A stretch of 64,000 bases of DNA, taken from contig CM067306.1 of NCBI GenBank assembly GCA_034231615.1, positions 62,021,475 through 62,085,474 of the forward strand. The letters run 5' to 3'. Position 1 is the stretch's first letter. Each line of letters begins with the position of its first letter. The position numbers were made by a program, and so were the translations under genes. The stretch comes from Meghimatium bilineatum (taxonomy: Eukaryota > Mollusca > Gastropoda > Stylommatophora > Philomycidae). Positions 1 to 64,000 of this stretch are shown here, piece after piece. A model generated the notes under the pieces. It saw only the letters and a program-made list of their open reading frames with translations, did no database searches and was not told where the DNA came from.

Positions 1-94
1 GGATAAATCCTTCATTGAGGACTTAGAGATGGCTTTGTACCTCAGCATTTGTTGCCGCAGGCCCGCTGACCTTCAGACAGTTCTCAGAATAGTA

Positions 95-165
95 CTTGTT
101 TTGGTTGGTTGGTTGCTGGTCCATGGGCTCATGCCCTTTGACCTAATGCCATTAAATGGCATTAT
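95..165 (-). mobile_element. Fragment of CCAA-tailed retroposon family
   Basis: Read on the minus strand it carries GGTCAAAGGGCATGAG, CATGGACCAG, then CAACCAACCAACCAA. The same order occurs at 27248-27302, where a duplication flanks it. It is a 3' piece of an unidentified non-LTR or SINE family. Confidence 0.55.
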
Positions 166-430
166 ATTGCTGGGAAGTCTGTGGATTTTCGGCCCACCCT
201 GGGACAGAGCCAGAGAATAACTATCACACCTCCAGGAAGGTAGGTTTCACCCTATGCACTGCTCCTAGCCACTGTAGACAAGATTGGGTTCACTGTACAC
301 ATTCCACGCCACCAATTAACTACTGGTTATGCCGAACTTCTCTATTGCTCCAGGCATGCAACCAAATGTTCAAGTCAAAAGGATTGTCACGTCCTGAGTC
401 ACTGTGCCTCTATGATGGGTTTCAGCCATA

Positions 431-1008
431 GGAAAAAACAGTGTTGTCAGTTTCCTCCTCCCCAGTGCTACACAGTACATCTCTGGCTTCCTCCCAACCA
501 CAGAGGGTGCATACATATATATTCAAGTAAACATGAAACACATTTCAACAACAAAATAACAGCATAATTGTTTAGATGACGTGCCATGAAGCTTCTCTAA
601 GAAGATAACCTCAATATAACGGCATGTCATCCGCTAAGGTTTTCTGTTGCATGGGTGGTATGTCTAGTGGGCCATTGGTGAGACCCACAGATGAAACCAC
701 ATGCGCGTACTTGTTTTGGAATTCAGCAGTTTGGCTTTCTGTGGATGTTGCTTAGCTATCTATTTCTACTAAGTGTTTCCATGGCAGATGTTAGCTGAGT
801 GCAGCATAACACTTCTATATTGGTGATTTTATCATGTCATTTAATTGGTGATTTTATCATGTCATTTAATAGTTAAGATTTTTCTGAGATTTCTTAGGTG
901 AATGGCATCTCCTCTCATTATGAATAATATGAATCATGGCATCATATTAACTTGGCTATACACGTTAGTTAATAATCAGGATCACTGAATTTCAGGCAGA
1001 GGTGGTGT
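431..1008. other. Intron sequence without recognised gene
   Basis: No exon-like open frame with family similarity is visible. It contains a two-copy 24-bp repeat near 821-869 and an 'ACGGCATGTCATC' stretch at 619-631 that resembles 4128-4139, perhaps a shared repeat family. Confidence 0.5.
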
Positions 1009-2150
1009 TTAACTATCACAAACTGAAAGAGGAGTGTCAAACTGTCACAAACTGAGAGAGGAGTGTCAAACTATAACAAACTGAGGAGTGTCAAACTATC
1101 ACAAACTGAAAGAGGAGTGTCAAACTGTCACAAACTGAGAGAGGAGTGTCAAACTATCACAAACTGAGAGAGGGGTGTCAAATTATCACAAACTGAGAGA
1201 GTGTCAAACTATCACAAACTGAGAGAGGTTGTCAACCTATCACAAACAGAGAGGAGTGTCAAACTATCACAAACTGAGAGAGGGGTGTCAAATTATCACA
1301 AACTGAGAGAGTGTCAAACTATCACAAACTGAGAGAGGGGTGTCAAACTATCACAAACTGAGAGAGAGTGTCAAACTATCACAAACTGAGAGAGGAGTGT
1401 CAAACTATCACAAACTGAGAGAGGGGTGTCAAACTATCACAAACTGAGAGGGAGTGTCAAACTATCACAAACTGAGTGAGGAGTGTCAAACTATCACAAA
1501 CTGAGAGGGAGTGTCAAACTATCACAAACTGAGTGAGGAGTGTCAAACTATCACAAACTGAGAGAGAGTGTCAAACTATCACAAACTGAGAGAGGAGTGT
1601 CAAACTATCACAAACTGAGAGAGGGGTGTCAAATTATCACAAACTGAGAGAGTGTCAAACTATCACAAACTGAGAGAGGGGTGTCAAACTATCACAAACT
1701 GAGTGAGGAGTGTCAAACTATCACAAACTGAGTGAGGAGTGTCAAACTATCACAAACTGAGTGAGGAGTGTCAAACTATCACAAACTGAGAGAGGAGTGT
1801 CAAACTATCACAAACTGAGAGAGGGGTGTCAAATTATCACAAACTGAGAGGAGTGTCAAACTATCACAAACTGAGAGAGGGGTGTCAAACTATCACAAAC
1901 TGAGAGAGAGTGTCAAACTATCACAAACTGAGAGAGGAGTGTCAAACTATCACAAACTGAGAGAGGGGTGTCAAATTATCACAAACTGAGAGGAGTGTCA
2001 AACTATCATAAACTGAGACATAAGTGTCAAACTATCACAAACTGAGAGATAAGTGTCAAACTATCACAAACTGAGACATAAGTGTCAAACTATCATAGGC
2101 GCTGAGAGATTATTGTAAAACTATCATAGACAGAGAGATAGGTGGTGAAC
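1009..2150. repeat. Minisatellite, 24-29-bp unit
   Basis: About 40 head-to-tail units built from ACTATCACAAACTGAGAGAG plus GAGTGTCAA, with variants GGGGTGTCAA, GTGAGGAGTG and late ACATAAGTGTC. Longer blocks recur inside the array (for example the 1260-1390 pattern again near 1600-1700). Units decay toward 2150, 149 bp before exon 1. Confidence 0.97.
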
Positions 2151-2298
2151 GACCATAGAAAAAGACATTATTTAACATGCCAGTGATCAGTAAGTTTGCC
2201 ATTATGTCAGGAGGCTATTATGTCACAAGTGTAAGGAGAGATCTTCATGCTTCTACTGTGGACCATCTTATCTGCATTTTGTTACATTTTATCAACAG

Positions 2299-2437
2299 AG
2301 TCCCACTGACCAAGTATTTTACAACTCTATACCCAAAGACAATTTTTCTGAGTGCTGGAGCAAGTTTTACTTTGCCGGTTACTTTTCGACCCTTGGAGAA
2401 CATTGAGTACACTGACAGAGTTCTCTTCATACTAAAG
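2299..2437 (+). CDS. CFAP65: CFAP65 exon 1 of window
   Basis: Reads [12 protein letters not shown], then [19 protein letters not shown], then [11 protein letters not shown]. This is the C-terminal half of an ASH domain; the [10 protein letters not shown] strand is typical of CFAP65. The donor is AAAG|GTATGT and the exon ends in phase 0. The acceptor is either CAG at 2296-2298 or the AG at 2299-2300, so the start is uncertain by 2 nt. Upstream exons lie before the window; the open frame back to 2177 has no family similarity and is intron. Confidence 0.85.
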
Positions 2438-5400
2438 GTATGTTCGTTTCTAAAAATATTTATTTTCAGCACAGGGTTCTAGATGTAGAATCTGTCAATA
2501 TAAATTTCTGGGGTTCTTGATTGGAACCCGTGTTCCCTATTTGATTATTTCTCTTGGTTCTGTTTATCAGTTTATGTTTATCATTTATTAATTTAGATAT
2601 AAGTTTATTTAGGGTTAGGGTTAGTTATGTAAAACATAACTAATCCTAACCCCTAACCTTAAGAAAATGAATATTTTAATTAATTGTTGATTAATTATTG
2701 ATATAAGATTTAGAGTAGTTAATATTGAAATAAGCAGGGAGACATAAGTTACAAACAAGAACCATTTCTAGACATTTAGTCTGTCAACAGACATTTCTAG
2801 ACATTAACTCATTCGCTGCGGAGTATTTTTAGTGTTTGGATGGAATTAATTTGTGTGAAGGTAGATCTATAACTCCGACAGACACATTTCTCAGATTTTT
2901 CATTAAAAATGGCATAAATCTGCCTAGCTATGTTGCTATTAATTGCCAGGTTGGATTTCAATAATTAATGCAACAAACGTAAATAAAATAGTTGTACTTT
3001 CAAGAAAGTAAGAGTGCTTGAAAATATATATATAGAAAGTATTAGGAAAAATGGAGTCGCATACCACAATGCCCAAAACATATCAATCACTTACAAAGTT
3101 GATATCAATATACATCAAATTCATACCAGAAGTAATTTGGATATATCACACTTTAAATCACAACCATTATTATGTTGATATAAATACCGAAAATGATTAA
3201 ACTAGCAAAAAATTTAAGTATATTTTAAAAGACGCCACATAATCCCAGATGCAATCTGTGGACAATTAAATGACATTACAGCAGGGAAAGAGTTAAGTCT
3301 GTCAGACAGAAGTTTCTAGACATTGAGTCTGCTATCAAGTGAAGTTTCTAGATCATGAGTTTATCAACAGAGTTTTTTAAAATGTTTATTTGCTTGTGTA
3401 CATATATCAGATAATATATTTGTTCCAGTATGTAGTCTAATTTACAGATCTTCTGAACTCTTCATGATTCTAGATAAGTTGACTTGCTGCAGTCAAGGGC
3501 ATGTTGGGTATCTTTAAACAATCTGAGATGTCTCTTATCCATCGCCGTCTTGGGCAGCCTTATAGCTTCTTCCAGGAATCATACCTTCCATTATTAATTT
3601 TCCCATGTTGTTGTGTCTCTTTGTATGGTCAAAAATTCTCAGCTTCTTGTTATAATATTTTTTTTAGAAGCCACCCTTCTTCGATGTTTAATGTTCTTAT
3701 CACTTCTTCATGCCGAAATTGGATGTGCTAGGCCTACAGGGCGCATAACGGTGGCACAACGTAATCACGCTCCCGGCGCAAATCACACGGATATCCATGA
3801 TGATTACAATGGAGCGAACGAAAAACAAACAAACATTATCACTTCTTGATTCATCTTTTTTGCTGTCCATAGTATTCTCAAAATTCTTCTGTATCACCTC
3901 ATTTTGAAGACAGCTATTCTCTTTGCCACTGTTTTATTAAGGCTTGTTTATGCAATTTGCCTATGCAATGAGGAAGTTTCTCCCGGCTTAATTTCATTAC
4001 CAGAAGATCACAACTCTCAGCAGTGTGCAATGTTTTGAGAAGAAGCTTACTTCTGAAAGGGTTAGTAAAAACATTATTATGTAGATAAAAAACTGGATGT
4101 TCCACAAGAGGAAAGTCTCACTATATCGGCATGTCATCTTGTCATCTACTAGGTCAAACATTATAGCAAGGATCAAAATTTTTTTTTTTCAATTTAAAGA
4201 AGATAAAACTAAGGTACAATATAAGAATCAGTGGACAAATCACATGGCAACAGTCCGACTTTTAAATTTCATATGCTATTGCAGTATCTCGGAAACTTAA
4301 AAAGTCGTAACTTAAAATACTGATCTAGCAATTTGCGCGTAATGAACTGGCCACCCATCTCTCACTCAGTGTGCAGTGCGCATGTCGATTGATCAAGGGC
4401 TCTCATCACACAACGTGTAGAATATTGGATGCTTCGATATATGCGTCTTTATTGGAATTTCGTTCCGTTTAATTATGTTAGCTATTTGTTCCGTAGAAAC
4501 CTGTCCACTGATTCTTGTATTGTACCAAAACTAATGCATATCAAAAGAAATTGACTCACACTACAATAGTTTGTGACAAAGAACAACTAGATAATGTCAG
4601 AAACTTTGAATATCTCAGGGCATTTAATCTCATCAGCACCACAGAAAATTGTTCATCAGAGATCTCAGAAAGAGATTTGCAATGGCCCTACAGAAAAACA
4701 TCACAAATAAAAAATCTTTAGCTTGGGGCCAAGCCCTTAGATAGGGAGGGGTGTTTAAACTCTTTCTCCCCTTCCCCAGCAAAGGGAAGCTATCATCATA
4801 AAGTGCCGTCTTCACAACGAAGGTTGGCTGCAACAGATCTCCAACATCTACTGTCTCTTGTCTTGGTGCACTTTGCTAGACTGTAACCTGTCCATCTCAC
4901 GATGTTATTCTCCCACTTTTATCTCTGCTTACCTCTTACTCGTCTCCCTTTTTCTGTTTCACATCTTCCATCAGTTGTAATTATGTATCCGAGATAATGT
5001 TATTGCTCTTCTTTGTTTTACCTTCTCTCCATGTATTTTTATGTTTAGCTTGTTCTTCTGTTATTTTGCTGATTATCATGGTTTTTGTTTTTTGGATATT
5101 CATATCTAGTCCATATTCTTTACTTGATTTATCGACTTGATCTATTAATCTTTGTAGTTCCTGTTCACTTTTTACTGTACATAAGTCTACATTGTTACAT
5201 GTACACATTAGAGTGTACATAAATTGTTACATGCACACATTAGATTGTGCATACATTGTTGCATAAACACATTAGATTGTATGTACATTGTTACATGTAT
5301 ATACCAACAGGGTGGAAATAATTTTGAAGTTTCTCTGAAAGCGTTATTACCTCAAATGGACATTAGTTTGCCAGAGGATTTGAACTTTAACATGTGTGCT

Positions 5401-8400
5401 GTTCAAGATAGCATTTTCATCATGTTTGATGTATTCAATGTTGGGTATGTATCATGTTTTATGTGTACAATGTTTGGTATGTATCTTTCATGTTTGATGT
5501 GTTAAATACTGGGTATTTTCATGCTATTTGAAATGTTAAATACTGGGTATTTCACTTTGAGGATTAAACAAGCAACAGAAGGGGTTCACTTTACAAGATT
5601 TTGCAAGTAACATCACAGAGTCCAATGTGACATATGATGGAATCCAATGAGTCACATGACAGAATGCAATTGGTTACATGACGGATGCCAACAGAGTACC
5701 ATGACAACATCAGTAAATCACATGGCATAATCTAATCAGCTGCATAACAGCAACTGACAGGACAAGATTTATCATGAGCTTGTAACAAAGAGGAAGACAT
5801 ATTTTAGGGGTTTATGGGTCAGATTCAATATTCCACATATACTGGCATTGGTCAGTGGACTAGGGTAAATAAGCTTGTTTTTTTGAAGTTCCACAGGATG
5901 TCAATGCAGTTGTTGCCATCAGTTGAAAACTTTCTCTATATTAAAAAACTTGCTGTGTTTGAAGTCTCTAATATCGAATATCAAAAGTTGGTGGAAGTAA
6001 ACGTTTTCAGCATGTAACATAAAAGTTTGGACCTAAAAATTTCCTTATTATTGTTTAGCATCTAATTTGACAGCTTGTGATTTAATTTTTTAATGAGCTC
6101 AGGGACCAGTGCAAATAGTAATTTTAACTCTTTAAGACTGAATCCACTCTGACATCTTACATTTGCTCTATCTGAAAATGCCTGAAAAAAATCTGGTACG
6201 GTACCATTAGATGAGACTACAATCTAATTTAAAAAATAAAATATGCAGACATAAGAAATCTGATGTAATTTTGTGATGTCGCTGACTGCTTGTTGTCCTA
6301 GATACAAAATGTCTAATGTAATTGAGGAAATGAGCAGATATAGCCACCTGCATAATCCAAACCCAAATCCTAACCCTAGCCCTAACCCTAGCCCTAACCC
6401 TAGCCCTAACCCTAGCTCTAATCCTAATCCTAACCCTAACCATAGCCCCTTTTCCAGTCTTTTCCCACCCATACAATCCTCCAAAATAAATATCTACACC
6501 TCCACCCACCGATGAACAATTATCGTCAAGGGAAACAATTGAATAAAAATGGAGAACAAAGATATGCCTACCCCTTGTCATTTAATTCATTTCACTTGTC
6601 GCAAAAATGTGCACACATCTAATGGTATTCACCTTCATTTTTTTAAACACAAAATGTACATGAAAAATTAATCATAATTTCATTAACTTCAAGAATACTA
6701 GTAAAAAAAGGTGGGGGGTGTGGGGTGGTGGTCTAATATGGACGTTTTTATAAGAATATGTATATAAATTTTACAAAATATGAATTTATGAGAAACATAA
6801 GCTGAGACATATGATAAACTTTCATCCAAATATTATTGTATATTCATCTATCTTAAGTTGTACATGAATGTGTATTGTGTTATCATAAAGAAGTTACACT
6901 TTTAAAATAAGATGCTGCATCAGAGAGAAAATAGTTGCTGCAAAACTTGCAAAAATATTATGGTATGTAAGAGTAAAATCAACTGTGCTTGCCAGTAAAA
7001 ATGATTTAGCAGGATGTATTTATTCACCCTTTATGTAACATGAGATGATAACAGAAAAATCATATAATAATGATTCGATGTTGATCAATGTTACTTTCAT
7101 CTTATTTAACTTAGGGTTATGTGTTTCTTGATTTTAATATCAGTTTTGTATATATAGTGGCCATTTATTTGCCATCCATCCTGCTGCAGGTTATTGTGCT
7201 TCGAGACCATTAAGAAAGCAAAGACAAACTAATAAATGTATTTATATTGCTTAGAAAATAACTACAGCCCAAAAAAAAATGATGGGTTGATAACTACATC
7301 CTGAATAGGATATGCTACCAATAAAGAGTTGCTATTTTGGTGCTATTTTGTCAAAATAATTTGGCAACATTGTTTGTTTCCTTATATCCATTTGTCTTTC
7401 TTTGAAAAGTGATGTGGATACACCTCTAAAGTGGGAAGTCAATGAACCATTCTCTATCGAACCAGAAGAAGCAGAACTCAAGCGCAATGGCAGTGTCAAG
7501 TTCCGGGCCTCATTTCAACCAACAGTAGGTCACATTATAATTTTTTTTATATATGGCCAGTTTTCATTATGTAGGTCAGTGGTTCTCAAATATTTTATTT
7601 AGCATGTGGGCCTCTTTCAAGATAAACTTTTTATGGAGCCAAATAATAATAATAATACAAAATCTTGTCATCAAAATTCATCAAAGCTTAGTAACCTTTA
7701 GCACACCCAAGAATAACTGTGTCGCCAACAAATTTCTATTTTTAAACAACCGACGTGGACTTGCGTTGCCCGTTGCTATGCATTAATTTAATGCAGAGGA
7801 ACTACATAATTGTTAAGGTCACATGTCCTGGAATTTGCGCTATCAATGCTAGGAATACATCACATCCTTCTTGCCTATTTTGTTTCCAAGTAAGCTATAG
7901 TTAAGGGCTGCCCTTTTAAATTTTTATCGTCTTTTTGAATTGTGAAAATCTGTTGAAATGGACTCCATTTTAAAGAAGGTTTTATGGATTCTGATTTCGA
8001 TGATGAGGAATTCTTGGAACCTACAGATGTAGGTCTTGCTCCATTAGTTGATATGACCAGTGATAGAGACAAGCATGTTTGAGGAAGAGCATGCTGTTTG
8101 TAGTGATCACAGACCTGTAGGTTATATTCATGTCTTTTCTGAAGCTGCGGAATCACTAGGTCTAGCTGGTAATTTTTGTCAGGTAGACGTGTTTCATTTG
8201 TTTATGACATATACATGTTAGTTCAATGGAGTTCAAATATCTTGGCAGTATTTTCACAGAAGATGTTCTCATACCGAAGACGGATATGTCGGCCCATAAG
8301 CAAAAAAAAAATGGCATCACAACGCATTTCCCTCCTCTAGACTACATCCTGCTGGAAATCTAGTAGGACCATGGTCCTGCTACAAGAGAGATCCAGTGGG

Positions 8401-11400
8401 AGTTTGAGAGTGAACACTGAAGAAGAAGAAGGACACAGAAAATGGAAGCCTTGATAGAGAGATACAGGAGATGTCAAAAGGCAAATGCAGTAACATACCA
8501 ACTGTCACCACTACTTCTTCATCCCAAGATCGTGAAGTTAAAAGACAAATAATTTACAGTATATTCATACCAACACTGTTACCAGTGACAAACCTGGTCT
8601 CTCTCATCTTCACATTACAGAAAGATAGTGACATGTGAGATGGAATGCTTGAGGAAAGCTGCAGGTGTCACCAGGCTTGATTGTTTACAAAATTAAGACA
8701 TCAGGGAAAGACTAGTTATAACACCTTGCACAGAATACATAGAAAACGGCATATCAAGTGCTTTGACCACATTATGAGAATGCATAACAACAAGTTGTCC
8801 ATAAAGGCATATAACTAAATGAGAACAGGGTACAAAACCAGAGGAAGACCACAAAAAAGAAGGATAGAAAATGTCAGCGACATCTTGAACAAACACGGTC
8901 ATAGCACAGCCGAGGCAACACATCTGGCTTTGGAAGACAAAATTGAGCTCTAATCACCCCTACACTTAATGACAAGAGTGATAAATGGCTAAATGGATAA
9001 CAAACCACTTGTAGATAAGACAATAGACACATTAGTCTCATTATGAACATGTTCGTTTCATTATGAAACGACATCTGAAAAAAATAGGCCTAATATAAAT
9101 TGACGTTAAGGACCACTAATTTATAAGCCTAGATCTATGCATTAGCAGGATCATGAAGGTTAGTGAGATCAACATGTTTTATTTGTTTTCAAATACGATA
9201 TTAGTTAGCCTGGTTATGAAATATAAATACAATGGGCTTAGGTATGTAGAAACATTGTATCAGAAATGCCACACATTGGACAAGCATGTGAATTTTATTT
9301 CAATTTTTTTCTCACTTTTGATCTTCACCACTTTCTCACACCTCTTATATCACATAAACACAAACAAAACAACTTACACCAATATATGCAGTATTCAATT
9401 CTTTATTTACATGTAGAAAAATAAACGCTAATTTTTTAAAAAAATAATAAAGTTATTGAGTTTTACAAACACCCATAAAATGGTTATTGAGTTGTACAAA
9501 CACCCATAAAATGGTTATTGAGTTTTACAAACACCCATAAAAAAATAACACCATGCATGTGTCTCACTGCACATTGTATAGTGAGTTGCCATAGCGATGT
9601 GCTCATGTATCAATATGTATTTTTCAGAATGCTTTCGTTTATGAAGTCATAGCTTTTTGTAGATTTGGCCTGGAGCTGGAGTTAGCTGGTCAGACAACAT
9701 TTTATGGAATTGGTATGTTGAAGAAATGTGGTAATTTGATATTGATGATAATGGTGTTGATGTTGATAATGGTGTTGATGATGATAATGGTGTTGATGAT
9801 GATGATGGTGTTGATGTTGATAATGGTGTTGATGATGATAATGGTGTTGATGATGATAATGGTGTTGATGATGGTGTTGATGTTGATAATGGTGTTGATG
9901 TTGATAATGGTGTTGATGATGATAATGGTGTTGATGATGGTGTTGATGTTGATAATGGTGTTGATGTTGATAATGGTGTTGATGATGGTGTTGATGATGA
10001 TGATGATGATGGTGTTGATGTTGATAATGGTGTTGATGATGATAATGGTGTTGATGTTGATAATGGTGTTGATGATGATAATGATGTTGATGATGGTGTT
10101 GATGATGATGATGATGATGGTGTTGATGTTGATAATGGTGTTGATGATGATAATGGTGTTGATGTTGATAATGGTGTTGATGATGATAATGGTATTGATT
10201 ATGATAATGGTGTTGATGTTGATAATGGTGTTGATGATGATAATGGTGTTGATGTTGATAATGGTGTTGATGATGATAATGATGTTGATGATGGTGTTGA
10301 TGATGATGATGATGATGGTGTTGATGTTGATAATGGTGTTGATGATGATAATGGTGTTGATGTTGATAATGGTGTTGATGATGATAATGATGTTGATGAT
10401 GGTGTTGATGATGATGATGATGATGGTGTTGATGATGATAATGGTGTTGATGATGATAATGATGTTGATGATGGTGTTGATGATGATGATGATGGTGTTG
10501 ATGTTGATAATGGTGTTGATGTTGATAATGGTGTTGATGATGATAATGGTGTTGATTATGATAATGGTGTTGATGTTGATAATGGTGTTGATGATGATAA
10601 TGGTGTTGATGATGATGATGTTGATGTTGATAATGGTGTTGATGATGATAATGGTGTTGATGATGATGATGATGGTGTTGATGTTGATAATGGTGTTGAT
10701 GATGATAATGGTGTTGATGATGATAATGGTGTTGATGATGATAATGGTGTTGATTTTGATGATGTTAGTGATGGAGTAATCCGTTTAGTTGTGAGCAGGT
10801 AGTTCTTAACAGCCCATAGTCTTTCTGACAAAAACAGAGGTCCGCCTCAGTTGAGTAACTGAGGTGACACTCAAACACATAAAGTTTGCTGTTTCAAAGG
10901 CGTGGCTGTGTTAGGGGTTTATGGATGAATTTTTAGTCCTCAAAGGAAGACATTCAAGTGCAGCAGTATCCCAGGATCATCCCGTCAAGCCAGAAGTGCA
11001 GCATATAGTCTCTGTCAACTAGTTCATAATTCTTCCATCAGATCTGTTGATCTAGCTGCAGTGATGGCACATCTAGCATTCTCCGCTATCTAGGAGTCTG
11101 CCACAAAAGGACAAAGGTTCGTAGGTTTTCATCTCTCCATCATCCATGATGTGGACCAGTTGATAGAAGAAAACAGTAAGAAATTGAGGCAAGACATGCA
11201 TTGTCAGTGATTTTTTCCACAGTTGACAGGTTGTCAGCCTATTCTCCAAGTTTCCTTAGCTGATTTCTATGACATGCCTGAAAAAAAAACCAGTGGTTCT
11301 ATTCTTTGCTCCCTGAGTTAGAAGTTCAGGCCCCATTGCCACATTGGCAGTGATAATTTGAGGAGCAATGTATAGGCCCCTGCTATCTTTATTGTATATA

Positions 11401-14400
11401 AATTTAAACAAAATATTTCTGTGTTAGACAACTATGAAATGTTACTTTGCAGTTACTAGTAATTAGTTCTTCTTCTTCATTGTTCATTCTCAAACTCCTA
11501 CTGGCGCTCTCTTATAGTAGGTTAATGACCGTATTAGGGTTTCCAGCATAAAGTAGTTCTGAGAGTGGTAATGTCTTGTATCACGGTTTATTTGCACAAA
11601 TGTCCAACTCCAAGTCAGTAGTTATTTTGTGGGTTTGCTATCACTTTGTGCAGTAGTTGGTCATAGATGGTGAATGTGTAACAAACAACATTCAGAGAGC
11701 TTAAAGATCTAAGTCAAGAGCACAGGTGTCTGGACAGATGACAATGGGCAAGGGGGACATTGTGTATTCCCAATATATGCATCTATTGGACGATGACACA
11801 ATGATAGATGAGACTGGTATGAAGAGAGTGAAGAAATGTAGAATTGTTTGAGGAAGATAGTAGAGGTGGATGATTGTTGGACAGGACTTGGAAAATATGC
11901 AATCAACACACCACGGGAACTGTCAGCATGAATACCCTATGCTATCTGCTGACAGAGATGTAAATCCTGTGGGTTTTCATGGAGTGTACTGCTGTCTGTT
12001 CAGATAATCAATAATCAATCAAATAACCTTCAATAAGTAAATTATTGCATCTGACAGGTAAGTTCCCCCACCTGCTTGTGTCACATGCTGGAGAGAAAAT
12101 ACAGACAGCAATTCGGGACAACCTGGTCTTAACACCTGAGACAGAGGTCAATTTTGGTAAGGTGCCAGTGTCATTCACAGCAGAGATATTTCTGGAACTA
12201 CATAACCTTTCACAAGTGAGTGGTAGTTATTGTGTCAGTGGTAGTTGTGTCAGTGATAGTTGTTGTGTCAGTGGTAGTTGTGTCAGTGATAGTTGTTGTG
12301 TCAGTGGTAGTTCTTGTGTCAGTGATAGTTTTTGTGTCAGTGGTAGTTCTTGTGTCAGTGATAGTTTTTGTGTCAGTGGTAGTTGTTGTGTCAGTGGTAG
12401 TTGTTGTGTCAGTGGTAGTTCTTGTGTCAGTGATAGTTGTTGTGTCAGTGGTAGTTGTTGTGTCAGTGGTAGTTGTTGTGTCAGTGGTAGTTGTTGTGTC
12501 AGTGATAGTTGTTGTGTCAGTGATAGTTTTTGTGTCAGTGATAGTTGTTGTGTCAGTGGTAGTTGTTGTGTCAGTGGTAGTTGTTGTGTCAGTGGTAGTT
12601 CTTGTGTCAGTGATAGTTGTTGTGTCAGTGGTAGTTGTTGTGTCAGTGGTAGTTGTTGTGTCAGTGGTAGTTGTTGTGTCAGTGATAGTTGTTGTGTCAG
12701 TGATAGTTTTTGTGTCAGTGATAGTTGTTGTGTCAGTGATAGTTTTTGTGTCAGTGGTAGTTGTTGTGTCAGTGGTAGTTGTTGTGTCAGTGGTAGTTGT
12801 TGTGTCAGTGGTAGTTCTTGTGTCAGTGATAGTTGTTGTGTCAGTGGTAGTTGTTGTGTCAGTGGTAGTTGTTGTGTCAGTGGTAGTTGTTGTGTCAGTG
12901 ATAGTTGTTGTGTCAGTGATAGTTTTTGTGTCAGTGATAGTTGTTGTGTCAGTGATAGTTTTTGTGTCAGTGGTAGTTGTTGTGTCAGTGGTAGTTGTTG
13001 TGTCAGTGGTAGTTGTTGTGTCAGTGGTAGTTGTTGTGTCAGTGGTAGTTGTTGTGTCAGTGGTAGTTTTTGTGTCAGTGATAGTTGTTGTGTCAGTGAT
13101 AGTTGTTGTGTCAGTGATAGTTTTTGTGTCAGTGATAGTTGTTGTGTCAGTGGTAGTTGTTGTGTCAGTGGTAGTTGTTGTGTCAGTGGTAGTTCTTGTG
13201 TCAGTGATAGTTTTTGTGTCAGTGATAGTTGTTGTGTCAGTGATAGTTGTTGTGTCAGTGATAGTTTTTGTGTCAGTGATAGTTGTTGTGTCAGTGGTAG
13301 TTGTTGTGTCAGTGGTAGTTGTTGTGTCAGTGGTAGTTCTTGTGTCAGTGATAGTTGTTGTGTCAGTGGTAGTTGTTGTGTCAGTGGTAGTTGTTGTGTC
13401 AGTGGTAGTTGTTGTGTCAGTGGTAGTTGTTGTGTCAGTGGTAGTTGTTGTGTCAGTGGTAGTTCTTGTGTCAGTGATAGTTGTTGTGTGAGTGATAGTT
13501 TTTGTGTCAGTGGTAGTTGTTGTGTCAGTGATAGTTGTTGTGTCAGTGGTAGTTGTTGTGTCAGTGATAGTTGTTGTGTCAGTCATAGTTGTTGTGTCAG
13601 TGATAGTTGTTGTGTCAGTGGTAGTTGTTGTGTCAGTGATAGTTGTTGTGTCAGTGATAGTTGTTGTGTCAGTGGTAGTTCTTGTGTCAGTGATAGTTGT
13701 TGTGTCAGTGATAGTTGTTGTGTCAGTGATAGTTGTTGTGTCAGTGGTAGTTCTTGTGTCAGTGATAGTTGTTGTGTCAGTGGTAGTTCTTGTGTCAGTG
13801 ATAGTTGTTGTGTCAGTGATAGTTGTTGTGTCAGTGGTAGTTCTTGTGTCAGTGATAGTTGTTGTGTCAGTGGTAGTTGTTGTGTCAGTGATAGTTGTTG
13901 TGTCAGTCATAGTTGTTGTGTCAGTGATAGTTGTTGTGTCAGTGGTAGTTGTTGTGTCAGTGATAGTTGTTGTGTCAGTGATAGTTGTTGTGTCAGTGGT
14001 AGTTCTTGTGTCAGTGATAGTTGTTGTGTCAGTCATAGTTGTTGTATCAGTGATAGTTGTTGTGTTAGTGGCAGTTGTTATATCGGTGGTCAATATATTA
14101 GTAGTTCTGAAGGGGCAATTGTTATATCAGTGGTCAATGTATCAGTAGTTCTTCAGTGTCATTTGTTATATCAGTGGTCAATGTATTTGATGTAACATGT
14201 AGGAAGATACAAAATCATGTCAGTATAATCATTTGATCATTATTTTTGTCCAGGTGCAGACACCATTCAAGGTAGAGAGAATCCCAGGAATGAAACAAAT
14301 GAACACAGTATTCCGATGCATGCAGACTTGGGGAATTGTTCCTCCGATGAGTGTCATGAAAATACCAGTAATTAATGATGTTGTAACTGTTAATAGTGTT

Positions 14401-17400
14401 GATGTTGTTATTGAGAATACTGATGTTAGTGATAGTATTTCATTTCATTTTTCACATTACTCCACCAAGATTTCTGTGATCAACTATGTAACTAGATTCA
14501 TATCTCACAGTACTCCACAAGATTCTATTTTCTACAGTGCTCCCACAAGATTCTTGTAATCAACTATGTACCTAGATTCATTTTTCACAGTACTCTACCA
14601 AGATTTCTTTGATCAACTATGTACCTAGGTTCATTTTCTACAGTACTTCACATACTTTTCTATAGTTTACTCTGTCTCTCAAGTTTCCGCAGTACTCCAG
14701 CAAGATTTCTCATTTCATTTCTTTCTAATTGTTCCTCTGGTTGGGGTACATACTGTATCATTTTTGGTGATGGAACTTGGTCTTTTCCATGTTATGTTAA
14801 CTATTTTGTGCTATAATCTTAGTTGCTTCATGGAGTAGCCGCTGCTGTTTCAAGCAGTGGTATAATGGGGTAGCCGCTGCTGTTTCTAACAATGTAGTGA
14901 TGGAGTAGCCGCTGCTGTTTCAAACAGTGGTGTTGTCATGGAGTAGAAGGTGCTGCAACCAGCAGTGATTTATTTGTTGAGATGTCACTCCTGTAACCAT
15001 TACTAAGTTTTATTTGAGATTTCACTGCTGTAACCATTAGGGATGTTTTCATAGAAATGTCCCTGTTGCAACTAGGAGCAATGTTTTCATTGAGATATTA
15101 CTGCTTTAATCAAAAGGGATGCTTTACTCAGCAGTGAAATGAAATATCTAAGGAAGGCTACTGGAGTCACCAGACTTGACAAGATGCGCAGTGAGAACAT
15201 CAGAAAGATAATAGGTATCACATCATGTATCAAATATATAGAAAAACAACACATAAAATTGTTTGGACATCTTAAAAGGATGAATGATCAACTTCCTATA
15301 AGAGCTTATAACAAGATGGAATCGGAAAACAGAGCCAAGGGCAGACCTAGGAACAGATGGATAAACAACCTCAAGTCTAGACCATTCTGAACAAACATGA
15401 AAACATGATTACACTTCAACTCGAGCAACACGCCCAGTTCTGGAACGCAGACTACATCTCCTTTACAAGCCCCTATGCTCAATGGCAAGTGTAATATCTA
15501 CGACAACACCACCACCTGGGGATAGACAATAGACAATAGATGTTCTCATTGAAATGTCACCACTTGAACCAATAGTGATGTTGTCATGGAGATGTCATTT
15601 CTTTAACCAATAGGGATGTTTTTATGGAGATGTCACTGTTGTAACCAATAGTGATGTTGTCATTGAGTGGTGGGGGTGGGGGGAGTGTACTTCCTTATTT
15701 TTGTCAATATCTCATTTTTGTGAAAATTTGTTTTGAGTTGGGAAAATACCAATTAATTCACCAACTGTTTGGCTTGCTCCCTAGTACTACATTGTATTCT
15801 CTGATCTCTTAAAGAGCTGGGGGGGGGAATTGATTCCACCACCACCATTCTAATTATGGGTTTTTGCTGTACACAATCCAACATCATACCTCTCTGACAA
15901 GCAGGTCAACTACAGCCCTCATACTGTGGACTTAACCAGCATCGATTACTTCAGCGTAACGTCAGTGGGCAATGTTAGCCACAACATTATCAAGTGTATC
16001 GGCACTGCAATAGGTCAGTCATGTTGTGTTATTGGATAGCCTGTATCGAAGAGCTTATCATTGATCTGAGCAAGAAGGAATGTGTTTGTTTATGATCTGA
16101 GCAAGGAATGTGTTTGTTTATGATCTGAAGAAGGAATGTGTTTGTTTATGATCTGAAGAAGGAATGTGTTTTTTTATGATCTGAGCAAGAAGAAATGTGT
16201 TTGTTTATGATCTGAGCAAGAAGAAATACGTTTGTTTATGATCTGAGCAAGAAGAAATGCGTTTATTTATGATCTGAAGAAGGAATGTGTTTGTTTATGA
16301 TCTGAAGAAGGAATGTGTTTGTTTATGATCTGAGCAAGAAGAAATGTGTTTGTTTATGATCTGAGCAAGGAATGTGTTTGTTTATGATCTGAAGAAGGAA
16401 TGTGTTTGTTTATGATCTGGGCAAGAAGAAACATGTTCTTGATCTGAGCAAGAAGATGTGTTTGTTTATGATCTGAGCAAGAATTGTGTTTGCTTACAAA
16501 AACTGTGTCTATTATCTCAGAATGATACTACTAGGTCTGTATGTTTCATACAATATACTAGGTCCAAGTGTTGATCTGAGCACTTACTGCATCAACTTCC
16601 AACAAGTTGATATTGGCTGTACAGTTGTACAGACATTAGATATTATCAACAATTCAAGTGTGGAAGCTGTTTTCCAAGTGAGTGATATCTGTCACATTTC
16701 TTAGTATCACACATTACATTTGATAACACTTTAGTACACCTGTTACTGCTGGGTACGGTTAGCGTAACTTGATATAAGCAAAATAAGGAAGATATTGACC
16801 AGTCATCTCAAAGTTGTTACAGCTGGGTAAGGTTAAAACAGCAAGGAAAACATTGACTTGTCACCTCAAAGTTGTTACAGCTGGGCAAGGTTAAAATAGC
16901 AGGAAGACATTGAGTTGGTCACCTCAAAGTTGTAGCAGCTGGGTAAGGTAAACATGGCAAGAAAGCATTGACCAATAGTTCTAACACTTTATGCAGCACG
17001 ACAAGTTCATTACAACTTATTTTCCATAAATCTGTATTTTTAATAATTTATGTGTTTCAATAAAAACGTCTGTATTTACCACCCTCCTCATCCACCACAT
17101 TTTTGTGTGGTTTTTCCCCCATCAATACACTCAATACGTGCGTGTGAGATAGAATAAAAAAGTTCCACATTAGTAACATTTGTAGTAATTACTGAAGATA
17201 TAACACCAAATGACCTTTTGCTTACAAAAAAAATAAATTGGGGGAGGGGTGGGTTTGGAGTTTGTTTTTTTGGGTCCCAAAAACCCTTTCGGTACGGAAA
17301 ATCCATATTAGTTGACACATATGCCAGCTGTGAAACTCTTTTCCTTGACAAGTCTGAAATGTCACATTTAAATGTGACATAGTTTACATGGGATGACATT

Positions 17401-20400
17401 TGTTAAATTTCTAGTAGGGGCCTTTCTCATATATTAATATCAATCGTTCGTGTGTTCTCGGGGCCCGAAAGGGAGCAAAGAATAGCAACACTGTTTACCT
17501 TCCATGCATGTCGTAAGAGGCGACTAAGGAGATTATGGGATGGAGTTGGCTGTCCCATCCCATATAGGGTCAGTGACCTAAAGCCATGCAGAAGTCGGAT
17601 GTGTCAGGTCAAAAGACGCAGATATTGCAGTAATGCTGTAAACCATGACACACCGCACTCAGTTCTCCGGACTACATCCTGCTGATCTGCAGGAGTTTGA
17701 GAACTAACACAGAACAAGAAGAAGAAGAATATCAATGAATATTTTACTTCCTTTAATGTTTGCTATTCCTGCTGCTGCTATGTTTGTAGTACTATGTTGA
17801 AGTGTAATATATCTTATAGTGTCATTTTTCTATGTATTGCGCTTTTGTGTCTTGCAGACAGTCATTAAGCAAAAAAATAAAAAGCAATCCATTTAGAATT
17901 TTCTCAAATCTGAGAGACTTTTCTTTTCTTCTTCTTCTTCTTTTTTTCACTTGAAACATGTCTATATCTGTAATTCTGTCTCTTTAATAAAACTCACTTG
18001 TAGTTGATACAGTGGTCCATTAAGCTTTGATTCCAGTTGTTTCCACTGGCCAATATGATTGCCTCAGCATTTCATACTCAGGACACTCAGGCGTTTGTTT
18101 ATTTCTGCTTCTCTTGATGTATTTTGGTACACCTAGGTGGCTTATATGGACATAGTGCCTTGTCCATTTTGCACTAACCCCCCTCTCGGTTTCATTGATG
18201 AAGTCCAATTGAAAGGCAAAGCCAGTATTCTTAGAATAAATAAGAACTGCAGGAGATGCCCGAAAATGATCGGATGCAACCATCAACTGCCTTAGGGTCT
18301 CGCTTCTGGATTTTTCATGAAGGTTTACTCCCCTTAGCCAGGGGCACTCCAGTGCTAACCCGCTAGGCAGTGGGGGTTTTCTGTCAGGGTTTGCTCCCTT
18401 AGCCTAAAATACTCCTGTACTAACACACTTAGACTGGTAGGTTTTATGGATGCTTATAAAGCTGCAGAGCCATCTATTCAGGGACACAGTCAGCGCATTT
18501 CAGCTGACACAGTTGTAAATGAATTTTTAATCATCATCCGTCCAGCGAGGCAACACACACAAGTTATAACACTCTGAGTGAAGCCATCCACAGTCTGTAC
18601 CACAAAAAAAGCATGACACTAGGTAGTCACTAAATATTGTGTATTCGATACTAAGTGTAACAGATATACATACTGTTGTAAGCATCATTAATAACAGTCC
18701 ACACGTACATACATTAAAATAAATGTGTAAATATGTCTGTGATAAGGCACAAGAAATATTCTTTTGTAGTAGTATGATTAAGTGTAAGATAGCTCTTATT
18801 ACTATAGTATGTTTAAGTGAAAGATATAAGATAGCTCTTATTACTATAGTATGTTTAATTGTAAGATGTAAGATAGCTCTTATTACTATAGTATGTTTAA
18901 TTGTAAGATGTAAGATAGCTCCTATTGCTATGTTTGTAGTAGTATGATTAAGTGTAAGATAGCTCTTATTACTATAGTATGTTTAATTGTAAGATGTAAG
19001 ATAGCTCCTATTGCTATGTTTGTAGTAGTATGATTAAGTGTAAGATAGCTCTTATTGCTATAGTATGTTTAATTGTAAGATGTAAGATAGCTCCTATTGC
19101 TATGTTTGTAGTAGTATGATTAAGTGTAAGATAGCTCTTATTGCTATAGTATGTTTAATTGTAAGATGTAAGATAGCTCCTATTGCTATGTTTGTAGTAG
19201 TATGATTAAGTCTAAGATAGCTCTTATTGCTATAGTATGTTTAATTGTAAGATGTAAGATAGCTCCTATTGCTATGTTTGTAGTAGTATGATTAAGTCTA
19301 AGATAGCTCTTATTGCTATAGTATGTTCAAGTGATAGATGTAAGATAGCTCCTATTGCTATGTTTGTAGTAGTATGTTCAAGTGAAAGATGTAAGATAGC
19401 TCCTATTGCTATGTTTGTAGTAGTATGATTAAGTCTAAGATAGCTCTTATTGCTATAGTATGTTTAATTGTAAGATGTAAGATAGCTCCTATTGCTATGT
19501 TTGTAGTAGTATGATTAAGTGTAAGATAGCTCTTATTGCTATAGTATGTTTAATTGTAAGATGTAAGATAGCTCCTATTGCTATGTTTGTAGTAGTATGA
19601 TTAAGTGTAAGATAGCTCTTATTGCTATAGTATGTTTAATTGTAAGATGTAAGATAGCTCCTATTGCTATGTTTGTAGTAGTATGATTAAGTCTAAGATA
19701 GCTCTTATTGCTATAGTATGTTCAAGTGATAGATGTAAGATAGCTCCTATTGCTATGTTTGTAGTAGTATGTTCAAGTGAAAGATGTAAGATAGCTCCTA
19801 TTGCTATGTTTGTAGTAGTATGATTAAGTCTAAGATAGCTCTTATTGCTATAGTATGTTTAATTGTAAGATGTAAGATAGCTCCTATTGCTATGTTTGTA
19901 GTAGTATGATTAAGTGTAAGATAGCTCTTATTGCTATAGTATGTTTAATTGTAAGATGTAAGATAGCTCCTATTGCTATGTTTGTAGTAGTATGATTAAG
20001 TCTAAGATAGCTCTTATTGCTATAGTATGTTTAATTGTAAGATGTAAGATAGCTCCTATTGCTATGTTTGTAGTAGTATGATTAAGTGTATGATTAAGTG
20101 TATGATTAAGTGTATGATTAAGTGTATGATTAAGTGTATAATTAAGTGTATGATTAAGTGTATGATTAAGTGTATGATTAAGTGTATAATTAAGTGTATG
20201 ATTAAGTGTATGATTAAGATACCTTCTGCTGCTATATGCTCTATTGCTAGTTTGAAGTTGACTGTGAGGAGTCAGTATTCAAGTTATCCATCGTCAGTGG
20301 TTTCATCAAGCCCATGTCCAGGCAGACTATTGTCGTACAGTTTGTCCCTCAACATCCAATCAACTTCTACAGGAGAGTTACGTTTCTAGTGCATAACCAG

Positions 20401-23400
20401 GTCAGGAGTTTCTCAGTGTATTCGTATGTGTCTGCAAATGTGTATGTGTTCCTGTGCGTCTGTATTTGTGTTTGATTGTTGATTTATGTGTACATTTATG
20501 TGTACATTTATGTGTACATTTATGTGTACATGATTATGTTTGCTCATCTCTGTGTGTGTACGTGTGGGTGTGCATGTGTTTGTGGCTGATTTAAGTGGTA
20601 AAAGAGCTATTGAGTCAGGTTAACTGTAGTTAAGTTCAACATGTAGAGAAGTCATGCCATTCACATTGCACTGGTAGTGTGATTGGACATCACACTATCA
20701 TGTTAATAATAATAATAGTGGTAGTAGTAGTAGTACAGTACATTGTAGTACAGTAGTAGCCGTAGCAATAAAGAGATAAATAAACTACCAGTGTTGGGTA
20801 GCAACTTAACATACTAGAGGTGTGAAGGCTTGGGCATCACAGAGCAACATACTAGAGGTATGAAGGCTGAGGCAACACAGGACAACATACTAGAGGTGTG
20901 AAGGCTGAGGCAACACAGGGCAACATAGTGGAGGTGTAAAGGCTGGGACTACACAGGGCAACATATTAGAGGTGTGAAGGCTTGGCCAACACAGGGCAAC
21001 ATACTAGAGGTGTGAAGGCTGAAGCAACACAGGGCAACACAAAGAAAAAAGTGGACATTTGTAAGGAGTGTTGCTAATATATAATTACACAACATATAAT
21101 AACAACCACACAAATAAATGATGTTAACAGTAGGAGTAGTAGGAGTAGGAGCAGTAATGGGAGCAGTAGAAAGAGTAGCAGGAGCAGTAGTAGAAGTAGT
21201 AGGAATAGTAGCAGTAGTAGGAGCGGGAGCGGGAGCAGTAGTAGGAGTAGGAGCGGGAGTAGTAGTAAAAGTAGGAGCAGGAGCAGGAGTAGGAGCAGTA
21301 GTAGGAATAGGAGCAGTAGTAGGAGTAGGAGCAGTAGTAGGAGTAGGAGCAGTAGTAGGAACAAGAGCGGGAGCAGTAGTAGGAGTAGGAGCAGTAGTAG
21401 GAATAGGAGCAGTAGTAGGAATAGGAGCAGTAGTAGTAGCTGGAGTGGGAGCAGTAGTAGGAGCAGGGGTGGGAGTAGTAGTAGGAGTAGGAGCGGGAAC
21501 AGTAGTAGGAGTAGGAGCAGTAGTAGAAGCAGGAGCAGTAGTAGGAGCGGGAGCAGTAGTAGGAACAAGAGTGGGAGCAGTAGTAGGAGTAGGAGCAGTA
21601 GTAGGAGTAGGATCAGTAGTAGGAGTAGGAGCAGTAGTAGGAGTAGGAGCAGTAGTAGGAACAAGAGCAGGAGCAGTAGTAGGAGTAGGATCAGTAGTAG
21701 GAGTAGGATCAGTAGTAGGAGCGGGAGCAGTAGTAGGCGTAGGAGCAGTAGTAGGAACAAGAGCAGGAGCAGTAGTAGGAGTAGGAGCAGTAGTAGGAAC
21801 AAGAGCGGGAGCAGTAGTAGGAGCAGTAGTAGGAGTAGGCGCAGTAGTAGGAGTTGGGACAGTAGTAGGAAGAAGAGCGGGAGCAGTAGTAGGACCAGGA
21901 GCAGTAGTAGGAGTAGGAGCAGTAGTAGGAGCAGTAGGAGCAGTAGGAATAGGAGTAGGAGCGGGAGCAGTAGTAGGAGCGGGAGCAGTAGTAGGAGTAG
22001 GAGCAGTAGTAGGAGCAGTAGTAGGAGTAGTAGTAGGAGCAGTAGTAGGAGTAGGAGCAGTAGTAGGAGTAGGAGCAGCAGTAGGAGTAGGAACGGGAGC
22101 AGTAGAAGTAGCAGGAGCAGTAACTGGGGCAGTAGCAGGAGCAAAACTGTAGCAGTAGAAGTAGCAGGAGCGGTAGCTAGGGCAGTTGTAGGAGCAAAAC
22201 TGTAGCAGTAGAAGTAGCAGGAGCGGTAACTGGGGCAGTAGCAGGAGCAAAACTGTAGCAGTAGAAGTAGCAGGAGCGGTAGCTGGAGCAGTAGCAGGAG
22301 CAGGAGCAAATCCGTAGCAGTAGAAGTAGCAGGAGCGGTTGCTGGGGCAGTAGCAGGAGCAAAACTGTAGCAGTAGAAGTAGCAGGAACTGTAGCTGGGG
22401 CAGTAGCAGGAGCAAATCTGTAGCAGTAGAAGTAGCAGGAGCGGTAACTGGGGCAGTAGCAGGAGCAAAACTGTAGCAGTAGAAGTAGCAGGAGCGGTAG
22501 CTGGAGCAGTAGCAGGAGCAGGAGCAAATCCGTAGCAGTAGAAGTAGCAGGAGCGGTTGCTGGGGCAGTAGCAGGAGCAAAACTGTAGCAGTAGAAGTAG
22601 CAGGAACTGTAGCTGGGGCAGTAGCAGGAGCAAATCTGTAGCAGTAGAAGTAGCAGGAGCGGTAGCTGGGGCAGGAGCAAACCCGTAGCAGTAGAAGTAG
22701 CAGGAGCGGTAGCTGAGGCAGTAGCAGGAGCAAATCTGTAGCAGTAGAAGTAGCAGGAGCAGTTGCTGGGGCAGTAACAGGAGCAAAACTGTAGCAGTAG
22801 AAGTAGCAGGAACGGTAGTTGGGCAGTAGCAGGAGCAAATCTGTAGCAGTAGAAGTAGCAGGAATGGTAGCTGGGGCAGTAGCAGGAGCAAAACTGTTGC
22901 AGTAGAAGTAGCAGGAGCATAGCTGGGGCAGTAGCAGGAGCAAAACTGTAGCAGTAGAAGTAGCAGGAGCAGTAGCTGTGGCAGTAGCAGGAGCAAAACT
23001 GTAGCAGTAGAAGTAGCAGGAGTAGTAGCTGGGGCAGTAGCAGGAGCAAAACTGTAGCAGTAGAAGTAGCAGGAGCGGTAGCTGGGGCAGTAGCAGTAAC
23101 AACAACATTAATAATATAATAATAAATTTAGAAAAAGTATATGACCCATCATAAAGTTGTAGGGACGCCACATTGGAGATATCAGTATAAAAAGATTTTC
23201 CATATTAATTCAATATTCAATAGAAGCATTTCAGTGGGTAGAATTTTACTCAGTGATACAGATCTCCTCTCCAAAACTTCCCTTATATGCAATCAGAAGA
23301 AACACAATTATCATCACGTGGCAATTCCATTAAAATAAATTTATTTGATGCATAAAGTAATGAAGATCAAATTGATTGTTTTATGGCCTAATTTATTTCA

Positions 23401-26400
23401 CTTTCAGTTGCCACAATATTTGGACCTGTTAGGTACAAGTCACTCAGAAGTTGTCAAGCCAGCAATTCTCAAGAAGCATCACTTGACCCGATACAATACT
23501 CATGTTGAACGAGGTCTCTCTATGATTGCTCCAGAGGTCAGTATTTATAGATGGCTTGATGACATCATTTTACTTGCAGATACAACTATCTACATATTAC
23601 TGATCTCTGTCTGGGCATTTGTAGACTGAAATATCTACAAACCAGCTGATCTATGTCTGGACATTATTTGTAGATATAACTACAAACTGGCTGATGTCTA
23701 TCTGGACATTATTTGTAGATATAACTTCAAACTAGCTGATCTATGTCTAGACATTATTTGTAGATATAATTACAAACTGACTGATGTCTATCTGGACATT
23801 ATTTGTAGATATACGTCTAACTAGTTCACAAGTTGACACTAGGTAATTGCAATTTCTTTAGTTCAACATAATCTCAATTAACTGCTGTTTGTTTAGTTCA
23901 AATTATTGTTAACTTATTGCAATTTGTTGGAACTGATTACTTCTTGGTGACATTTTTACAGCAACTGAATGAACTAGCACAAACTGGCAGGTTGAAGGTG
24001 GATGAAAATGGATGCATGATGGTTATTATAGCAGAAGATAAGGTCAGAATTTTAAACATTTAAAAGCCAATCATTATTAGGTAAAGCCAGAGTTAATGAG
24101 TTGTAGTCTACTTGTTGTATAGGCCTACTAGTGATAGGTAATGTTGCTTCAGTGATAACAGTGATACTCAGTGTGATTGATGATGTTATAATATTGATTG
24201 TTGATATGATATTAGTGATAGTTGATATGATAATTGTGATAGCTGATGTGATTTTCACAAACATCTGTGTGATGGAATTTATTTATTCTGTGGTCTTCTT
24301 TGCATATGAGTGAGGAACATTACCATCATTAGAAATGTGACAATTGTTGACAGTGATATTTTGTAAGAGATGTGACATTTGTTGACAGTGATGGTATATT
24401 TAGAAATGTGACAATTGTTGACAGTGATGGTATATTTAGAAATGTGACATTTATTGACAGTGATGGTATATTTAGAAATGTGACAATTGTTGACAGTGAT
24501 GGTATATTTAGAAATGTGACAATTGTTGACAGTGATGGTATATTTAGAAATGTGACAATTGTTGACAGTGATGTTATATTTAGAAATGTGACAATTGTTG
24601 ACAGTGATGGTATATTTAGAAATGTGACATTTGTTGACAGTGATATTTTGTAAGAGATGTGACATTAGCGTTTGTTTTACATTTTATATAGCATCCAACA
24701 TCTTTTGCCGTTTACCTTTTTTGGTTCACTCTGCTAGACTGTATCTGGTCCATCTTGTGATGTCATCCTCCCACTTGTATCTTTGCCTACCTCTTGCTCA
24801 TCTTTCCGCAACTCTACCACAAGTAATGTCTTCAACAAAGTGTCATGTCTTTTAATATGTTCAAAATATTTTAATTGTTTGATTTTTAGGTTCTATAATC
24901 GCAAAGCATACCCCCTACAGTTCCAACGGATTCACGTTGGCCTGTAACCAAAATTTCCACATGAACTTGGCCAGGTAACTTTTTAAGTGGTGCCATGCTG
25001 TCCCGTAATATTTCTTGTTTTGCCACTTGACACTTCTCCACATACCCTCAATTGTCTGTGTGTGGGCCTCCATCTCCAGATCGATAAAGTTGTTCCCTAT
25101 GATTCACTGTGAAGTGAATAAAACTGGCTCTTTTGATCTAGTTCATTTGGTAGTCTCGCCAACAATCAGAGTATATTGTTGATCCAGGTGCTACATTCTC
25201 AATAATTGCTTGTAGCAGGGTTTCAGCGTTTCTGTTGTCTACAAGCAAGAGGAAGATTTCATTTTGAGGGGCAAAAAAAATATTAAAATTTAGTGCTGTT
25301 TTTTTTTCTTTTTTGGTGCTAAATAAACACTGACGTTTTTATTAAAAATGGAAATAAATTGTTAAAAATATGGATGTATGAAAAAATAATTCAACATCTA
25401 TACAAACCATATTATATATTCAAACTATGTTATGTATACAAATTATATTATATGTAAAAACTATATTTTATATTCAAACTATGTTATATATACCAGGGCT
25501 ATTCAATTATATTTACTCGGGTACCAAAATGTAGAAAATGGGGATCATCAAGGACCAGATTTATAAACAACACATTAAATGATTTTATACAATTAGGTTT
25601 TTTATAACTTTATTTCACTGTTTTAGCAATGATCCTCGGGCCACTTACTAGGCCTCAGCAGGCCGGATTTGGCCAGTGGGCCGCCAATTGAATACCCTTG
25701 ATATATACAAACTCTATTATATATTCAAATTATATTATATTCAAATTATATTAAATAGACCTATATGGTAGCCGAGGGCAAAGTGGCACACTTTTCATGT
25801 TTTGTGTATTCTTACAACTCAATTTAACTGTGAGAGACCAAACTGGCATCAGTGTATAGCTCATCCATCCATATAACATTTTAGTGAGAGTATTGAAAAC
25901 ATACAGTTATGTATAGACAGAAGAATGATACTTTTTGAACATATGTAAAAAAAAACCCCATCTTTCTCCTATTTTGGGGCAAGATGGTGCAGGAAAAAAG
26001 GCAATATAAACCATTATAAAATTGAGGGAGATTGCCACTGCAACAGGTCTAGCACACCTGCAGTGTGTAAATGTGTGCTAGAATAGATATAATAAATAAA
26101 TAGATGCAGATTCATAACATTACTCTGAAAAAAAAATTCGAATAAAAAAATAGTTTGTAAGTTCTGTTTTAAAGCTAATATTGCCTTTGTAAGTTTGTAA
26201 TACTTTGTGAAGTTTCCAAACTCATTAAGATGTTAGAGGATGTAGATGCATGGAAATATTTCTGCAGAAATATCTCAATGTGACACCCCCTACAACTCTG
26301 ACCGGTTAAGGGTTTTATCATTATTATTATTAATCATTATTATTATTAAAGTAATGGCAACCTACGAGAATATTGTGCTTAGAAATTTCCAATGGATTAA

Positions 26401-29004
26401 TCTAGCTTTTTCTCTAGGATTGTGTTCTTGTAGTGTAGCAATTAGTATAATATTCATAGTACCTGGGTAGAGGAGAAAGGGCAGACCAAGAAGATGATGG
26501 ACTGACAACATTAAAGATAACATGAATACATCGCTAGAAAATGCAAGCCACATTGCCCAAGATGTTTAGAGAGTTAATTGGGAAAACAACGTTTCGGAAG
26601 GAATACTTCACATGACCATGACCATTATTAATCATAAATATGCCCGAAAAATCAGGGAAAATATAAATAAAAATAATATCTGTAAACTTATAAAATTGAC
26701 TGTCACCAGAACACATAAAAAAATCATGCTGAAAGCAATGTAGAGTTATTTCACTTTTGATCGGAAGCATTCGGTTTCACTTTCGCTTTCGGTTGATATG
26801 AATATAAAAATTGACAAACAAAATAACAAAGGTTTGTGTCTTTTTAAATATCTTGCTTAGGTTAACATGGCCACCATAAGTTGAATAAAAGTTGTTCCAG
26901 TGTCAATGAGTCAAATTTGACTATGAACCTCATTGTTTTCTTCAGGCAAATCTTACTGTCAGTCGTAACCCACAAGGAATTCCTGCCATGGAGGAATATT
27001 TTAATGATGGTGTTCACACCGACATCGTTGTAAGTGTCCGCTATATTTAAATCAAGTCAAATGTGATTAGTTTATAACGATTCAACTATATAGTCATATG
27101 TATTATACCCACATATTGATGCATCTGACTTCGAGACACTGAGTACCCTTACACCAAGATAATGACCTTCAATATTTAGTTTTACTATTTTGTAGTTAGA
27201 TTATCTAGTAACAATATCACATTAATAGAGTATTTATCACCCTCGATTGGGTCAAAGGGCATGAGATCATGGACCACTGGATCAGCAACCAACCAACCAA
27301 CCATCACCCTCGATATGCATGTAGAAAATGTTAAACACAAAGCACTGACACAGTTACAGCTACTGATGAGGTTCACTGACAATTCTTGGGGATCAGAGGC
27401 CCCTTTTCTCAGGAACCTGTATCTTGGGTTCATATACATTCTGCTTTAACATACAGTAGACCATAACTGACAGCATTCTCAGAAACAAATATTAAGTCCC
27501 CGGACATGGTGCAGAAGAATGCTCTATGCCATATTAGTGGGGCAGTGAGATCTAACACCAATCAATCAATCAATAAACCCATAACCCTTCAGGGTTGTAG
27601 GAGTACCACATTGGATGCTTCAGCACACAGAGTCCTCCAGCGAAATCTATCCTCAGCGATGCGGATGAGTGTGGAAATATCTTGCCCTGTGCATTCCTTG
27701 ATGTTGTCTGTCCATGTCTTTATTTGTCCTCCTCTGCTTCTTCCACCCCTAACACCAATGGCTACATGTGAAATACACGCAAATGTAGAACTACTTGAGC
27801 TATGATAAGAACTGGCTGCAATGGAAGTTTATGAGAGAAGCAAAAGAATGAGCAAAGATTGCCCGATTAAACAGCGTGTACAAAACTGACAACTAAAACA
27901 AAGAATAAAGCAAAAGTCAGTCCTTAGCCTTCTCAATGAAATCAAAGATAGCTACCACCTCTCCTTTTCTCTTTTACTGGATATGCGTGTCGCAACCGGT
28001 ACTAGGTAATGTTTCTTTTTAATGGAAAAATTCCCTAGTCAACTCAGTTATCAATTCTGTGTGGTTTCATTTATTTTGAACATTTTTAGTTTCTTAAAAA
28101 AGGTCCCGTTTGAACAGATACATGGAAAATTGTCCTTTTTTGTTTTATTGTGTGTTTTTATATACTTTTTAAAATTTATTTTTATTTATAGTTAGGTTTT
28201 TATATTAGCCTATTTAACTTATTTTGCATTACCACCTCCAAGACATAAGACAAGAACTGAAAAGAGTGGAAAAATAGCTTTAGATTGTGGTGGAAATTGT
28301 AAGCCTAAACTAGTTCAAATGTATCACTTTTCCAATAAGATACATCTCATGAAGTCAATAAACTAGACAAACAAACTAGCAAAGAAAGGAAAAAGACAAT
28401 TAAAGCAATAAACACTAATAACCAAGCACACAGTTAAATAAATGTTGAAATCTGTAATCTGTCAGCAAAGAAACTTGGCTGAACAGATGGGTTATGGGAA
28501 ACAATGGGAGAAAAATCTACAAATATATGACCAGCCCAAATCTCAAAGACAACATCAACTTTCTTTTGAAAGAAAGACCAGAATATCATTTTTCTATGCA
28601 GCCATCTTTCTGTAGAACACCATATTTCTGCAGAACACCATCTTTCTGCAGAACACCATCTTTCTGCATGTACAGTTTATTAATCACCTGAACAGAATAC
28701 AATCAGATGCACTCCAGGATGGTGGCTGTGCATTTATCCTTAAAACTGCTGACAATCACATGATGGCTTTTTAATGGCCAGTGCTGGATGATAATAAAAG
28801 AAAATCATCTTTTTCCAAGGTCTAATAAATAAGTGAAACACTCTATCTTGAACAAAAATACAGCTCACAAACACATACCGGTACATATATCAGAAAACTT
28901 CATTGGGTCAAAGAACATTCACTGCTGGATCAGCAACCTTCTTTCATATAAAACATATTCTATCACATAATCACATAAGCAGACATATCACTTGTATCAA
29001 ACAT

Positions 29005-29048
<44 letters not shown>

Positions 29049-32000
29049 TATCACTTGTATCATACATGTTCTGTCACAAATACTAATACGTCAAATGTGC
29101 TCTATCACACAAACTAATATATCAAGTGTATCAAACATGTTCTGTCACAAATACTAATACGTCAAACGTGTTCTATCATATAAATACTAATACGTCAAAT
29201 GTGTTCTATCACACAAACTGATATATCAAGTGTATCAAACATGTTCTGTCATAAATACTAATACGTCAAATGTGTTCTGTCATACAAATACTAATGTCAA
29301 ATGTGTTTTATCATTCAAATACTAATACGTCACATGTATTCTATCATACAAATACTAATACGTCAAATGTGTTCTATCATACAAATACTAATATGTCAAA
29401 TGTGTTCTATCATACAAATACTAATACGTCAAATGTGTTCTATCATACAAATACTAATATGTCAAATGTGTTCTATCATACAAATTAAGAAAAATATCAT
29501 ACTTCTTTCTTTTTCTAGAATACCCTGCCCCATGTTAGCTTGGATGTTCATATTCTGGACTTTGGAAATGTTCAAAATTTGAATATTCCGCAGGAGAGGG
29601 TAAGTAACTCAATGCCCCCATGAACAGTGTAAACAATACAATGTTCTATAGAAGAATGTAACACAATGTTTCTCAGAAGAGAGTGAAAATATTCATCAGG
29701 AGAGAGTACGTAACACAATGTCCCCCAGAAGTAAGTAAATGATACAGTGTTCCCTGTCTGGCACTGTGTGGTGGTTGGGTACAGGCTGAACTTTTAATGA
29801 CTGGGGTACCGAGTTTAAATCTCACTGCTTATAATGTACTCCTGGACCGTATAGAAAGCAAATTGGCAAACTACTGAAACTCACTACAAACAAAAAATGC
29901 TGGATTGATGGCTAAATCTTTAATAGTATATGCTAACTACAAGAGGGTGATGCAGTTTTCCCTAGAGAAGAGTGGCACAAAGTTCCACAGGGAAGAGTAA
30001 TACAAAGTTCCCTAGAGAAGAGTGGAACAATGTTCCCCAGGAAATAGTGGCACAATCTTCCCCAGGGAAGAGTAACACAATGTTAGTCAGGGAAGAGTAA
30101 CACAATGTTAGTCAGGGAAGAGTAACACAATGTTAGTCAGGGAAGAGTAACACAATGTTATTCAGGGAAGAGTAACACAATGTTCCCTAGAGAAGAGTGG
30201 AACAATGTTCCCTAGAGAAGAGTAACACAATGTTAGTCAGGGAAGAGTAACACAATGTTATTCAGGGAAGAGTAACACAATGTTCCCTAGAGAAGAGTGG
30301 CACAATGTTCCCTAGAGAAGAGTGGCACAATGTTCCTTACAGAAGAGTAACACAATGTTCCTTACAGAAGAGTAACACAATGTTCCCTAGAGAAGAGTAA
30401 CACAATGTTCCTTACAGAAGAGTAACACAATGTTCCTTACAGAAGAGTAACACAATGTTCCTTACAGAAGAGTAACACAATGTTCCTTACAGAAGAGTAA
30501 CACAATGTTCCTTACAGAAGAGTAACACAATGTTCCTTACAGAAGAGTAACACAATGTTCCTTACAGAAGAGTAACACAATGTTCCCTAGAGAAGAGTGG
30601 CACAATGTTCCTTACAGAAGAGTAACACAATGTTCCTTACAGAAGAGTAACACAATGCTCCCTAGAGAAGAGTGGCACAATGTTCCTTACAGAAGAGTAA
30701 CACAATGTTCCTTACAGAAGAGTAACACAATGTTCCTTACAGAAGAGTAACACAATGTTCCTTACAGAAGAGTAACACAATGTTCCTTACAGAAGAGTGG
30801 CACAATGTTCCTTACAGAAGAGTAACACAATGTTCCTTACAGAAGAGTGGCACAATGTTCCTTACAGAAGAGTAACACAATGTTCCTTACAGAAGAGTAA
30901 CACAATGTTCCTTACAGAAGAGTAACACAATGTTCCTTACAGAAGAGTAACACAATGTTCCTTACAGAAGAGTAACACAATGCTCCCTAGAGAAGAGTGG
31001 CACAATGTTCCTTACAGAAGAGTAACACAATGTTCCTTACAGAAGAGTAACACAATGTTCCTTACAGAAGAGTAACACAATGTTCCTTACAGAAGAGTGG
31101 CACAATGTTCCTTACAGAAGAGTGGCACAATGTTCCTTACAGAAGAGTAACACAATGTTCCTTACAGAAGAGTGGCACAATGTTCCTTACAGAAGAGTAA
31201 CACAATGTTCCTTACAGAAGAGTAACACAATGTTCCTTACAGAAGAGTAACACAATGCTCCCTAGAGAAGAGTGGCACAATGTTCCTTACAGAAGAGTAA
31301 CACAATGTTCCTTACAGAAGAGTGGCACAATGTTCCTTACAGAAGAGTAACACAATGTTCCTTACAGAAGAGTAACACAATGTTCCTTACAGAAGAGTAA
31401 CACAATGTTCCTTACAGAAGAGTAACACAATGTTCCTTACAGAAGAGTAACACAATGTTCCTTACAGAAGAGTGGCACAATGTTCCTTACAGAAGAGTAA
31501 CACAATGTTCCTTACAGAAGAGTAACACAATGTTCCTTACAGAAGAGTAACACAATGTTCCTTACAGAAGAGTAACACAATGTTCCTTACAGAAGAGTAA
31601 CACAATGTTCCTTACAGAAGAGTGGCACAATGTTCCTTACAGAAGAGTAACACAATGTTCCTTACAGAAGAGTGGCACAATGTTCCTTACAGAAGAGTAA
31701 CACAATGTTCCTTACAGAAGAGTAACACAATGTTCCTTACAGAAGAGTAACACAATGTTCCTTACAGAAGAGTAACACAATGTTCCTTACAGAAGAGTAA
31801 CACAATGTTCCCTAGAGAAGAGTGGCACAATGTTCCTTACAGAAGAGTAACACAATGTTCCTTACAGAAGAGTGGCACAATGTTCCTTACAGAAGAGTAA
31901 CACAATGTTCCTTACAGAAGAGTAACACAATGTTCCTTACAGAAGAGTAACACAATGTTCCTTACAGAAGAGTAACACAATGTTCCTTAGAGAAGAGTGG

Positions 32001-35000
32001 CACAATGTTCCTTACAGAAGAGTAACACAATGTTCCTTACAGAAGAGTAACACAATGTTCCTTACAGAAGAGTAACACAATGTTCCTTACAGAAGAGTAA
32101 CACAATGTTCCTTACAGAAGAGTAACACAATGTTCCTTACAGAAGAGTGGCACAATGTTCCTTACAGAAGAGTAACACAATGTTCCTTACAGAAGAGTGG
32201 CACAATGTTCCTTACAGAAGAGTAACACAATGTTCCTTACAGAAGAGTAACACAATGTTCCTTACAGAAGAGTAACACAATGTTCCTTACAGAAGAGTAA
32301 CAGAATGTTCCCTAGAGAAGAGTGGCACAATGTTCCTTACAGAAGAGTAACACAATGCTCCCTAGAGAAGAGTGGCACAATGTTCCTTACAGAAGAGTAA
32401 CACAATGTTCCTTACAGAAGAGTGGCACAATGTTCCTTACAGAAGAGTAACACAATGTTCCTTACAGAAGAGTAACACAATGTTCCTTACAGAAGAGTAA
32501 CACAATGTTCCTTACAGAAGAGTAACACAATGTTCCTTACAGAAGAGTAACACAATGTTCCTTACAGAAGAGTGGCACAATGTTCCTTACAGAAGAGTAA
32601 CACAATGTTCCTTACAGAAGAGTAACACAATGTTCCTTACAGAAGAGTAACACAATGTTCCTTACAGAAGAGTAACACAATGTTCCTTACAGAAGAGTAA
32701 CACAATGTTCCTTACAGAAGAGTAACACAATGTTCCCTAGAGAAGAGTGGCACAATGTTCCTTACAGAAGAGTGGCACAATGTTCCTTACAGAAGAGTAA
32801 CACAATGTTCCTTACAGAAGAGTGGCACAATGTTCCTTACAGAAGAGTAACACAATGTTCCTTACAGAAGAGTAACACAATGTTCCTTACAGAAGAGTAA
32901 CACAATGTTCCTTACAGAAGAGTAACACAATGTTCCTTACAGAAGAGTAACACAATGCTCCCTAGAGAAGAGTAACACAATGTTCCCTAGAGAAGAGTAA
33001 CACAATGTTCCCTAGAGAAGAGTAACACAATGTTCCTTACAGAAGAGTAACACAATGTTCCTTACAGAAGAGTAACACAATGTTCCTTACAGAAGAGTGG
33101 CACAATGTTCCTTACAGAAGAGTGGCACAATGTTCCCTAGAGAAGAGTAACACAATGTTCGTTACAGAAGAGTGGCACAATGTTCCTTACAGAAGAGTGG
33201 CACAATGTTCCTTACAGAAGAGTAACACAATGTTCCTTACAGAAGAGTGGCACAATGTTCCTTACAGAAGAGTAACACAATGTTCCTTACAGAAGAGTGG
33301 CACAATGTTCCTTACAGAAGAGTAACACAATGTTCCTTACAGAAGAGTGGCACAATGTTCCTTACAGAAGAGTAACACAATGTTCCTTACAGAAGAGTAA
33401 CACAATGTTCCTTACAGAAGAGTAACACAATGTTCCTTACAGAAGAGTAACACAATGTTCCTTACAGAAGAGTAACACAATGCTCCCTAGAGAAGAGTAA
33501 CACAATGTTCCCTAGAGAAGAGTAACACAATGTTCCCTAGAGAAGAGTAACACAATGTTCCTTACAGAAGAGTAACACAATGTTCCTTACAGAAGAGTAA
33601 CACAATGTTCCTTACAGAAGAGTGGCACAATGTTCCTTACAGAAGAGTGGCACAATGTTCCCTAGAGAAGAGTAACACAATGTTCGTTACAGAAGAGTGG
33701 CACAATGTTCCTTACAGAAGAGTGGCACAATGTTCCTTACAGAAGAGTAACACAATGTTCCTTACAGAAGAGTGGCACAATGTTCCTTACAGAAGAGTAA
33801 CACAATGTTCCTTACAGAAGAGTGGCACAATGTTCCTTACAGAAGAGTAACACAATGTTCCTTACAGAAGAGTGGCACAATGTTCCTTACAGAAGAGTGG
33901 CACAATGTTCCCTAGAGAAGAGTAACACAATGTTCCTTACAGAAGAGTGGCACAATGTTCCTTACAGAAGAGTGGCACAATGTTCCTTACAGAAGAGTGG
34001 CACAATGTTCCCTAGAGAAAAGTAACACAATGTTCCTTACAGAAGAGTGGCACAATGTTCCTTACAGAAGAGTGGCACAATGTTCCTTACAGAAGAGTGG
34101 CACAATGTTCCTTACAGAAGAGTAACACAATGTTCCTTACAGAAGAGTAACACAATGTTCCCTAGAGAAGAGTAACACAATGTTCCTTACAGAAGAGTGG
34201 CACAATGTTCCTTACAGAAGAGTAACACAATGTTCCTTACAGAAGAGTAACACAATGTTCCTTACAGAAGAGTGGCACAATGTTCCTTACAGAAGAGTAA
34301 CACAATGTTCCTTACAGAAGAGTAACACAATGTTCCTTACAGAAGAGTAACACAATGTTCCTTACAGAAGAGTAACACAATGTTCCTTACAGAAGAGTGG
34401 CACAATGTTCCTTACAGAAGAGTAACACAATGTTCCTTACAGAAGAGTAACACAATGTTCCTTACAGAAGAGTAACACAATGTTCCTTACAGAAGAGTAA
34501 CACAATGTTCCTTACAGAAGAGTAACACAATGTTCCTTACAGAAGAGTGGCACAATGTTCCTTACAGAAGAGTAACACAATGTTCCTTACAGAAGAGTGG
34601 CACAATGTTCCTTACAGAAGAGTAACACAATGTTCCTTACAGAAGAGTAACACAATGTTCCTTACAGAAGAGTAACACAATGTTCCTTACAGAAGAGTAA
34701 CACAATGTTCCTTACAGAAGAGTAACACAATGTTCCCTAGAGAAGAGTGGCACAATGTTCCTTACAGAAGAGTAACACAATGTTCCTTACAGAAGAGTGG
34801 CACAATGTTCCTTACAGAAGAGTGGCACAATGTTCCTTACAGAAGAGTAACACAATGCTCCCTAGAGAAGAGTAACACAATGTTCCCTAGAGAAGAGTAA
34901 CACAATGTTCCCTAGAGAAGAGTAACACAATGTTCCTTACAGAAGAGTAACACAATGTTCCTTACAGAAGAGTAACACAATGTTCCTTACAGAAGAGTGG

Positions 35001-38000
35001 CACAATGTTCCTTACAGAAGAGTAACACAATGTTCCTTACAGAAGAGTAACACAATGTTCCCTAGAGAAGAGTAACACAATGTTCCTTACAGAAGAGTGG
35101 CACAATGTTCCTTACAGAAGAGTAACACAATGTTCCTTACAGAAGAGTAACACAATGTTCCTTACAGAAGAGTGGCACAATGTTCCTTACAGAAGAGTAA
35201 CACAATGTTCCTTACAGAAGAGTAACACAATGTTCCTTACAGAAGAGTAACACAATGTTCCTTACAGAAGAGTAACACAATGTTCCTTACAGAAGAGTGG
35301 CACAATGTTCCTTACAGAAGAGTAACACAATGTTCCTTACAGAAGAGTAACACAATGTTCCTTACAGAAGAGTAACACAATGTTCCTTACAGAAGAGTAA
35401 CACAATGTTCCTTACAGAAGAGTGGCACAATGTTCCTTACAGAAGAGTGGCACAATGTTCCTTACAGAGGAGTAACACAATGTTCCTTACAGAAGAGTAA
35501 CACAATGTTCCTTACAGAAGAGTAACACAATGTTCCTTACAGAAGAGTAACACAATGTTCCTTACAGAAGAGTAACACAATGTTCCTTACAGAAGAGTGG
35601 CACAATGTTCCTTACAGAAGAGTAACACAATGTTCCTTACAGAAGAGTAACACAATGTTCCTTACAGAAGAGTAACACAATGTTCCTTACAGAAGAGTAA
35701 CACAATGTTCCCTAGAGAAGAGTAACACAATGTTCCCTAGAGAAGAGTAACACAATGTTCCTTACAGAAGAGTAACACAATGTTCCTTACAGAAGAGTAA
35801 CACAATGTTCCCTAGAGAAGAGTGGCACAATGTTCCTTACAGAAGAGTAACACAATGTTCCTTACAGAAGAGTAACACAATGTTTCCTAGAGAAGAGTGG
35901 CACAATGTTCCTTACAGAAGAGTAACACAATGTTCCTTACAGAAGAGTGGCACAATGTTCCTTACAGAAGAGTGGCACAATGTTCCTTACAGAAGAGTGG
36001 CACAATGTTCCTTACAGAAGAGTAACACAATGTTCCTTACAGAAGAGTAACACAATGTTCCTTACAGAAGAGTGGCACAATGTTCCTTACAGAAGAGTAA
36101 CACAATGTTCCTTACAGAAGAGTGGCACAATGTTCCTTACAGAAGAGTAACACAATGTTCCTTACAGAAGAGTGGCACAATGTTCCTTACAGAAGAGTGG
36201 CACAATGTTCCCTAGAGAAGAGTGGCACAATGTTCCTTACAGAAGAGTGGCACAATGTTCCTTACAGAAGAGTAACACAATGTTCCCTAGAGAAGAGTAA
36301 CACAATGTTCCTTACAGAAGAGTAACACAATGTTCCCTAGAGAAGAGTAACACAATGTTCCCTAGAGAAGAGTAACACAATGTTCCTTACAGAAGAGTAA
36401 CACAATGTTCCCTAGAGAAGAGTAACACAATGTTCCCTAGAGAAGAGTAACACAATGTTCCCTAGAGAAGAGTAACACAATGTTCCTTACAGAAGAGTAA
36501 CACAATGTTCCCTAGAGAAGAGTAACACAATGTTCCCTAGAGAAGAGTAACACAATGTTCCTTACAGAAGAGTAACACAATGTTCCCTAGAGAAGAGTAA
36601 CACAATGTTCCCTAGAGAAGAGTAACACAATGTTCCCTAGAGAAGAGTAACACAATGTTCCTTACAGAAGAGTAACACAATGTTCTCTAGAGAAGAGTAA
36701 CACAATGTTTCCTAGAGAAGAGTAACACAATGTTCCTTACAGAAGAGTAACACAATGTTCCTTACAGAAGAGTAACACAATGTTCCCTAGAGAAGAGTAA
36801 CACAATGTTCCCTAGAGAAGAGTAACACAATGTTCCTTACAGAAGAGTAACACAATGTTCCCTAGAGAAGAGTAACACAATGTTCCCTAGAGAAGAGTAA
36901 CACAATGTTCCTTACAGAAGAGTAACACAATGTTCCTTACAGAAGAGTAACACAATGTTCCCTAGAGAAGAGTAACACAATGTTCCTTACAGAAGAGTGG
37001 CACAATGTTCCTTACAGAAGAGTAACACAATGTTCCTTACAGAAGAGTAACACAATGTTCCCTAGAGAAGAGTAACACAATGTTCCTTACAGAAGAGTAA
37101 CACAATGTTCCTTACAGAAGAGTAACACAATGTTCCCTAGAGAAGAGTAACACAATGTTCCTTACAGAAGAGTAACACAATGTTAGTCAGGGAAGAGTAA
37201 CACAATGTTAGTCAGGGAAGAGTAACACAATGTTAGTCAGGGAAGAGTAACACAATGTTATTCAGGGAAGAGTAACACAATGTTCCCTAGAGAAGAGTGG
37301 AACAATGTTCCCCAGGAAATAGTGGCACAATCTTCCCCAGGGAAGAGTAACACAAAGTTAGTCAGGGAAGAGTAACACAATGTTAGTCAGGGAAGAGTAA
37401 CACAATGTTAGTCAGGGAAGAGTAACACAATGTTATTCAGGGAAGAGTAACACAATGTTATTCAGGGAAGAGTAACACAATGTTCCCTAGAGAAGAGTGG
37501 CACAATGTTCCCTAGAGAAGAGTAACACAATGTTAGTCAGGGAAGAGTAACACAATGTTATTCAGGGAAGAGTAACACAATGTTCCCTAGAGAAGAGTGG
37601 CACAATGTTCCCTAGAGAAGAGTGGCACAATGTTCCCTAGAGAAGAGTGGCACAATGTTCCCTAGAGAAGAGTAACACAATGTTCCTTACAGAAGAGTAA
37701 CACAATGTTCCTTACAGAAGAGTAACACAATGTTCCCTAGAGAAGAGTGGCACAATGTTCCTTACAGAAGAGTGGCACAATGTTCCTTACAGAAGAGTGG
37801 CACAATGTTCCTTACAGAAGAGTAACACAATGTTCCTTACAGAAGAGTAACACAATGTTCCTTACAGAAGAGTAACACAATGTTCCTTACAGAAGAGTAA
37901 CACAATGTTCCTTACAGAAGAGTGGCACAATGTTCCTTACAGAAGAGTAACACAATGTTCCTTACAGAAGAGTAACACAATGTTCCTTACAGAAGAGTAA

Positions 38001-41000
38001 CACAATGTTCCTTACAGAAGAGTAACACAATGTTCCCTAGAGAAGAGTAACACAATGTTCCCTAGAGAAGAGTAACACAATGTTCCTTACAGAAGAGTAA
38101 CACAATGTTCCTTACAGAAGAGTAACACAATGTTCCCTAGAGAAGAGTGGCACAATGTTCCTTACAGAAGAGTAACACAATGTTCCTTACAGAAGAGTAA
38201 CACAATGTTCCCTAGAGAAGAGTGGCACAATGTTCCTTACAGAAGAGTAACACAATGTTCCTTACAGAAGAGTGGCACAATGTTCCTTACAGAAGAGTGG
38301 CACAATGTTCCTTACAGAAGAGTGGCACAATGTTCCTTACAGAAGAGTAACACAATGTTCCTTACAGAAGAGTAACACAATGTTCCTTACAGAAGAGTGG
38401 CACAATGTTCCTTACAGAAGAGTGGCACAATGTTCCTTACAGAAGAGTAACACAATGTTCCTTACAGAAGAGTGGCACAATGTTCCTTACAGAAGAGTGG
38501 CACAATGTTCCCTAGAGAAGAGTGGCACAATGTTCCTTACAGAAGAGTGGCACAATGTTCCTTACAGAAGAGTAACACAATGTTCCCTAGAGAAGAGTAA
38601 CACAATGTTCCTTACAGAAGAGTAACACAATGTTCCCTAGAGAAGAGTAACACAATGTTCCCTAGAGAAGAGTAACACAATGTTCCTTACAGAAGAGTAA
38701 CACAATGTTCCCTAGAGAAGAGTAACACAATGTTCCCTAGAGAAGAGTAACACAATGTTCCCTAGAGAAGAGTAACACAATGTTCCTTACAGAAGAGTAA
38801 CACAATGTTCCCTAGAGAAGAGTAACACAATGTTCCCTAGAGAAGAGTAACACAATGTTCCTTACAGAAGAGTAACACAATGTTCCCTAGAGAAGAGTAA
38901 CACAATGTTCCCTAGAGAAGAGTAACACAATGTTCCCTAGAGAAGAGTAACACAATGTTCCTTACAGAAGAGTAACACAATGTTCCCTAGAGAAGAGTAA
39001 CACAATGTTCCCTAGAGAAGAGTAACACAATGTTCCTTACAGAAGAGTAACACAATGTTCCTTACAGAAGAGTAACACAATGTTCCCTAGAGAAGAGTAA
39101 CACAATGTTCCCTAGAGAAGAGTAACACAATGTTCCTTACAGAAGAGTAACACAATGTTCCCTAGAGAAGAGTAACACAATGTTCCCTAGAGAAGAGTAA
39201 CACAATGTTCCTTACAGAAGAGTAACACAATGTTCCTTACAGAAGAGTAACACAATGTTCCCTAGAGAAGAGTAACACAATGTTCCTTACAGAAGAGTGG
39301 CACAATGTTCCTTACAGAAGAGTAACACAATGTTCCTTACAGAAGAGTAACACAATGTTCCCTAGAGAAGAGTAACACAATGTTCCTTACAGAAGAGTAA
39401 CACAATGTTCCTTACAGAAGAGTAACACAATGTTCCCTAGAGAAGAGTAACACAATGTTCCTTACAGAAGAGTAACACAATGTTAGTCAGGGAAGAGTAA
39501 CACAATGTTAGTCAGGGAAGAGTAACACAATGTTAGTCAGGGAAGAGTAACACAATGTTATTCAGGGAAGAGTAACACAATGTTCCCTAGAGAAGAGTGG
39601 AACAATGTTCCCCAGGAAATAGTGGCACAATCTTCCCCAGGGAAGAGTAACACAATGTTAGTCAGGGAAGAGTAACACAATGTTAGTCAGGGAAGAGTAA
39701 CACAATGTTAGTCAGGGAAGAGTAACACAATGTTATTCAGGGAAGAGTAACACAATGTTATTCAGGGAAGAGTAACACAATGTTCCCTAGAGAAGAGTGG
39801 CACAATGTTCCCTAGAGAAGAGTAACACAATGTTAGTCAGGGAAGAGTAACACAATGTTATTCAGGGAAGAGTAACACAATGTTCCCTAGAGAAGAGTGG
39901 CACAATGTTCCCTAGAGAAGAGTGGCACAATGTTCCCTAGAGAAGAGTGGCACAATGTTCCCTAGAGAAGAGTAACACAATGTTCCTTACAGAAGAGTAA
40001 CACAATGTTCCTTACAGAAGAGTAACACAATGTTCCCTAGAGAAGAGTGGCACAATGTTCCTTACAGAAGAGTGGCACAATGTTCCTTACAGAAGAGTGG
40101 CACAATGTTCCTTACAGAAGAGTAACACAATGTTCCTTACAGAAGAGTAACACAATGTTCCTTACAGAAGAGTAACACAATGTTCCCTAGAGAAGAGTAA
40201 CACAATGTTCCTTACAGAAGAGTAACACAATGTTCCTTACAGAAGAGTAACACAATGTTCCCTAGAGAAGAGTGGCACAATGTTCCTTACAGAAGAGTAA
40301 CACAATGTTCCTTACAGAAGAGTAACACAATGTTCCTTACAGAAGAGTAACACAATGTTCCTTACAGAAGAGTAACACAATGTTCCCTAGAGAAGAGTGG
40401 CACAATGTTCCTTACAGAAGAGTGGCACAATGTTCCTTACAGAAGAGTGGCACAATGTTCCTTACAGAAGAGTAACACAATGTTCCTTACAGAAGAGTAA
40501 CACAATGTTCCCTAGAGAAGAGTAACACAATGTTCCTTACAGAAGAGTAACACAATGTTCCTTACAGAAGAGTAACACAATGTTCCCTAGAGAAGAGTGG
40601 CACAATGTTCCTTACAGAAGAGTAACACAATGTTCCTTACAGAAGAGTAACACAATGTTCCTTACAGAAGAGTAACACAATGTTCCCTAGAGAAGAGTGG
40701 CACAATGTTCCTTACAGAAGAGTAACACAATGTTCCCTAGAGAAGAGTGGCACAATGTTCCTTACAGAAGAGTAACACAATGTTCCTTACAGAAGAGTGG
40801 CACAATGTTCCCTAGTGAAGAGTGGCACAATGTTCCTTACAGAAGAGTAACACAATGTTCCTTACAGAAGAGTGGCACAATGTTCCCTAGAGAAGAGTGG
40901 CACAATGTTCCTTACAGAAGAGTAACACAATGTTCCTTACAGAAGAGTGGCACAATGTTCCCTAGAGAAGAGTGGCACAATGTTCCTTACAGAAGAGTAA

Positions 41001-44000
41001 CACAATGTTCCCTAGAGAAGAGTGGCACAATGTTCCTTACAGAAGAGTAACACAATGTTCCTTACAGAAGAGTGGCACAATGTTCCCTAGAGAAGAGTGG
41101 CACAATGTTCCTTACAGAAGAGTAACACAATGTTCCTTACAGAAGAGTAACACAATGTTCCCTAGAGAAGAGTGGCACAATGTTCCTTACAGAAGAGTAA
41201 CACAATGTTCCCTAGAGAAGAGTGGCACAATGTTCCTTACAGAAGAGTAACACAATGTTCCCTAGAGAAGAGTGGCACAATGTTCCTTACAGAAGAGTAA
41301 CACAATGTTCCTTACAGAAGAGTAACACAATGTTCCCTAGAGAAGAGTGGCACAATGTTCCTTACAGAAGAGTAACACAATGTTCCCTAGAGAAGAGTAA
41401 CACAATGTTCCTTACAGAAGAGTAACACAATGTTCCTTACAGAAGAGTAACACAATGTTCCTTACAGAAGAGTAACACAATGCTCCCTAGAGAAGAGTGG
41501 CACAATGTTCCTTACAGAAGAGTAACACAATGTTCCTTACAGAAGAGTAACACAATGTTCCTTACAGAAGAGTAACACAATGTTCCTTACAGAAGAGTAA
41601 CACAATGTTCCTTACAGAAGAGTAACACAATGTTCCCTAGAGAAGAGTGGCACAATGTTCCTTACAGAAGAGTAACACAATGTTCCCTAGAGAAGAGTGG
41701 CACAATGTTCCTTACAGAAGAGTAACACAATGTTCCTTACAGAAGAGTAACACAATGTTCCCTAGAGAAGAGTGGCACAATGTTCCTTACAGAAGAGTAA
41801 CACAATGTTCCCTAGAGAAGAGTAACACAATGTTCCTTACAGAAGAGTAACACAATGTTCCTTACAGAAGAGTAACACAATGTTCCTTACAGAAGAGTAA
41901 CACAATGCTCCCTAGAGAAGAGTGGCACAATGTTCCTTACAGAAGAGTAACACAATGTTCCTTACAGAAGAGTAACACAATGTTCCTTACAGAAGAGTGG
42001 CACAATGTTCCTTACAGAAGAGTAACACAATGTTCCTTACAGAAGAGTAACACAATGTTCCTTACAGAAGAGTGGCACAATGTTCCTTACAGAAGAGTAA
42101 CACAATGTTCCTTACAGAAGAGTAACACAATGTTCCTTACAGAAGAGTAACACAATGTTCCCTAGAGAAGAGTAACACAATGTTCCCTAGAGAAGAGTAA
42201 CACAATGTTCCTTACAGAAGAGTAACACAATGTTCCTTACAGAAGAGTGGCACAATGTTCCTTACAGAAGAGTAACACAATGTTCCTTACAGAAGAGTGG
42301 CACAATGTTCCTTACAGAAGAGTAACACAATGTTCCTTACAGAAGAGTAACACAATGTTCCCTAGAGAAGAGTGGCACAATGTTCCTTACAGAAGAGTGG
42401 CACAATGTTCCTTACAGAAGAGTAACACAATGTTCCTTACAGAAGAGTAACACAATGTTCCCTAGAGAAGAGTAACACAATGTTCCCTAGAGAAGAGTAA
42501 CACAATGTTCCTTACAGAAGAGTAACACAATGTTCCTTACAGAAGAGTAACACAATGTTCCCTAGAGAAGAGTAACACAATGTTCCTTACAGAAGAGTGG
42601 CACAATGTTCCTTACAGAAGAGTAACACAATGTTCCTTACAGAAGAGTAACACAATGTTCCCTAGAGAAGAGTAACACAATGTTCCTTACAGAAGAGTAA
42701 CACAATGTTCCTTACAGAAGAGTAACACAATGTTCCCTAGAGAAGAGTAACACAATGTTCCTTACAGAAGAGTAACACAATGTTCCTTACAGAAGAGTAA
42801 CACAATGTTCCCTAGAGAAGAGTAACACAATGTTCCCAAGGGAAGAGTAACACAATGTTCCCTAGAGAAGAGTAACACAATGTTCCCTAGAGAAGAGTAA
42901 CACAATGTTCCCTAGAGAAGAGTAACACAATGTTCCCTAGAGAAGAGTAACACAATGTTCCCTAGAGAAGAGTAACACAATGTTCCCTAGAGAAGAGTTA
43001 CACAATGTTCCCTAGAGAAGAGTAACACAATGTTCCCTAGAGAAGAGTAACACAATGTTCCTTACAGAAGAGTGGCACAATGTTCCTTACAGAAGAGTAA
43101 CACAATGTTCCTTACAGAAGAGTGGCACAATGTTCCTTACAGAAGAGTAACACAATGTTCCTTACAGAAGAGTAACACAATGTTCCTTACAGAAGAGTGG
43201 CACAATGTTCCTTACAGAAGAGTAACACAATGTTCCTTACAGAAGAGTAACACAATGTTCCTTACAGAAGAGTGGCACAATGTTCCTTACAGAAGAGTAA
43301 CACAATGTTCCTTACAGAAGAGTAACACAATGTTCCCTAGAGAAGAGTAACACAATGTTCCTTACAGAAGAGTAACACAATGTTCCTTACAGAAGAGTAA
43401 CACAATGTTCCCTAGAGAAGAGTAACACAATGTTCCTTACAGAAGAGTAACACAATGTTCCTTACAGAAGAGTAACACAATGTTCCCTAGAGAAGAGTAA
43501 CACAATGTTCCTTACAGAAGAGTAACACAATGTTCCCTACAGAAGAGTAACACAATGTTCCCTACAGAAGAGTAACACAATGTTCCCTACAGAAGAGTGG
43601 CACAATGTTCCCTAGAGAAGAGTAACACAATGTTCCCTAGAGAAGAGTAACACAATGTTCCCTAGAGAAGAGTGGCACAATGTTCCCCCAGGATAAAGCA
43701 ATCCACTCCACCCATATGTTGCAGAGGTCTGATAAAGTACAGGAAAGAAGATTAACAACAGTGTGATCTTCCATACATGATGTAAGAAGTAACTGAGGAG
43801 GTTTGCAAGGGGGGTGGGGCTGTGGTAGACTGTCCCATCCCATTGTGGGACAAAGTGACCCAGAAGCGATGCTGATGTCAGATGTGTCTCGCAAATAGGT
43901 ACATATTGCACAATAAACTAAACCATGAAATAACCATTTCCATTTTCTAGTTTCGTTCAATAGTTGCTGAATTGGCATTGATGCACATAGACGCTTTGTT

Positions 44001-47000
44001 TCTCCTAGTACATGACTAAGAGTATGTGTGCTGATAATTCCTGTAACTCACTGGTTACACAGATCCCTTAACTGCGTCTTCATATACCCCATTCTGCAGG
44101 AGTGATCCCAAATTAATTTAGTCGAAATATCATTCCTTCTTCAAGTCTTGTGTTCTCATTTAGATAGTTCACCCTTATTTTGCTGGACCTGAAATGGAAA
44201 CAAAGAGTAGCACCACTGTAACCCTCCATGCATGTCATAAGATGTGAGTAATGAGGTTTCTCAGAGTATAATTGGTTGTCTCACCCCATAGAGAGTTAAA
44301 GTGATCCAAAACCATGCTGAAGTTGGATGTATCAGGCCAAAAGGTACAGATACCATAGCAAAGCTGTAAACAATAACACAATGCATTCTGTTCTCTGGAC
44401 TACTTCCTGCTAATTTACAGGAGTTTGAGAGTGAATGTAGAAGAAGAGGAGGATTTAGATAATACTCATCTTAATATAGTATTATTATGAATAAATAAAT
44501 AAACTAAATAAACAATTAGAAGACAGAATTGATGCCTTTGAGATGTGGGTATATAGAAGAATATGGAGAACATCATGGAAAGAGAAGAAAACAAATAAAG
44601 AGGTGCTAAAGATACTTAATATGAAGAAAGAACTACTAAGAGAAATAAAGATCAGGCAAATAATATACTTTGGACACATTAAAAGACATGACACCTTGTT
44701 GAAGACCTTACTTGAGGGTAAAGTCAAAGGGAAGCGAGCAAGAGGTAGGCAGAGATACAAGTGGGAGAGTAAAATTACACGATGGACAGGTTACAGTCTA
44801 GCAGAGTGCACCACCAAGACAAGAGACAGGAGATGTTGGAGATACGTTGCAGCCAACCTTCGTTGCGGAGACGGCACTTGATGATGATGATTATGAATAA
44901 TTGTTTTACCATTATTGATTCCTGTGAAGCCAAAATGTCTTCACTTTCATTACTGTAGACTCCTAACGAAGGTTGGCTGCAACGTATCTCCAACATCTCC
45001 TGTCTCTTGTCTTGGTGGTGCACTCTGCTAGACTGTAACCTGTCCATCGTGTAATGTTACTCTCCCACTTGTATCTCTGCCTACCTCTTGCTCGCTTCCC
45101 TTTGACTTTACCCTCAAGTAAGGTCTTCAATAGGGTGTCATGTCTTTTAATGTGTCCAAAGTATTTTATTTGCCTGATCTTTATTTCTCTTAGTAGTTCT
45201 TTCTTCATATTAAGTGTCCTTGAATGTAGTTTACAATAGGTAATAATTGCGGTAAAACTTTAATCTGACAGGCAAAACTTTTAAAAGTGTGATAAAGTTA
45301 TCTAAAGCTTTCCTTTTGCTAAAAATCACACTTGTCCAAGTTTACAACGTAATTCGCCCACTCAAAAACCACAAAATTTTGATCTGTCTGAGCGTGGATT
45401 GAGAGTCGTCACTACTACACCTCCCAATGTTCTTGTAACGGAAATATATTTTAGTGCCTTTATAGCTTCCTCAAGCGCATGGCCGTGGGGTTAGAACGCC
45501 ATTCTCAGACTCTTGAGGTCCTGGGTTCAATCCACAGTTGCGACAGGTTTTTTACTTTCGGAGGTGCAATCAAAATCCTTCCTGTACATGTCATGGCGTC
45601 TACTATGGCAAAGCGGCCTTTATTTCTACAGCCAATAGAAAGCCTCCCAGCACTCCTTCACATGAACACATGCAGTAAGGAATGTTTTTGTTTTATAGCT
45701 TCCTCAAACTCCATTTTCATTATCGAAGTTGTTGTCATGTAAGCTCCATTCTTGTCCACTACAATTCTATGTCCAGCTCTAGCGGAAAGCTCCACCTTGA
45801 CCTTCTACTTAACATCACAGAACTATCAGTTGTATGTCATGATGATGAGCTACTTCCTTAGCTGTGAGCAGGTAGCTCTTGACAACCTAGTCTTTCTGAC
45901 AAAAGCACAAGTTTTTCTTAGTTGTGTAACTGAGGGGCAACACCTGGACCCATACACGGTCACAAAGGCATGGTTGTGTAAGGGAAGTTTATAGATGCAT
46001 GTTTAGTCCCAGAGGGGAGACATTTCAGTGTGCCAGTATCCCACGATTACCATGTCCTGCCAGGAGCACAGCAAATTTTTTGGCCAATTATCTCATCATT
46101 CTTCTTTCAGATTTGTTGACCCATCCGCAGTGATGTCACATCTAGCATTCCCTGTGACCAAGGACTCAAAAAGACATTGGTTCAATACCTCTAGTCTGTA
46201 TCTCTTTATTATCCATGGGGATTATTTGATAGCAGACAAAGTATGAAATTGAGACAGGATATAACAGCGATTTTTTTTCACAATTGACAGGTTATTGGAC
46301 TATTCCCCCAACTTACCTTAATCATCTCCTATAACATGCCTGGAAAGAAGGCAATGTCTCTATTCTTTGCTTCATGAACTTAAAGTCCATGAACTTTAAG
46401 TTGCCACACTGGAGGTTTTTTTCTTAAGAATACAAAGAATGTATTGTATTGTCAAGATATTTCTGCATAACTCACCATTTTGATGCAACAGGAAGTCTAA
46501 TATGCAGAATCAGTGTTAAAGCATTTTATGTTTACTAGAGTCAAAACATTGTAAGCATTTAATCTTTATTAGAGATTAAACATGGAAAGCACTTAATCTT
46601 GGTTAGAGATGAAACATTGAAAGCACTTAATCTTGATTAGAGATGAAACATTAAAATCACTTAATCTTTATGAGAGATTAAACACGGAAAGCACTTAATC
46701 TTGGTTAGAGATGAAACATTGAAAGCACTTAATCTTGGTTAGAGATGAAACATTGACAGCACTTAATCTTGGTTAGAGATGAAACATTGAAATCACTTAA
46801 TCTTTATCAGAGATTAAACATGGAAAGCACTTAATCTTGGTTAGAGATGAAACATTTAAAGCACTTAATCTTGATTAGATGTGACACATTTAAATACCAA
46901 ATCTTTATTAGAGATGATACATTGAAAGCACCTAATCTTCATTAGAGATGACACTGAACACATTTAGTCTTTGTTAGAGACGACACTGAAAGTGCTTTTA

Positions 47001-50000
47001 CATATTTGCAATTTCAGACAGTCAACATTACCAACCACACTAGAGGGAAGGTAACTGTTCAGTGGATGGGAGGTAAGCTGATAAAATTATCTGCAGTTGA
47101 TGATACAAGTTCCTGTTTAACATGAAAACACAGTTAATGAAAAACAATGAAACAAATAAATTATAGCAAAAATTTAAAGCAGACACTCAAGATTTTTAGA
47201 TCATGTGAGGAGAAGAACAAAATTTGAACATATAATAACAATTGGATCAATAAAAAAAGGCAGAGAAAGACAAAGAGAGAAGTTGCTGAATGGGTTATCA
47301 TCAAGGCATGGAACAATGGCAACAACAGAACTTATTAACAATTGTGCCGGCTGTGAACTCATCCTTGTGAAACTATTGACCACCACCCTTTTCAATGTTG
47401 AGCTCCTGATGATGTCAGAAAAATTGGCTTCTCCCTCAAGTGCCAGCTAAATAGAACAGGCGAAACTTGGAACAAGCGAAACTTGGAACAGGCAAAACTT
47501 GGAACAGGCGAAACTTGGAAAATGGTGAAACTTGGAACAGGCAAAACTTGGAAAATGGTGAAACTTGGAACAGGCAAAACTTGGAACAGGCAAAACTTGG
47601 AACAGGCAAAACTTGGAACAGGCGAAACTTGGAACAGGTGAAACTTGGAACAGGCAAAACTTGGAAAATGGTGAAACTTGGAACAGGCAAAACTTGGAAC
47701 AGGCGAAACTTGGAACAGTGTGAAACTTGGAACAGGCGAAACTTGGAACAGGTAATGGAGTTTTGCTAATCACTGGAAAGATGCATAAAAACACACGCAC
47801 ATCAACGTTTCAACCAAAAGGCTATTTTGTTTTTAATGCGTTCTTTATGAAACATTTAGGAATGTGCTGTTTATCATACACTATTGACGTTCACGTTTCA
47901 TGGCACAGCAAAATTTGATATTTATAGTGCTGTTCTCACTCGTCATCTTTTGTTGTGAATGTGTTCACGATAAAGGCCTTTTAGCTGAAACATCAATTTG
48001 TGTATTGTTATGTGTGTTTCAAGTGATTAGAAAAACTTTATTACCCTGTTCCAAGTTTTGCCTGTTGGATTTCAGTTTTACTGCAGTGAGAACATAGTAT
48101 CTAAATGGTCTACCCTGTATGAATTCTTGAATAGAAACTGGCTTCACAGCACATGGGGCATTCCCATAAGTTCTCCGTCCTCCGTTCCAGCAGCCATCTA
48201 AGTGTATGTAGACTCAAAGTCCTGGTCATGTGTTGATTGTGTGATCTTTGGGCCTTCCAAAAAAATTACTTTTCCTTCCCTCCCCTGATGCTCCCAAAAT
48301 AAAAAAAAACCAAACACATGCAAATAACACACAATGGCATTGAGTACAAGGCATACAAACCCAGGAACTGCAGGATAACTAACCAACCAACCAACCAACT
48401 TGTTAACAACACAAGAGACAGATAGTTGTGGAGAAACACGATCACCTATGCCACTAATTATGGTATTTGTGTGATTGAATTGTATGTAGAGATTGCTTTA
48501 TATCTAAGATACACGTACTAGTAGGACCATTGTCCTTTTAAAATAGAGATCCAGCAGAAGTATGAGAACAAACATATGGAAAACTGCTGTTTATAAGTTC
48601 ATATTATCATAATATCTTACTGGCCTAATGTCCCTCCACTCCTATACACTCTTCCACAGACTCTAGCCACGTTTTTTATATGAATCCGACGTCATTGGAT
48701 ATCCCTCCACTGAAGTCCTGCTCATTTAGAGTTACATTCAAGGCAGTAAGCGTCTTTATTTACATGCATATTCCATATATCTTTGTCTGTTTGTATACTT
48801 ATACAGATTTATCTGTTTTTCTCCCTGTATGTTGCCTTATCTTTGTATGCTGCCCTAACGTTTTTTGTCTCTCTGTATGTTATCTATCTGTCTGTCTCTC
48901 CACATGTTGCCTATGTCTGTCTATCTCTCTGTATGTTGTCTATATCTTTGTAAGTATTTTTCTGTTTAAATATTTTTCTGACTGCATGAGTATTTTTTCT
49001 CATTGTCTGACTTTGCTTGTTATCTTTGATTGTCTACATTTATGCATTTTAGTTTATGTTTTTATGTTTGCTTGTTGTTGGGTGGTTAAATAATTGCCAG
49101 TGTTTGAGTAGATGTAGTAAGGTGCTTCAAATGAAAACCTTAAAATTGTGGGAAAATAGAATAACCATAATGTTGTCTTGTAAACTGTCACAGTATTATT
49201 AAGGATGAGTCAAGAGCATCCTGCACTTGCTATCATGGTGCAGACAAACATTGTGATGCCATAAGTGTGAAGATGGCCGCCTACTACTGGCACATATAAG
49301 AGAACTATAATTCATTTTCTTTAATCAGTCAGATGGTGAAACTTTTATAAGTCATTGGTGAATGAAGGTCCAATATGGTGATGTACCGGTATGTCTGTCA
49401 ATCCAGCAAGTGTATTAATACAGAATGATACACTTGCTAGGTTGACAGATATGCATCGCAATACTGAACCTTCATTCGTACACTTGCCAGATTGGATACT
49501 TAGTACATACACAAAGAGTGTAACTGATAAAAAAATAGATAACAGAACATTGCTTCTTTTTGGTATCCAATTTTTTCTGTATTTGTTTTTTGTCAGATTT
49601 TTAAATCATAATGCCAAAGGTTTTTATTCTTATTTATTTTATTATTGATAATTAGTTAGTTAGTCATTGGATCTTCGTGACCACACTTCAGACAAGTCCA
49701 TAGGTGCTCAGATCTCTCCTTGAGTGTATCCGCCATTACACGTTGACTGACGGTCCCAGTATGGCGTTGATTGATCATCATTCTTTCTTGCCCATGAAAC
49801 CACTCCTTTCTAACGACACAACATTTCAAACTAAGCTCCCTTATTCTAGTCATGGAACAAGAGTTATTGTCACTTATACAGTTATTTGTTAGTGTGTTTT
49901 TCCGTAGGGCGTTCAAAATGTCTGCCCGATCCATCGCTCCGTCAACAGCCATAGCATCCCAGAGTGCAGCCAATGTATCTGCTCTCTCATTACCCCGGAC

Positions 50001-53000
50001 TCCCGCATGTCCCGGTACAAAAATAAAAGTCACTTTATGCACACAGAAATTCTTCACTGCATCCAGTCACTGTTCTCGAATGTACCCCGCTTGCACTTTC
50101 ACAATCATGCTCATCAAGTCACCGAGTATACAGACATGTGTCGCAGTCTGCGAGCGCACCCATTTCAAAGCTTTGGTTACTGCCACAATCATGCTCATCG
50201 AGTCATCGAGTATACAGTCATGTTTAACATTTTATTATCAATGTTTTTATCATATTTTTATCAGTAGTGGTAAATATTTGTGACACAGATTTACTTGCCG
50301 TATTTGTTATTGTTACTTTCGTATTTGTGTTACTACGACCCATATATGACTGTTGTATTTTCTCTGATGTTTTTTGGGTTATTATATATTTCTGATGTTA
50401 ACCATTGTGTGTTTTCTAGTGTTTAAAGATAAATATTCCTGGAGGGGAGTCGTAGTTTAGACATCAATCGTGCTGTCATGATGTTCGCTAGACTCGAACA
50501 AGAAAACGACCGGTATAAGTGGTAGCTTTAGGGACCAAACCCGAAATAAAGGAATGACGAAAACGGATGTGCTGGACCTCGGACGTCCTGACCACAAGTG
50601 GCCAACGGGGGTGCAAATAATCACAGTTTTACTGTGGAACTTGCAGCACAATGTACTTCACGCTCCCTGGTGAAAATCACACGAAATATTTGTTGTGGTT
50701 ATTTGAGAGCGAATGCTGAAGAAGAAGGAAGAAGAGTGGTAGCTTTGCAACTGGACAGGGCGGGGCACCCATTTGTCCCGACATAAAGTATTGTCAAAGG
50801 TAGTGGATATAAATGGATATCCCCATATGGATGTGGAAAGCAAAGGGAAACTATCACATTATTCTCCCAAGATGAAAGTCATGGCGACACTTCTTTTTTT
50901 GGCCAAACATTAGATAGACAGGTTTGGAGAGCAGTAACAACAGGCAAAATTGAAGGCAACAGAGACAGAGGGCAAAAATGTGAGAAAATATTAGATAGTT
51001 TGACAACCTGACACGGCAGGGAAACAACAATGATCTTGATACATAATACTGAGGACAGAGAGCTGTGGAGAGCCTTGACCGCCTACGCCAACAGGCATAG
51101 CACCTGATGATGATGTTAACCATGCTGATCCTGTCGTGTGCTGCTGATATTAATTAGCCTTTGTGTTGTAATGGCAGAATATTTTTTGTGTTGTAATGGC
51201 AGAATATTTTTTGTGTTGTAATGGCAGAATATTTTTTGTGTTGTAATGGCAGAATATTTTTTGTGTTGTAATGGCAGAATATGTGTGGTGACTGAGGAGT
51301 TTTGATATCCATCTACTAATTTTATTATGACTCAAATGTTTTACTATACCAGGTTACACCCAACAAAATTTATGGGAATGAACTCGAGTGCTTTGCTTTC
51401 TACAAGTCATTGAGAGACTACAGGATGGTTCAGGACATCACTCATTGTCCTCCTTGGTGTTTGACTGTCAAGTGTCTGGGTAAGAGTTAGACAGAGCAAC
51501 AACTAGTAACATCCCTGATGTTGATCTATCCTTTATGTCTTCATGTGCTGACCTACTACTGGCACATATAAGAGAACTATAATTCATTTTCTTTAATCAG
51601 TCAGATGGTGAAACTTTTATAAGTCATTGGTGAATGAAGGTCCAATATGGTGATGTACCGGTATGTGTTTTGAATTAGCTTGGAAGAGGTGGTGCTTGTG
51701 GATATTTGTGACCTGACTAAATCATATAAGGTACTCTAGTTTATCACATTCAAGGTTGAATAAAGAAAACCACTTTCATTATATTTTCCTCTAAAGTAAA
51801 ATGCACCTCTTATGGTGGGGACCACTACTTTCAACCACAGACGTTAGTTAAATTTGATTATATCAGAGAATTACAACTGTAAAAATATTGGAGTCATGGT
51901 TCTGGTAGCCCAGTTATCAGGACCTACATCATCAGTAATTTTCTATCTATTGTTTCTTCTCAGCTTTTGTTGTAAGATGATCAGTTTTTGAACCATGGCA
52001 GGTTTGGTCATGTGATATGCAGTAATATTGTGACATCTCCAAATTTTGGTAACTCCTTCAACCCACCTTCTCCTTGGTCTTCCTCAGAATTTTGCTGTTT
52101 CCATTTTCATATTGTATGCTCTTGCTGCTGCCATTAAGGGTTCATTCTCATTAAGTTTTGGCTGAACCAGTTCAGTAATTTTTGGAGGTTCATTCTCATT
52201 AAGTTTTGGCTGAACAATTTCAGTAATTTTTGGAGGTTCATTCTCATTAAGTTTTGGCTGAACCTTTTCAGTAATTTTTGGAGGTTCATTCTCATTAAGT
52301 TTTGGCTGAATCATTTCAGTAATTTTTGGAGGTTCATTCTCATTAAGTTTTGGCTGAACAATTTCAGTAATTTTTGGAGGTTCATTCTCATTAAGTTTTG
52401 GCTGAATCATTTCAGTAATTTTTGGAGGATTTTTTTATAAGCAGTGAAAATAAAGGCTTTTTTGCTATAACAGTCCTCATGATGTGTGTAGGAAGAATTT
52501 TGCTACATTATGTATGAATAAATGTAGACTAGATGTAGCATTTTATAATTTCCATTGTTAGTTTGTTTGTGATTTGTTTCAATGTTAAGGAGTTTCCTCT
52601 TTAATTAGTCTGTACAACTTCCTGATTGTCTCCAATTATTTGTTGATGCTACCACAGGTCACACATTTATGCCAAACAATGACACCTTTGTACCACGAGC
52701 CGCTATTGAACCCAGACTCCTGGTGTTTCCAGCAGTCAATGCCGGTGAGAGCACATATCAGACTTTACTGGTGGGCAATGATGGTGATACGCCAATCTTG
52801 TATGACCTAACTCAAAGTTTCATTGACCATAAGAAAATCAAGCCAAAGTGTGGGACCACACCTCAAAAACAGTGAGAGATCATCTTCTTAGTAATTCTCC
52901 TACACATACTTCAATACATTCTCTTACATATACTCCAATACATTCTCCTACACATACTCCAATACATTCTCTTACATATACTCCAATACATTCTCCTACA

Positions 53001-56000
53001 TATACTCCTGTACATTCTCTTACATATACTCCAATACATTCTCCTACACATACTCCAATACATTCTCCTACACATACTCCAATACATTCTCCTACACATA
53101 CTCCAATACATTCTCCTACACATACTCCTGTACATTCTCTTACATATACTCCAATACATTCTCCTACATATAGGCCTACTCCAATACATTCTCCTACACA
53201 TACTTCAACATATTCTCCTACACATACTCCTGTACATTCTCTTACATATACTCCAATACATTCTCCTACATATAGGCCTACTCCAATACATTCTCCTACA
53301 CATACTTCAACATATTCTCCTACACATTTTTTCTGAATGTTTTATTACAAGTGTTCCTCTACATTTTTCTCACTCATAGTCACTAAGTATCACACATTTT
53401 ATCTCATTCTCATTTTTTCACATTTTTGTCAGCAATCGTAGCTATGGCATGTCCAATAGATCTGTCAAGTTAGCTAACTGATATATACAAGTAGGCCTAT
53501 TATGTTTTTATGTCAAGTTAGCAAACTTATATATACAGGTATTCTGTTTTTATGTCAAGTTAGCAAACTGATATATACAGGTATTCTGTTTTTATGTCAA
53601 GTTAGCAAACTGATATATACAAGTATTCTGTTTTTATGTCAAGTTAGCAAACTGATATATATATACAGGTAATCTGTTTTTATGTCAAGTTAGCAAACTG
53701 ATATATTCATGTATTCTGTTTTTATGTCAAGTTAGCACACTTATATATTCATGTATTCTGTTTTTATGTCAAGTTAGCAAACTTATATATTCATGTATTC
53801 TGTTTTTATGTCAAGTTAGCAAACTGATTCTTCCTATGATCTTCCAGAAATTTCTTTGTAAAGCCAAACAAGGGAATACTGAGGTCAGGTTACCAAATTT
53901 TCTCAGTTCAACTAACAGCCACTGAAGTCAACAGGTTCTCTCATGACTTGTTACTCAGACTTAATGATAATGAGAAATATGACCAGGTCTGACTTTTTTG
54001 TGTCTATGTTTTCTCATCAACATCATCATCACAAATGTTATGTTATTGTTTGTTCAATCACATATGTTATGTTATTGTTTGTTCAAGAGTATTGTATGCT
54101 GTTGTTGTTATTAAAAAAATGTGTGTGATGTTATCTTGCCATACATGTGATCTGGTATCTCACCTGTGTGATGTTATCGTGTCATGTGATCTGGTATCTC
54201 ACCTGTATGATGTTATCTTGTCCTACATATGCTCTGGTATCTCACCTGTGTGATGTTATCTTGCCATACATGTGATCTGGTATCTCACCTGTGTGATGGT
54301 ATCTTGCCATACATGTGATCTGGTATCTCACCTGTGTGATGTTATCTTGTCATGTGATCTGGTATCTCACCTGTATGATGTTATCTTGTCATGTGATCTG
54401 GTATCTCACCTGTGTCATGTTATATTGTTTTACCTGTGATCTGGTATCTCACCTGTGTGATGTTATCTTGTCATGTGATCTGCTATCTCACCTGTGTCAT
54501 GTTATATTGTTATACCTGTGATCTGGTATCTCACCTGTGTGATGTTATCTTGTCATGTGATCTGGTATCTCACCTGTGTGATGTTATCTTGTTATTCCTG
54601 TGATCTGGTATCTCACCTGTGTGATGTTATGTGTTCAGACATCTCACCTTTGTGGTGTTATTTTGTCATACCTGTGATCAGGTGTCTCACCTGTGTAATG
54701 TTATCTTATTACACCTGTGATCAGATATCTCACCTGTAATTTGTTTTTGTCAAATTGTGTTCAGGAATTTCACATTGTGGTGTTAAATTGTAACACCTGT
54801 TATCAGGTAGCATGCATGTGGGATGTTATCTTGTCATACATGTAATCTGGTATCTCACCTGTGTGCTGTAATCTTGACATACATGATCACATATTTCACC
54901 TCTGTGATCTTATCTTTTCATGCCTGTTACCAGGTAGTTCACCTATGTGGATCTGCTGAGAGTCCTAATGTAATGTTAGATGGTGATGGAAACATGTACT
55001 TTAAACCTACCTGTGCCGGTACATCAGCTACGAGGTCATATAGTTTCAAAAATATATCCAGGATAGCATTAAGGTCAGTTATGGTACATTTTTGTCTGTT
55101 TGTCTGCATGTTTGAATGTCAAAATGTATTTAAGAATGGTGTAGGGTAAGGGTGGAGATAATGAAGTAATCTCATTAGCTGTGAGCAGCTAGCTCTTGAC
55201 ACATGATGATGATGATCATATTTATAATGCACATAATTTTATAGACACCCTGTGTTTATTTACTTTATAATGCACATTATTTTATAGACACCCTCTGTTT
55301 ATTTACTTTATAATGCACATTATTTTATACACACCCTGTGTTTATTTACTTTATAATGCACATTATTTTATAGACACCCTGTGTTTATTTACTTTATAAT
55401 GCACATTATTTTATAGACACCCTGTGTTTATTTACTTTATAATGCACATTATTTTATACACACCCTGTGTTAAATTTACTTTATATTTGAGATAAACAGA
55501 GATACTTTTTTGAAATATTATTGTTTATCTTTATTACTCTGTCACCTACATAGTACAGTTCTATTTTAGCTTTATGCTGCCATACTCCAACAATGATTTT
55601 ATCCACAGATTTCAGTGGAAACTGAGCAAGGACAATGCTAAGTGTCTGAGAGTCGAACCTAGCTATGGCACTGTGCAGCCCAATGAGTCAGTGGTCAGTT
55701 GGCTATTTTCTTGTTTTACGATTATGATTCAACAACTTTGAATATATTGGGTCAACCATCAATACAACAGTAGATTGCTCAGCAGAGATCAGAAAGAGAT
55801 TAGCAAAAATGGCCTGTCTATGTGACATATTCTTTCCAGAACGTTGTCTGCCCAATGAATTCTCTGAACCCCTCTCTGTCTTGGGCGATGTAGCTTGCAT
55901 TTTCCAGCGATGTATTCATGTTATCTTTAATGGCATCAGTCCATCATCTTCTTGGTTTGCCCTTTCTCCTCTTTCCAAGTACTCTGCCCTCCATTATTTG

Positions 56001-59000
56001 TCTTTCTAAACAGTTGTGTCTCTTTATATGACCAAACAGGTGCAGTTTTCTTTTTGTGTTTAGTAACCAACACTCTGGAATCTTCATTGTGTTTATAATA
56101 TCTGAGTTTCTATTTTTTTCCTTCCATGATATTCTAAGTATATCATGTAGCATTTCAGCTCGAACGCATTGATCTTCTTTGCCGCTGTTTTACTTAGGGT
56201 CCATGTTTCACAGCCGTATGTTGCAACCGGAAAAAGTTCATAACTTTAGCAATTTCGTTTATATTTTGTTATTATTCCATATGTTTTTCAACCATGTTAT
56301 TTTACAATATGCCATTGCCAATCTCTTCCTGTATAGGCATGGGGCCAAAAAAGGAAAAGAAAAAAAAAGAAAAACAAAGTTACAACTATTAACCCTTTTA
56401 GTCCTAGCCAATCAGGAATAACTCAAAGCTTAATTCTCAGGACAAGGGAAATAACACCACAAAAATAAGAATTGAGAAAATTAATAAAAAATACAATTTG
56501 TAATCAATTTTCAAAGTCCTATTTACAGATAAAGTAGGTTAAATGTTTTGCTCTTGTCAGTGACAATGACATTAAATATTCATGTGAATACATCAAAAAG
56601 ACATGTAGAATGCCATCAGGTAGACCCTACTGATCTGTGAACATGATCTGTGAACATGATTTGTGAACATGATATGTGAACAGGTTCACAGTGTAAAATA
56701 TCATGTTTACTTATGTAACAAGTGACAGGAAAGATAGCACCATTTCTTGCCAGCTTCACTTACTTGTGTCAATTTGTTTGCTGATAATGTTGAAATAAAA
56801 AGCTGCAAATCAAACAAAAACAGACTTATCCACCAAGCTCTGTAATGGTGACAGGAAAATGAAAATGTGGAAGACCCAGGACAACACTACAAAGAACAAT
56901 CAAGAAACAATGACAATGGGTATTAACACCACCCAAGAACTTTGACAACTTGTAGCGAACCACAAAGAATGGAGAAACTTAACTTCTGCTCTATGCTCTG
57001 CCCTGTTCTTTCATGCTTGAAAGACACCATCACAAAGTCAGGTAAAGGACTGGCAGCAATGAAGGTTATGGCTGCTGCCCAGTTTGACAGATGTTACTTT
57101 TTCTTTTATACCAGGGATTAGTGGTGGCAGTGGAGTATTCATTGGCAATTCTGATGCTTAGTCAGACTCAGATGACATGACTGGACAAAATACAGCTATA
57201 CAAATTGTTCTGGGATACACAAGGGACATTGGTAATGGCTATACGACACTTGCTCGACTGTCCAACGGCAGAACATAGAATACAGTGTTGCTGTGCAAGG
57301 GAATACCTTCAAATAGATGCAGATAAAGAACATTCTTTGCATCCTGAAATTCTTAAAGTCAAAGATAGTAGACTGAAGAGAGGGTAATCGCGGATGGGTC
57401 AAGCAGAGGAAGGATATCATACAAAGTGTGTGTAGATTGCAGGATGTAGCTGCAGGAGTGGAATGGATACGCCCACCCAAGGATTGCAAACCTTCTTTCA
57501 GAGTTATAATAACACTTGATAAGACAAGCAAGGAATGGGGCCAGTGGCGATGGAGGCTGAGGTGCAGGCGATTATCAATCAGAACTCAGTGAAGGGGATG
57601 TGATTATTTATACAGATGGATTGGTGGTTAGACATGTTCGTAGCACGTAGACCTTCACAGCTCAGTGTGCAGGGAAAAGTGTTAGGGAAGAGAGTGGAGC
57701 TTTTGCTGTGACTACGAGTAGTATGAATACTGAGATAATGACGGTGACTGGCATTAGAATGGGTCAGCTCACAGAGGGATGTATGGACTTGTATCCTGAG
57801 TGACCTGTATGGTCTCGTTCATGAAGAATGGACTGAGATATTAAGATGGTCGAAGTTGGAGATGGTGACTTTTGTTCTCTCAGTTTGGTTATTTATACAA
57901 TAATGGTTCTGTTGTTAAAATTGTACAGTTTGTGGACCTTTACAGCGCAGAGTGTAGGGAAGACTATTAGAGAGGAGAGTGGAGCTTTCGCTGTAATTAC
58001 AAATAACACGACAATAGAAATTATGGTAATGACCTGGGTCTTGAACTGGATAGGCACACAGAATGCAGCTCATGTCTGCATTATCAGCAACTAAATGATC
58101 ATGATCTGGAAATACAAGCGGGTTGTATTTGTGAATAGTGGCATCATGTTGTCGGAGGTCAAGGTTGGAGGATGTCACATTCATTTTTGTGCTTGGTCAT
58201 TCAGATGTTCAAGGCAATGAGAGAGCAGATCAGGGCCGTAGATATGTTCATGGCAATGAGAGAGTAGATCAGGGCCGTAGATATTTTCAAGGCAATGAGA
58301 GAGCAGATCAGGACCATAGATATGTTCAAGGCAATGAGAGAGTAGATCAGCTTTTTGCCTGTGTATTAGCCATGTACCTAGTAATGAAAGTAATTATCCT
58401 ATTTACTTGGGGGGGGGGGTGTGAACACCCCAAATCCCCATATCTACAGGTCTGGAGCAGATAGTTTGGCATATTCTGACACTGTATTGAGTGGTAGCAC
58501 AATAGATAGTGCCAACATACTGAAGAACTATTTGAGAGAAACTGCACAATGAAATGAAATTAATGAAGACGATTATTCTTTTTTCAATGTCCAGAAAAAA
58601 GGAGCTAGGAGCTGGATGTGGCCTGGCAAGAGATTGGCATTATTATGGACAGCAAAGAATGTTTATCTACCACTAGAGAACTGGAAGTGCCAGTGGTCAT
58701 GTAATTGTGGATATACTCAGGGGGAGATAGGATCACCTATAGATGTGTCCTGTGTGCAGTGATGATGATATCTCGACCAACCAACCAACCAACCAACCAA
58801 CCAACCAACCAACCAACCAACCAACCAACCAACCAACCAACCAACCAACCAACCAACTAACCAACCAACCAATCAACTAACCAACCAATCAACCAACTAA
58901 CTAACTTTAGATTGAAGTCTTAGATTATTTGTTATGTTTGATCTATTTCTAGAGACAAACCTGGACATTTACTCCAGTCGAGGAGAAAAAATATGTCCTA

Positions 59001-62000
59001 AAAGCAACACTTGTAGCCTCGGGCCAAGGTCTTAGTCCCCTTTCTTCTGGAGGCAAGAAACAATATTTTTCTTTGCGTGTTATTGGACAAGGTTGCTATG
59101 GAGATGTGCAGGTTAATTTTTCTTATATTCATTCTGCTGTCTTTGAAGCTTAACATATTTTTGTTTGTCTGAGGGATACAATATTACATGTTACTTAACA
59201 TATATGTGGCTAAAGCATACAATATTACATGTTACTTAACATATCTTTGGCTGAAGCATACAATATTACATGTTACTTAACATATCTTTGTTTGGCTGAA
59301 GCATAAAATATTACATGTTACTTAACATATCTTTGGCTGAAGCATACAATATTACATGTTACTTAACATATCTTTGGCTGAAGCATAAAATATTACATGT
59401 TACTTAACATATCTTTGTTTGACTGAAGCATACAATATTACATGTTACTTAACATATCTTTGTTTGGCTGAAGCATAAAATATTACATGTTACTTAACAT
59501 ATCTTTGGCTGAAGCATACAATATTACATGTTACTTAACATATCTTTGGCTGAAGCATAAAATATTACATGTTACTTAACATATCTTTGTTTGGGTGAAA
59601 CATACATTATTACATGTTACTTAACATATCTTTGTTTGACTGAAGCATACAATATTACATGTTACTTAACATATCTTTGTTTGGGTGAAGCATACAATAT
59701 TACATGTTACTTAACATATCTTTGTTTGGGTGAAGCATACAATATTACATGTTACTTAACATATCTTTGTTTGGGTGAAGCATACAATATTACATGTTAC
59801 TTAACATATCTTTGTTTGGGTGAAGCATACAATATTACATTTTACTTAACATATCTTTGTTTGGGTGAAGCATACAATATTACATGTTACTTAACATATC
59901 TTTGTTTGGGTGAACCATACAATATTACATGTTACTTAACATATCTTTGTTTGGGTGAAGCATACAATATTACATGTTACTTAACATATCTTTGGCTGAA
60001 GCATACAATATTACATGTTACTTAACATATCTTTGTTTGGGTGAAGCATACAATATTACATTTTACTTAACATATCTTTGTTTGGGTGAAGCATACAATA
60101 TTACATGTTACTTAACATATCTTTGTTTGGGTGAACCATACAATATTACATGTTACTTAACATATCTTTGTTTGGGTGAAACATACAATATTACATGTTA
60201 CTTAACATATCCTTGTTTGACTGAAGCATACAATATTACATGTTACTTAACATATCTTTGTTTGGTTGAAGCATACAATATTACATGTTACTTAACATAT
60301 CTTTGTTTGGGTGAACCATACAATATTACATGTTACTTAACATATCTTTGTTTGACTGAAGCATACAATATTACATGTTACTTAACATATCTTTGTTTGG
60401 GTGAAGCATACAATATTACATGTTACTTAACATATCTTTGTTTGGGTGAAGCATACAATATTACATGTTACTTAACATATCTTTGTTTGGGTGAAGCATA
60501 CAATATTACATGTTACTTAACATATCTTTGTTTGGGTGAAGCATACAATATTACATGTTACTTAACATATCTTTGTTTGGGTGAAGCATACAATATTACA
60601 TGTTACTTAACATATCTTTGTTTGGGTGAAGCATACAATATTACATGTTACTTAACATATCTTTGTTTGGGTGAAGCATACAATATTACATGTTACCTAA
60701 CATATCTTTGTTTGGGTGAAGCATACAATATTACATGTTACCTAACATATCTTTGTTTGGGTGAAGCATACAATATTACATGTTACTTAACATATCTTTG
60801 TTTGGGTGAAGCATACAATATTACATGTTACTTAACATATCTTTGTTTGGGTGAAGCATACAATATTACATGCTAGTATGTAATTAATCTTTCATTTATG
60901 TCAACTACTAAGTAGACAGAAAAATATGGCTTACTATGACAGCACATCTTCTGGGTCTGAGTAGTTCCAATGACAACTTGGAGAAAATTATACAGTTTAT
61001 TGAAGCTATTGGCGCTTCAACTTGATAACTGACTGAATAACGATGAAGAAGAAGAAGAAATACTTCATTCTCAAACTCCTGCAGATTAACAGGATGTAGT
61101 CCAGAGAATGGAATGCTGTCATGATTTACAGCTTAGCTGCGATATCTATGCATTTTGACCTGACACATCAGACTTCAGCGCTTCTGGGTAACTCTAAACT
61201 TATATAGGATGCGACAGCTAACGCACCTCAGCCTTCTTAGCTGTCTCTTACGACATGCATAAAAGGCAAATAGTGTCACTATTCTTTGCCACCTTTTTTG
61301 ACCAGGAACTTCACGGGTGAGAAGTATGTAAAGAAATTTGTGGAGTTTGAGCTAATAAGAAATTAGATAAATGTTTACATGCAAAATTTATCAACATTTA
61401 ACAGACTCTATACAGTAGCAGGGGGGTGGGGTGGGGTTGGTGCGTGGGGGGGAGATTAGAGATTGTTATGAGAGTGGGAGTGCAGTCAATATTTCAATAT
61501 TTTGATGGGTATGAGGATATGGAAACACTCTCATTCAGCAAGCATGGTTAGAACTCTGATATGTGGAGAAATCAGGATGTGTACACTTAGCAAGCTTGGT
61601 TAGAACTCTGATATGTGGAGAAATCAGGATGTGTACACTTAGCAAGCTTGGTTAGAACTCTGATATGTGGAGAAATCAGGATGTGTACACTTAGCAAGCT
61701 TGGTTAGAACTCTGATATGCGGAGAAATCAGGATGTGTACACTTAGCAAGCTTTGTTAGAACTCTGATATGTGGAGAAATCAGGATGTGCACACTTAGCA
61801 AGCTTGGTTAGATTAAATTTCATTAAATCCCAGTTTATCTCATTTGCCCTCAGTTTGTTCCATATATCTGTTTATAATGAACCTATTGATTTTATTTTTA
61901 GGCTGATCAAACACACTTGGACTTTGGAGACATATTGGTTGGAAGTTCTGCTTCACGGTCCATCAACATCTACAACAACAGCATCTGCAGCCTGCAGTAT

Positions 62001-64000: not shown

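Follow-up and report, generated by a model that had tools for sequence, protein, structure and literature searches.

Probable descent of a 549-unit satellite in CFAP65 intron 13 of Meghimatium bilineatum from the splice donor of exon 13

The 25-bp satellite located in intron 13 of the CFAP65 gene of Meghimatium bilineatum is probably a greatly expanded mirage, meaning a minisatellite that starts when an exon-intron boundary is duplicated in tandem. Descent of this array from the exon 13 donor, as proposed by an earlier sequence-only reading, is well supported at the level of sequence comparison, because the exonic and intronic halves of the donor unit match the array unit separately, satellite flanks the gap that precedes the array, exon 13 has not been lengthened, and other junctions of the gene are alike. 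The proposed order, with the exon as source and the array as derivative, depends on the conserved length of the exon. Coordinates (Table 1) refer to the window, being the entire stretch of 64,000 nucleotides that was analysed.

Exon 13, its donor copies and the 25-bp array

The gene was identified as CFAP65 from its 716-aa joined translation, which matches PDB 9ijj_h CFAP65 (E 3.8e-132) and in which the Pfam families Ig_CFAP65_4th and 8th score above cut-off, the spliced frame being open from exon 5 to exon 23. Exon labels (E1-E23) are based on the number assigned to exon 13 in the sequence-only reading, and some numbers are skipped. Exon 4 was not found in a search between exons 3 and 5, and the gene model may therefore be without it; GT is absent directly after the modelled end of exon 18, and that boundary, which was included in the 21 exon ends tested and excluded from the donor matrices, is therefore provisional. 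An early peptide search of PDB gave nothing useful, no tRNA gene was found at 29600-30100, and no Rfam family reached gathering score within the window.

The donor GT of exon 13 is found at position 29600. Exon 13 and its junction to exon 14 align without gaps to mouse CFAP65 (9ijj_h) and Chlamydomonas FAP65 (7n61_1B), and this alignment to two distant orthologues rules out a satellite-made lengthening of the exon. The final residue encoded by exon 13 (R) agrees with that of Chlamydomonas, and the exon end is without residue-by-residue conservation with respect to mouse.

The 33-mer that spans the donor (29582-29614) recurs at 29688-29720 with 28 of 33 positions identical, exactly as had been claimed, and this is the sole other place on the plus strand at which at least 22 of 33 positions match; on the minus strand of the window nothing reaches 20 of 33. 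The best 33-mer match of 1000 dinucleotide shuffles to the plus strand of the window was 24, 28 being reached by none, so that the shuffled-sequence check gives no comparable similarity, here or with the splice consensus fixed (see below). The similarity between donor and copy extends to about 29646 and 29753, respectively. Scored against the tandem 25-bp consensus, the intron from 29600 to 29755 gave 120 (best of 300 shuffles, 62), and one 25-bp array-like copy (29644-29668) lies closer to the donor than does the best copy at 29688.

Table 1 Features of the CFAP65 locus. A slash marks an exon-intron boundary.
Feature	Positions	Strand	Remarks
Exon 2 donor and three intronic copies	5419..5550	+	exon end 5444
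18-bp array	12216..14090	+	TRF 104.3 copies; begins at +4 of exon 5 donor (GTGAGTGG)
Array upstream of exon 7	16062..16582	+	exon start 16562
CFAP65 exon 13	29519..29599	+	81 nt, in phase; 3' end CAG GAG AGG, then GTAAGT
Block A of donor-spanning duplication, period 106 bp	29582..29646	+	52/66 columns identical to block starting 29688
Donor unit, 29 nt (14 exonic + 15 intronic)	29586..29614	+	TTCCGCAGGAGAGG/GTAAGTAACTCAATG; resembles array monomers beyond splice consensus
Seed zone of degenerate copies (19-29 bp), from donor to insertion	29600..29755	+	four copies listed
Block B, copy of block A, entirely within intron 13	29688..29753	+	first 33 nt are the 28/33 copy
Decoy donor GAA/GTAAGT in seed zone	29731..29736	+	9.7 vs 8.6 for real donor
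Candidate 16-bp target-site duplication, left copy	29740..29755	+	in satellite-like sequence
Satellite-unrelated sequence between seed zone and array	29756..29947	.	probably inserted interspersed repeat
Candidate target-site duplication, right copy	29948..29963	+	
25-bp array, 549 units	29958..43686	+	consensus TTCCTTACAGAAGAGTAACACAATG; TRF and unit split
Array blocks 92 units (2300 bp) apart	36108..40182 (approximate extent)	+	long identical monomer runs
Second array of intron 13, 34-bp unit	46544..46951	+	ends 66 bp before exon 14
CFAP65 exon 14	47018..47072	+	ends intron 13 (17,418 bp)
Array crossing exon 20 acceptor into exon	54122..54961	+	exon start 54934

The estimate of about 550 tandem copies was likewise accurate: TRF returns 549.2 copies, and splitting of the array yields 549 units of exactly 25 bp and a 30-bp end piece, with 28 distinct strings overall. 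Each of the first 10 units, at the left edge, departs from the consensus at 4-9 positions; the mean difference in later 25-unit bins ranges from 0.6 to 3.8, and divergence is low at the right edge (0-4 differences in the last 19 full units). Identical stretches at a lag of 92 units (23, 24 and 21 monomers long) hint at turnover within the array. No function of the array beyond lengthening of the intron is supported.

The similarity between donor and array unit is present in both halves of the donor unit. None of 5000 shuffles was as good as the exonic 14 nt alone when compared to the 5' half of the monomer, and 10 of 5000 were as good as the intronic 15 nt when compared to its 3' half (38 of 5000 with GTAAGT fixed). 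This link is carried by edge-type monomers, the last 33 exonic nt being weakly significant against the body consensus alone (8 of 300 shuffles did as well), and the monomer type that best matches the donor, TTCCCCAGGGAAGAGTAACACAATG, is found at 30058 and 39633. A smooth gradient from the donor into the 25-bp unit, as the sequence-only reading had described, was tested and not found, since the first 10 units are on average no nearer to the donor than middle units (10.92 vs 11.56) and the copies form no linear path.

With regard to splice signals, the decoy donor of the seed zone would bring an in-frame stop if used. The array unit contains GT and AG, its donor forms scoring 1.66 and -3.07 as compared to 4.2-12.6 for 19 other donors of the gene, and GTAAGT is absent from the 25-bp array. 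Sites at least as strong as the weakest real donor number 36 in 13.7 kb of array (2.62 per kb), versus 6.30 per kb in seven non-array stretches. Selection for donor loss in the array was considered and is not claimed, as a random unit could give the same low density (most random 25-mers would probably likewise lack a strong donor) and as many as 102 such sites are present in the exon 5 array.

The sequence that separates seed zone and array does not match the 25-bp consensus (162 of 300 shuffles as good); a related stretch lies at 7254-7317 (76.6% over 64 columns, E 3.5e-8). Satellite is present on both of its flanks, and a later insertion into satellite is likely. The two copies of the candidate target-site duplication (14/16 identical to each other) are suggestive only as a mark of this insertion, and their use as proof was dropped because the left copy matches ordinary array units nearly as well (up to 13/16; best 11/16 for the right copy).

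Proposed origin and rival explanations

Under the proposed origin, a short duplication would have placed the end of exon 13 and its donor into the intron, the homology of these sequences being observed directly and the order of events being the conditional part; the degenerate copies beside the exon and the block at 106-bp period may be remnants of this step. The exon-adjacent donor presumably stayed in use, as suggested by the conserved exon length, and the copies would therefore have become intronic. The array unit is 4 bp shorter than the donor unit, a difference readable as the loss of one GTAA from GTAAGTAAC in a derivative copy, and such a loss would have given both the 25-bp unit and the change from the strong donor GTAAGT to the weak GTAACA. 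Slippage and unequal exchange could then have spread this unit to the 549 near-identical units of the present array, and an unrelated piece, probably an interspersed repeat, would later have split the seed zone from the array, where the gap is now seen.

The opposite order, in which the repeat first formed within the intron and satellite was afterwards carried across the donor by duplication or conversion, thereby overwriting or shifting the exon end, would accommodate the array-like copies already present in the 106-bp-period block, the fact that another copy lies closer to the donor than the best one does, and the lack of conservation by residue of the exon end relative to mouse. We nevertheless regard this order as unlikely, given the gap-free alignment of exon 13 and its junction to mouse and Chlamydomonas, the last residue common with the latter, and the intronic copies at exon 2, whose identity falls with distance from the exon (31/35, 29/36, 27/36).

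Insertion of a genome-wide 25-bp satellite into intron 13 from elsewhere is very improbable, considering that degenerate copies reach up to and across the donor and that exact 12-mers of the consensus unit are, on the plus strand of the window, confined to intron 13; the best other place in the window (about 17101-17260) is a weak, gap-rich match, and a search of viral_contigs, a weak test for an animal satellite, returned no match to the array. The remaining explanation, namely that splice consensus and A+G-rich composition by themselves produce the similarity and that the array has an unrelated origin, can appeal to the GTAA and AG-rich parts common to donor and unit and to the comparison of whole exon 13 with the consensus, which lacks significance (54 of 300 shuffles did as well). 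It is rejected on the shuffle and consensus-fixed tests and is close to refuted: the donor 29-mer scores 15.4 against the array monomer types, a value reached by none of 3000 shuffles that preserved the splice consensus, nor by any of 3824 GT-anchored 29-mers outside the region, and none of the other 20 of the 21 exon ends exceeds 8.6. Expansion of the duplicated exon 13 donor remains the preferred reading.

Other junctions and arrays of the gene

Junction tests were performed on 21 exon ends and 21 exon starts (84 tests, 400 shuffles each), with 21 exon-interior controls. In six of the 84 tests, at five junctions (donors E2, E5 and E13; acceptors E7 and E20), 0/400 shuffles were as good, the minimum among the controls being 12/400. 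The array at exon 20 gave 0/400 for the junction and 8/400 for the exon only (52/70), and its acceptor ranks 1st of 42 junctions. The array at exon 7, which has 12 exact bases in common with the start of that exon, gave 0/400 for the exon only and 1/400 for the junction (24 vs 22 for the next-best junction). The exon 5 array contains no copied exonic sequence (junction 0/400, exon-only 31/400), and the exon 5 donor is its third-ranked junction. Junction tests of the 34-bp array of intron 13 were negative, giving no sign of junction ancestry.

For a wider comparison, 36 arrays were compiled by hand from the TRF list (seed zone added; short or low-scoring rows and rows before exon 1 or after exon 23 excluded; at most the first 2500 bp of each compared). 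The flanking junction was the best match of 42 for eight of these arrays (expected 1.7, p 0.00024), two of the eight being the seed zone and main array of the exon 13 system and two being marginal (28602-28668, 19 vs 18; 55221-55485, 17 vs 16); no junction ancestry was apparent in the other 28, the exon 5 array included. The median distance from array to exon edge is 107 bp versus 286 bp at random (p 0.0004, TRF score at least 100), and the number of arrays at most 50 bp from an exon falls short of significance (p 0.059 to 0.136, depending on the score threshold). Judged by these comparisons, the same local seeding appears to have happened at some other CFAP65 junctions, most clearly at exon 2.

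Relation to mirages and other known systems

The sequence-only reading knew of no earlier example of a satellite that had arisen in this way, which is incorrect, since mirages, i.e. tandem duplications of exon-intron boundaries, have been described in lancelet genes (PMC3087553, PMC3902484). According to these reports, mirage units lie beside the boundary in the intron, are copied from 5' or 3' boundaries and in many cases contain AG/GT signals; units at cluster edges are excluded from homogenisation, regular splicing is undisturbed, length polymorphism or somatic instability occurs, and the cases are from cephalochordate genomes (PMC3087553, PMC3902484). The BflGb6 mirage has six and three units of 150-160 bp each in two haplotypes, and Adh3 mirage units measure 10-72 bp (same sources). 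The CFAP65 repeat unit also spans an exon-intron boundary, its copies are arranged in tandem in the adjoining intron as a seed zone and an array with unrelated sequence between them, and both donor (E2, E13) and acceptor (E20, E7) cases are present, this last likeness applying to the gene and not to the exon 13 array. What is new with respect to the lancelet clusters is the scale of the CFAP65 array, its unit without a strong donor, and the recurrence of several mirage-like arrays within one gene.

It may tentatively be proposed that splice junctions are recurrent nurseries of satellites, that a mirage grows to kilobase scale once its strong donor is lost, here by the 4-bp change from GTAAGTAAC to GTAAC, and that several CFAP65 junctions represent different stages (three copies at exon 2, 549 disarmed units at exon 13).

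Drosophila kl-3 and kl-5 encode Y-linked axonemal dyneins. Their gigantic satellite-containing introns (PMC6508621) resemble the present case in that satellite arrays occupy introns of a cilium or sperm gene, and differ in that those introns are of megabase size with no junction-derived origin evident in the consulted portion of that report, whereas the CFAP65 intron measures 17.4 kb and its array is probably of local origin. Intron gain by tandem genomic duplication in potato RdRp, as outlined in PMC4974935, also involves a within-gene tandem duplication tied to intronic sequence and splice signals; the CFAP65 intron, however, bears no sign of being new, and the duplicated donor would have expanded inside it. 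Satellites derived from retrotransposon tandem repeats, in the excerpted description (PMC7004042), are likewise long arrays from pre-existing sequence, but the source in CFAP65 would be a host splice junction and not a mobile element.

The CFAP65 array connects the small mirages of lancelets with long intronic satellites. Many satellites are without a traceable ancestor, whereas here the probable ancestor, intermediate copies and the large array occur together within one intron. That probable ancestor is a functional splice site, and the gene still contains its exon. The array also suggests a condition for such growth, namely that the copies must cease to act as competing donors.

The CFAP65 gene and the array in intron 13

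Part of the CFAP65 gene is present in the window on the plus strand, its model joining 21 exons into two pieces, one of exons 1-3 and the other of the 18 exons numbered 5 to 23; each, once spliced, constitutes an open frame without a stop. Translated, the second piece yields 716 residues that match the structures 9ijj_h (mouse CFAP65, E 3.8e-132) and 7n61_1B (Chlamydomonas FAP65, E 1.8e-73). The positions of exons 13 and 14 define an intron 13 of 17,418 bp, in which the array is located.

Array, exon and junction features of CFAP65 (query columns: shuffles scoring as well as the real sequence)
Feature	Position	Strand	Location	Detection	Exon-only query	Junction query
25-bp array	29958-43686		intron 13 of CFAP65	TRF
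CFAP65 exon 13	29519-29599	+
CFAP65 exon 14	47018-47072	+
Exon 2 donor					0/400	0/400
Exon 5 donor					31/400	0/400
Exon 13 donor					1/400	0/400
Exon 7 acceptor					0/400
Exon 20 acceptor						0/400

The array was found to hold 549 units, every one exactly 25 bp in length, which bears out the estimate of about 550 tandem copies made in the sequence-only reading. There are 28 distinct strings (the end piece being counted in), and the commonest, TTCCTTACAGAAGAGTAACACAATG, occurs 274 times. Blocks 92 units apart have stretches in common in which 21 to 24 successive monomers are identical, a pattern suggestive of growth by segmental plus single-unit steps; the array may contain assembly error. 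Within the window, the best likeness to the unit outside intron 13 is weak and gap-rich (17101-17260). Inspection of the reading frames by eye pointed to a putative inverted repeat downstream of the array (44600-45210), made up of an open frame that looks retroelement-like, and to a minus-strand open frame resembling an RNase H-type retroelement fragment (49656-50066). The tetranucleotide repeats (ACCA)n and (CAAC)n, at 58776-58905 and 63483-63608, generate PTNQ-type frames.

Likeness of the exon 13 donor to the array unit

The reported recurrence at 29688 of the 33-mer across the exon 13 donor was reproduced with 28 of 33 positions identical, this being the sole other plus-strand match of at least 22/33 in the window. 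It also withstood a shuffle check, the best of 1000 dinucleotide shuffles, compared with that strand, reaching 24, and no other exon-end window exceeded 21 (21 exon ends tested). The alignment extends past 33 nt to 52 identical columns out of 66, and the 28/33 copy is therefore the best-preserved stretch of a longer duplication whose period is 106 bp.

The 29-nt donor unit (14 exonic and 15 intronic nt) aligns to the monomer type TTCCCCAGGGAAGAGTAACACAATG with a score of 15.4, which was reached by none of 3000 shuffles in which positions -3 to +6 were held fixed, and by none of 3824 GT-anchored 29-mers from outside the region. Its exonic 14 nt resemble the 5' half of the array unit (0/5000 shuffles as good), as do its intronic 15 nt the 3' half (10/5000, or 38/5000 with GTAAGT fixed). 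When the body consensus is taken by itself, its likeness to the final 33 exonic nt of exon 13 is weak (8/300 shuffles as good) and that to the whole exon not significant (54/300), so that the donor-array link is carried by edge-type units.

The 156 intronic bases following the donor, which form a seed zone of degenerate copies, align to the tandem consensus with a score of 120, where 300 shuffles averaged 32.6 and peaked at 62. Of the 'visible path' proposed from donor to array, the likeness stands and the smooth gradient does not, since a 25-bp array-like copy (29644-29668) precedes the best donor copy (29688), and the ten units that open the array are on average no closer to the donor than those in the middle (10.92 vs 11.56). 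One way to derive 25 bp from 29 bp would be to drop a single GTAA from GTAAGTAAC; in the alignment of donor unit to monomer, the four gap columns fall into one group of 1 and another of 3.

Between seed zone and array, positions 29760-29940 do not match the tandem consensus (162/300 shuffles as good). A relative of this gap sequence lies at 7254-7317 (E 3.5e-8, 76.6% over 64 columns), and there is a weaker piece at 7192-7231 (E 0.40); the simplest reading is that an interspersed repeat landed in a satellite unit. The flanks of the gap, TGATACAGTGTTCCCT and TGATGCAGTTTTCCCT, are alike at 14/16 positions, which is suggestive of a candidate target-site duplication; some likeness is expected because both flanks are satellite, and the left one agrees with ordinary array units at as many as 13/16 positions, the right one at 11/16 at most.

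From DFG in exon 13 through the TNHT/RNYT motif in exon 14, the translation aligns without gaps to both 9ijj_h and 7n61_1B. Satellite sequence has therefore added no length to exon 13, and this, as far as the alignments go, favours an exon-to-intron direction; a possible alternative is a replacement of the exon end by satellite sequence without any change in length.

Splicing signals and described mirages

On a donor matrix built from 19 other donors of the gene, the two array-unit donor forms score 1.66 and -3.07, compared to 8.6 for the real exon 13 donor and 4.2 to 12.6 for the others. GTAAGT is absent from the array, and of its 1107 GT sites 36 score at least as high as the weakest real donor. 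This fits, and does not prove, the notion that a unit had to lack a strong donor in order to spread. Acceptor-like AG sites are plentiful in the array, with 740 of 1808 reaching the weakest real acceptor and none the median acceptor. One copy in the seed zone, GAAGTAAGT at 29731, outscores the real donor with 9.7, and its use would lead to an in-frame stop.

The claim that no satellite of such origin had been described does not hold, as passages of two papers already describe mirages, i.e., tandem duplications of an exon-intron boundary, in lancelet genes (PMC3087553, PMC3902484). According to passages of the globin paper, which describes them in BflGb6 and BflGb9, either boundary can be duplicated, splicing seems not to be disturbed, edge units escape homogenisation, and new introns are proposed to arise by way of mirages (PMC3087553); parts of the other add PGBD5 and cite TnC in lancelet (PMC3902484). 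Passages retrieved from open-licence papers contained no report of a mirage with hundreds of units.

Recurrence at other CFAP65 junctions

For each of 21 exon ends and the same number of exon starts, an exon-only and a junction query were compared to up to 1500 bp of adjoining intron (84 tests), with 400 shuffles per test. No shuffle was as good in 6 of the 84 tests (see table), and 12/400 was the lowest value among 21 controls from exon interiors; the same seeding process recurs within the gene. In the clearest case, exon 2 (5419-5550 for the exon end and its copies), the last 26 to 32 nt plus the donor start are repeated three times in the intron with falling identity (31/35, 29/36 and 27/36), and this repeat is a small, early-stage mirage.

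A flanking junction was the best match among all 42 for 8 of 36 arrays, compared to 1.7 expected (p 0.00024); the eight include the exon 13 seed zone and main array as well as two marginal cases. All 20 modelled introns within 2438-61901 hold at least one tandem array with a TRF score of 100 or more, the exon 3-exon 5 stretch, which may hide an exon, being counted as one intron. At the same threshold there are 33 arrays, and they sit closer to exon edges than under random placement, at a median of 107 vs 286 bp (p 0.0004); for the number within 100 bp p is 0.0014, and for that within 50 bp it is 0.059. In the 34-bp array region (46544-47017), the array stops 66 bp before exon 14, and an alignment hints at degenerate copies past its end; the junction tests at exon 14 were negative.

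The exon 5 array has an 18-bp unit (12219-14090, TRF 104.3 copies) and begins at donor +4; its exon-only query indicates that no exonic sequence was copied into it, and its flanking junction did not rank first among all 42. Several reading frames through this array are open, and the intron, if retained, would give rise to a long CVSGSC-type repeat protein.
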